Assembly (NCBI GenBank): GCA_914767715.1
Contig: OU612065.1
Span: 39,682,001 to 39,746,000 of the forward strand
DNA from: Membranipora membranacea
Lineage: Eukaryota; Bryozoa; Gymnolaemata; Cheilostomatida; Membraniporidae
Length of the DNA: 64,000 nt
Direction: 5' to 3'
The notes under the pieces were generated by a model. It was not told where the DNA came from, ran no database searches, and was given only the letters and a program-made list of their open reading frames with translations. The first letter of the stretch is position 1; each line of letters starts with the position of its first letter. A program made the translations under genes and the position numbers. Of this stretch, positions 1-64,000 are shown piece by piece.

Positions 1-552
1 CTGGCTTTCGTCATCTTCTAATAACAGGCTCATGCTGCTATTAATGCTAGTTGCCTCTGATGGTAGTGTTGGAATTTGTTTTTTTCCCACGCTAGTTGGC
101 CCAACCTTGTCTTGTTTCCTCTGAGCATCCTCTGCAGCTGTAATGTTTTGATTGTCGTGTTTCTGTTTCTTTGCTTCAATCGGAGGAGCAAGAACTTGAA
201 AGCAGTTGCCCTTGGTTTCATCCAAGTGTCTCTTTGCTGTGGACATCTTATCTCTGTGAACCTTGACCTGTGAGCCGTGTTGCGGGGTGGCAACCACCAG
301 ATATTGGCTGGTCTCTGGTATGCTTGGCTGATGTATTTGCCTGTCTCCAATAATTCCCATTTCTTGTGTATGATCGACTTTAGAATGTGCTGATTCTCTT
401 GAAAGCTGTGTTTGAGTTTGTGCTTTGGCAGATTTCCTTCCTGAGACTACTCCCTGTGACTCTGGAAATGGTCGGCTTTGTCTATCATTCTTGGGCTCTA
501 GATTGCTTGCTATTTCTTCTGTTTGAACACTAAGTCTTCCTAGCTGTGCGAC
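1..552 (-). CDS. Last visible exon of the USP-like gene (polar C-terminal tail)
   Basis: After the acceptor ending TTAAAG at 558-553, the minus strand stays open to the window edge in the frame of the upstream YMLFY exon. It begins VAQLGRLSVQTEEI and reaches SMSLLLEDDESQ. The peptide is rich in Gln, Ser, Glu and Lys with no membrane segment, and looks like a disordered C-terminal extension. About 184 codons without a stop in 36% GC DNA argues that the tail coded for protein recently, despite the stop in the exon two upstream. No domain is recognised. Confidence 0.5.
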
Positions 553-2778
553 CTTTAAGAAATGTTGTAAAAATTTACAAATAATTATGATCTATGATAC
601 TTAAATCCTATGATTGTAACTGTTGTATTACTTTTCAGTTTTGCACCAAGATCTCATCTATCTGGCTTCTTTTATTAACCATTTCAAACAACATGGACAG
701 AAAAAATGTAAAGCGAAAAGGTGTCACATAAATAAACGTTTATTTTTGATGCTCTTGCTCTCCAACCAATAAAGTGAGCTAATGAATTTTTTATGCACAT
801 TATCTCAGTGTTGGATGTGTACTTATAAGAAGTGTAAGCGGCAGTTATTCCACTAACACTGACAATGAATTGCTTTCCATATCCATGTACATTTTTTAAT
901 TCAATTAACAAGATATCGGCCGAAAGTAAAGAAAGATATTTTTAACAATCATCTTTGGGTACCTGTGTGTCGTTTGGTGCATAAAAGAGCATATACGGAT
1001 GTGAGCGCTTCAGAGATAGCTCTGATATCTTTGACACCTGTAAACACACAATTAATATTGAGTCAAAGTTCTCTTCTGTAATATAAAATGAGGAGATCGA
1101 AGATTTTTCCCTTGCTAACATATCAGAATTATCATATCACCAGCAGGTTATTTATGCTGTTTATGCATTGAATGGGTATTAATATATAATATATAAAGTG
1201 CAGTCTGATTCCAAATGTGACATGCAGCGTAGATCTGAAAACTGCGCTTAAAGTGCAGTGTATTTTTACCTTCTCATCATTTATCTCAAACCGTTAGCCC
1301 TTATGCTTGACTATAGAGTAGTTGTGCCCGGAATGTAGATCAGCTCCCTTGTGTACAACTGCTGCATAAAGAGTGTAACCTCTGCTATGACCATGTCTCT
1401 GAAATTATAAGTGTGTCGGTGTATGGCTCATTAACTAGTTACACAGTACGTAGATGTGCATCGTGCTTCATTTGAAATGTGATTTGGGGAGATGGAACTT
1501 TTGATCGTATCTCATGAAATTCCTGGTATATATGTAGTCTATGAATAATATTCAACATAATTGAATGAATAACATACATCGGTTATCTGAATCCTCTGCT
1601 GCATTGATATCAAGGTCTTCTTTTTCTCACTTGCACCACAGATGTTGAAAGTCACTGCCAGAATGTCTGGTAAATTCAGAAAACTTGATATCTTTTTCTG
1701 CTGTAGTGTATAGTGGACAGCTGCAAAAGCAATGGGTTTTTTGTGAGTTATAATCTTAACTTGATGAGCTTAGCATGGCAGGCAGTAAATGCACTTGGGA
1801 CTCAACCCTTTATCATATTCTGATGATTCAAAATTGTCTGAGATTACATATCGCTCCTTACAATTAGAGCCTGAAATGTTAAATTATGATTATCTGCTCA
1901 GCGTCACTCCAAAAATGGCTAGAGTGGATGAGAAAGTATCATTTTTGTCAGCAGCAATCAGCATTAGATGAACTGTACTGGAAAAATGTTTATTTCCTGG
2001 AGGGTTAAGGTAGTTTGAATTTTCATTCGATGCATATGACCAACACAAATTTTTTATTGTTATTTATCATTTATTGGAACATCCCACAGATATAAGATTG
2101 ACATATCAAGTTTACAAATTTTTTTTTCAAGGCTCAGATACTTTATCTTAAAGTTTTTCATTAGATTCACTTACTTCGGGCAATCATAATCCCTTATCGA
2201 TGATAAACAGAATCTCTTCAGTGCATTGCTAGTGCTGTCAACTCTTCCCTTTGAAAAGTTAATATGAATGTATACAAAACACATTTTGAGTTGCAATCAG
2301 GAAACTTTTGTTCTATTCATTTTCTCAACACCATCAGATATTGTGCAGCAGCACTGACTGAATTCAATCACACCAGTATTGGCAAACAATACTCAGTGTC
2401 TTAAAATTGCAATAGTATCATTTGTAGGCATTGTGTAAGCACAGCATTGGATGTAAGAGGTGGATCCAATCTGTAGATCACTTGCTACTTGCACGTACTG
2501 AAGGTACATGAATTCAGACTTGTTGCAGTTCACTAACTGTCTACTGGGTAGGCCAACCAAACCTGTGGCACATAACGGAAGGTCAAAACAATAACTGTAA
2601 TTGACAGTGTCTGTCCAGAAAAACCCATTGAAATTTCTCTGATGATACCTTTTATACAATGAACGACAAAATGCTCCACGCTTATAACTCACCTTGACAT
2701 TCAACGGAAGAGACAAAAAGTTTTCTGCAAAAACATTAGTGTGATTGCAGGCACAACATCTCCCAGAGCTCTGCATAA
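1..2778 (-). pseudogene. Ubiquitin-specific protease (USP)-like gene, 3' part, with an in-frame stop
   Basis: Several minus-strand exons together read as the C-terminal half of a USP catalytic domain. 2778-2693 encodes a Cys-rich CxxC piece ending FLSLPLNVK before GTGAGT, like the USP zinc knuckle followed by the 'F..LSL.V' strand. 2248-2175 contains LKRF before GTAAGT. 1398-1270 encodes YTLYAAVVHKGADLHSGHN and then FEINDEK: the His box, with the catalytic-type His kept but the usual GHY reading GHN. 1037-963 encodes HPYMLFYAPNDTQ, the USP-terminal 'YMLFY' strand. 552-1 is an open polar tail of at least 180 residues running off the edge. Introns between the last three exons are phase 0. A TAA lies in frame at 1296-1294 where the family usually has Trp, so this copy may be dead, or the base may be an assembly error. 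The Cys box was not found. 1720-1565 may hold another exon. Confidence 0.6.
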
Positions 2779-3554
2779 CTGTATCAAACAGGTTATATAT
2801 GTGCGCACTGAAAAGAGATTATGATGAGAACCATAGAGTTTTACTATATTAACTCTCACACAATCATCCATTCAAGAATGTAGATAAAATCGGATGATAT
2901 ATTGAAAGATACAAATGACACTCTTTATTATATATAAATGTTTCTGTTGTTAGAAACTCTCATAAACAAATTGAAACAAAACTCTCTGTCCTTTTTGGAG
3001 TGCAGGCTTTATCTGGTCGGAGTTAAGTGGATGTTCGTTATGATATTTTATAATTGTTCATTGTAACTCTTGAATGGAATAGCGAATATAAATCAATTGT
3101 ATTGAGCGGTAATGGTCTGTAAAATACATGTTTATTTCTTAAAAGTCAGCAAAATCATTACCTTCAAGAAAAAATCCATTACATCATGATCAATTTACAA
3201 AAGTCACTCACACTCTGGATTAACCATTCGAGAAATCCAAAATACTCATAGAGGTTTCAGATCTTGTTTACTTCATTTATTTAATTTATTTATTTATTTT
3301 TTTATTTATTCAATTTATTTATTTATTTGATACTTTATTTATTTAATTCATTTTAGGATTCAATGTAACAGACAATTTTTCCTGGACTATACACTGTGAT
3401 AGCATATTTGAGAAAGTTTAAAAAAACCCTAATCTTTGATAATTATGCACACCCTATCTGACCACCTACTCTGCCAAACAATTCTATTATCAGTTTATAC
3501 ATTGCTATTTAACATACGTAATACATATTTACTACAACATCCACAGATCGCATT
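2779..3554. other. Intergenic or USP intron; AT-rich with TTTA repeat
   Basis: No coding exon was recognised. A (TTTA)n-type low-complexity run lies at about 3275-3345. The rest is plain AT-rich DNA. Confidence 0.4.
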
Positions 3555-3812
3555 ATTTTGCAACAAAAAAGAGCACTGCGTATTATTGCCAATGTTCACC
3601 ATATACCATATCATTTAATATCAACAAACGAAATGTGTTCGCAATTAAGAATATTACCGTTACCACTCTTGAATAATCACTTCACCTACCTATACATATT
3701 CAAAGTTATGTATAATTTGTCACCTCAATACATTTCTGATCTCTATGTAAATGTAGATAATAGATTTCCTAAACGGGATGATGAACTTAAAAAGTACCTT
3801 TTGACAACCTAA
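3555..3812 (+). mobile_element. LINE (non-LTR retrotransposon) 3'-end relic
   Basis: The frame encodes LQQKRALRIIANVHHIPYH followed by a Leu-rich stretch and 'YIFKVMYNLSPQYISDLY'. This matches the tail that follows the reverse transcriptase in CR1/jockey/Rex-like LINEs ('lqkraLRiI...', then 'l.ilpl...yl...f.....p'). The reverse transcriptase core is absent, and upstream frames are broken. It is a 5'-truncated dead copy, separate from the LINE pieces at 41.5 and 44 kb. Confidence 0.5.
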
Positions 3813-3911
3813 ATCATGTAGTTGCAAGCAAACTCAATGGCTTACCTTACCATATCAGATAAGTTGACAAGTTTGAACACTTTAAAACAATGCTCATCAA
3901 ACATATGATTA

Positions 3912-4173
3912 AAGGTTGATCAAAATCAGATGTCATATCACACGCCACATCCCGAAGTATGGGCGGCGAAAAAACTAGCTGCCTTAGGGGCTTGGCTGCA
4001 ATACCTGCGCCCATCTGCTCTCAGTTTGCAGGCAGGTCGGAGCACACCTGGGGGTCCAACCAAACCCCAGTAGTCAGTAGACTCCAGCGGGATTCGAACC
4101 CATGACCTTCAAAATTTGCGTACTGAAGGGACGGCGCTCTAACCAACTCAGCGACCTCATACTCCTACCTCCT
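3912..4173 (-). mobile_element. tRNA-derived SINE, copy 1
   Basis: On the minus strand this begins with a tRNA-like head (GAGGT-GCTGAGTTGGTTAGAGCG, an A box, then GGGTTCGAATCCC, a B box). It continues into a conserved body with 'TACTGGGG', 'GCTCCGACCTGCCTGCAAAC' and 'ATGTGGCGTGTGATA', ending in an AT-rich tail. Copies at 39864-40130 and 54928-55184 share head and body, which defines a SINE family rather than a functional tRNA. Confidence 0.75.
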
Positions 4174-4262
4174 ATACCGATCCATATAATTTTAAATACC
4201 CTTTTGTTTTATGTCGCATCATGTAAAACATCTTTACAAGATGACATTGATGAAAATAAAGT

Positions 4263-5970
4263 GATGAAAAAAAATGGTCAGTCATGCATGTTTGATAACC
4301 AATAGATGCAAGACAAAACTTGCTTCTCCGGGCTTTTGAGTACTGTTGGTACATGTACTCTCACAACACAAATCTTGTTGTGTGATCACCCCTATAAATA
4401 TATGACAAGACAATAGGTGGTCGAGAGTAGCAGTTTTTTATTACTGCTATGACTGTCTGTTTCACATAGATTCCTCGTTTTCACCACATCTTTTTCTAGA
4501 TAACCAATAATTTGAGAGTACTCACCCGTTGCATGTCTGGTCGTTAAGATGATTCATTGAAAAGATAAAGATGGCCTATAGCATTTGTATAAAAAATGGT
4601 GCATCCACTAATGAAAATTTAAAGTTCTGCTCAGCATTTTACTTAATCGATTGTTTACATACTATATGCTCAGACTTAGAAGGTGATTCAAAGTCTCTGT
4701 AGATAAAGACGGGGTTAGTTGAGACTTTCTATGGTCACAAGCTTTATTTAGCAGGCAGAAAATTTGTTCTGCATGCTGATCAAAGAGATTTGTCCCTCTG
4801 ACCATACCTGAACAATGTTCAGCCGAGGCCATCCTCTCAAAGTTTTTCTGCCCATCCCACAAAAAAACTGGTCCCATCAATGCCGCTCATGCAATTACCA
4901 TCGGCCAATTATTTATAGGATTTTCAATCGAATCCTTTTTTCTGTCAGTTTATGCCAAACCAGTACTACAGAATATTTGCCCAACTATGTTGACATTCAG
5001 ACACCCCTGTGAGATAGTTTCAATCTATGGATGCATGTTTGAATGGTAAATATAGTGCGGGAGAGAAGTTCTCAAGTAATTAATTAGTTAAAATGAAAAG
5101 ATGCTAAAGAATTGTAATACACAGAAAATCCCGCCCTCTGCCTTTTAAAGATTACCCCACAAGATGAAAACTTTTACTAAATTTATAAATTTGCATATAA
5201 AGTAAACGAAAATGTCCCAAAGATATCTACCCCAATCAAATCATAAGGCGGTTGCCTATGATATCATACATTGAGGATTACCGAAATCAATATTCAGTGA
5301 TAATTCACTGAAAATTAGCAAATAAGTTTTACTATTCTTGGCCAGGTAGCTAAATTTAAATCAGTGAATATTTTCATCCTGTAGGGTGCGAATTACAAAT
5401 TATGAGTACCAGCAGCTGGACTCGCTCCTTTTGGATTCTGTGTAAATTTATAAGAAGCTGCAGTCTTCAGAGTTTCCTACCTTAGAAAATCAGACAAAGC
5501 CGCACTCTATCAAGCAACCTGTTGTAGTCACTGGAAAATTTCATAGATATTTGCTCAATATTGAGTATATGTTTATAATATATATAGGTACAAACTGATT
5601 TGATACATCGCTTTTTAAATATCCCTCCACCACCACCAGGGAACAAACTTGTTCTATAGATATCACCGTACACCGTAAACAATTGCAAAGACCAAATTAT
5701 CTCTACTAAGCAAATTATGTTCCACCCCATCTATCATCACCAAAGTCGTAATTTGATTTAACAAACTCCTTGATTCATGCGCAATGCTAAGACATCATGT
5801 CATGTAGGTGCCTTGTCTTGTCTTGTTTTGTCTTCAATGGGGGATAATACAACATGATTGTATCATCAGAGTACAGGTACAGGTACCCATAGTACTCAAA
5901 GGCCCCGGAAAGCAAGGTTGCTCTTGCATCTAATGGTTATCAAACTTGCATGACTGACGAATAAAGTCAA
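4263..5970. mobile_element. Inverted-repeat (palindrome-ended) element
   Basis: Two arms of roughly 100-160 bp face each other. The left arm (about 4263-4420) carries ATAACCAATAGATGCAAGA and TTTTGAGTACT; the right arm (about 5805-5970) carries the reverse complement with scattered differences (rc ATAACCATTAGATGCAAGA, CTTTGAGTACT). The interior of about 1.4 kb shows no convincing protein. It is probably a non-autonomous DNA transposon, old enough for its arms to have diverged. Confidence 0.5.
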
Positions 5971-6834
5971 CACAATCTGGAACCTTGATGTGTATTTTGG
6001 TGTGCTGGATGACAGATGGTTTATCCAGAGTGTCATGTAGGTGTCACATGAGTGTGATTTTCTAACAACTCAACAAGAGTTTTGATGGTGTTCTAATTCA
6101 ACCTTGGCAGACCATGCATATAGTTGTTAACAGAGGGAATTTTCAGACCTACTGCTGCAAGTCAGTTATGGCGTTAGAAAATTGCATGATAGCTGTCCTA
6201 CTATTCTTATTGATGTATGAATTGACCTTTGTAATAGTACACCTTCTGATACATAGTATGTCATCTCCACATTATATCGTCATTTATTATTGTTACTTTT
6301 AAATACCTTGAAAGTTTGGCTCGGCCAACTTCGCTTTTAATATAACTCTCAAATATCAATATTTTGCTGCTATACAGGGGTTTTCAAGACATATTTTAAG
6401 AATAGGTTAATAGGTAAATTATAAGAAAACAGGAACGTAATGTGATTGTAAAATTTTGGACACTTTCCATCGATCTTTGATAGTGATCTTACTATTTTCT
6501 TGACAGCAGGCTACATTGGGATTTCTAAGTTGAGATTGATTCCTAATAATGTATAACATATATTATTGATGTGAGATGGTTCTCGAAAACATTTTCCACT
6601 GAGAACTGAATGGTATTCAGATTGCTTTGTTCCAGGCAGTGTACTGTTTACCCTTTTGATTAATTATGACACTTCCCACTTGTGGGTGAGCAAAATTCAT
6701 AAAATTCTAAAATCAAAACTACATACATATATACAACTTAGTTTTCGATGTGTGAATTAACTACATGGATTTACATTATCCATCATATGATTCAAATTGA
6801 ACAGAATTCATGATAAATTTTAATCTGGAATAAT
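5971..6834. other. Intergenic, nothing recognised
   Basis: AT-rich sequence between the inverted-repeat element and the conserved upstream region of lectin gene A. Only short open frames with random-looking composition are present. Confidence 0.4.
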
Positions 6835-7073
6835 CATAATAGTCCTTTGTCATTGTGCTAAGCATACTCAGTCAGGATCAATTTGGTTATTTCCTGCACA
6901 AGGAGATCCTTTCTCTATATGTGCATCAAGACAGAGCCAGGATTATGCTCATTAGAGAGTCATGTATGTGGTGAATTGGTGCAGAAAACTTCAAAATCAA
7001 TACTGTCAGTGTAGTTTGTGTGTGACATGATGTCAAGTCATTAGTGATTAGAAAATTACTGATGTAACACGCC
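6835..7073 (+). promoter_or_regulatory. Conserved upstream region of lectin gene A
   Basis: About 240 bp directly before the first coding exon is recognisably homologous to the same position in B (15275-15515) and D (58880-58641). Shared blocks include 'CTAAGCAT', 'TTCCTGCAC.AGGA', 'ATCCTTTCTCT' and 'TAACACRCCATG'. The TATA-like GATATAAGG that lies about 55-60 bp before the ATG in B and D reads GATGTCAAG in A, so A may have a weaker or shifted core promoter. The transcription start is not known. Confidence 0.4.
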
Positions 7074-8131
7074 ATGGACTACATGCACGGCCTTCCAGCT
7101 ACACAGATTTTATATAGAACAGCATTATACACAGTAAGTTGTACAGATATCGGTGGATAAAATCATCAGGCTATTTAGATCCGTAAACTCATCAATATAA
7201 CAAATATCTAATATAAGTTGTCATTTATCTGGAGTTTCACAAAATATTCGGGTTGCACATTTTGTAAACTCATTGTGATGGTTTTTATCAAGCGGTGCGT
7301 TTCTCAGAACACAACTATCAATAGAATAGAGATTATTTGGTACAAATTAAAGTGAAAGATTGAATGAGGTGTAGCATAAAATTTAGGTAGAAGAATATTT
7401 CAATAAAATAATCAATTTTCTGGAGCAACAAATGGACATTTCCATGATTTTTTTTGTATTGCTGTATTGTTAATAATCTTGTTTAATAACGTAACCTTCA
7501 AGGTCTTGTTTTTCTATCCAGGTATTGATATCGAATGCTTGTGGCAGCTCCAGTACAAGAACCAGGTTTATCTCTGTGAGTGGACTTACTCTACAGACAA
7601 ATATAGTAGAAAAAGAAGTCTGTGGCTACATGTGCTCTCGTCAAAACAACTGTGTGTCATTTTCTTGTGGCACTGAGAATCACCCAACCAGTTGTACCCT
7701 GTATGACACCTATCAAAAGGCAGGGAATGATACATTAGGTGTATATATGAAAGGTAAAACTTATTCTACTACGCTGAACATTTTAAGATAAGATGGCAGT
7801 TTATTGGTAAATCCATCAAAGACAACTTACAATTGCTTAAAAAGGTTCTGTGTTTATAGTAGCATAATATTTATCATTTAAAACTTTGATAGTGGTATGT
7901 ATTAGGGAACACAAAAAATTTATGCGTCAATCTTTGGCAATCTGTAGGAGTTTCTGATAAAAGAGTAGCACTGATTGTGAGAGTCTTCACAAAGACAGCA
8001 TTCAACAAAAGAGGTTCCAAGGCATTTTAAGGGAACTGTTGGAGATCCCCAAAATAGTTTTAATAAGCTACTGGCAGCCATCAGGATCAACGCATCTGAT
8101 TTTTCTTTTGGTAAATTTCAATGATGCACAT

Positions 8132-8178
<47 letters not shown>

Positions 8179-11100
8179 CATAACTTCAATTGCAGAGAAA
8201 AACTAAACAGCAAATGGTTTGTATTTTTGCAGTTCCAGAGGATATCTCACAAGAAAACACAACTCACCATCAGCAGCTTGTTATCCACATAGTCGACAGA
8301 GTGGATGATGTGAATTACTTTGTGACATTCGAGCAGCTCAATCTTAGTGACTGTGCGGACAGATGTTTCTCTACCTCAGGTTGTTTTGGATTTCACTTCT
8401 TACCATCGTTGGGAGATTGTCATTTACTGAACTACTCCTCAAACTATGAGCTAACTAGGTCACCTGGTTATGGTGAAAGTCTGACTTATCTTGTGGATAT
8501 CGATAGAAGTTTAGCTCTAGGTAAGTTTTTTCCATCATTTTCTTTCAATTGTTGAATGTAAAATCAATTGGAGTTTCAATTGATGTCAAATTATTTTGCA
8601 ACGATAGAATATGTTAAAATGCCAGGACATGTTTGTTTTATTTTGAAATGTTTATTTAATTGTGAGAGTTTTGTTTTTCGCTTTTTATTGCATGCATATA
8701 ATCATTTTGAGAATGTCTCTCACACAGCGACCAAAGAAAAGTGCAAGAGAAAACCTGACATGACATTATTTTTATAATTAAATGTGTCTGTATCGTATTC
8801 AATTACAGGAAAGACAAGCAACGCATCTTCAGTCTCTGGGAATAATGTTGAGCTGCACGGATCACACATTGGAAATGATGGTATAGCTGCTAACTACAAC
8901 AGCACAATGAGAACGAAATCGGAGAGGCAGCCATACTGGATGGTGGATCTTGGACATAACTGTACTATTTGGGGTGTATATTTCTTCAATGTGAACCTTG
9001 GTAATACTTTGTATTTACATTCATCACAATATTTATGAACAGTTACCAGAGAGTGTTGGGAGGACCCTTCGAACAGGAAAATTGCAAAGTTAGCTATATA
9101 TAAATAGAATATAAATGGTTATTGCACTGAATACATGAGCTGTGCTCGTTATATTTTTGCACAGTTAAGTGATGACATATCAATAGTAACATTCCCTGCT
9201 GCACACCGACATCAGTATTGCATAGGTAAAATCAATTCTATGATCATATTAGAAGTATGGCAGTAGGTTACTCGAGAGGTGTCACACCTAAACTATTGAC
9301 CAACTGGACAAGCAGGCTGTTGTTTTGAAACCCAAACATTACCAAAAGTCATCTTGACTTAGGCTGATCACATCACAGAGTAAGGATATACAGAGGGGAC
9401 ACTTCGATGATCGCTATAGTGCAGCTGTGGGCAACCTGTGGCCTTTTTGCCTGTGCCGCCCAATGAGTAATCTTTTGCGGCCTAATTGTGGCCTTATGCC
9501 CAAAAAAGTTATTAACACAACAATTTTGATTCCTCTTTCGTTATGTGGAAAACCAAGTATGTATAGCGCTCTGTAAGTACAAGATATTTCAAAATAGTGG
9601 CCATTCTGTATTATGCATGTAGCAAAGCTTCCCCAGCAACTCTAAACAAAGTGATAATTAATGTGGTACTGGTGCCAACAACTATCGTAAGTTGTTTTTC
9701 TTTCGAAATAACACGAAACAGTGACCTTGGGATGTTAAAATTACTGTTCTTTCATATAATAGATATTAGTATTTTTTGCAAAACCGTTTTGGACGAAAGG
9801 CAGATCTGTATCAGAAAGTTTCTTTGTTACAAGTGATCCTACATTATTGTTGAAATGTTCCATATTGCCTTTAATTTCAAAAAATTTTCCCCCTTGCAGG
9901 AGGGTGGGCGCTGAAAGATAAAAATTATGATGGGGTGCAAAAAATTTGATAAACCGATATTTCTGCTGATTCGATGGTTCTTGCAACATACAGCAGTCTT
10001 TACAAAAATCTTTTTTAGTATTAACGAATTTGAAATTCCCAAACGATCACGAAGTGTCCCCTCTGTATATCCTTACTCTATGATCACATAGTCCATTCGA
10101 ACCAGGACTAAATAGCTGAGATATTTTGTTTGTACAACATTGTCGTGTATGTACCTAAAACAACCCTCAAGTATGGTGTAGCTGCATGGATATGGAGGCT
10201 GTCGTCAGCAAATGCAGCTCCAGCTCGTAATGATATGCTTCAGTTGTGGCACTTATGACCCGGACACTTAGTCACCACAGAACTCTCTCTCTGATAGTAT
10301 CCTCACTGTGTGCTATTTCTGGTGTTGAGCAAGACTTTTTCTTTGATAGAAAAGGAATTTTTTGAGGAGCTAAATGGAGAATATACTTTTGACGAGGCTA
10401 ACCAATATTGTACTGATAATGGTGGATGGCTGGCAATACCAGAGACAGCTGAGGAGTGGTCTTATATCAAAAGGTAGAAACCCAGTACCTTTGCATTGAA
10501 ATCCATGCCATTCGGATAAGACCAAAAGCTTTAAAGTGTTACAAAAGTGATATGCCAATTACATTCACTTCCAGTTTCAGCAGTTTTTTTCTTCTTTGGT
10601 CTCTATTACCCTACTGACCTTAATCTTTCGCGGGCTTCTTATTCGCGGAGGGCACAACTCCAACCTTTTTCACTAGTCTTAAAGGGCAACCAAGGTTTCG
10701 CAGCAATGCATTAGTGGGTCATTCTGCTTGCAGGATAGCCTTGTGACATAGTCTATCTCTGCAGCACAGCAGTGGTGGCGCTGCCTTCCATCAAGAAAGG
10801 CAACTCCCAGGGTTCAAAGTTATGAGATATCAAAACCAGTGTTCCATTTAGGCCCAAATATTTCCAAAATATGGGTTTCCATTGTTTTCCCAATTTTGGT
10901 ACTCACACTAGGGGAATTTGTTCAAGCCCTATGCTGCAGAGACGAACGTATGCCTCAACAGTTCGCACATGCGCAGACTGTTAGTTGGTAGTAAATAATG
11001 TGCTAGGCAGCATCAGCTTTGCGCATGACGCGGCGAAAAACTCAAAGTAGTTGCTGACTCTAGGCTGGGTAACACCTCAGCTTAGGGGAGGTTCCAAGAC

Positions 11101-13543
11101 ATTGCTTTAATAATGATAGAGCACAGGCTAAATAATAATAGCAACAGGAAACTGCTCTGTGGTATTCTATTTTAGCTGAGTTTGAGTATCTGATGGATGA
11201 ATTGTGTCACAAGAATTCTGACTGAATAATCATCAGAATTAGATTTTGTCTTTTTCCCGATGCAGATGGTGCAATCTGCTATCAATCGATGAGAACTTGT
11301 TTTAAACCTTGATTGCCCTTTAATTATTCACAGATCTCAGGCTCGCGAATGTGAGAGGATAACTCCTCTATGGTGGTAGTAGTATTCTATTTTAAAAAAC
11401 CAAACTCCAATGGGATATGTACCTGTGATATCCCATTTTCATAGCAGAAGCTCTACACACTGAGCTATTCAGCCTAATGACATTTTGTATGTGTATTTAG
11501 CTACGTTTAATTATTCTGGTTTCTGTCATCAACCGCAAAATATTAAACCACTTGAAAACATAAGGTCAGTAGGGTAGTCCAATTTGTCGGTAGACTGGCC
11601 GCATTGAGCTGTAATTGGCATATGATTAATACTAAACCAATATATTATATAAAATTTGAACATTTCCACGTGTGATTTATGATTTAAAACATACAATAAT
11701 TGATATCCTCATTTAAAAAAAGAAAATTGCTAGCAATCATGAAAAACCACGAAAACAGGGTAAGCATCCATTTTTATGGTAATCGATTGTCTATTTCGCA
11801 TAGAATAGCCACAACTGAGGTACTCCTCAGTACCTCAAACTCAAGTGAAATCTGTGATGTTTTCTCTGTATCCCGCAGTCAGTATGAGGAAACAGCGAAG
11901 GATTTCTGGATCGGTTTGGAAGACAGACAAACTGAGGGCAAGTTTGTGACAATAAGGGGAGATGCACTGCCATATGACCGTATGTACTATCGCATGGGGT
12001 CTCAAATGAATTTTGTGTGCTAGGACTATTAGCTTGGTTCAGCATATGTATACTTTATTCAGCTAGTTTTGGGGAGAATGAATGTTAGCTGGCACCTAAT
12101 TTTCATGCGCTATCGTGAGAGCTTATTTGTCATAGAGAGGGTGATTAAATTTTGGCTAGTCATACATTCAACCGTTTCTAGCCTGTGTAAAAAGGCAGTA
12201 ATTTTCTACTGGAAATACTTTATCCTCTAAGCCTAAGGTATAATAACAATATGAAACCAACATTGTGGATGAGCTTTTCTGATACAAAATATAAAAAATG
12301 GTTTTCATTTCCGTTAATTGGATCTGATATAAGTTCATTATCGGACGAGATTCTTGTTATCAACTCAACTCTTTTTGCCTAAAATTAGCATCAAACTTTT
12401 CAGGACAAGCTGCTAAATCTGTTGCAATTTTTAAACACAAAATACGATCAAAATTGATCCAGTTATTGACAAAAAACTTTGATTTTGAACAGTAAATCAA
12501 TGATAGCATCGTTGCTTCTACACCTTCCAATTTTGTTACTTTGGCCACAATAAAATGCCTCAGTGCCTCAATGCTAATGCTCCATAAAGTGTTATGTCTA
12601 GGTTTATTATCAAGTCTATGTTATAGGCAGATAACTCCTAACTGTCTTTAGTTCTTTAGCTAGTAATTACATAGTACAGTGTGGTACAGTGAGATATTGC
12701 ATGCACTTCTGCGTTCTGTTTTGATACCATCACTTATGCTGTGCTTTGTTATCACATAGGTTAAAAAAGTAGACAGAGCAACTGAAATCTCACCCACGCT
12801 GTACACCTGGAAGTGATTTCCATCAAAAGAGAAATCATCATTATTATTTTGTTTGCACAAGTGTAGATTAAAACTGCAGGGTCCTATCTTCGGAGTGATG
12901 TCATAGGTATACAGCTGGAATGACGTGTTTATCATTTACAGTTTTTTCTGCTGAAGATTACTTCCCAAACAATTACCAAGGAGATCAGCATTGTATAGAG
13001 GTCGTAGATATTTTTGGAAAAACAAGACCTAATGACCAGACTTGCAATAAAAAAATTGGAGCGTTTTGTGAAAGGAATGGAGACGCATTTGGTAAGTTCG
13101 CCTTCTGCAGCTCGTCAATTCTGAGAGACAAAATAAGAATCTGCATCCGATAATCTCAGATTTAATATAACATTGATACATTTTTCTATATGATTTAAAT
13201 ATTAAATAATATTGTACTGAAGTGATGCAAATTTGGTGAAGCATACCGAGTATTGATCAACTCAGACAATATCTTGGCACTTCTAATGTGTTGTTTGATT
13301 GTAGATCCGATAGTGTACGTTGGCATAGCGGATAAAATAGATTATGTACAGAATGGAACATATCGAGCTCAGCTAGCTGATCATACAGTTTGCTCCAGAT
13401 TTGACGGTGTAATATCTGACGCCTCAGTGTTATTTTCATGTGAATTTCCTGTACAAGGGAGTCATGTCGTCTTTGAACTTTATCACATAGACAGTACAAG
13501 TCTGACATTCAGAGAGATAGAAGTACACGGCACATGTCCGTGA
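7074..13543 (+). CDS. Lectin gene A: secreted PAN-PAN-FTP protein with a nested C-type lectin domain (intact)
   Basis: Eight coding exons: 7074-7133, 7522-7753, 8233-8520, 8809-9000, 10350-10473, 11879-11979, 12942-13091, 13305-13543; 1386 nt, 461 residues, all open. Residues 1-28 form a signal peptide (hydrophobic up to VLISNACG). About 29-98 is a PAN/Apple-like module (VCGYMC...NNCVSF...SCTLY). 98-194 is a second one (DCADRC...GCFGFHF...DCHLL). 194-258 is the N half of an FTP/fucolectin domain (NDGIAANY...QPYWMVDLG). 258-383 is a C-type lectin domain (CTDNGGWLAIP, FWIGLEDRQTEG, QHCIE, NDQTC, GAFCER). 383-461 is the FTP C half (DPIVYVG...FSCEFPVQG...LTFREIEVHGTCP). Intron phases are 0,1,1,1,2,1,1. 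No membrane anchor, so it should be extracellular and glycan-binding. The first Glu of the usual EPN calcium site is replaced (FPNN), while E-x-C-x-E and ND remain. A possible AATAAA lies at 13806. Gene structure is well supported; ligand and function are inferred. Confidence 0.85.
8135..8175. repeat. (TA)n microsatellite
   Basis: An almost pure TA dinucleotide run in intron 2 of gene A, just upstream of the second PAN exon. Confidence 0.95.
9376..10082. mobile_element. TIR element inside intron 4 of gene A
   Basis: The ends are inverted repeats of about 35 bp: left AGAGTAAGGATATACAGAGG then GGACACTTCG; right is its complement (CGAAGTGTCCCCTCTGTATA then TCCTTACTCT). ATCACA-like bases flank both sides and could be a target duplication. 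The roughly 700-bp interior has no transposase. A block near 9420-9490 (GTGGGCAACCTGTGGCC) resembles ends of hAT-type elements, which suggests nesting. The element sits between the FTP N-half exon and the first C-type lectin exon and does not touch a splice site. Confidence 0.6.
12395..12628. repeat. Foldback-family arm (single) in intron 6 of gene A
   Basis: The stretch from 'GACAAGCTGCTAAATCTGTTG' to 'TCTAGGTTTATTATCAAGTC' matches the right arm of the foldback element at 18519-20283, including 'CCTCAGTGCCTCAATGC' and 'AATGCTCCATA'. A left arm was not found. This is a solo or truncated member of the family. Confidence 0.6.
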
Positions 13544-13883
13544 TTTCTCTGTTCAGCTTTCCTTTCTGGGTTAGTTGAGACTTTCTGTTACCTTCATTAG
13601 CGCTTTGCATGATGTAATGGGTACAATTTGTAATATCATATACCATGCTATATAATTGATTGAGTTTATTGGGCTTACATGAATGTTTTTGGTGCAGACC
13701 AGACGATTTCTATCACGTTGTGTCGATCAAAAATCCTAAAATATTTTTTAGTTTTGTTCAAAAATTGAAGGCCTTTCGTGGATCAAGGATAATTATTGGC
13801 AGGCAAATAAAAAAGGTAAACTTATAAACAAAAATAAAATCAACAATAGTCGTGATCATTGACATAGCAGTGCCAGTCAATTC

Positions 13884-14610
13884 CAGCGTGAAAGGTGAAG
13901 AAGGTTTCTATAGTAGTCAGCCCTCTTCACATATTCAATTCTGATCATTTCCAGTTCACGATCCTATCTACTAGATCAACCATACCCTGTTTGCTCAGTA
14001 TACTGGTCAGATGTTAGATGAGACGATGCTATAGACAGTTTTCTGAGCTCGGATTAAGGCCTCAATTCGGAGTTGTCCTCTCTCCAGTTTGGTACTTTTA
14101 ACCCACACCGCATAGAAAAAACGTGCTGAAAAGAGGGTTATCTTGAAAACCGCTTATGGTAGGATCAAAATGATTTTTGATTCAGAATCTGAAAACTCAC
14201 ATGGACATAGTTGGGGATATAATTTTAGTATTTGGATAGTCAATAATATCATTTTCTGCCTGCTTTGCGGACAAATTGGCAGAATTTTTCATGAATTTCG
14301 TCACTAAAATTAAGATTTATCAACATTCAAGCCTCCAATGATTTGGAAACCCTGGGTTTTCAATGGTGCAGATTCATAATCAAAAATCATTTTTATCCTT
14401 ACATAAGCGGTTTTCAAGATAACCCTCTTTCAGCAGGTTTTTCCTATGCGGCGTGGGTTAAAAGTACCAAACTGGAGAGAGGACAACTCCGAATTGAGGC
14501 ATAAATCAGAGCTCAGAAAACTGTCTATTCTCATGCAAACGCCCAGTGCAGGAGAGATCTGTAACAATTGAGTTGTGGAAGCCAACAGGGACATATCTCG
14601 TTTCCTAGGA
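13884..14610 (+). pseudogene. FTP C-half relic split by a MITE
   Basis: This is homologous to the open relic at 60009-59794 on the minus strand (shared 'CATACCCTGTTTGCTCAGTA', 'GTAACAATTGA.TTGTGGAAG' and 'CTCGTTTCCTAG'). There the piece reads VAVVVNPIFTYSN...MLFSCERPVQARYVTIELW, an FTP C-half diverged from those of genes A-D. Here the frame is shifted near 13950, and the copy is cut in two by the MITE at 14032-14527. It lies 3' of gene A's own FTP C-half and is probably a remnant of an older lost paralogue. Confidence 0.6.
14032..14527. mobile_element. MITE with TAGACAGTTTTCTGAGCTC inverted ends, copy 1
   Basis: The ends TAGACAGTTTTCTGAGCTC and GAGCTCAGAAAACTGTCTA are perfect inverted repeats. 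They continue inward as CCTCAATTCGGAGTTGTCCT and as further arms (AACCGCTTAT, AAAATGATTTTTGATTC). TA at both junctions suits a Tc1/mariner-like target. There is no coding capacity. The homologous uninterrupted site at about 59870 on the minus strand proves the insertion. A second copy lies at 39107-39502. Confidence 0.85.
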
Positions 14611-15274
14611 ATGAAAAGTCCATGTTCCATATTAAGGTAGTCATACCATCTCTATGTCTGAGACAACTCATGATGGTCTGTATAAATCGAGAAACATTAC
14701 CCCTCTATGATCGATATCCTCTCTTACACAAAACAATCATCACATCATTTTTCGATCACAGTTTTCACTTAAATGAAGAGGAATCCCTTCAGATAGAGAT
14801 TATGCTATCCAATCCATTGACTGTGTAATAGGAATCTGTTGGTAGTTGTCCTCAAATGACCAAGCATTTTTGTATTCCTTTTGTCCCTGTCGTGAGAGTG
14901 AGACTGTTGTACTAAAGAAGTTTTATTATCTATCTGAACTATCTATTCTCACTCAAAAGGCTGAATATACAAAAGAGATGCCCTTATTACAAGTTTCTGG
15001 GGACTTAATTAGTTTGTGATTTAGCAGACCATATTGATTATATTTTACTCTTGGTATATATTGACTGTTGATTGTGGATTGATTCGTGAAACTTGTTTGT
15101 TGTTGGTGCTTGCATGGAATACAAATACAGTGGTTATATATATTTTTTTAATTCGAGTGAGACAAAATAACTTGTTTCATTTATTCATAAATCTGTGTTT
15201 GTTTATCGATAGATTGTTGATACTTCCACTCTTCTAATAGCTTTTGACTCCTGTATTATTGGTTTTTTCCCATT
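14611..15274. other. Intergenic A-B, nothing coding
   Basis: No exon recognised. The sequence is collinear, in inverse orientation, with about 58890-59790 beside gene D, which shows it is part of the inverted segmental duplication. Confidence 0.5.
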
Positions 15275-15515
15275 ATACTAAGCATGCCTTGACATCATCA
15301 ATTTTGCTACTTCCTGCACGAGGATATCCTTTCTCTTCGAATGTGTAATGACATGATTCTACTCATTGGAAAGACTAGTGTGTGGTGAAGTCATGCTGCG
15401 AACAAAAGTCAAGAAGGACAGTGTTTTTAAACCATTTGATGATGTTTGTAACATGATATAAGGTCATTAATGATTTTCAAAAATACAGAGCTCTCACTTT
15501 ATGACATAACACACC
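15275..15515 (+). promoter_or_regulatory. Conserved upstream region of lectin gene B
   Basis: Homologous to the regions before genes A and D. It contains GATATAAGG at about 15455-15463, roughly 55 bp before the ATG, and 'CACTTTATGACATAACACACC' immediately before the first coding exon. A TATA-like core is plausible but not demonstrated. Confidence 0.4.
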
Positions 15516-18500
15516 ATGAACTGCATGTATAACTTCCACACAACACAGATTTTATATAGTACCACGTGCTACATGGTAAGTTGTTCACATATCGGTGGAT
15601 CAATTTGTAAGTCTTTTTGGATCTGCAAACTAATTGATAATGCAAACGACCAAAATGGATCTCGGTTTTAAAGAGTGTAGTTATCATTTTTCTTGTATTT
15701 TCCACCTTATTCAAGGTGCAGTATCATACCTCAGTGTGATTGTGGTTGTTAGGATCAAGATGACTTCATCAAACTATGCAACAACAGGAAAAAATCTGTC
15801 ATGCAATTTGTCATCAGTTGGTGCAAAACTATGAAAACTGACTAATTGGAAGTAGACAATAGACATATTTTGTTAGAAAATCAAATGAAATAACAAAAGA
15901 AATCTGGTTTACAAAATGAATTGACTATAAAAATAGGGTAAATGATCGCTGGAACAAGAAATTAATAATTATTCACAATGGTATGGGCTTTACTTTGCTC
16001 TGAGTGAAACAAACAAACCCACTGAAAATTGAGATTTAACAGCGCGAACTGATAAAAAAATACAGAGAGATTGATAGGTATGTTGTTGCTGCATTGTAAA
16101 ACTTCTTTTTGAATAACGTATTCAACACAGCCCTTTTCAATCCATCCAGGTATTGATATCGATTGCTTGTGAGAGCTCCAGTACAAGAACCAGGTTTATT
16201 CCCATGAGTGGACTCACTCTGCAGACTAACGCGGTGCAAACAGAAGTATGCGGCTACATGTGCTCTCGTCAAAACAACTGTGTGTAATTCTCACACAGCA
16301 CTGAGAGTCGGATGGCTGGATGTATTCTGTACAAGACCTACCATTATGCAGGGAACAGTGAATCAAGTACTTATATGAAAGGTAAATATAATGCTTCCTG
16401 TGATGATATTTTGCCCAAATAGCAAATACTACAAATATACAGTTTAACTGATATGATATGGGACATTTTCTGGAAGCTCTCTGTGATCCTTTATATGGGT
16501 CCTGAGAGAGGGGGCAACTAACGGGATCAAAGCATCAGATAAAGGGTTGCCTTGCCTCAATGATATGTAGAATTTAAATATATAAGCGGTTATATGTAGC
16601 ACAAAAATGTATTCAAACTGTTTGTGATTTTACAGTTCCTGAGGAGATCTCACATGAAAACACAACTCACCATCAGCTGCTTGTTATACACAAAGTTGAA
16701 AGTGTTGGTGATATAAATTACTTTGTGTCATACGAGCCGCTCAATCTTAGTGACTGTGCAGACAGATGTTTCTCTACTCCCAGTTGTTTTGGTTTACATT
16801 TTATACCATCACAAGGAGGTTGTCACTTACTGAACTACTCCTCAAACTATGAGCTAACTAGGACACCTGGTTATGGTGATAGTCTGATATATCTTGTTGA
16901 CATTGATAGAAGTTTAGCAGTAGGTAAGTTATTATCAGGTGAGAAAGGCTGGAGTTTTGCATTATGGGAAGGTTTTGGATACAACTTCATTGGCTGGCTA
17001 TTATTCTTCTATCTCCTTTTTTCATATGGTTGCCAAGAACCATTCCGAAATTCAATGAAGATGATTTGTAATCAATGATTGTGACAAAGAAATCCTTGGC
17101 TCAGGGTGTTATGTACTTCTTCACAGCACCTTTAAAATAATAATATGTATGTTTTTTCTCTTACAGGAAAGGTTACCAACGCATCTTCAGTCTCTGGGAA
17201 TAATGTTGAGCTGCACGGATCACACATCGGAAATGATGGTATTGCTGCTAATTACAACAGCACAATGAGAACAAAATCAGAGAGGCAGCCATATTGGATG
17301 GTGGATCTAGGACATAACTGTACTATTTGGGGTGTAAATTACTTCAATCTGAATATTGGTACAGGTCAGAGCGTGATATCTGAATGTGTTTATTCGAATG
17401 TTCTTGCTGTGAATTCTCAGCAAAAGACATGAACTGATACAGACAAAAAGATTTGTGAGCAAAAAGTTTCTAACTTTTAGCCTCTGGAGGTACTATTTTT
17501 TATTTCTGGTATCTTTGTTAAATGTCATATAGTACCGTATTGATACCCGTATTTGAAGTATTTTGTTTGTCGCCGTCATATTCAAGTGACCATTTCTTTC
17601 TTACAGAAAAACTATTTTTTGAGGACCTAAATGGAGAATATACATTTGACGAGGCTAACCAATATTGTGCTGATAATGGTGGGTGGCTGGCAATACCAGA
17701 GACAGCTGAGGAGTGGTCTCATATGAAAAGGTTTGTACCCACTATCTTGTTTGCTCAATCAATTAAAGTTGAATTGTAATCCAAAACATTCAACTGAAAG
17801 AGAGAAGACAGAAAATTGATTATTTATTCCCAGATTGTTGACAGAGTAGCGAAATTGGTATATTAGCCTTGGAATCTTTATAGCGCAGCTTCTTTCTTTT
17901 AGAATAGGGAGTCTGGAATTAATTTAAGGACTCTTCACTACCACAGACTGAAGTGAATCTTTGTTATTTGTATTCCGCAGTCAGTATGAGGCAACAGAAA
18001 AACGTTTCTGGATTGGTTCGGAAGACAGACAAACAGAGGGCACATTTGTGACAATAAAAGGAGACGGGCTGCCATATGACGGTATGTACTCTGATATATC
18101 TATCTGATGAACGTGAACAATTGTGTGTGTCTTTGTGTTATTAGCTTGTCACAGCAGCATTGTTATATCAAGTAACAAGAAAAAAATACGCTGAGCAGTT
18201 GACTCTAAGTACAATGTACTGATAAGAATTGCAATTAAATATATTATGCTGCAAAATATCTGCCGTTTATAAAAAAAAGCAATCAAAAATTATGCTTATT
18301 ACTATATACACTAGTTTAGATATAGATTAATGTTATGAATCATGATAATGAGAGGATTTATTAAGCTGGCTAATTTTGAATCAATAGTGTTGATAGGGAA
18401 TCAGAGTAAACACTTCCAATTTAATCGTTATGATCAGCTGCCAAGTCCTTATCATGATTGGTCGATGGAGGATATTCACATATGATTGGGAGCATAGTTT

Positions 18501-18518
18501 TGAATATCAGGTATAGGG

Positions 18519-20283
18519 GCCTACCATAGACACTGTATATAGCTGAAGTGAGGCACTTAATTATGGTGACACGGCGTCACTGGAGGGTGTAGAAACAGTG
18601 ATTTTTACCCATAGCTATCATTGATTTACCTGTCCCAGCTCTGGTTAAATGTTGATAACTCAATTGGCTTCAATCGCAATTTAATTTTGAAAATCGTAAT
18701 AGATTCAGCAGCTTTTGGTGATCATTTTGATAGTCTGTTTAGCCTCATAGCTCAAATATTATCAAAAAAGCAAACTATTGAAAACGGTGCATAGACTTAA
18801 AGCTATAATTTCTTTTGCAGTTTCAGTCCTGAATAAATGCTTATATCTCAAACAATTTTGATGGAATTTTGAATTTGAAAATTGCTATCAATTCAGCAGT
18901 TTCTGGTGATCATTTTAATGGTCTGTTGAGCTTTGTAGCTTGAATATTATCAAAAAAGCAAGCTATTGAAAACGGTGCTTAGACTCGAAGCTATAATTTT
19001 TTTGCAGTTTCAGCCCAAGTTTATTTCCTTATCAATTTCGATGGGATTTTGAGTTTAAAAATTGCAATATATTCAGTAGCTTGTGGAGATCATTTTGATG
19101 GTCTGTTCTGCCTTTTAGCTCAAGTATAACCAGGAAGTTCAGGACTTTCTTCCTTGGAATAACTGAGGAAGCAAGCAATTGAATTTACTTGGTGAATACA
19201 CTATTACCAAAGAAATAACTAATTTCATCTTTGCTTTTTTTGAATGCTCTTTTGCTCATTTTTGACCCAGGCATGCACAATAAGAAATGTCATGACCTTG
19301 GACAAAATATCCACCAACATTATTGAAATGTGACCAACAGAGATAGTTGGAAGTAAACAAGTCAAGGCCGGACCTCGCAAAGCTTCAAATAAAATTGAAG
19401 TTCATAGTAGACGGTATTCTGTGTAGCTAATATAATGGTCACTCCGGTTGGTCAAAAGTAAAGGGAGACTTTCTGCCCCGGCAGCATTCTCCTCGTTCTT
19501 ACCTTATATTAGCAGCCTGATAAAACAAGCAACAGCTAAATCCGGTAATTCAGGAAATCATAATACATCAATTCTGACCACGAAACACAATCTTTTGAAC
19601 TTTTGAAATACATAAGTTTATTGTGGTCTGCTGGAGTCAGAAATATAGATAGCTACAGATTTCTAGATTTCTGTTTACACAGCAGTTGTAACACTCATCA
19701 AGCTAAGCACTATTTGTTCACAATGGATAAGCAAGGCCAGAGCGGATCTTCTGAACCACCAGTATGTAACTGTGATACAATGACTATACTTTCCTTTGCC
19801 TGCTATAGGTATTGTCCTTGCTTGTTCGGTTATAACAAGGAGGAAAGTCCTAAACTCCATGGTTATACCTGAGCTACAATGCTGAACAGACCTTCAAAAT
19901 GAGCCCCATAAGCTGCTGAGTCTATTGTAATTTTCAAACTTGAAATCCCATTAAAATTGTTTGGGATATAAGCATTTATTCAAGACTGAAACTGCAAAAA
20001 AATTTATAGCGTTAAGTCTATGCACCGTTTTCAATAGACTGTCAAAATGATCGACAGAAGCTGCTAAATTTATTGCAATTTTCAAACTTAAATTCCGATT
20101 GAAGCCAATTGAGTTATCAACTTTAGCCAGAGCAGGTAAATCAATGATAGCTATGGGTAAAATTCACTGTTTCGATACCCTCCAGTGACGTCGCGTCACC
20201 ATAATTAAGTGCCTCACTGCCTCAATGCGAATGCTCCATACAGTGTCCTGTCTAGGTTTATTATTAAGTCTATGGGCCTACCT
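18519..20283. mobile_element. Foldback element in intron 6 of gene B
   Basis: A long, interrupted palindrome. The left arm (18519-about 19110) contains GGCACTTAATTATGGTGAC, TTTTACCCATAGCTATCATT and GATTTACCTG; the right arm (about 19885-20283) carries the complements. The arms hold internal repeats: GAAAACGGTGC.TAGACT plus 'AGCTATAATTT' occurs at about 18780 and 18970 and inverted near 20010. The centre repeats the motif 'GAAAGTCCTRAACT' in inverted form. No protein is encoded. Outer ends share GGCCTACC. Partial relatives lie at 12395-12628, 20345-20500 and 55290-55470. Confidence 0.75.
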
Positions 20284-20344
20284 TTTTAATTTATATGCAC
20301 AGCTTTCTCAATCATTGCTAATATTGCCTGTGAACGTCCGTTGA

Positions 20345-20500
20345 ACAGCATTAATACATAAAAGACACCAACCTAGATAGGACACTATATGAAGCATTAG
20401 CATTGAGGCACTGAGGCATTTAATTGTTGGCGATGTAACAACGTCGAATGGTGTATTAGCATTTGGTGTTATCATTCAGTTGCAGCTCATGTACCAGGTT
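20345..20500. repeat. Foldback-family fragment, opposite orientation
   Basis: Contains AACCTAGATAGGACACTAT, GCATTAGCATTGAGGCACTG and GATGTAACAACGTCGAATGG. It is a complement-strand relative of the arm seen at 12395-12628 and closest to the piece at 55290-55470. Confidence 0.5.
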
Positions 20501-21838
20501 TTCCGTTGATTGATTTTGATAGTATTTTAAGTATATGTATTTATATATTCAAATATATTTAAGCTACTGAGAATAAACTATTCTTATCCACAGCTTTATT
20601 TTATCAATATTTGGTTAGGCTATCCTAATGATTATCTTGCTCTGCTGTGCTCTGCTTGTGTGTACAGTGAAATCTAGCTCTCTGAAGAGCAAGTTTTCTA
20701 GCTGATTTGCAGTAATTTGTTAGTAATTCACATGACACAGTATTGAAATGATTCTGCCTTGAGCTGGTAAAACACAGTAACTGAATTTTTTTTTTTAAAT
20801 TCAATTTTTTGTATTATTGGATTATTTGTAATCATCGACCTCTGTTGTAAAATATATTTTGCACTTGACATATCCTAAACCTACTTTAAAAGAAAATCAA
20901 AATTCGGAATTTGTATATCTATTTGTTTGATTTTGAATTGCCTCACATATAAAATTACAAGTTTCGCAGATACTGTGTTCTGATTGCTCAGGGCAGTATC
21001 TTTATGCACTTGCGCATTTTTCTGATACCTCACTTATGCTGTGCTTTGTTATCATATAGGTCGAAAAAGTACATAGAGACAACTGAAATCCCACATGGGC
21101 TGTACACCTGGAAGTGATTTTCATCAAAAGAGATTCATCATTATTATTTAGGTTGCACTAAGTGTAGATTAAAACTGCAGAGTCTTATCTTCGGAGTGAT
21201 ATCATAGGTATACAGCTGGAATGATGTGTTTTTGTTCTTTTGTAGTTTTCACTGCTGAAAATTACTTCCCCAACAATTTAAAGGGAGAACAGCACTGTGT
21301 AGAAGTAATAGATTGGGGAGGAATAGTGGCTAATGACCAGAACTGTGATAAGAAAAGAGGTGCCCTTTGTGAGAAAAAGGGGAATGAATTTGGTAAGTTT
21401 GCCTTCCGCTGTCAAACATATGAAAGTACACTTTTTTATATGTTTGCATGTGATTTTAAAAAAATAGATATTTTCCTTAGAACATTTAAAAAGAATGATC
21501 ATATTGTATAAAATATTAAAGAAGTGTATGTAAAATCCTACATGGCATTGAGTCAGTCAGATAATTTACTCACTTGTTTTATGTAATATTTGATTGTAGA
21601 TCCGATAGTGTACGTTGGTATGGCGGATAACCTAGAATATGAACAGAACAGAACTTATCGAGCTCAGCTAGCTGGTCATACAGTTTGCTCCAGATTTGAT
21701 GGAATGATATCTGAAGACTCTGTGTTTTTCTCATGTGAATTTCCTTTACAAGGGAGCCAGGTAGTCTTAGAACTTTATCACAAAGATGGAACAAGTCTGA
21801 CATTCAGAGAGATAGATGTCCATGGTACATGTCAATGA

Positions 21839-24080
21839 TTAGTCCTTGGGTTATAGAGGATGCGCTACCACTGGTAAAGCACCTGGTGGGATGGTGGGGG
21901 AGGGGAGATTATCAGAGATGTTTGTTGGGCTGACTATGGGTAATTAAGGTGCAGACATCACTGGACTGGGAGCCTGCATGGGAAGACACTTGGCACAAAA
22001 CGGCGCATACAGTTTTGTTCAAAAATTTATGGAACAAGAAACGGGCTAAATAAAATACACTATTATATTTAGTGTAATTGGTTGTGGCTCTCTTCGCTTA
22101 TGACATTTACCAACACTGCCAAACAGATATCACCATTATTAGTGATATTCACTGTTAAACCGAAATCAAGGGTGTGTGATTTTATAATAAAATTTAGGTG
22201 AAATAATAAATTCATGATAATAAAAAGCCTTTGTAAGATTTACGCACACTTAGCTAGACAAACAAGGTGGGATATGTTACGTGGAGAACTTTAATAAAAC
22301 TAAAATAATCTTTGCTACCCATTTAAGGTCTATACTTCATGAGACACATGCATGTTAAGGGTGCATTATATGTTGCTGATCACTTTAGTTCTCAAAGTGT
22401 CACCGAGTTGACAAGAGGGACTTGACTGCATCAAAAATGCTTAATTTCTGTTGCAGCAAAGTAAGTACTTCTTAGTTTGGGAAGTTTGTTTAGTAACAAA
22501 TTCCAACGGAGAAGTTATCGGAAAAAAACATCAGTGGTATTCTTAGAATATGAGCCCTCGTGTCACAGTATCTCCCACCCTACAGCAACTAATCAAGCTC
22601 CCCATTAAGTATCTAGAGACCATGGGCGTAGGGAGTACCCCGAACCCCAGGCCAACCTGGGGTTGAATTAATAACCCTAGGTTGTTTTGATTAGATCTTG
22701 CAATAGAAAGGAAAATCTGGGGTTGGGTATTATAACTTGTTAAAAATAAGCTCTAACTCACTATGACCTTGAATGGGCTATTTTTTTATTACTAGGTTAC
22801 CAGACTATGAGCATATTTCATTGGCTCTTATAGCACTCTAATGTTTTTTTATTGGTTGAATGTAATACAATTTAGAGGTCACGAAAACTTGGCATGCCTT
22901 CCTCCATTGCAAGTATTTCTTATTTCCTTGATTCAATTCTACCCAAATATCAGGGAGTTCTGTTTTCCAAATCAAAACAGAATCATAATATTAAGGTGCA
23001 ACACCCAAGATGGTAATTAACATACATGATGCTGAGTACATGTCACTCCACATTACTAGTTGGCCTTTGGCTGCCTCGAGGGCACATGCCACCTTATCAA
23101 ACAGTTTGTGGGGGGGGGGGGTATGTGGGGTGGGGAAGATGGGGCAGAAATTTTATCTTCTCTTTTCACAAAGGTTGAATTCAGCCCCAGAACAGTGAGC
23201 TCGACCCCTAATCTTTTCTACCCCAGATTTCACTTGCCAAACCCAGATCCAAAAATTCTCTAGTTTAGTTGTTTTGTATATTCATTCTTTTGGTTTATCT
23301 CTGGCTTTTCTTTCAATCACATTCGCAACAATTAAATGAAACTAAATATGTGTCGACTAACAGCTTATATAAGCATAAGGTAGCAAAACATTCAGACACT
23401 GTTTGCAATTGATTGAGCATATTTTCATAAATCCAACAGGTTTGACGGGGCGCATTTTAATGATGGAATAATCGTGAGATCGACCTGGGAAGCGACAGCA
23501 CAGAAAGCGCATAAAATTATTTGATAACTGGATTAGGACAAGATGGATTCATCAGCAATTTTCTTTTGAGTCATCTACAAACAGCCCAGAATTGGGCTTA
23601 TGCTCTGAGTGTTTACAATTTTTGAGGCAGCGGACTTGTCAACTCATGTTGAGAGAGTAGATAACTCGGGAGAGCGGTGATAGGGATACCTGTGAACTAG
23701 ATTTACATCCTGCAAACATTTCTGTGTGTATTAACAATTTCGATTTGAATATCAGTAAGAAAGAGGCTACTAACAAATATCACACCATAAGTCTCAAACC
23801 ACTGAACAACCTGGAAGACTATATATGGTGTGAAATACTATCAACAGCGCGCTTGCAAACAAGTAATACCTTCATAAACATCTTATTTTTGTTCTTTGTC
23901 TCCACCAAACCCAATAGTCTATACTGCTGTTTAAATTAGTAAAATAATGAATTCATAATTCACACTATTTTTTAAAATGTGACATATGGTATATGGTCAC
24001 ATAGTAAGGATTTATCTCTGCGATATGGTCATCAAATCTCAGAAGACTGTCATAGCAAATGGTTCAAGTGATAAAACATT
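21839..24080. other. Intergenic B-C
   Basis: No exon of the lectin family or other gene recognised in 2.2 kb. A ten-base G run lies near 23110. Open frames here have no recognisable domain. Confidence 0.4.
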
Positions 24081-27000
24081 ATGGAATGCGAGTATAACTT
24101 TTTCGCAATACAGCTTCTATATATTACAACACTGTTCTATGCGAGTACTACTGTTATCATGATCAGTCTATAAGATATGTAAACTCAATAATTTCACAGA
24201 AATTCAACTGTTGTAAGATTCTTTTTTGTGTATTTCAACTCATGCAGGCTGTTGATGTGTGCCAATTTTGATGAATTTTACCAAACATGCCCTGCACAAA
24301 TCTATGATTTTATCATTTACAAGCATATGGGATCTAGATAACACCTTTAATTACGGAGAAAAAAACTTCATCGTAGTGATGTTACATAACAAAGCATCAA
24401 ACGCGCTGACTAAGGTTTGGTAGCCTGAATTTATCTGAACAATTGGGATGTTTTTAAGAATCTTGCATACAGTAGACATTAATAGGCTAGGCGCACCAGA
24501 GTAAAGATTTTTTTCTTCGTTTATTACCCTAAAAACCTTCCTGTCAAATGAAGTATCCTTCATGTCCCTCATTTTTCTAACCAGGTATTTACATCGATTG
24601 CTTGTGTGAGCTCCAGTACAAGAACCAGGTTTATCCCCATGAGTGAACTTACTCTTCAGATTGATGCAATTGAAACAGAAGTATGTGGCTACATGTGCTC
24701 ACTCCAGAGCGACTGTGTGTCATTCTCTAACAGCAATGAGAGTCAAGGGACCAGATGTTTCCTGTACAATCAGTATCCAACCACAGCGAATAACATATCA
24801 GGTGTATTTATGAAAGGTAATATGAATTCAGCCTATTCAGTTCTGTGGTTAGTGAGTTTGCCACCTAACCCGCCGGTTGTGGGTTTGAATCCTGATTGGA
24901 AACCAAAGCTATATGGACAATGTCTGACATGACTTTAAATCATGGAGGTCTTTGGTATGTATAATCGAATTCTGAATACGGATAAAAAAACCGCCTGCAT
25001 GAAAAAGCTCCATAGCAGGTATGCTACACGTTGGGTTACGGCTGCCAAAAAACTTCCTATGTGACCCTGACAGGCAGCAATGTCATGATATAAATAATTG
25101 CAAAGTTTTCAAGACTTGCTTGCAATACTCAAGCTCGGTCCTGACAGATTTGGACAAGTCTCAGGATGAATGTTTCTTATTTGTGTTTTGCTAGTTTCAC
25201 TGATGCGCGGGTGTTTCTTATATCACAGAAATCTGATACACCTTGTTAGTGTGTTTGCAGTTCCTGAGGAGATCTCACATGAAAACACAACTCACCAGAA
25301 GCTGCTTGTTATCCACAGAGTTGATAGTATGGGTGATGTGAATTACTTTGTGACATATGAGCAGCTCAATCTTAGTGACTGTGCGGACATATGTTTCTCT
25401 ACTCCCGGTTGTTTTGGTTTTCACTTCCTACCTTCACAAGGATATTGTCACTTACTGAACTACTCCTCAAACTATAAGCTAACTAGGTCACCTGGTTATG
25501 GTGGTAGTCTGATATATCTCGTTGATATTGATAGAAGTTTAGCACTAGGTAAGTTGATTTCAGTGAATTATTTTTGACTAAGTTTAAATACATAGTGCCT
25601 TTTTGAGTACTTCTTGTCATTGAGGGAAGAAGTATGTAATATGTAATACTTATGCCAGGGTATAATGATATTGCGACAGTGTATTACTATACGATGGAAG
25701 GAAATGTGGATCATTTAACATGTTTCTACTTTTGTGCTATGGGTAATTGCATTTGATATTGAACTGTTTTGTCTCAAACAATTTAAAGGCAGGTGCATTT
25801 ATATTAAATCTGTGATTGTGAGAAGGCAAGGGAAGGTAAGGTTAATAATTGCATTGATTATAATAGGTAGATCAATGAGTATACCACAATGCAATGTTCT
25901 GGAATTCCCAATGAGATCGGGTCAGTGATTTGTATTGCGATTAACTTGCGTGGTCTTCCTGGAAGTTACAGGATGAAATTCATTCTAATATGCCTATGAG
26001 GGAAACTCACTTCTAATTACAGGAAAGGCTAGCAATGTTTCTTCAGTCTATGAAAATGATGTTCGACTGCGTGGATTACACATCGGAAATGATGATATCA
26101 CTGCTATCTACGACAGCACAATGATGACTAAATCAGAGAGGCAGCCATATTGGATGGTAGATCTTGGACTTGACTGTACCATCTGGGGTGTAAATTTCTT
26201 CAACCAACACCTAGGTACCAGTTAGTGTCTTGTCTTTAATTAAGTGCAGGGGGGAAGGTAGAGGTATGAGACCATAAACTCCTGATTTAAATTCTTAGTG
26301 TTCCAAAACCCTGAAAACTTTGATCATTACTGATCATTGTGGTCGATATTACTGATATTATTGTTGTGGAGAGGTTGTCAGCATAATTGCTGTGATTATA
26401 GAAGTTGTGAGTAGGGAGAAGCCAGGGTATATCCCTTAAGACGAGAGCAGGAAGCAAACTCAATAGCAAGTAATTTCTTTACACAATAGGACTTTATTGA
26501 CTGCCCCTGACTGAAGCTAGAGGCATGTATGGTAGCTTGGGAATTAATCAATAGCACTATGAAAACTCCATGTAAAGGGTCCGGGCTCAATATTCTGAAC
26601 TCAGTTTTGATTTTGGATGTTTTGTAAAATTATTTATTTGGTACCGGGTATGAAAGAAAATTCAAATTTTTCTTTTCAATTTTGACCACTCCAAGTTTGT
26701 TAGCCACCTTTAAGTAGGCTCAAACTTTGTTTACAAATTCATTTGTTAACTGAAGCCTGAAACGAATGGATTGCTACATTTTGAAGGACTTCCTTTTATT
26801 TAAATCTTTGACACAAAATTAATAAAGCGTCACTTTCTTCATACAGAAAATAATTTTTTTGAGGGGCTAAATGGAGAATATACTTTTGACGAGACTAACC
26901 AATATTGTGCTGATAATGGTGGATGGCTGGCAATACCAGAAACAGCTGAGGAGTGGTCATATATAAAGAGGTGTGTACCTACTATCTTGTTTGGACATGA

Positions 27001-27657
27001 AAAATAGGATGGATGTATATTAATTCAAATCAAACTGAAGTCACAAGTTACAAGTAAAACTGCAAACTGTCAGTCAGCTATAGAAATGTTGATGTTGCGC
27101 CAAAAGATTTTTGCTGCGAGATCTCTTTCCCACAAGAAAAAAACTAGAGTAAACTTTTAACTACTTAGATGACTTTTCAGTTTGACTAGCAGATATCTCT
27201 AATCTATGCTCTGTTACCTGTAGTCTGCGTCAGACAGCTGATACTGACTTTTGGATCGGTTTGGATGACAGAAAAACTGAGGGTACTTTTGTGACTATAA
27301 ATGGAGACCCGATGCCGTATGATAGTAAGTATAAGCTCAGATGTAATCATTCGATGAGCCTTAATTGTCCTGTATATATCAGTGTTATTGGAAATGTACA
27401 TTGTGGAAATGAAATAATATACTTTGTAGGCAACTTTTTACTTTGCAGTCCTTATGTCTCCCTGTATCGAGTTCTGACAAATTAAAATCTTGGGTTGTCA
27501 TGAGAAATACTTTGATTGTGAAGGAATATTTAATTAAAAATCGTAATGAGAGCTGAAAAATTATAGTGACAAATAACAGATTTTAATTATAGATCATGAT
27601 TGGAAACGAATTGGTATAGTATTCCGAAAATCAAATTTTCTGCTAATCTGTTTTAAC

Positions 27658-30200
27658 CCGGTGTAGTATTGTAAACTGTCCCCCGCGCAAAAACAACCCC
27701 GGGACACTTTACAATATTGTAAACTGTCCCGGGGACACTTTACAATAAAAACAGGCCTATTGTAAACTGTCCCCCCCTATTGTAAACTGTCCCCCCCCCC
27801 TATTGTAAACTGTCCCCCCTATTTGTGACTGTCCATATCAAGGGCCCAGCTGTTTATCACCATTCTAAATGGGTCAGATCAATTAACTGGAGCATACCAT
27901 GATGTTCTGGCTGCCACTATGATGGCCAAAGTTGTACCATGGGATGGTGGTGGTATCTCATTGACATTATGAACGAGTGTATAAAGCCTCTTTTTCATAT
28001 GGTACTTTGTAGATCTATTTTCGGCAAACACTAGTTGTTATTTGAAGCTCCATGCTTTAGAGATGTCTTGTTTGCGAAGAAAGGTGCACTAAGCCAACAG
28101 TGAATAGATGTGTAGTTGCCACATCACAGAACACACATACTTTCATTGCAGGTTCATGAGCCGCGCGAAAACAACCACCCCATTCATTCATCTTGAAATC
28201 TACCTCAATCAAGCATTTGCCTGTGAGTGATGACAGTCAGTCACAAGTGTGAGATGTAGAAATAACCGCTTTTGAGCTTTTCACAATGTACCGCCTGGTA
28301 TTGGACTGTAAAATATTGCTTAAGCCGCGCGAAAACAACCACCCTCAACCTGTCTTATAAAGATTGTCTGTCAAAAAGTCCCAAACGAAATGATTTTGAG
28401 GTAGGTCAGAACTTAATGACACAACAGATGATATGTCGTTCTTTGCAAGTTCATGAGCCGCGCGAAAACAACTACCCCATTCTTTCATCTTGAAATCTAC
28501 CTCAATCAAGAATTTGCCTGGGAGTGATAACAATCAGTCACAATTGTGAGCGGAAGAAATTATTACTTTTGAGGTTTTAATATTGTGCGGCCTGGTATTA
28601 CAATGTTAAATATTGCTTAAGCCGCGCGAAAACAACCATCCCCCAAGCTGTCTTATAAAGATGATCTGTCAAAAAGTCTCAAACGGAACGAACCATGATT
28701 TTTCAGCCATAATTTGATTGTCATGAGGTGACTGTGTACCAAATTTGGGAGTAGTAGGTCAGAACTTAATGACACAATGTTTTATATGTCATTTTTTGCA
28801 GGTTTATGAGCCGCACGAAAACAAACCACCCCATTCATTCATCATATAATCTACCTCCATCAAGCATTTGCCTGGGAGTGATGGCAGTCAGTCACAAGTG
28901 TGAGCAGGAGAAATAATTACATTTGAACTTTTCATATCGTGCATGATTTTTCAGTCAGTCAAAAGTGTGACACCAAGAAATAACCAATTTTGAGCTCATG
29001 AACTTGCAAAGAATGACATATCATCCGTTGTGTCATTAATTTCTAACCTTTTAATCCAAAATTTGGTACACAGTCACCTCATGACAATCACATTATGGCT
29101 GCCAAACCATGGTTCGTTCCGTTTGAGACTTTTTGATAGATAATCATTATAAGACAGTTTGGGGGGTGGTTGTTTCTGGGCGGCTCAAGCAATATTTTAC
29201 AGTGCAATACCAGGCCGCACAATATGAAAAGCTCAAAAGTTGTTATTTCTACCAGTCACAATTGTGACTGACTGTCATCACTCACAGCCAAATGCTTGGT
29301 CGAGGTAGTTTTCAAGATGAATGACTGGGGTGGTTGTTTTCGCTCGGCTCATGAACTTGCAAAGAACGACATATCATCCGTTGTGTCATTAAGTTCTGAC
29401 CTACTAATCTGAAATTTGGTACACAGTCACCTTATAACAATCACATTATGGCTGCCAAACCATGGTTCATTCTGTTTGAGACGTTTTGACAGATGATCAT
29501 TATAAGACAGTTTGGGGGGTGGTTGTTTTCGCGCGGCTCAAGCAATTTTTTACAGTGCAATACCAGGCCGCACAATTTGAAAAGATCAAAGTGGTTATTT
29601 CTCCCAGTGACACTTGTGACTGACTGTCATCACTCTCAGGCAAATGCTTGATTGAGGTAGATTTCAAGATGAATGAATGGGGTGGTTGTTTTCGCACGGC
29701 TCATGAACCTGCAATGAAAGTATGTGTGTTCTGTGATGTGGCAACTACACATCTATTCACTGTTGGCTTAGTGCACCTTTCTTCGCAAACCAGACATCTC
29801 TAAATCAAAGGAGCTTCAAATAACAACTAGTGTTTCCGGAAAATAGATCTACAAAGTACCATATGAAAAAGAGGCTTTATACACTCATTCATAATGTCAA
29901 TGAGATACCACCACCATCCCATGGTACAACTTTGGCCATCATAGTGGCAGCCAGAACATCAAGGTATGCTCCAGTTAGATGATCTGACCCATTTAGAATG
30001 GTGATAAACAGCTGGGCCCTTGATATGGACAGTCACAAATAGGGGGGACAGTTTACAATAGGGGGGGACAGTTTACAATAGGGGGGGACAGTTTGCAATA
30101 GGCCTGTTTTTATTGTAAAGTGTCCCCGGGACAGTTTACAATATTGTAAAGTGTCCCGGGGTTGTTTTTGCGCGGAGGACAGTTTACAATACTATACCGG
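27658..30200. mobile_element. Large palindromic element in intron 6 of gene C
   Basis: Arms of more than 1 kb face each other around about 28990. The outer ends (CCGGTGTAGTATTGTAAACT / AGTTTACAATACTATACCGG) continue into repeated 'TATTGTAAACTGTCCCC' units, CCGGGACACTTTACAATATT and poly-C tracts, then unique arm sequence (AATAGATGTGTAGTTGCCAC, rc at 29740). Further in are repeated units centred on GCCGCGCGAAAACAACCACC, several per arm. No protein is encoded. As single-stranded DNA or pre-mRNA it would fold into a very long hairpin. Confidence 0.85.
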
Positions 30201-32216
30201 TTTGGGAGGAAATAGATTTCATTTTCGAAAGTGGGATCTAGTTCTTACCAAAGTTTTACACCGGATGACTTGTCACGCGGCTATTCTTCTTGAAACACGA
30301 AAATAGCCGCGTGTCAAGGTCACTAGTGGATAACATGCTTTAGTCTTTGTGGGTTCTTGAATTTAGATTCCGCATCATTTATAACCCAACATTCAGCTTT
30401 CTTGGCTGCGTGAGTGGGAGTGACATTCACTACACTTTGTATGTTTTAATCTTGAATAAGGCCACACTTAGTCTACGCACTGTGCAGGATTTGCTTGGAT
30501 TTTTCCTCTCATTACTTCTACATTAATCTTACTTCATATAGCCTAGGGTCCAATAATACACATTGTATGACCTTTTGTCAATGTCATGAATGACCGCCCT
30601 TATTCAAAATGAAAGAAATTCTGGCTGACATTTTCTTCACTACTTGGCAGTGAATATCTATGCTCATGGGTATTTCCCAAACATGAGGCTACATTTCCCA
30701 GAGTCTGACTGGAATACTCTCATACCTGGAGCAATATAGTAGGTGGCATGAATAGAAATCAATAGATATTGCAGTTTTAGTGTTCCCCTTGATTAACTTA
30801 TAACACTCAAGAGCAGACAACTCCAGCGAAATCCTGCATTGTTCTCAGACTTTTTCCCCTCCGGGGGGCCGTCGGACAGGGGGCAAAGTCTGGGGGGCTC
30901 AGACTAGGCCACACCGAAAACATTGTAAGGTCAGAAAATAGAGAGCACAAACTGGAAAGCACATCAGAATCTTTAGAATTTCGAAGCAGCTTTTGGCACC
31001 TGAGGTTTATTCAATACTATATTATTACACAAAGTGTGAGGGGACCTTTATATTAAGTTGTAACTATTATCTTTCACAGTTTTTACTGCTGCAAATTTCG
31101 TCCCAAACAACTGTCGCATTTACAGCAGCAAACAGGATAATTTCTATATCAACATCAGACGCAATAAGAACATCCAATATTATAGCTAGCATCATCATCA
31201 GTACACTCATCCTCGACTCGAGGACACGCAGTTACCAGCTAGTGCATATCACCTCGAATTGAGGACAGGCAAATATATGCAAATCTAAATTCTATTCTTA
31301 ATACCGGTGCCACCCTAACGCCATAACCGTGACAACCATGACAATGCAGTTAAGGTGGCGCCAACAGAGACAATTCAGAATTAGCATTGTCGTATACACA
31401 GCAGTAAACAGGAGAATTGTCTATACCATCATCCGACACAATAACAACATCCAATATCTTTGCCAGCATCATCATCAGTACACTCAAACCTTGACTGGAG
31501 GACACGCAGTTACCAGCCGGTGCATCTCACCTCGAATCCGGGATACGCAAATATATTCCAATCTAAATTCTATTCTTAACACCGGCGCCAACAGAGACAA
31601 TTCAGAATTAGCAACTCTTGTGGCCGATCAACCCACGCTTGCGGCCGATCAACCCACGCTTGCGGCCGATCAACCCTCTTTTCGCGGCAATTGAGAAATG
31701 TGTTTTATTCTTGTTTTTTGCTGGTGTACGTCAGCAGTTTTTCTAATGTGTCTGGAACCATGCTATATAAGAGCATGGTTCACCAATGGAAAGCATGATG
31801 ATTGATCTGTTTGGCGACCTTCTGGTCGACAAGCAGCGCTCTTTGTTTGCAACTTCATTTGGAGACAGGTTCACAACCAGCCGGATTATAAGTTGCATAA
31901 AAATTATCTTCCTCTTATCACAAGAAAAGCACAGTAAGTCCTGGAACCATCTCATTTTAATTAGGGGTAAGAGTTGCAGTTAGAGGGTGTACCTAGGAAA
32001 TTTTCGAATCAAATTCAGGAGGAAAGTTAGTAGACTTTGATGCAATAAAATTGATTTTAAATCTTGAAATTATTGGAAAAAATTTCTTTTTTTTTGTTAT
32101 TATTTGGAATTCTCATAATCATTTAAGGACCTGAGGCTGTTGAGCTGAGGAGTTGGGACTGCCTGCTCGTCGTCGGTGATGCCTAGTTTTGAGACAGCCT
32201 CGACTACCAGAAAAAA

Positions 32217-32345
32217 CAAGGTGGACATGACAACCTAGAGATGTGGAATTCAATGGTTAGGATGGACAACCAGGAACACAAGGTGGACATGACAACCTAG
32301 AGATGTGGAATTCAATGGTTAGGATGGACAACCAGGAACACAAGG
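32217..32345 (+). repeat. Tandem duplication inside the LTR element
   Basis: A unit of about 60 bp containing GGTGGACATGACAACCTAGA and GGATGGACAACCAGGAACAC occurs twice head to tail, with a partial third start after 32340. Confidence 0.9.
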
Positions 32346-32559
32346 TGGACAAGATGACCTGGAGCAGCTGGAAACCAACAAGGAGGGAGCGGAGTCAGTG
32401 GAGCGTCAGATGCACCAGACCAATTTGGAGCGTCAGGACAAGCAGAAACAAAGGATAAAGAACACTGGGAGAGGTTGGCGACCTCCAGTACCCAGGCTAG
32501 CCATAATGTTACAAGACTACAGGAAGCAGATGACTTGTCAGATCATTTGACATGTCACG

Positions 32560-32815
32560 GCGATCAAGGACGATTGCAACTAAGGGAATGCAGATGTCGC
32601 ATCGATAGCAGGAAGCGGATAACATGTCATAACAATCGAGGACGATTGCAACTAAGGGAGTGCAGATGTCGCATCCACACACCAGATCATAGGATTGTCA
32701 TAACAATCGAGGAGGATTGCAACTAAGGGGTGCAGATGTCGCATCCAAGCATTAGATCAAAGGATTGTCATAGCAATCGAGGACGATTGCAACCAGGGGG
32801 GTGCATATGTCGCAT
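32560..32815 (+). repeat. Tandem PPT/LTR-start units next to the 3' LTR
   Basis: Units of about 70-80 bp with CGAGGACGATTGCAACTAAG, a purine run, and GCAGATGTCGCAT are repeated three to four times. The last one ends in the real 3' LTR start TGTCGCATTTA. Each unit thus carries a copy of the polypurine-tract/LTR junction. Confidence 0.75.
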
Positions 32816-34577
32816 TTATAGCAGCAAACAGGATAATTTCTATATCAACATCAGACGCAATAAGAACATCCAATATTATAGCTAGCATCATCATCAGTAC
32901 ACTCAACCTCGACTCGAGGACACACAGTTACCAGCTAGTGCATATCACCTCGAATCGAGGACAGGCAAATATATGCAAATCTAAATTCTATTCTTAATAC
33001 CGGTGCCACCCTAACGCCATATCCGTGACAACCATGACAATGCAGTTAAGGTGGCGCCAACAGAGACAATTCAGAATTAGCATTGTCGTATACACAGCAG
33101 TAAACAGGAGAATTGTCTATACCAACATCCGACACAATAACAACATCCAATATCTTTGCCAGCATCATCATCAGTACACTCAAACCTTGACTGGAGGACG
33201 CGCAGTTACCAGCCGGTGCATATCACCTCGAATTCGGGATACGCAAATATATTCCAATCTAAATTCTATTCTTAACACCGGCGCCAACAGAGACAATTCA
33301 GAATTAGCAACTCTAGTGGCCGATCAACCCACGCTTGCGGCCGATCAACCCACGCTTGCGGCCGATCAACCCTCTTTTTGCGGCAATCGAGAAATGTGTT
33401 TTATTCTTGTTTTTTGCTGGTGTACATCAGCAGTTTTTCTAATGTGTCTGAAACCATGCTATATAAGAGCATGGTTCACCAATGGAAAGCATGATGATTG
33501 ATCTGTTTGGCGACCTTCTGGTCGACAAGCAGCGCTCTTTGTTTGCAACTTCATTTGGAGACAGGTCAGTTTTTTTTAAAACATGAAAGTTTTACAGTTT
33601 TTATTATAATATTTTCATTTATTGTACAGTAGTGATATTTATAGGGAAATAGAACTCGCCTTATTATTTAATAATGACACAGTATAACATTTGGTTGGAT
33701 TATCTATACCATCAACTAAGCCAGCATGCATGGCATCATTGACTAGAAAGTATGACTTGTAGAAATAAGACATGCATTGATAAGTTGAATTGTGTTTGAT
33801 GTTAAACTTGATAAGAATTAAAAGGCATGCTCTTGAGTCAAGTGTTATATCTTGAAATAAATGAGATCACAATTATATAAATAAGTCAGTGTCACATAGT
33901 GAGCATCATCATACCGAGCTCGTGAGCACAGATCTCAGTAGCGGAGAGTTAATGTGGTGACTCCATAACCCGGAATCCCACACAACTATGACGGAATACA
34001 GCACTGTAAAGGGGTCATTGTTTCTTCTAAAGGACTATTAGAACCTAATGATCGGGCCTGCTTGGTGAGATTTGGCGCTCTTTGTGAGAGAAAGGGGAGT
34101 GCATCAGGTTTGTTTGCCAACTTTAGCTTGTCAATCATAGAGAAGGAGCTTTTTGTATGACTTGTTTTAAAGCCAAAGTTAGAATCTGGAAATGTCTGGC
34201 TGTATAATGCACAATATATTCGTACCCGGAATATGAATATTTCAAACTATGTTCATTAAAATCTCAAATATTAGGTCACATGGTACACTTCTGTGATATT
34301 TTTTACGGAAGACTAAACATTCAGATTGCTAGTTACAAACAATCCTGTTGTCACACATAACAGTCTTAACTTTCATAGCTAGAGAGACAGACTGTCCTAT
34401 ATATTGTGTTGGTCACAAGAAAAAAGTATATCAAATGAACCTGATTCTCTAACTTAGCTAAACTGCACAAATAAATGAATGGCATATCATCTTAAATCAA
34501 ATATAATCCGCAAATGATTTAGTTGATAAATAACAACAAAATGTCACCATGAAGTGAGTGTAAAAATACTGACTAGT

Positions 34578-35598
34578 TGGCCCCATACTTGCCAAGTAAT
34601 CTAAATACAAAATAGGGAGATTTCACTTTACGGCGATACTGCACCACAACGTGGTGCTTCGAGGGTGCGAAGCACCCGAGTCACCCACCTGGGGGTTTGG
34701 GGGGCGGTGTGAGCCCCCCAACGGGGTACGGGGCGGAGCCCCGTCTGTAGAAGCTCTGAGAACGTTTCCAGCCACTAGGAAGGGCTAAAAAGGTATATTT
34801 GACCCCAAATAATTTCATGTTTGTACTAGTACTTAATTAAATATAAAACTGAGGTGAAATACACTTTAAACAATTACAATCAATCCATGGGCCCCTGGGA
34901 CTCTTACATACATACCTCTACATTGTCAATGTCAAGTATCAAACACCCCATTGGCAAAGTAGAGGCATGTAAGTCCCAGGTGTCCATGGCTACAAGTGCC
35001 CATGCATCATCAAGATCTGAAAATGTGCTCAGTCACAGACAGTGAGAATCCAGATAAGGTACTATATTCCTGTTTGACTAACATTAAATATGTTTCAAAG
35101 TCTTTGGTCCAAGCTTTGTTAAATTGTAGTGGACCTACCTTTGGAATTGTTAGGTTTCTATTTCCTTTCACTTAAATTTAACTAGAGTAGACAGTATAAA
35201 ATTAATACTAAAAAATGTGTGATCTGAAAGGAAATGAAAACTAAATGTATACACTTGACTAGCTACTTTATATTGTGACCAATGACAGTCAGTGTTGTGA
35301 GTTATGAGAGGATGCTATTGGTCATTTACAATAATAGGCTGAATCTTAACAAAACAGGTAAATTTGTTAGGATTATTTAATTTGATAATTCTTTCAATTT
35401 AGTGTGCAAAGACCTTAACAGTAACTAGTCAACAACAACATGTGCTTGGATAACTATCAAAAAATTGCGGATGGACTGTTTTCTCTAAAATCTGGAGGAA
35501 ATAGTGAGATTTACAAAAAGTTGGAGGTGGGTGTAAAAATCTGGAGGGTCACGCCTAAATCGGGAGACTTGGCAAGTATGGTTGGCCCTAGGTTATGG
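34578..35598. mobile_element. TIR element (CCATACTTGCCAAGT ends) downstream of gene C
   Basis: CCATACTTGCCAAGT at about 34585 and its complement ACTTGGCAAGTATGG at about 35568 mark the ends. The right end reads inward as 'CTCCCGATTTAGGCGTGACC'. Inside, 34650-34745 is a GC-rich block with strong hairpins (GGGTGCGAAGCACCC; ACGGGGCGGAGCCCCG), out of character with the surrounding AT-rich DNA. No transposase is seen. It occupies the position where gene C's last exon would be expected. Confidence 0.6.
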
Positions 35599-36052
35599 TT
35601 TGTCACACTGTTTCAGGAAACTACTTGCATGTAGTTGCAATGCCCTGGAAAGTCAGGGTAGATCATGGTAACAGGGTATGATACATTGTGATTCATTGCT
35701 AAAAAAGTTTGAGAGCAGCGGTGTACTGTGACCCCAAATCTACATATTTTGTAGCATTGTTAAAGCATTGTATTGAGATTGTTCCATTATGGCAAATAAT
35801 TCCTTTTGAAGAGCAGACTTTCATGTCATGATTGTTGCAAAACCAATTTCCACTTCCATTACTTTTTTAAGCAAGAAGTAACACTTGCAATGAAAAAGTA
35901 ATAGGATAGAAATTTCTTCAAAATAATCATGGCAAGGAGACATAAAACAAAAGCTTAAAGTGGTTTATGAGGCTGCAATTTTATTTCAAGTGTCAATCAT
36001 GATAAGAGTCAGAAGAATTGAAATGTTTGCAAGGATGTCTAGAGTCTCCTGA
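35599..36052. other. Intergenic
   Basis: No gene seen. It contains TTTATT at 35980-35985, the minus-strand AATAAA about 70 bp after the stop of the peptide gene at 36053-36406. Confidence 0.4.
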
Positions 36053-36406
36053 CTAACTAGTTGTAGCTAGAGGTTTTCCATCAGCACCGTATAATATATT
36101 ACCCAGGGGAGGAACACCTAAAACAGAAAATGTGGCAGTGATGGCAGTTTTCTCACATCATATATCCTATCAGTAACAAGTTTAATGTTAGTGTAGTGGA
36201 TCCAAATATTGTTATGGCAATTACAACACACAACTTTCATACCCATGCAGACAAACTGTTCCATTAATTATGTTGATCATGAATATGAACAAAAATCAAC
36301 CCGCCTATAAGATGACAGGATGTGGGAGGAGCCTACCTTCATACCGTCTAGCATTCACTAAAGCCACAATTGTAACAAGTAGAAGCAGATATCTCAAGGC
36401 TTGCAT
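36053..36406 (-). CDS. Small secreted peptide precursor (44 residues, two coding exons)
   Basis: Exon 36406-36337 encodes a signal peptide (MQALRYLLLLVTIVALVNA, probable cleavage after Ala19) plus RRYE and ends in phase 1 at GTAGGC. Exon 36117-36053 follows a strong acceptor (CTGTTTTAG) and encodes the rest (VPPLGNILYGADGKPLATTS) before TAG. The mature part would be about 25 residues, cysteine-free, with an Arg-Arg start, Pro, Gly and Tyr. The ATG sits 16 nt after an acceptor (GTTTTGCAG|GAAAGA), so a non-coding first exon is likely. AATAAA is at 35985-35980. I do not recognise the family; a neuropeptide, pheromone, antimicrobial or structural peptide are all possible. Confidence 0.6.
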
Positions 36407-39106
36407 TATGATGATAGGTCTTTCCTGCAAAACAAAAATTGATACAACTTTAGCTATTTTCAGTAGACAAGAATCTTGCATGGTTAATCATGCAAATATA
36501 TAACACATCGATGAATACTAAATAATGTTAAAAAAATTACAATCGTGTTTCACCGATCGAAAATGCTAGTCACTCAACGATAGTCCAAAGAAAGCTTTTC
36601 AATTAGGTTATCAGCTACATGTTTAAACACAGAGTATAAATACTAACCTTCAGTCAGATTGGAGGCAGACAGTTCAATGCGGATAGTTCTCTCACACCAC
36701 TGCTTTATATTAATTGTATCCGGATCTGACGTTGCTAAAACGCTCAAAATATTGGCATATCCTCTCAGGGGTTGTAGGGTCATTAAATCTTCAAATGATT
36801 TAGTAGTTACAATGAAATGACTTGGCACATTTATAATGGGTATGACACCATGTTGATGATAGTCAAAAGTCCTTAATAGTTGGTCTTAGTTAGGTCTTAA
36901 TGCTTTGTTATCCTGATTCATTAAACAAGATAATTGTGATTGATTGGTGTCAAATGTCAGAGCCAGTTGTGGATATATCCTTACTCTGTGACATATATGC
37001 TAGCCTCCATTGTACATTTTATTTAGCCTCTCGACAGTCAATCTGCTAGTCTAGGGGCTCAGGCTGCTGCAAGCGCCAGTAAGTGGCAAACATTAAATAA
37101 AGATGAATATTTGATGATATAATGCCTAAAAAATTGCTGTCTGAGCACTTGGACAAGCAATCAGCCTGTTAGGTTTGACTATTAGATAAAGTCTAGGATT
37201 GAAAAAGTTTACTCTACAAACCTGCCTATTAAGCACCATCTAAAAATTGTTTAAAGATCGACCCACAAAACTAATTCTCATGACAGTACCAAAGATGATT
37301 CTCACTGCCTCAAGTATCATCAAGGTATTACAGGGTACAGAGATAGATGAGCTTTTTTTAGTTTGTTTTTATTCTGGTCTAACACATGATGAATTTGGTA
37401 GGAATGAGGCCAGATTGATGGAATTTATTGAGGCTTCAGAGGAAATATGTCGACACGGGTTTAATTTGGTCTGTGCTCTAACATAGACTCACTGAAAAAG
37501 GATTAATTTTCACCACCAAAAATGGGCGGACCCCCTCATATTAGCCGGAACCCACAGATAGGGCAGAAAGACACCAAGTGTGTAAGAGCAGAGCCAACAT
37601 CAATCCATTGTTTTAAGGAACATCCTTATTGCCAAGCTTATCCATAATTGTAGTGTTTAAATGGCCCTATCATATTTTTATGTTTTGTGGTGTTGGCCAG
37701 CATTTAATTCCTGTTGTTATAATCCTTGTAAGACTGAGGGGATTAAGTGATGATTAGCAAACTGCTCAGGGTAGAAGGCTAAGCTGGGTAGAAGGCTAAG
37801 CGGGATTATGCCTTTAATACTGAAATCTCTGCAGGGTGAAAAATCAAAGTGAGTCTGAGTTAGATCTAAGGTATTAGAAATATAGGATTAAAAGCTTGGC
37901 CCTCGCGATTAAACGCTTGGCCCTCGCATAAAAGGCAGGCAGAGCGAGGCAGGATCTCACAGTCAGCCCACTGGCTGTAGCGCAAACAAATCATCTCTCT
38001 GACTTGTGTATAAGTTGTATTATGCTCAAGGTGGTGAATTTGAGTAGTGAACTATGGCACGAGGGGCGGGTGCCTTAACGATAGCGACTTTGCGCCGATG
38101 AGTTGATGGAAAGCAAACCTCCCTGCACTTGTTGAGAACCATTATTAAACTCCCAGTTTCATGGGAACAGTATTTACTAGGTAGCGGACTGAAACTTTCA
38201 AAATTAATTCAGCAAGATTGCTGCCATGTTTGTGCTGCTTAATCAACAAGGAAAACCATACATCCTTTTAAATATACAGGGGGTGACATGTATCTAACCA
38301 GAAGAGACATTTTGCAAAAGCAGGATCAAGGCTGTAGATAATTAACATGTTAGGAAATAAGTTTCTCTTAACTATATGTTAGGGGTTCAAACACTCTTTT
38401 ATGTGATTTATTATGAATAAAAATTTGATCAGCTTGCCAGTCAATTAGTAGTGATCACTCAATTAATTTCAGCTGGTGCGCTGTGTTGACATTGTATTGT
38501 GCACGAAATGCTTTTATTGAACTATGTTCCTTAAATTCAACCGGCACCTCATATTTGAGTGATCGGCATTTTATAAAAATATATATATATATATAGATGA
38601 TATATCATTTAATGTACATATTATCAAGAAAGCAAAACAAATACAGGATACATATAAAGGAACCATATTAAACCAGGATATATATTTATTTAAGTGGGAG
38701 CTGGTTTATATACAAAACATCCTACAGAGCTGGCCATTGACTGGAAGTCACTAGGACTTCCCTTCCTCCCAGTTCATCATTAATTTTATTCTATTAATAT
38801 TTGACATCCTTTTTTTCACAACAATTTCCGACTTGGCGAAAATGATGACTATGTAGTCACTTCCTTTAGAAAGCAGCAAAGTTCATGTTTTTGCTGTACT
38901 ACTAATACAATCTGTGTATTAATCCTGGTTGCTGCTTCCTCTGTAGTTTTTCATCCTGATTCAGCTTGCAAAAACCCCTAATTTCCAGAAGTGTAATGAG
39001 AGGACTGTTGAAAATATTAACAAAACAACTTCACAACAGTACATACATTTCTTACAATGGTGCTGTAACAAGCCCTAGTATAATTTAGCACTATTTTGTA
39101 CATAAA
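36407..39106. other. Intergenic with one copy of a duplicated block
   Basis: No gene recognised. About 38190-38600 is one copy of a duplicated block whose other copy is at 42030-42450. A short TA run lies at 38578-38600. An open stretch at 36828-36647 on the minus strand ends at a possible donor but has no recognisable domain. Confidence 0.4.
38190..38600 (+). repeat. Duplicated block, copy 1
   Basis: Shares long collinear stretches with 42030-42450, for example GTGCTGCTTAATCAACAAGG, ATATACAGGGGGTGACATGT and TTCCTTAAATTCAACCGGCA. No coding frame is conserved between the copies, so this is a segmental duplication or repeat, not a gene pair. Confidence 0.8.
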
Positions 39107-39502
39107 TAGACAGTTTTCTGAGCTCTTATTTATGCCTCAATTCGGAATTGTCCTTTCTCCAGTTTGGTACTTCTAACCCGCATCGCATAGGAAAAACCTG
39201 CTGAAAGAGGGTTATCTTGAAAACCGCTTATGATAGGATAAAAATGATTTTTGATTCAGAGTCTGATTGTGAGACAGGGTTTCCAAATCATTGGAGGCTT
39301 GAATGTTGATAAATCTTTATTTTAGTGACAAAACTCAATGTTGTAGATTCTGAATCAAAAATACTTTTTACCCATTATAAGCGGTTTTCAAGATAACCCT
39401 CTTTTCAGCACGTTTTTCCTATGCGGCGTGGGTTAAAAGTACCAAACAGGAGAGAGGACAACTCCGAATTGAGGCCTAAATCAGAGCTCAGAAAACTGTC
39501 TA
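39107..39502. mobile_element. MITE with TAGACAGTTTTCTGAGCTC inverted ends, copy 2
   Basis: Same ends and inner arms as the copy at 14032-14527 (TAGACAGTTTTCTGAGCTC, AACCGCTTAT, GGTTATCTTGAAAACCGCTT), about 100 bp shorter in the middle. Confidence 0.85.
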
Positions 39503-39863
39503 TCAGATTTTTTTGCCCATGCATACCACATACCATGTTTGCTTTGAGACTAGTATCCAAACCAACATGCAGATCCCAAATCTCTAACAAGCAGCATTCT
39601 AACAGCTTTGTCTGTGCATCATTTTTTCCCCACCCACAGACCCTATGCACTATAAATCTGGTCTCTAAGCCTCTCCTCTTAAAATGCATCAATGCCCGGC
39701 CGCCAAGTTATCAACATTTTCATGCTGGCCCTTTCCGTTGCTGGTACACGGGACTTAATCCCTGGCTTTCAAACCAGCTTCCGTCAAAGCCGTAAGCTGG
39801 TACCCAGGACTTCTTAGCATTTGTGATAATAAAGGGGTGTTCATTATGACGTCACCACAGGAG

Positions 39864-40130
39864 TAGGAGGTAGCTCAGTTGGTTAGAGCGCCGGACTTTA
39901 ACATGCAAGTGTTGAAGGTCGTGGGTTCAAATCCCACTGCAGTCTATCTTCTACTGGGGATTGGTTGGCCCCCAGGTACGCTCCGACCTGCCTGCAAACA
40001 GAGAGCAAATTGGCGCAGATGTTGCGGCCTCGCCTTTATAAGGCAAAAATATTTCAACACCCATGCCTCTGGGTGGGCGAATGATAAGACATCCGATTTT
40101 AATCAACCTTTTTAATCGACTCATTTTGGT
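39864..40130 (+). mobile_element. tRNA-derived SINE, copy 2
   Basis: The head reads GGTAGCTCAGTTGGTTAGAG (A box), then GTGGGTTCAAATCCCAC (B box and T-stem). The body has TACTGGGGATTGGTTGG, GCTCCGACCTGCCTGCAAAC and GGGTGGGCGAATGATAAGAC, and the tail is ATCAACCTTTTTAATC. The anticodon region is not a clean tRNA stem-loop. Head and body match copies 1 and 3. The tail is followed directly by the GGA microsatellite. Confidence 0.8.
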
Positions 40131-40135
40131 CAACA

Positions 40136-40237
40136 GCAGGAGGAGGAGGAGGAGGAGGAGGAGGAGGAGGAGGAGGGGGAGGGGGAGGAGGAGGAGGAGG
40201 AGGAGGAGGAGGATGAGGAGGAGGAGGAGGAGGAGGG
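40136..40237 (+). repeat. (GGA)n purine-only microsatellite
   Basis: About 100 bases of GGA repeats with a few GGGGGA and GAT variants. The strand asymmetry is extreme, so triplex or G-quadruplex formation is possible. It probably grew from the SINE's 3' end. Confidence 0.95.
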
Positions 40238-41379
40238 AGTAGCATCAGTTATGGGTATATATTGCGTTTGCAGGTCCTATCATGATGTTCCAGAAGAGAA
40301 GTGATACAATTGAGATTTGATAGATGATGTTCAAGAAATAGTCAAATTCCAATGTTCAATGATTTTAAAATGAACCCAGTCAGTGTGGTAAAGCAATGAA
40401 AGGAAGTTAATGACCTTTGCATCTCAATATGTATGTTGTTGGTTAGCCAATCAGGACCACATACCAGACTTCAAAGTAAGTTTTTAGACATTAGTTTACA
40501 TGGACTGTGCTCCATTACAGACACGCATATCATGAGGGGGCCTGTGAATCAAGGAGGGCCAACTCCAAAATATACAACAATTTAAATCTAAAAAATCCAT
40601 TTTGCAAAAATGTTAATTTCTTACAATGGCGCTGTAACGCTGTTAAGCCCTAGTATAATTTAGCACTATACATATATTAGATTCAACAACAAACTGTCTT
40701 CTGGCAATAGATAACAAAACACTTAAAGACAGCGGAAAAGCTCCGAAAACTTTACAAAACACCACCTGTAGCCTAACCATAAATATAATCAGTTGGTCAG
40801 GAGCTCAGTACCTGAAGTGCTGCACAGCAGCAATAAGAGAGGTGGAAGAGCGTATGCTAGAATCATACTCATACTCCATTTCATGCCCCTATATTGTTGG
40901 ACAATGATGAACAGAATTAAAATTGTAAGACATTCATTAATTGTACGCTAAACTATTGCTCTTCAAGGTGCCAGATAATTTTATATGATTAGCTTGAAAT
41001 TGCTAGATAGATACTGTAATACAGAAAGATTGCTGTGTTATATATTCTCTTCACCCCACCCTCCTAAAACACAAGCAAATACTTTTCACTACATGAGAAG
41101 ATCCTTCCACTAATTAATGATCTTTGTCTACACTGAGGACTGTCCTTAATAGCACCACACCCGCACTCTACAAGATTGTTATCGAAAAGTACCACTGACC
41201 TTTCACTAGTAAAAAGGCAAACAAGTGAGTTTATCTTTTGGGTTCACTGATGTTAACAATGTATGTATGTATATTGTATTGTTATCAATACTTGATAAAA
41301 TTCCTTGTTGTTTTGCTCTGTGATGCCAAAAAAGTATAAAATAAATTATAAATAAAAAATATAAAAAGTATCTATAAAA
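40238..41379. other. Intergenic, nothing recognised
   Basis: No gene found. A short block at about 40605-40690 (TTCTTACAATGGCGCTGTAA, CCCTAGTATAATTTAGCACTA) repeats sequence at about 39050-39095. Confidence 0.4.
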
Positions 41380-41754
41380 CGTCAAACTTATAAGATGAAA
41401 TTAAGCAGCCGAGCGCACTCTGTTCGGAAACAGTTTTTACGAATGTTTACTCGCTGCTTGGGAATAAAGAATCTACCAGAGTGCAGTCTCACTAGCTCGA
41501 TTGGTGGATCGAGGCTAGTATAGGTACGCAGACATTTACTTTTAAAAACGTTCCTGGTACAGCTCATCGAGGCTCTTACATTTGAGCTTTTTATTACTGA
41601 GTCTGTAGGCTGATTTTATGACATGGTTCAGCTCATTGCGGTTTTCGACTGACATATGGCCGTTGATAATACTGAGGTGAAAGGCAAGCACACTTTCTAT
41701 AAATGACTCATAGGCTAGACGAATAGTGCTGTCTTTGAATTTCATTGATGACAA
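41380..41754 (-). mobile_element. LINE 3'-end relic
   Basis: The minus strand encodes YESFIESVLAFHLSIINGH, then 'NRNELNHVIKSAYRLSNKK' and 'SLDELYQERF'. This is the pattern of the segment after the reverse transcriptase in Rex/jockey-like LINEs ('f..S.i.sil.f', 'L....k.A.ki', 'l.eLy'). After a stop, a second frame continues with 'NCFRTECARLLNFI', the usual LINE terminus. Dead fragment. Confidence 0.55.
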
Positions 41755-42029
41755 TACGAGAAAGAAACAGACTATTTTACTTGAAAGTTATATCCACAAT
41801 AATATCATTAATATCGTCAATTCGGGATTTCTGTTGATTCTCCCAGTGCCCCGAATCAAAAAAATATATTATTATAAACACGTAAAGATGACTGCTTCCA
41901 CGCAATTCTTGTGCTATACTAACCACGTAGGCATACGCTGGTAACTGGTAATTCAATTACCAATGCAAGAAGGAAACGGGAGTGTCAAATGATGGGCAGC
42001 AGCTAAAAGTATCCATTAGGTAGTAGATT

Positions 42030-42450
42030 TAGCTTGCAAAATTAATTCTGCAAGATTGCTGCCAGGTTTGTGCTGCTTAATCAACAAGGTAAACCATACA
42101 TTCCCATTTTGTAACACCAATCTTTGAAATATACAGGGGGTGACATGTAGCTAACCAGAAGAGAAAAATTTACAAAAGCAAGATCAAGGCTACGGATAAT
42201 TAATATGAAAGGAAGATCAGTTTCTCCAAACTATATGTTAAGGGTTCAATCACTTTTTTATTTTCAATAAAAATTCATCAGCTTGCCTGCGGAGCTGGAG
42301 AAAGTCATATGTCAATTAGATAGTTCTGTGATCACTCAATTAATTTCAGATGGTGCCATTGTGTTAACATGGTATGATTGCGCACAAAATGCTTTTATTG
42401 AACAATGTTCCTTAAATTCAACCGGCACCTTATATTTGAGTGAGCGGCAT
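42030..42450 (+). repeat. Duplicated block, copy 2, upstream of the peptide gene
   Basis: Collinear with 38190-38600 at perhaps 80-85% identity by eye. The next section, about 42690-42810 (AACTTCCAGTCAATTGACTG, GTTTTGTATATAAAGCAGC), is homologous to 38705-38820 but in inverted orientation, so the duplication was followed by a local inversion. GTATATAAAG at about 42798 is TATA-like and points toward the peptide gene at 43174. Confidence 0.75.
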
Positions 42451-43173
42451 TTGAAAAAAAAAATATAATTATCATGATACATATTATATATGTATATATG
42501 ATATATCATTTAATGTGCATGAAACTAAGAGAGCACAACAAAAACAGGATAAATATAAAAAAAAAAAACATATTGAAACAGGATGCATACAATATTTATA
42601 CATAAATATTTATAAAAGTAGTGAGGCAAGATGATCCTTTTTGCTTTGCAGGAGATGACATCATAGTCATCAAAATCTAATTCATTGTAAAAAAAAGGAC
42701 GGCAAATATAAATAGAAGGCTTTATTTGCTAATGACAATGGGAAGAAAGAAAATCCTAATAACTTCCAGTCAATTGACTGCTCTGTAGAGTGTTTTGTAT
42801 ATAAAGCAGCTTCATCTATGATTAGCCATCAGTCTTCCATTCCGCAACATCTCAGGAAATCTCTTACTATCTAACTGTATGTATATGGTTTTGAAACAAA
42901 CTTGGTGACCCTTTTTGGGGCTAGATAGCAGGGAAACTCTTCTAACAAATCAATCGTGGTATTCAGATTTAAATGCTATATTATATTATAGCTTGTGATG
43001 TAGTATATGTAGATATCCTGACATTTGACATGCATGTCCAACATACGTACAGCGTGATTGTGAAAATATAAAACAAATTAATTTGATCCCTTGCACTGAG
43101 AGATCAATAATAAATACTATAAGAATGTATTTATGCTCGCTCACATATATGCTCTTTGCACTCTTAGGAAAGA

Positions 43174-43596
43174 ATGAAGGTATTCGGACTTGTAACCCTG
43201 TTCATTGCTGCTGTCGGTAAGTTCGGACTTTGTCAATGGCTCTCCTTTGAGTAATATAGAAATGTGGAATTCAATGTTGTTCAAGATCAGATACAATGCA
43301 TTTAGAGATAACACATTCTTAGTTGACTTATTGTGTGATATACAACATTGCTGAGGTCATAGACAGCTGCAATAAGCAGAAGAGATGAAGCCATTTTAAA
43401 ACACAACCCACAATGTGATAACCTTGCTCCAGTCATCCTGATGTTTACCCGTCCCAACTGGGCCACAATTAACCTCAGTTTGTTTTTATTTTCAGCTGTC
43501 ACTCAGACTGAGGCTGGTATCTTTAGCTCCATCAAAAAAGCTGTAAACAGTCCAGTTGGTAAAGTTGTAACATCTGTTATATTTAAAAAAAAATAA
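43174..43596 (+). CDS. Small secreted cationic peptide precursor (47 residues), antimicrobial-peptide-like
   Basis: Exon 43174-43216 (phase 1, donor GTAAGT) and exon 43496-43596 (acceptor TTATTTTCAG) encode 47 residues. Residues 1-21 are a typical signal peptide (MKVFGLVTLFIAAVAVTQTEA). The remaining 26 start GIFSSIKKAV, pass through a Pro-Val-Gly centre and end IFKKK. There are six Lys and no acidic residue (about +6), no Cys, and hydrophobics spaced every 3-4 residues: a helix-hinge-helix amphipathic antimicrobial peptide by composition. The ATG lies 4 nt after an acceptor-like CTCTTAG|GAAAGA, so a 5' non-coding exon is likely. AATAAA is at 43673-43678. The gene model is firm in structure; activity is inferred. 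A membrane-active venom or other secreted peptide is an alternative. Confidence 0.7.
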
Positions 43597-44000
43597 GTGT
43601 TTGTTTTTTCCCTTGACAATATCATGTGAGATCTCAGTCAGACTGATAGTAGACGTTTTGATTGTAGACATGAATAAAACATGGTAATTATGAACAAGAA
43701 AAGACTTATACATATTATTATTTTCTTTATTCATCCAATTTATTCACTGGCAAAGATTATAATAGGTTTTGAGCATATTGATACATTCTAAATGGTGCAC
43801 TTTGGGGTGTACACTAACAACTAGTTAATGGCAAATGCTCAATTCTTATAAATATACAACTCACCGAATGATACTATTCTACCTCTGAACCGACAACCAT
43901 CGAAGTATCAGTTTCAGTTTATTATACATTCAGTATCATTGTATGATAAAAACGAATAATAAAAGTGTAAAGAATAAAAAATGTCTACTAGGCAAACTTA
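43597..44000. other. 3' UTR of the peptide gene and flank
   Basis: Contains the polyadenylation signal at 43673-43678 and otherwise AT-rich sequence up to the 3' end of the minus-strand LINE fragment. Confidence 0.5.
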
Positions 44001-44940
44001 TCACTTGTTCAGATAAGACATAAAAAACGGGAAAAAAGATTTGGCACGTTTTTGTGTTCGGCATACAACAGGCCTAAAAAAAGTGTTTTGACGAGAGGAT
44101 ATTCTACTGCATGTATTAAAGTGTACTCTATTAAAAAGTGGATGCTGTGGATCAGAGGCTATTTTGTTAAAGTGTCGTTCGACGAGAGTAATTATAAAAT
44201 CACATACAGAAGGTAGCTCTAAAATAGCTAATCTATCATCATAGCTAAGATCCGGCAGAATAAAACGAGAAGCAGTTCTCTGAATCTTTTCGAGCTTGTT
44301 CTTATCGCCTTCAGATAAAAGAAAAAACCAAGATGGTGAGGCGTAAGTGACAATTGATCTGATATTAGCAGTATAAAACTTTTTGAGCCCTTCGGTGTTT
44401 ACACCTAAAATCTTTAGTTGCCGTAGTAGATAAAGCCTGGAATTACAACTAGATACAATCTTATCTACATGTGAACTAAAAGTCATATGATCGTCAATGG
44501 TAACGCCTACAAACTTGACAGAATTTGAAGGCAAAATGCTCACGTTCTCATCTAAAACAATCGCCTCATCATAGTGGTATCTATAATTGATTAAGACATT
44601 CATAAAAATGGTCCTATCAGTATTTAAAATCATCTCATTCTCAGGTGCCAATTAGTGGGTTGCTAAAACTGCAGGTGCTACAGAACCTCATGCCTTATCA
44701 AAAGCCTTATAAAAAGTAGTGTCGTCAGCATACTTAACTACATTAAAATCATTTTCTTTCAGATCGTTAACGTAAAAAAAGCCATAAAAGGGGGCCTAGC
44801 TTAGTCCCTTGTGGTGCACCAACAGAAATGTCTAAAAAGTCAGATAAATGGCTGTTTACTTTCACTCATTGCTTTCGGCCTTTTAAAAAGTTGTCTAAAA
44901 TATCTAAAATGTTCTCAATTAGACCATAAGAGCGCATCTT
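44001..44940 (-). mobile_element. LINE reverse transcriptase fragment (degenerate)
   Basis: Minus-strand frames encode GAPQGTKLGPL, 'VNDL', the catalytic motif YADD (44732-44721), then an open stretch from 44651 to 44001 with 'KFVGVTIDDHMTFSSHV', 'LYLLRQLKILGV', 'YTANIRSIVTYASPSWF' and 'KLEKIQRTASRFILPD'. These are the palm, thumb and post-thumb of a jockey/CR1-like non-LTR reverse transcriptase. Stops and a frameshift between YADD and 44651 disable it, and the 5' part (endonuclease, fingers) is absent. It ends against the transposase relic, so it inserted into, or beside, that element. Confidence 0.8.
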
Positions 44941-44953
44941 GTGAGAGAAAAGG

Positions 44954-45858
44954 TTGGGCACCCCTGCCCTAGACTATATGCATTTGGTCTGCCTCGGCGT
45001 AACGCGACGACTAGTGAAGTTTTGGAAAGTAGAAAAAACATCCTTAGCCCGCCTTTCCCAAGTACAACTCTCTCAGATATCTTCTTCATTGGTACAACTT
45101 CATGGTCAGATGCCTGCTGAGTTTGCCCGACAGCCCCGATCACTACAGACTTCTGATAGGTGGAAAGCAACTGAGTGGCAGCAGTTCATTCTATACACTG
45201 GGGTTGATGTTCTAAGAAAGGCTTTACCACAATCGTATTACCATCATTTTATGTGCCTGTGATGATAGTATTACAAACTACTACTTGGATTTTTCTCATC
45301 AGTTACTAGTTTCTTTCGTGAAGGAGGCAAAGCATTTGTATGGCGACACATTTCCAAGTTACAATGTCCACTCATTGATCCACCTTGTAGATGATTGCAG
45401 AAACTTCGGTACTAGTTTGAACGCCATCTCCGCATTTCCATATGAGAATTATTTGGGCCAGATGAAACGGTTAGTCCGAAATAAAAACAATCTGATTGCA
45501 CAGGTTTCTAAGAATATCAAAGCGACATCAGCTTGTGGGAACAAAAGAAATTTGTATGAAATTGACTGCTGATTATGGCAATGGTGTTGTCAGGCTTCGA
45601 TCTGGAGAAGTGTGTTTCATAGTTGATCAATCTGCCAATACTTTGACAGTGCGAACAGTTCCGAAGCAGCGGTTTTGCAGTTTGTTTACGGTTCAATGTG
45701 ACTCGCTGGATTTGGGTATAGGAAAATTTAGAAAATCATTGTTTGTAGATCTCCTAACAATGATTGTAAAGAGAGAAGATATTGCCAGGAAAATGGTGTG
45801 TTTATCTTTGGAGAATGATATAGATTTGACTCTTATCCCTGTTCATCACAATGCCTAA
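44954..45858 (+). pseudogene. tnp2/EnSpm-like transposase C-terminal relic
   Basis: Three successive frames together give one protein tail. 44954-45260: PALDYMHLVCLGVTRRLVKF, 'ATEWQQFILYTGVDVLRKAL'. 45270-45572: 'YLDFSHQLLVSFVKEAKHLYG', 'YNVHSLIHLVDDCRNFG', 'ISAFPYENYLGQMKRL'. 45548-45858: 'VVRLRSGEVCFIVD', 'PVHHNA'. The patterns DYMH.VCLGV, YNVHSL.HL.DD and SAF.(F/Y)EN.L are typical of the tnp2-like transposases common in aquatic invertebrates. Two frameshifts (near 45262 and 45570) make it inactive. The N-terminal catalytic part is missing. The next gene downstream is the usual DUF4806-like partner on the same strand. Confidence 0.7.
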
Positions 45859-46207
45859 ATGAATGTTTGTAACAATTTGTCAAACTTTTAAATGATACTG
45901 ATAAGATACTCTACAATTTACATCGTCGGGTTGCTGCATAACCACACAGGAGATAATAATAATTTGATAATATGAACAGGCTAAACAAATTTGCAGTTCA
46001 AGAAAACATCCCAATACAATATCTTATTATAACCATAGACACTTACCTACCCTCACATATTATTAAAGTATTGACTTTTTGATATGTGCAATATATATCC
46101 TTAATGTTATGAATTTTTTGTATTAAAGTGACATCGACTGCTGCATTTCTGTAGGCCCATCAAAATTATGTGTCTTAAAATATCAGCAGTCATAGTCCCT
46201 GACTAAG

Positions 46208-49200
46208 ATGAGTGAATTCACTTGTCATGAGTTTTCTCGTTTTTCCATTTACTTTTTCCAGCCAGGAAAATTGACATTGGCGGTAATGATCAAGGACAAC
46301 AAGAAAGAAGTAGAGTGTACGATTCCAAACGTGTGGTTAGACACGCAAGCTAAGACAGTGAGATGGCCACTGAAAAACTCAGCCTCGGCTATAGAATCGT
46401 TAAAGGTTCCCTCGAAATGATGGGGCTCATATCCTCTTGTCAAGGTTAAACACCAGTCAGGAAGGTTCAGCAAATTGTATAATTTTGTGATTCTGGTTTT
46501 TTTAATTTAATTGGAGTCTTGATTTCATGGTGGCATGTAAATTCAAGTGCAGTATAGCATTTCAAAATGAGCGTTAAACACAGTCCAGAAATGTATTGGA
46601 TACGTGATTAATTTATACCCCAAACCCCAAACCCCAAACCCCAAACCCCGCTATGCTTCCTATCACCTACTTTTTGCTGTAATGTAACTTTTCCGGATAG
46701 ATCGTGTAGATATTGTTTTCAAGTGGCTGTTTTTCGACATAATCACATATTGATCCATTTTTAGATGAGAAAGATGTTTGTGACAAATATGATGAAACAT
46801 CTGACCCAGGGGCAGATTCAGATGAGAGTGCACAGGAAGCGGAAGACAGTCCTAAACAGGATAGGAAGAGGGCCAGGAAACCGAACCAAAAGTACACCCA
46901 GCATTTTGCCAAAGGTAAGTAACCATATCTGTTTATCTTTCCATCTAGACTAACTATGGTTAGCAAGGCTTTTTACATTCATTTCCCTATGCGTTCAATA
47001 AGCAATGATGTTTCTGTTGAGCCATATGGACTGCTGCGCAACTGTCAGCTTATGGTATTTTTCTATCATGAAGATAGCCAAAATTGGGAATTGCCTTATT
47101 GAGATCAATGAGGGGATGACTCCTGAAACACATTTGCTCTCTTTTTAGCTATACATGATTTAAGAAAGTTATCTATTTTACTCAAACTACCTGCATATGA
47201 GACCCCAGCTCTGCTTGTGCCTGTGAAACACATTTACTTAGTCATAACATCCAATTTATTCTGTTTTGCTTTCTCTAGATTTTCAGACCGACTCTGAAGA
47301 GTCAAGCTCGCTCTTTCAACGTTTACCCAAACCTCCTAAGACCCCAAAGGACAACTCAGACGCTCCTAAGCCCTCAAGCTGCACCCCAAAAGCTAGCACA
47401 AGTAAAACACCCAGCTTGCCATCTCCGATGAGGACTCCCTCTCTGCCTTCTTCCGCACTAAGAACTTCGATTGATGAAGATCCTCAGACGCCATCACTCT
47501 CTCAGCACCTACCTCCACCTCTGGACGGTGATATGAGAAAAAAACTAGAAACAATTAATTGTAAGTAAACCAGACCAGTTGACATTTCAGAATCGATTGT
47601 AGGCAACAACTGTACTTTGTTCTGCCCTGTTTGCCATTAAGCAGATCAGTAGGTTGCATTGTTAATTTGGATGGTAGCAACTACAAATAGAAAATTTATT
47701 CTTATGTTGTCTGACGTGATTTTGTTTGCACGGTTAAACTCGCATAATCAAACTTTCAGATGCTTGGAATGACCTGACATTTTATTCAAAGATTTGTATA
47801 ACTGTGGCGAATGTAAAATCTGTGATCATTCAATCTTTTTCAGAATTAATCATTAGTCACTTTTGATCCAAGAAAAGATAATGACGATTGAAATCACAGA
47901 GTCTACATGTACAATGACATGTTATTGTTATAATTTTCCATGATCACAATCCATGTTCGCTTGTAGAAGGTATTTTTATGCTGGGCAAGCAGATGCTCAG
48001 AATGACGACAATGATGCTCCAGTTGCAAGCTGAGCGGAACATACAGGCCGGTGCAGCCTCGGGTGTACCATTCTTCAACACAACAGAGGAGATCTTCAGT
48101 TTTGACCCCTCCTCAGAGGACAGACAGGAACTGGTGAGATGTCATTGCTGCATTCAATGTCCATTTCAACCCTATGCTTTTAAAACAGAACTTAACTAAC
48201 TCATTTAGAACATACTAACAGATCAACTACTGTCATCAACCCTCTAAAAATGGGTGTTTATGTCCCGAAATTAAACTATATAACATAATAGGCTGGTTAA
48301 CGGTCCGGACTGGAAATTCAATAGTGGTCTACACTGGTTAATTGGCATTGAAATATGACAATGCAGAGTAACCCATGTCTTGAAACATAAGTCTGATGGA
48401 TTTGCAAAAATATCTTGCTTTCTTTTCAGCTTCTCCAGCTGCTAACGGTTGGGGGTTTCAACTTCCAAAAGGGAGTCTGATCATGAGTAAACTTATATCG
48501 ATACGAGCTAGATCATCTATGAATATGGAGGGGAAGGGCAACCAGGGAAAGGCTGCCTTTGGGAGTACTAAGTTATACTCAATAATAAAAGGTAAGCTAC
48601 ATAATATTGAAAGTGATACAGATGAAGACAAATCTCATGATAGATATATTTAGCAGTACTTCTGTCATAATTATAAACGGAATCAGCACAAGATTTTTTT
48701 AGGTGCCTTCGTCTGAGCAACTCCTCGCTCTGAGCTGAAGTCGGTTGTTGCTGGTTATTTCTGATATCCAACCTACTTCTTTTTGAACACTATTTAAAAT
48801 AGTTATATCCAATACTATTTCATCCTTTCAGCTCATGGGGTTTCAGTATCATGATGAATTTATGAACTTTTTTCGTAATTTTTCAGATGTCCTTGTGCAG
48901 TTCTTCAAGGCGTCTGAGGCGGATGTCTACAAGCGAGTACAAAACCACCTGAGAAACCAGCCTGGACTGGTGGCTAAGGTAATATACAATATTTCATTCA
49001 GATAGTAAGGGGGAAATGTCTGGAAATCAATGTTTCCTATGGACCCATAATTATAAGAAGCATTGTTCTATAATTAATCTATCATCATGATCTGGCACAC
49101 ACTGGCCTGCCATCACTTGAACTGTTTTCTACTTCATCTTGCTTACTCCTACTTTTAAGTAGTTGTATTTGCCGGCGTTGTTATCTCAAGATAGGACTCT

Positions 49201-49400
49201 GTCCCTGTTAGGTGTCACTTTATGAATATGCATATATGTTTAGTCCCTGCTTGGTCACACTTATCTACATCAGTCTTGCTTCATTGGCGTGCTGTGAAGT
49301 AAATTCTCTTATGCTTATAAATATATATATTTTTTTTTATTCATTTTTTTAGGCAGACGCAAGAAAAAAGACTGTTCCGGGAGCAGAGGGAGAGAAGTAA
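46208..49400 (+). pseudogene. DUF4806-like transposon accessory protein, broken
   Basis: Exons: about 46262-46464, 46765-46914, 47279-47560, 47970-48133, 48430-48591, 48887-48978, 49353-49400. The first has 'VECTIPNVWLD...TVRWP' (the start typical of these proteins), then a TGA at 46418-46420, then in-frame WGSYPLVKV. The next two are acidic or Pro/Ser-rich (low-complexity linker). 47970-48133 encodes a helical 'MLGKQMLRMTTMMLQLQAER'. 48430-48591 has LLQLLTVGGFNFQKG, a one-base shift, then 'NMEGKGNQGKAAF', the DUF4806 core pattern. The last exons give a helix and a Lys-rich end, EGEK. One nonsense codon and one frameshift mean it is decayed. It probably belonged with the tnp2-like transposase just upstream. 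Confidence 0.6.
46617..46649 (+). repeat. (CCCCAAA)n telomere-like heptamer repeat
   Basis: About four and a half consecutive CCCCAAA units (TTTGGGG on the other strand) between the first two exons of the DUF4806-like gene. It could form a G-quadruplex. Confidence 0.9.
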
Positions 49401-52400
49401 TGTTCAGGTAAAAATCAACTAAACATCACGCTACAACTCAACTCTCTACCTCACGTGCCTTTTAAATCTGATCTCGGAACGCTTATTAGTTCCATAAATA
49501 TTGTATATTTAACTCCCTCCAACCACTTTTTTTTGTAATTTTTCCCCGTTCTGTTTCAGCACTTTGGCATCGTTTTATATTATCATTCTGATACAATAAC
49601 TTTTTTACAAATTCAGTGTTGTCACATGAATTTTTTGAATCTAGTCAGTCCTGCTTTTCTTGAACTTCTAGATAAGTGAGGTTTTTTATGTATAAAAGTC
49701 TCCACACACTTAAATATGTTTCTAACATAGTATACAAGCTTTCTTTATTTCTCCATTTATCTTTTTTTTGTAATATCAGTTGCATGGCTCCATCATTAAT
49801 ATTTATTTTACTCATTTTTGTCATGTGTAGATAATCGTATATACACACCCAACTCATCTCATAACAAGATATATTTGTCATTTATCACCCTTAAAAGTAA
49901 ATTTCATCTTACATAAGAAGTCGTGTGCTCGATGAAAAACTATTTGTTTACATCCAGTACAATTTACTCTTTAACGCATACGGAACAAAGGGTCCTCAGC
50001 ACTAGCTGTTCCAATTTAGGCACATCATTTTGAATTTAGGTTCCTTCTCATGGTTGCTGAAGTCAGTCTGTCTTGCAAGCTTTGAGAAGCCCAGGTTTAT
50101 TAAGCTGAGGATAAATAGATCCAATGGACTAGATTATAATAGTAGTGTGGAAGGTTGTATGCTATACGCTGTAATTGAGTGTTAATAATATCTAAATTTT
50201 CATAGTTTCAATAGTTACAAGTGATCTGCAAGATGTTTGAATCAAATGGATTCCATATTGTATTGACATCGGAACTATGCTGTTTAGTCACAAGAAATAC
50301 ATGTACAAGCTTCCATTTAGATGTGTCACAGGGGCAGTTTATGCATCGTTACAATATCTATTGGAATGCACCATAGATGTGTAAAAGAGGCAGTTTATGT
50401 GTCGTTACAATATCTATTGGAATGCACCATTCCGAAATATACTAGCGTGACAGATTGCCACATTAGGCAGACGTAGTTCAGCCCTGTCCTGTTTATGACA
50501 AAACAGAGGGTGGGCTGCCCCTAAAGAGGGACGCAAGTTGCCCGGAGTCCTCATACTGAGAGTGTGATACATCCTAGCAAGCTAGAATGCATCCTAGAGG
50601 TGAGGCCATTGTGGACCTCCTAATCGTGAGTGTGCAGCAAGCTGCCAGAAACTGAAACAGGCACTAATCAGCCATTAGCCATGACACTTTGATCTTAGCC
50701 AATAGGCCGAGAAGCGATTATGATAGCGAGTTCAGCCTCTGAGGTTAACATCTTTCCAACATAGTTTAGATACAGTTGTGCCGGCTGGGCCACTTTTTGT
50801 GTTGAGTATTAAGTGGTGCCAGAAGCAATTAATTCAATCAATGGCCAATTTGCCTAATTCAAATTTGTTGGATGTGATACGGATTCACAGGAATTAAATA
50901 AGGATGCTAATGTCTTATTTGATTACTTGGTGTCTGGATGTAAAGAATTCTCAAAAACAAGCACTTCTCTAGGGGAGATAAATGCTACTTTGGTCCGCGA
51001 CTTACATCGACCTAACCGTGACAACCATTATTACACTCAGCCTAGACCTCTAAGATTGGTACTGCAGTATATGTGTACCATCGAAAACAATTGGGAGTAA
51101 ACTGTTCGCATGCTGGAGCCATACAAATAGATGGTAAATACATTAATATTTAAATGTTGGCTATGTGTTGCCAGTCCAGAAAAGTTATTTCCACAACCGC
51201 TTATGGCAAGAAAATAGAGTATAAAAGCAGAAGCATCTTTAACCACTTATATCTGTTGCTGGGAAATGGGGATATCTGGCTCCCTCTGGCATACCTATCA
51301 AAGACAGGAGATGTCAGAGGATATTGGCCAACAATAAAGCTGCCCATTGGCAACCATTATAGAAGGTTGCTGGCTAAGCCTTGCCGGCTGGGAGACCTTC
51401 AATATGATACCAAAAATGGGGAGGCGCAACTATAGCGTTAGCAGGTGAGTATATCTAGGTGAGTAAAGCACATAAAACTTGGGATAATCCTGAAATGAAA
51501 CTTGTTTGATGAATTTAAACATAAAAAAATTTCTGTATACATTTATTCAACATAACTCATTATTACATTTTGGTATCCCAGGTTTGGTTTTATTGTCAAT
51601 ATGGAATCATTTCCACATGCATATTGTGTTATTTTCCAGCATCACTCTGCAATAAATATACTTATTTGGAGTCAGAAATAAATATCTTAAAGCACCAGAA
51701 CAAATCTCTCGCTTTCATCTGATTGATAATTTCAAACTTCAAACAGAGTTTGGCTGTGTGTGGTGAATTTTGCCATGCTCCAAGCCGAAGGTGTTACTCT
51801 GGCCTTATTTTGGCGTTTAGATAGTAACGATCTGAAACTATTAGGAAAGTTTCAGGTCAAAGACTGACACAAAGCAATAGCAGCAGCAGCAAGAAAGACC
51901 TTGAAAGGTGACACCTACAGTAACAAAGTCTAAAAAATAAACGTATTCATTGTTTATCATAGTAAAGTGACAATTAGGAAATAAAAAGCCTTGAAATACA
52001 AAAAATAATAAATTTCCTGTCCGTCCTGCTCGAGTTGCTCACAGAAAACGATCTAAGAGTAGATTCATTGTATTGAACAATACGTTGAGACTAGAGTAGG
52101 CCAGAGTAGGATGGAGTGGAGTTAAGACTAGCCAAGTTGGAGTAAGAGTAAATGTGGTTATTCAAAACTCAAGTTAGCTGTAGTATGAGTGGGTAACTCA
52201 ATTTGCGCACCCAATTCTCCTGCATGAAATGCATTTCTGCTTCTGTTGACAACTGGGCATAGGCCCCAGTAGCCAGTACACCTCCAGCTTACAGTACCCA
52301 AACCCTCAGCAGTTTGGGTTTTCCACCCTCTTGGTCATATATAAAAGAAAATCATTAGACATTGGATGTCTTATTCGGAGGACACATAAAAGTGCAAAAA

Positions 52401-54085
52401 CCAGGGCAATAAAGATTCTCCTTCTTGTCTTACCTAGCTGGCACCTAAACACTGGTAATCTAAATATTATCCAGTCACTGCAGCATACTAATCCAGTGGT
52501 CCTATGCTTAATTCACTTCAGATCTGATTAACATAACTTTGATTCTTACAGTGATAGCTTGGAGATCATATCTGATTGGTTTCTTCTCATAGACTATTTA
52601 TACTCAAAAAATTATGCATCATCTCAATAACGGAAAATATGAACATAATAAGTGATTGCGTTACATTATTCAATTATTTCTGGCATTTTTTTATCAAGGT
52701 TAGTGATGCTGGCACAAAAAGAACATAATTACTCTGCAATCTAATAGAGGATTTTGTTCCACTATTGTATTAATATTCTAAGTAGAAAGAATATTATAAT
52801 CATCAAATGATTTCTCACTGTAAAATTCTTTTAGAGTTTAGCCGAAAGTAACCGAGCCGCGCTTCAGCCTACTAGAGCATAGATGCCCAACCATTTTTTG
52901 GGTTTGACCACTTTTTTTTGGGGAGCAAGCCGGCTGCACCACTTTTAGGGCAAATATTACTTGAGTTACAGAATTTGGAATATCCAGGCCAATATCCGTG
53001 GGTTTTAAGGTAGAAGGCTCTGGCGGGGTGCCTAGGGGTATGGGGTCTCTCCCAAAAAAAATTTGAAACTAAAGGCTGTTTTTAGGTATTCCATGAAACC
53101 AGCCCTATTTGAGAAGAAAACTTACCAGGATTCTTTGAGTAACAATAGTATTTGAGGGTCGATGTATCATATCTGATTCCTTCCATGTTTGATACTTTGA
53201 AATGAAAAATTCAGTGAACTTATTGCGAAGTATGGTAACGGCTGCTTGAAGTGATTAAGAGTCCTAGGAGGTAGGAACCAGAGCTTGAGTTCACTGTTTA
53301 CAGAGAAGTAGAGGATTGAAAGTCAAGAAAAATATGTGATTTTGGTAGATTGTCCGGCAATAGAATATTGAGAAAAGTTTATGTGCAGGCAGCTTTTTGT
53401 CAAAATTCTTATTTTAACGATTATCACAGAGCAATGAAACCAGTTTGGATAAGACGCCATGACCTTGTCAACTAAGTAACCTCACAAGGTAGTAGGTTGA
53501 TACTTTGTTCTATCGTTGCAGTTTGCAAATAAATTCAATAGTTTGATTAGTTAGACATGGTAGGATGTCATCATTCGTTGGACCATTGGGCAAAGAATTT
53601 TTCATAAAAACGATTGTCCTTATATTTATCTCAGCATTAATTTTAGAACAAAATAACTTTTCATATTATCTCACATATCCAATAGATGGTCAAAATAACA
53701 TCTCCACCCTGCCGATAAAATGTCATAATAAAGTAATTGAATTGATTGCCTTCCGAAATTTTTTTTTTCTCTTCAGAAATTAATTTGCCTGAACTTATTT
53801 TTCAGACTCCACACAGGATTGGTAAAGTCATGAAATTTAAAATGAATACAGTTTGAAATGCTTTTATTCATGAGATGCTATTTTTATTGCCAATTGTCTG
53901 TGAACGACTGAATATATTCACCTTCTAAAATCTATGTTGATGAGCAATAAGCCTATGTGTTCTCCATCAAGTTGCTTCAATCAATGACTGTAGAATTGTT
54001 CTGAATATTGTTAACTTAAAAATATTTGAGCAGATACGTAACATGTTATGAGTGAAGGAGGGATAACCATTTCTTAGCAGACAAA
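49401..54085. other. Gene-poor interval
   Basis: No gene recognised in 4.7 kb. An approximately 60-bp tandem duplication lies at 50321-50432 (shared CGTTACAATATCTATTGGAA and TGCACCAT). An open frame of 72 codons at 53565-53783 has a hydrophobic N-terminal stretch but no supporting splice or domain evidence. Around 52840-53060 is repeat-like sequence with C and T runs. Confidence 0.4.
50321..50432 (+). repeat. Two-copy tandem duplication, unit about 55-60 bp
   Basis: The sequence from TAGATGTGT through CAGTTTATG, CGTTACAATATCTATTGGAA and TGCACCAT occurs twice, head to tail, with few differences. Confidence 0.9.
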
Positions 54086-57000
54086 TCAGGGACATGTGCC
54101 GTGTACATCTATCTCTCTGAATGTGAGGCTTGTACCAGTTTTGTGATAAGGTTCTAAGACGACATGAGTTCCTTGTACAGGAAAGTCACATGAAAATAAC
54201 ACTGAGTCTTCAGATATTACACCGTCGAATCTGGAGCAAACTGTATGACCAGCTAGCTGAGATCGATATGTTCCATTCTGTACATAATCTAGTTTATCCG
54301 CCATACCAACATAAACTATCGGATCTACAATAAAATATCACATAAAACAAGTGAGTAAATTATCTGACTGGCTCAAAGACCTGTACAATTTTGCATGCAC
54401 TACATTGACATTTCATACAATATTGTATTCACTTCAGGTCTTCTAAAGAGATTTTTTATTATCATATACTAAGATACAAAGAGAGTACTTTCATATGTTT
54501 GATAGCAGAAGGCAAACTAACCAAATGCATTCCCCTTTTTCTCACAAAGGGCACCTCTTTTGTTATCACAGTTCTGGTCATTTGCCACTATTCCTCTCCA
54601 ATACCAATATATTAATTCTATTACTTCTATACAGTGCTGCTCTCCCTCCCAATTGTTTGGGAAGTAATCTTCAGCAGTGAAAACTACAAAAGAACAGAAC
54701 AATTATTCCAGCAGGATACCTGTGACATCACTCTGGTGGCCCAGTAGCTTTAATCTATACCCAATGCAAACAAGATAATAATGATGATTCCTCTTGGGAC
54801 AAAAATTGTATGAATTTTGTTAGCTCTGTTTACGTCTTAGACCTTGTGATAGCAAAGTGACGATATAAGAACAAAATGCATAAATGTGTAATCATACTTC
54901 AATACTGTTGATTGAAAAAAATTGAGGTTGATTAAAAGGTTGATTAAAATCGGATGTCTTATCACTCGCCACATCCCGAAGCGTGGGCGGCGAAATTGTA
55001 GTGACTTAATAGCGAGGCCGCAATATCTGCGCCAATTGGCTCTCTGTTTGCAGGCAGGTCGGAGCACACCTGGGAGCCAACAAAACCCCAGTAGTCGGTG
55101 GACTGTGTGATTCGAACCCACAACCTTCAACATGTGTATGTTGAAGGACGGCGCTCTAACCAACTGAGCAACCTCCTACTCCTATAAGTGCCATGTAAGC
55201 TATTAGCGTAAAGCATTCTGCAGACCAGCTAGAAAACTTTCTCTTCAGAGAGCTAGAAATCCAGCAAGGTCATTATGTCTTGATTTTCCACTGCGCACAC
55301 AAGCAAAATCGATCAAGTTATCAACAAAAACCCTGGTATTGATCTGCAACGTGATGATAACACCAAGGTATTGAAACGTCGAACGTAATTACTTTCCCCA
55401 TAGTTAAATGCCTCAATGTTAATGCTTCATATTATAGTGTCTGTCTTTGAGTCAATGGGAAAAACCTATGTTCATGGTGAAAATTATTTTGTTTCTTTTT
55501 ATTGTTGATGCTATTCAACAGATGTTCACATGCAATATTAGCTATGTCTACATTTTGTGAGGTTTTATTATTGTATTTTAATGATTGAGTAATTTGAAGA
55601 TATAACCCCATATTAAAAACTAAGCTTCAAGTCATAGGTGAATCTCCTCAGTTGGCCAATCATGATTAGGACCGATAGCCAATCATAACAATGAAAATCA
55701 GAATTGTTAAACCGATTCCCTTTCAACTGTATTGATTCAAAATTACCGAAGCAAATAAAATCCTCTAATAATCATGAGTTATATATTAATCTATAACCAG
55801 CGTATAAAATAATGATGACAAATTCTGATTGTGTTTTTTTATTAATGGCAAATGTCTTGTATAATACACTTTTTAATCACAATCCTTATCAGTACATTGT
55901 GTTTATTACTCGATATATCAAGGCTGCCGCTGGTAGTAGCACCAAGACTCATTTAGGTCCATCAGATAGATATATCAGAGTACATACCATCATATGGCAG
56001 CCCGTCTCCCTTAATTGTCACAAATGTGCCCTCTGTTTGTCTGTTTTCCAAACCAATCCAGAAATGTTTCCCTGTTGCCTCATACCGACTGCGGAATACA
56101 AATAACAGAGATTCACTTCTGATTTTGGTACTGAAGAGTCCCTAAATAATTCCAGACTCCCGTTTCTAATAGAAAGAAGCTGCTCTATAAAGATCATTAC
56201 CAGGCTAATTATACCAATTATGGGAATGAATTTGTCAAATAATAAAATTTCTTTTTTCTGTCATCACAAATAGCAAAAACCCTAAAGACTTTAGTTGAAT
56301 GTTTTAGATTGCAGTTCAACTTAAATTGATTGACCAAACACAATATTTGGTTCCTACCTTTTCATATAAGACCACTCCTCAGCTGTCTCTGGTATTGCCA
56401 GCCACCCACCATTATCAGTACAATATTGGTTAGCCTCGTCAAATGTATATTCTCCATTTAGGTCTTCAAATAATTCCTTTTCTGTAAGAAAGAAAAAGTC
56501 ACTTAAATAATACGGCGACAAGTGAAACTTTGTAATTTGTAAAACTATCCTTCAAATACGGGTATCAATACGGTACTATGACAGATAACAAATATACCAG
56601 AAATAAAAGCTAATTATATAACGAACCTCAAGAGGCCAAAAGTTTGAAATTTTTTGCTCACAAATCTTTTTGCTCAGGGAGTCTTATGACACTTTGTTGT
56701 ATCAGTTCATGTATATTACTGAGAATTCACAGCTAAAACATTCAATCACACACATTCAAATATCAAGCTCTGACCTGTACCAATGTTCAGATTGAAGAAA
56801 TGTACACCCCAAATAGTGCAGTTATGACCTAGATCCAACATCCAACATGGCTGTCTCTCTGCTCTAGTTCTCATTGTGCTGTTGTAGTTAGCAGCAATAC
56901 CATCATTTCCGATGTGTGATCCATGCAGCTCAACATTATTCCCAGAGACTGAAGATGCATTGGTAACCTTTGCTGTAATAGTAAAACATACATATTATTA

Positions 57001-58640
57001 TTTTAAGGTATTGTGAACAAGTACATAACACCTTGAGCCAAGGTTTTCTTTGTATTTGCAATCACTCAACAATTATAAATCCTTCTCATCAAATTTTTGA
57101 ATGTTTCTTGGCAACCATATGAAAAAAGTAGTTATAGAATGATAGCCTCCAATGCAGTTGTATCATACACCTTCCCAAAATGCAAATAAACCCCAGCCAG
57201 CCTTTCTCACCTGATAAGAACTTACCTACTGCTAAACTTCTATCAATATCTACAAGATATATCAGACTATCACCATAACCAGGTGTCCTAGTTAGCTCAT
57301 AGTTTGAGGAGTAGTTCAGTAAGTGACAACCTCCTTGTGAAGGTATGAAATGAAAACCAAAACAACCGGGAGTAGAGAAACATCTGTCTGCACAGTCACT
57401 AAGATTGAGCTGCTTGTATGTTACAAAGTAATTCATATCACCCACACTGTCAACGCTGTGGATAACAAGCAGCTGATGGTGAGTTGTGTTTTCTTGAGAG
57501 GTCTCCTCAGGAACTGCAAAAACACAAACAGTTTGAATACATTTTTGTGGTACATATAACCCCCCCCCCCCCTCCCACATATAAATTCTACATCTCGTTT
57601 ATGCAAGGAAATCCTGAGTCTGATGCTTTGATCCCGTTAGTTGCCCCCTCTCTCAGGGCCCATATAAAGGATCACGGAGAGCTTTCAGAAAACAGAAAAT
57701 GTCCAATAACATATCAATTAGACTGTATATTTATAGTATTTGCTATTTGGGCAAAATTTCATCACAGGAAGCATTATATTCACCTTTCATATAAGTGTCG
57801 GATTTGATGTTCCCTGCATATTGGTATGTGTTGTACAGAATACATCCAGCCATCAGACTCCCGTTGCCGTGTGAAAATGACACACAGTCGTTTTGACGAG
57901 CGCACATGTAGCCACATAGTTCTGTTTGCACTACGTTAGTCTGCAGAGTAAGCTCATTCATCGGTATAAACCTTGTTCTTGTACTGGAGCTGCCACAAGC
58001 AATTGATATCAATACCTTGATGGATAGAAAAGGGCTATGGTGGATACTTTTTTCGAAAAAAGATTTACCATGCAGCAACAACATACCTATCCATCTCTTA
58101 TTGTTTTTATCAGTTCGTGCTGTAAAATCTTAATTTTCAGTTGTGTAACTCAGAGCAAAGTAAAGCCCATACCATTGTTTATATTATTAACTTCTTGTTC
58201 CAGAGATCATTTACCCTATTTCTACAGTCTCCTCCTTAGTCAATTCATTTTGTATACCAGATTGCTGTTGTTCTTTAATTTGATTTTGTACCAAAATATG
58301 TCTACTTCTGATAAGTCAGTTTTCATAGTTTTGCACCAACTGATGACAAATTACAAATTGACAAATTTTCTACTGTTGTTCCTAGTTTGATGATGTCATA
58401 TGGATCCTAAAAACCACAATCACACTGAGGTATGATGCCGCACTCTTAATAAGGTTGGAAATACAACAGAAATGATAACTGCAATCCTTAAAAATGAGAA
58501 AGTTCTTGGCCGTATGCATTACCAATTAGTTTGCAGATCTAACCAAGTAGACTGACAAATGGAGCCACTGAATAACTTACCGTGTAGAACGCGGTACTAT
58601 ATACAATCTGTATAGTGGGGAAGTTATGCATGCAGTTCAT
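54086..58640 (-). CDS. Lectin gene D: intact paralogue in inverted orientation
   Basis: Exons on the minus strand: 58640-58581, 58015-57784, 57513-57226, 56972-56781, 56481-56358, 56088-55988, 54683-54522, 54324-54086; 1398 nt, 465 residues, no stop. Domains as in gene A: signal peptide (hydrophobic up to VLISIACG), PAN (CGYMCARQNDCVSF), PAN (DCADRCFSTPGCFGFHF), FTP N-half (CWMLDLGHNCTIWG), C-type lectin (CTDNGGWLAIP, FWIGLENRQTEG, EQHCIE, NDQNC, GALCEKK) and FTP C-half (LTFREIDVHGTCP). It is closest to gene B in PAN1 and in introns and flanks. Exon 7 has five extra codons (IELIYWYW region) before GIVAND, and its donor reads GTTAGT. The B-type premature stop is absent. Intron 6 carries a SINE. 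The product is predicted secreted. Confidence 0.85.
54928..55184 (-). mobile_element. tRNA-derived SINE, copy 3, in intron 6 of gene D
   Basis: Complement of the SINE head (CGCTCTAACCAACTGAGCAA) and body (GCAGGCAGGTCGGAGC, ATCACTCGCCACATCCCGAA). Same orientation as gene D. The equivalent intron of B lacks it, so it inserted after the duplication, unless B lost it. Confidence 0.8.
55290..55470. repeat. Foldback-family fragment in intron 6 of gene D
   Basis: Contains AATGCCTCAATGTTAATGCT, 'TATTATAGTGTCTGTCTTTG' and 'GATGATAACACC', relatives of the foldback arm at 12395-12628 and, inverted, of 20345-20500. Confidence 0.5.
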
Positions 58641-58880
58641 GGTGTGTTATGTCATAAAGTGAGTGCTCTGTATTTTTGCAAATCATTAATGACCTTATAT
58701 CGTGTTATAAACATTACCAAAAGGGTTTAAAAACACTGACCTTGTTGACTTATGTTCGCTTCATGACTTCACCACACACTCGACACTTCAATGAGTAGAA
58801 TCATGTCATTACACATTTTGAGAGCAAAGGATTTCCTTGGCAGGAAATAATCATATTGATGATGTCAAGGCATGTTTAGT
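58641..58880 (-). promoter_or_regulatory. Conserved upstream region of lectin gene D
   Basis: Minus-strand homologue of the region before gene B. It keeps GATATAAGG (complement at about 58695-58703) and CACTTTATGACATAACACACC just before the ATG. Confidence 0.4.
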
Positions 58881-59793
58881 ATAATGGGAAAAAACCAATA
58901 ATACAGGAGTCAAAAGCTATTACAAGAGGAGAAGTATCAACAATCGATAAACAAAGATTTATGAGTAGATGAAACAAGTCTCTCTCAAATCAAAAATGAT
59001 AAATTGTCACTGTATTTGAGTTTCTCATAGAAATGCATTATTGTATTTCAAACAAGCGCCAAGGACAAAAAAGTTTCACGAATCAATTCGCAATCAACAA
59101 TCAAGATATAACAAGAGTAAAATATAATCAATTCGGTCTGCTAAATAACAAACTGATTAAGACCCAAGAAACATGTAACAAGGGCATCTCTGTTGTCATA
59201 TTCAGCCTTTTGAGTGAGAATAGATAGTTATTCATGTCTTTCCATGAGTCAGTCAGAAGACGAGTACGCAGAAGAGGTATACACCGGAGGATAGACTGAT
59301 AGACAGATAGACAGACAGACGAACGGACAGATGGACGGACGGACAGACGGACGGACTGACAAACTGACAGACAGACAGATAGATAAATATATAGATAAAA
59401 TATCTCTATAAGGAATATAAAAATTCTTGGTAATTTAAGGACAATCACCAGCAGATTCCCATTACTCAGTCAATATTGGAACAAGTTATCAATTATTGAC
59501 ATCTTATATAGTGATTGTAATAAAACCTGAATTCTACTGTGGGTCTTTTGTGATCTAATGCTTGGATTCATTAACTACAAGAACAGAGTAATGGCAGCAT
59601 AATCTCTATCTGAAGGGTTTCCTCTTCTTTCAAATGAAAACTGTGATCAAAAAATGTTTGTGATGACTGGTTTGTGTAAGAGAGGATGTCGATCATACAG
59701 GGGTTATGTTTCTAAATTTTCCGAACTATCAGGAATTGTCTCAAACATAGAGATGGTATGACAAGTTTAATATTGACCATTGACCTTTTATTC
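58881..59793. other. Intergenic, duplicated from the A-B spacer, with a GACA/GACG repeat
   Basis: Collinear (inverted) with about 14610-15275 except for a GACA/GACG/GATA-type microsatellite at about 59291-59395 that is specific to this copy. Confidence 0.6.
59291..59395. repeat. (GACA/GGAC/GATA)n microsatellite
   Basis: About 100 bases of tetranucleotide units (GACA, GACG, GATA), imperfect. Confidence 0.9.
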
Positions 59794-60009
59794 CTAGGAA
59801 ACGAGATATTTCCCTGTTGGCTTCCACAATTCAATTGTTACATATCTCGCCTGTACTGGACGCTCACATGAGAATAGCATTGTTACATCTAACATCTGAC
59901 CAGTATACTGAGCAAACAGGGTATGGTCTCGTAGTTGTGGTCTTGATTCAGAACTACTTGTGTTTGAATATGTGAATATAGGGTTGACTACCACAGCAAC
60001 CTTCTTCAC
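59794..60009 (-). pseudogene. FTP C-half relic, open and without the MITE
   Basis: An uninterrupted 71-codon frame ending in TAG. It reads KKVAVVVNPIFTYSN, then 'MLFSCERPVQARYVTIELW' and 'GKYLVS'. FSCxxPVQxRYV resembles the FSCEFPVQG strand in the family's last exon, but the termination differs and the usual LTFREI end is lost. It is the counterpart of 13884-14610, which carries a MITE. No upstream exons of its own were found, so it is probably a remnant exon. Confidence 0.6.
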
Positions 60010-60369
60010 CTTTCACAACGGAACTGACTGGCACTGCTATTTCAATGACCACGGCTATTGTTGCTTTAATCTTTGTTTACTATTGTAAATTTTTTATTTG
60101 CCTGTCGATAATTATTGTTGATCAATAAAAGGCCTCTAATATTTTAACAAAACTACAAAATGTTTTAGGTTTTTTGATCGGTACACAATGATGTTGACTC
60201 TAGAAATCGTCTGATCTGCCCCATAATTATTGATGTAAACCCAATAACCAAATCAATTGTATAGCATTGTTATGGTATTTCAAGTTGTACCCTTTATATC
60301 ATGCAAAGTGACAGTAAAGGTAACACAATGTCTCATCTATAACCCAGAAAGGAAATCTGCACAGGAAAA

Positions 60370-60560
60370 CATCAAGGTCATGTGCTGTGTACTTCAATCT
60401 CTCTGAATGTGAGGCTTGTACCGTCTATGTGATAAAGTTCTAAGAGGACATGACTCCCTTGTACAGGAAATTCACATAAAAATAACACACTGAGTCTTCA
60501 GATATCACACAGTCATATCTGGAGCAGACTGTATGACCAGCTAGCTGAGTTTTGTTATTT
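60370..60560 (-). pseudogene. Fragment of a lectin FTP C-half exon
   Basis: The minus strand contains CAGCTAGCTGGTCATACAGT, 'TGCTCCAGATATGAC' and the complement of 'CACATTCAGAGAGATTGAAG', clearly the last exon of the lectin family. There is a frameshift after 'GAAGACTCAGTGTG', and the exon's 5' half is missing. It marks the edge of the inverted segmental duplication, corresponding to the end of gene A. Confidence 0.75.
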
Positions 60561-60939
60561 ATATTATATAGCAAAGATGTATCAATATTATATTTGTATG
60601 TCCTAAAAGAAGGCACCTCAGGATTTCACCCACCAAAAAAAGTAGTGTGCAAAAAGAATAACTGCTGGAATAAAATAAAAAATATGGTATAGTAGACTAT
60701 TATCATTTCAAGATATTAAAATCCTTCAAAGTTTATGAGATAAATATGACCCAAATTTGTTATGGGCTGTTTCATCCGTTTAGGCACTGAACTTTCTCCA
60801 TCACTGTTATCAAGTACATAAAAAATTATAAAGACCTTCAGATGCTTGAATTATATATAATACATGTGATTACTTTCATTGTGCAGGATTATGAAGATAA
60901 TTATTCTTTGACTATACCAGATATTGTCAGACACTATGC

Positions 60940-63093
60940 ATGAATAGAAATGGTTATGATTATTTGACATTGATTTTTGCAAGCATTCTATTGCTGCAAG
61001 TAAGTGGGTTGCTAAAATAAGAGTTTGTCGAGTGCATCGATCATGATCAGATAAATAAAGATTGAACTTCCAGTCACTCTGACCTCATTTTGTTGTTTGC
61101 GCACTGCCGATCCGGAATTGGTACAACTCTTCTATTTCATCATGCAGATTATTACAGTGAGTGATATATTTATAAATTAAGTTGTCAGTTGTAGGAGGAA
61201 TCTAAAAAACTTTCTGACAAATGTAAACTCATGGTGGAATAAACAAAAAAATATCGATATCACAAAGATTCGGCCTTGATGCAAGATTGTGGTCTTCCCA
61301 TAAACACATTCGTGATGACGTTTTGGTTTATCTTTTAGTTTGTTGCGGTGATGTTGGTTGCTGAGTGCAGATGCCGGAATATCAATTTCAAATATAAACC
61401 AATATATGGCCGGAAATTACAGAATGACACATTGATTGCTTCATACAAAAGTGCAACATCAGCAAAAGATTGTGGATATGTTTGCTCCAGGAAGCAGAAC
61501 TGTTCATCATTTTCTTATGACGATAGTAATGATACCGGGTTATGTATGCTCTCAGCTGCTAACCCTGTACCAGTTAATGGCACCTTGGATAATATACAAA
61601 TCTACATGCAAGGTGAGTACATATGCCTTTATATAAACTTACATAATATGTAGATGTTCTGCTAAATTACTTTTGGTGGAAGTCTATTTTACAACCATTA
61701 ATTATCAACAAATCTCTTCAAAATCAGACCCTATGCAGTGGCTCAACAGCAAACATATTTACTAATTGGCTTCAACTTTGAAAGCCACACATCATAGCTA
61801 GTCATTTCACACACCAACTTTTGTTGTGGCTGCCTCATGGTGCTGGTTTGTGGCTTATCAGGGCTATTCATAATGATCACAAGGTCCCTTTGGTAAGAGT
61901 ATATGTAATATGTACGGTGAAATCGATAGAATTCATCATAGATTATTTATGTCTAGTTTATGATCTCAGGCTGTGTAGATAAATAATTGGCATTTCCTAA
62001 AACCTTACAAAAAATAGTGCACTTCATTGTCACATTAATCCTAAATCCACAACTAGTCAGGATACTCTTTAAGAAGTGTATTCATGATTACAATTAAAAT
62101 CCATTTAAAGCGTTGTAAGAATTAAACTTCTTTTCTTAAGACAAATTAGTGATAAATGAATAAAATTTGTATAAATTTATGAAATATTTATTTTGTTCTT
62201 CTAATGCGTAAATACAAGAGAAAATTTAAAAAGAGACTGGCATGAATAAGATTTATTTATATCTCCAAGTTCACTCTGAGTGGGTGGTTTTTGGACATGA
62301 GATGACTCTTAGGGTTTGAACAGCTCAAAAACAGCTGAAATTTATTACTAGGGCTCCAACCACTGATATAGAATAATAGAGGCGCTTGGGGCCGAGACTG
62401 CTGCTTACCACATGTGATTCTCACATTAAACAATATACTTTTTTTAATTTTACCACACAGACCTGATTTTTCTATGTTTTTTTGTCTTTAACCAGTGCCA
62501 GTGTTTACATTGAATGCCACAACTATTGTCAGTGATGGTAATAAATCCTTCCATCCAATATACTTTATAAATATCTCAGCCGATCCAACATATTGCATTG
62601 ATCTGTTTCTATGATCAGAATTTCAATGAATTGAATAGTTGCCTTCCACCAAGGAATGAGAACTGACTAAAATGCACAAAAAAGAGTGAGACTCTTTTTT
62701 ATTCATGAATAGTTTGATCTTAACGATCTCAACATTAAATCTTCACCCAATTAAAAAGTAGAATTTACTGTGAGTATGTTGCCTGATTGCTTACTTTTTT
62801 ATTTTCAGTTTATGAGAAAATACTTAAATTCAACACCACCTATCAGCGCTTTCATGGTGTCCAGCAGGTTTCAGAACCCCATCCTAGTTACTACGCATCT
62901 CATAATTGGCTGAGCTTTGATGATTGTGTTGATGCATGTTATAAAGACATAGCCTGCTATGGATTTCACTATCTGAGTTCAGAAGATGGATGCCTCTCGA
63001 TAGACTACTCCTCAAACCATGGGTTATCTCAGTCTTACCAACCAAGTGATGGCCTTCTCTACGCTGTCGACATAGATACCAAGTTAGCGTTAG
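60940..63093 (+). CDS. Lectin gene E: diverged paralogue, 5' part (continues past the right edge)
   Basis: Exons: 60940-60999 (20 codons, phase 0, donor GTAAGT), 61339-61612, 62496-62537, 62809-63093. Exon 1 encodes MNRNGYDYLTLIFASILLLQ, and exon 2 continues FVAVMLVAEC, a clear split signal peptide. Exon 2 also holds a PAN-like module (DCGYVCSRKQNCSSFSYD...LCML). The 42-nt exon (VPVFTLNATTIVSDG, phase 1-1) has no counterpart in A-D. The last visible exon is the second PAN module (DCVDACYKDIACYGFHY...DGCLSIDYSSN, ending VDIDTKLALG). Phases match the family. Open throughout; FTP and C-type lectin exons would lie beyond 64000. It has many N-glycosylation sequons (NDT, NCS, NAT, NTT). Confidence 0.75.
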
Positions 63094-64000
63094 GTAAGCT
63101 GAACTACTTTTTCTTAACGTAAGTGTTACTGCAGTTGCAACTGCAGTATGGGATGAGTGCGGGTTTTGAAGTTCTACGGAGTGGAGTATGACGGATGAGC
63201 GTTTAGGTCTTTATTGGTGTATTGGCATCGTGAAACTGTAATAAAGATTGTGCTTATAAAGTTTTTGGTCTTAGAGCCAATAGGTGTCATCAATTGATCA
63301 AAAAATAAACATTAAATGTAAATGCGAATTACATCAAAAACACAAGGCAAATTACATCAAAACATACAAACCAAAAATATTTTATAATTACCTCAGTGCT
63401 CCTTATGGATATTATATCCTTCATTTACTCTATTGCTGACAATAATATTGTGACAAAGCTGTTGACTCATCTGTCAGCAAACCCGCACTGAAAGGCAATT
63501 ATAATTAACAAAGCTGGGCCCTACACTACACTCAGCTATCACAACAAGACAAGGCTCGTGTCACAAATACCAATTACTAGCTAGCCCCCAGACCAGATCC
63601 AGGATTGGAGTGCCAATAAATCCCCGCACTGACCTGCAGTCACAGTAAGAATAAATCAAAATACGTTATTCATAAATTTGTTTGAATTATGAGATGGCGT
63701 TATCGATGGGTATTGGGTATGTATAATATAAGTGATTTGACAACCAAACTGACCTTCCAACAAAAAAAGACATTTCATTGTACTGTAATATGTAAGCGGT
63801 AATTGAATATATAACTGGTTACTCAGTGGGCAGAAGTAACCAATCTATAGGATTGACAGTGTTGGCGGTTTAAGTTTTGTGCAACTACATAGACAAATAA
63901 GCAAAGAGTTAAAGAAAAAATTACACCAGTAGTGAAAGGTTGAAATTTTCAATTCAACTTACAAACAAAGGCACATGTGTAGTTATTACCAGTGGCGTAT
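63094..64000. other. Intron of gene E up to the window edge
   Basis: No FTP-type exon was found in the last 900 bp, so the intron continues past the edge. No other feature seen. Confidence 0.5.

Follow-up and report, generated by a model that had tools for sequence, protein, structure and literature searches.

A bryozoan tandem gene family with a probable C-type lectin domain inside the CDR4 loop of an F-type lectin domain

F-type lectins are represented here by AAA and MsaFBP32, and their fucose-binding motif and CDR4 loop are described in the accessible part of PMC5712786. For C-type lectin domains (CTLDs), the accessible part of PMC7618208 covers the roles of the EPN/QPD and WND motifs and the mutual closeness of the two termini. 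The two domain types can also occur in one polypeptide, as in Drosophila furrowed/CG9095 and in Hydra proteins, and the CTLD of CG9095 is without the canonical residues (PMC5712786). The sections available from that source describe the two domains as combined and make no mention of nesting, whereas in Membranipora one domain lies inside the other. In oyster sperm bindin, F-type lectin sequences have recombined with each other (PMC5712786, same sections), whereas in Membranipora a different domain appears to have entered. Our literature search met no CTLD placed within an F-type lectin domain. Exon shuffling is usually pictured as the end-to-end addition of domains.

Here, we analyze a window of 64,000 nucleotides from Membranipora membranacea (contig OU612065.1). 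We propose, with a probability of about 0.8, that it holds a tandem bryozoan gene family whose products, probably secreted, carry two PAN domains and one F-type lectin (FTP) domain, with a complete CTLD inside the CDR4 loop.

Gene layout in the window and across the genome

Genes A and D encode PAN-PAN-FTPn-CTL1-CTL2-CTL3-FTPc, in which two FTP halves flank three CTLD exons, with GT-AG introns and matching phases. The features, in window positions, are as follows.

7074-7133, + strand: gene A exon 1, likely the first coding exon (60 nt, ATG to a GTAAGT donor, phase 0; predicted start)
7522-7753, + strand: gene A PAN/Apple-like exon 1
8233-8520, + strand: gene A PAN exon 2 (Pfam PAN_1, 3.2e-06)
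8809-9000, + strand: gene A FTP N-terminal half, ending in phase 1
10350-10473, + strand: gene A CTLD exon 1, phase 1 to 2
11879-11979, + strand: gene A CTLD exon 2, carrying FWIGL, phase 2 to 1
12942-13091, + strand: gene A CTLD exon 3, phase 1 to 1
13305-13543, + strand: gene A FTP C-terminal half and TGA stop
15516-21838, + strand: gene B, exon order as in A
16150-16381, + strand: gene B PAN1, with a TAG at 16285-16287
16636-16923, + strand: gene B PAN2
17167-17358, + strand: gene B FTPn
17607-17730, + strand: gene B CTL1
17981-18081, + strand: gene B CTL2
21246-21392, + strand: gene B CTL3
21600 to the TGA at 21836-21838, + strand: gene B FTPc
24585-27324, + strand: copy C, with PAN1, PAN2, FTPn, CTL1 and CTL2 only
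54086-58640, - strand: gene D, complete and open
58581-58640, - strand: gene D exon 1
57784-58015, - strand: gene D PAN1
57226-57513, - strand: gene D PAN2
56781-56972, - strand: gene D FTPn
56358-56481, - strand: gene D CTL1
55988-56088, - strand: gene D CTL2
54522-54683, - strand: gene D CTL3
54086-54324, - strand: gene D FTPc

The coordinates and phases of gene A (1, 1-2, 2-1, 1-1, 1) are those given in an earlier note on this DNA, and the exon order that it had proposed for A, B and D is indeed common to all three, in B with a stop codon in PAN1. From PAN1 onward, stop codon included, the frame runs for 442 codons in A and 446 in D with no earlier stop. Gene B may be a pseudogene because of its TAG, and no FTP C-terminal half joined to copy C was found within the window. 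The proposed first exon of A is open, ends at a donor, and aligns with 15516-15575 in B and 58581-58640 in D; positions 6168-6230 were dropped as a first exon, having no convincing match in B, D or the loci outside the window.

Across the genome there are 11 nested-type loci, six of them undamaged where modeled and five damaged or incomplete (B, C, C5d, C5e and C5f). In A, B, D, C1F, C5a, C5b and C5c, nothing interrupts the spliced frame between PAN2 and the terminal stop codon. These seven models (the last four outside the window, modeled from downstream of their first exons and, for C5a, C5b and C5c, from downstream of the PAN1 start) have GT-AG borders at 42 of 42 introns, a count that leaves out the disrupted or incomplete C, C5d, C5e and C5f. 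The CTLD cassette is phase-symmetric (1-1) and divisible by three in all seven, with lengths of 372-387 nt (375 nt in A, 372 nt in B and 387 nt in D).

Alternatively, the CTLD exons could be a separate gene, lying within an intron of the FTP gene and spliced on its own, in line with the length of the intron 5' of CTL1 in gene A (1349 bp). We consider this very unlikely: the donor and acceptor phases fit the FTP exons in all seven models, the open stretch upstream of CTL1 holds no in-frame ATG in A or D, the ATG of B is absent from both, and read-through past CTL3 stops at differing points in A, B and D.

Identity of the inserted and outer domains

The identity of the inserted domain is unambiguous. 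The CTLD matches Pfam Lectin_C (PF00059) at 3.7e-16 over positions 3-107 of 107, and its best solved relative is mannose-binding protein A, a collectin-type CTLD (7e-10). As in collectin-type CTLDs, the four cysteines and WIGL are kept in the four aligned copies (A, D, C1F and C5a), so that the Lectin_C profile is found together with its sequence hallmarks. In contrast to them, the canonical calcium- and sugar-binding motif of EPN/QPD and WND is altered in all seven nested copies, EPN being replaced by FPN, YPN or SPN and WND by PND or AND.

The outer domain is harder to identify from the nested halves alone. In the HMM searches proposed in the earlier note, Lectin_C was matched, as was PAN_1 (once in A and over two stretches in D); the FTP/F5-8C family was matched weakly in A (F5_F8_type_C_2, 0.02-0.08), and the joined FTP halves of D matched no Pfam family. 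Against the PDB, the nested halves had a sole match, the eel lectin 1k12 (E 0.46), and a profile of four nested FTPs found AAA at 0.047 and nothing better. Their identity becomes clear through sister genes, which carry the FTP domain without a CTLD. PF22633 was matched in seven of the eight sister FTPs scanned (E 2e-06 to 0.0084), in one of the eight over its cut-off, and one of the eight matched nothing; the best sister FTP found FBP32 at 4.2e-06 and AAA at 3.7e-05. A 14-row profile of four nested and ten sister FTPs, spanning the roughly 140 residues of an F-type lectin, had six PDB matches, all F-type lectins or fucolectin-related, with FBP32 best at 5.3e-15.

Given these weak matches, the outer exons might be two unrelated short exons, with nothing nested between them. 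This is the least probable reading, since the sisters carry both halves side by side with a fucolectin match spanning both, and gene A, once its halves are joined, shares 45-49% identity with its four closest sisters. Like AAA and MsaFBP32 (PMC5712786), the nested FTPs share the F-type lectin profile, and W61, D64, C108, C124 and E147 (AAA numbering) are kept in all seven. In contrast to those lectins, they hold a CTLD of 124-129 residues at CDR4 and have neither the fucose triad nor the C50-C146 bridge. Both cysteines of this AAA bridge are missing from the nested and the sister genes alike, and the fold-stabilizing R131 of AAA is an arginine in only two of the seven nested FTPs. The comparison leaves out the AAA cation motif D38-G39, where the alignment register is uncertain. 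F-type lectins are contiguous domains with a short CDR4 loop, whereas here that loop is occupied by the cassette.

History of the insertion

FTPn had 29 matches in the genome, 18 of them outside nested-type loci. We modeled 14 of these 18 candidate sisters, leaving out L047, L048, L049 and L057. In all 14, nothing but a phase-1 intron (118-798 bp), at the same loop, lies between the FTP halves, and the sister loci contain no match to the CTL exons at E 0.05. In an FTP tree of 22 rows, the seven nested rows form one side of one branch (100/99). The root of this tree is poorly placed, with AAA on a long branch, so that descent from a CTLD-less state leans on parsimony.

Elsewhere in the genome, on contig C2, a CTLD (C2_d2) has the same phases as the cassette and is 47-57% identical to it. 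We regard it as a donor-type module and at most a candidate for the direct donor; its closeness is only loosely supported because the CTLD tree has long branches and one starred inner branch of 14. This tree includes C2_d2 and leaves out two further C2 CTLDs, d1 (with stops in the naive join) and d3; its single-exon rows are eight loci among the 147 Lectin_C matches listed.

The marks of exon shuffling are present together: a symmetric cassette, a same-phase empty site in relatives and a donor-type module in the genome. The earlier note proposed that a CTLD cassette with phase-1 ends was shuffled into an FTP gene at a phase-1 intron, and the empty-site sisters, the nested grouping and the same-phase CTLD on C2 make this well supported. 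The intron thus existed before the cassette entered it, apparently once.

Such a cassette would also leave the frame intact if skipped, and CTLD-less PAN-FTP genes do exist in this genome; one gene might then make both the nested protein and a plain PAN-PAN-FTP protein. We consider an optional cassette unlikely. Cassette aside, the loop of the nested FTPs falls 4-6 residues short of its length in the four closest sisters, and skipping would leave it so; moreover, the CTLD exons are under purifying selection about as strong as that on the FTP exons. For A versus C5a, dN/dS is 0.16 in FTPn, 0.19 in the CTLD and 0.20 in FTPc (dS 0.94-1.46), and across eight gene pairs and all exon blocks it ranges from 0.12 to 0.47. 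The FTP and lectin exons of the undamaged nested genes are under purifying selection.

The nested protein remains our preferred reading. One genome holds the insert-less state (the 14 modeled sisters), the donor-type module and the inserted state (the six undamaged genes), and their coexistence makes the step from a plain F-type lectin to a nested lectin directly readable.

Binding sites and proposed architecture

The insertion site is the CDR4 loop, that is, the ligand-binding loop itself. The loop taken by the cassette is the one that holds R79 and, judging from motif spacing, R86. The basic triad H52, R79 and R86 (AAA numbering) is present in none of the seven nested FTPs, and the full fucose-binding motif (H, R, R/K and an acidic residue) was not found in them. 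The earlier note's suggestion of two possible glycan sites is therefore unsupported. Among the 14 sisters, five have the complete triad, and only one of those five has an acidic residue (E) at D81; the sister at C11:18.57 Mb retains the triad but not its acidic partner. The triad histidine is already gone from the four closest sisters, which suggests that the pocket may have decayed first and the loop been reused later.

In the architecture that we propose, one spliced mRNA would join the FTP and CTLD exons and the protein would be secreted. The two FTP halves would pair as a single jelly roll, with the CTLD set between them, a fold consistent with the retained Trp, Asp, cysteine pair and Glu, and the close termini of the CTLD would allow it to sit on a hairpin. 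The triad-less FTP could act as a pedestal displaying the C-type lectin, to which recognition would have passed; the EPN/WND motifs of that lectin are themselves altered. The PAN domains may serve in protein contact or oligomerization, with surface mucus or innate recognition as the probable setting. A more speculative version, unlikely in our view, is a head-swap: with the triad lost, a whole C-type lectin spliced into the binding loop and the jelly roll left as pedestal, inclusion or skipping of the symmetric cassette may switch the gene between two binding proteins.

The family would offer a natural model of how a domain is grafted to a binding loop, and its products would be candidate recognition proteins of a colonial animal. 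In protein searches, the full product of gene A had no match at 0.001. The nested profile found one protein of 148 residues; nine more, 82-113 residues long, were found with the FTP profile, and none of these ten is a full nested protein. By eye, P0005, P0007, P0008 and P0010 match none of the analyzed loci, and P0001-P0004, P0006 and P0009 resemble exons of them.

Nested-type genes in the window and elsewhere

Gene A was modelled from open frames and splice sites. It carries two PAN domains and an F-type lectin (FTP) domain, whose N- and C-halves (FTPn and FTPc) enclose a three-exon C-type lectin (CTLD) cassette.

7522-7753 (+), PAN1
8233-8520 (+), PAN2
8809-9000 (+), FTP N-half
10350-10473 (+), first CTLD exon (CTL1)
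11879-11979 (+), second CTLD exon (CTL2)
12942-13091 (+), third CTLD exon (CTL3)
13305-13543 (+), FTP C-half and stop

The frame starting at PAN1 comprises 442 codons, stop counted. Upstream, at 7074-7133, lies a conserved exon with an ATG and a donor, so that secretion of the gene A product is plausible. Gene D runs along the minus strand and is open and complete; gene B has the exon order of A but a TAG within PAN1, and copy C ends after CTL2. The exon models bear out the cassette phases proposed in the earlier note (1-2, 2-1, 1-1).

A search of the genome (339,339,785 bases, 18 contigs), in which the window spans C1:39682001-39746000, located further nested-type loci. C1F, in the C1:39617159 region of the same contig, and C5a, C5b and C5c, at C5:16.62-17.20 Mb, have the same seven exons and an uninterrupted frame between PAN2 and the stop. 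Three further loci, C5d, C5e and C5f, are disrupted. Of the 11 nested-type loci, six show no damage in the modelled parts. Across seven models (A, B, D, C1F and C5a-C5c), all 42 introns have GT-AG borders, and cassette length, 372-387 nt, is always a multiple of three; the FTPn, CTLD and FTPc exons would be spliced jointly. Nei-Gojobori dN/dS is 0.12-0.47 (eight pairs, all blocks). Between A and C5a it is 0.16 for FTPn, 0.19 for the CTLD and 0.20 for FTPc (dS 0.94-1.46), and conservation of the FTP C-half is as firm as that of the other blocks.

Several fragments accompany these genes. Next to A and D lie broken FTP C-halves belonging to the sister type without a CTLD (13975-14031 and 14510-14623, plus strand; 59776-59988, minus strand); two of the three contain stops, and they are likely remnants of sister genes from the same cluster. 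A nested-type FTP C-half at 60375-60553 (-), broken by a stop and a frame change, is joined to no gene. Another gene starts at 61471-63092 (+) with two PAN exons of sister-type resemblance; no FTP half was found for it up to the window end. A 160-230 bp repeat of ~90% identity, present in both orientations at 14031-14529 and 39105-39503, resembles a small inverted-repeat element.

FTP identity and the empty insertion site

The nested halves of gene A matched Pfam F5_F8_type_C_2 at E-values of 0.02-0.08, and the joined halves of D matched no Pfam family. In the PDB, the sole match to the nested halves was the eel lectin AAA (1k12), at 0.46; a profile of four nested copies matched it at 0.047. 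Judged on the nested halves alone, the FTP assignment would be weak.

The genome search with FTPn gave 29 matches, 11 at nested-type loci and 18 elsewhere, and 14 of the latter were modelled as PAN-FTP sister genes. Among eight sister FTPs scanned, seven matched F5_F8_type_C_2 (2e-06 to 0.0084, one over the cut-off) and one gave no match; the best, at C11:18.573 Mb, matched the F-type lectin FBP32 at 4.2e-06 and AAA at 3.7e-05. A combined profile of four nested and 10 sister sequences had six PDB matches: FBP32 (5.3e-15), Sm-hPAF (2.4e-09 and 6.5e-09), AAA (7.7e-09) and two fucolectin-related proteins. Through the sister genes, we regard the FTP identity of the nested outer exons as settled. 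Sister clusters are found at C9:6.17-6.21 Mb and C11:18.56-18.57 Mb.

All 14 modelled sisters have nothing but an intron (118-798 bp, phase 1) between the two FTP halves, in the same loop, and no CTLD exons were detected in sister loci at E 0.05. In an FTP tree of 22 rows, the seven nested sequences form one side of a single branch (100/99), with the 14 sisters and AAA together opposite; one group thus has the CTLD and all other modelled members lack it. The simplest reading is a single insertion into a pre-existing phase-1 intron, after which copies arose by duplication on C1 and C5. Because the tree was rooted for display purposes only and AAA sits on a long branch, the direction of insertion rests on parsimony. 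Gene structure, conservation, the empty sites, the grouping and the identity of the loop are established in sequence.

A donor-type CTLD module

The CTLD search of the genome returned 39 matches. Outside the nested loci, three-exon CTLDs occur around 9.877 and 9.903 Mb on contig C2. Among these, C2_d2 has phases equal to those of the nested cassette and 47-57% identity to the seven nested CTLDs, against 19-27% (over the main alignments) to eight single-exon CTLDs and MBP-A. On phase and identity, C2_d2 qualifies as a donor-type module; it is not proven as the direct donor. Of all domains found, those nearest to the inserted one are the several three-exon CTLDs encoded by one or more genes at C2:9.876-9.905 Mb.

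At 33954-34106 (+) a third CTLD exon stands by itself, as also at C2:25096027 and C2:25087838. The copy at C2:25096027 is near-identical by eye to the window exon and has repeated units nearby, as if the exon were carried by a mobile repeat.

Insertion site and binding residues

Alignment with AAA and FBP32 places the cassette at CDR4, the AAA loop that contains R79, D81 and, by motif spacing, R86 (PMC5712786). The basic triad H52, R79 and R86 (AAA numbering) is missing from all seven nested FTPs, where the alignment shows gaps in the R86 column and in those of two CDR4 cysteines, and the CTLD stands instead. The full triad occurs in five sisters of the 14 modelled, all of them in the C9 and C11 clusters, and the acidic D81 is matched (as E) in only one of these. 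The four sisters of highest identity to A all lack H52, and one retains R79; decay of the fucose pocket therefore probably preceded the CTLD insertion.

W61, D64, C108, C124 and E147 are retained in 7/7 nested FTPs. R131 is R in two of the seven, and the C50-C146 bridge is missing in both nested and sister genes; these losses speak against a fully normal FTP fold. Since the N and C termini of a CTLD lie close to each other (PMC7618208), inserting such a domain at a hairpin makes steric sense, and one closed FTP may surround the CTLD. The nested CTLD retains WIGL and its four cysteines. All seven copies have FPN, YPN or SPN for EPN and PND or AND for WND, which makes canonical calcium-dependent sugar binding by this domain doubtful as well; C2_d2 has YPN and AND. 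The nested protein would be secreted and act in recognition, with the FTP as a pedestal.

According to PMC5712786, F-type and C-type lectin domains within one protein are already known from Drosophila furrowed/CG9095 and Hydra, and oyster bindin F-lectins recombine via a mid-domain intron. Among the papers listed, drawn mostly from journals outside subscription, there was no mention of a C-type lectin lying within an F-type domain, and the protein collection yielded no full-length nested protein. Three of its entries (P0005, P0007 and P0008) contain parts of an FTP C-half that include the RA-NPS(V/I)R stretch of the C9 and C11 sisters, and possibly represent other species sharing the exon split.
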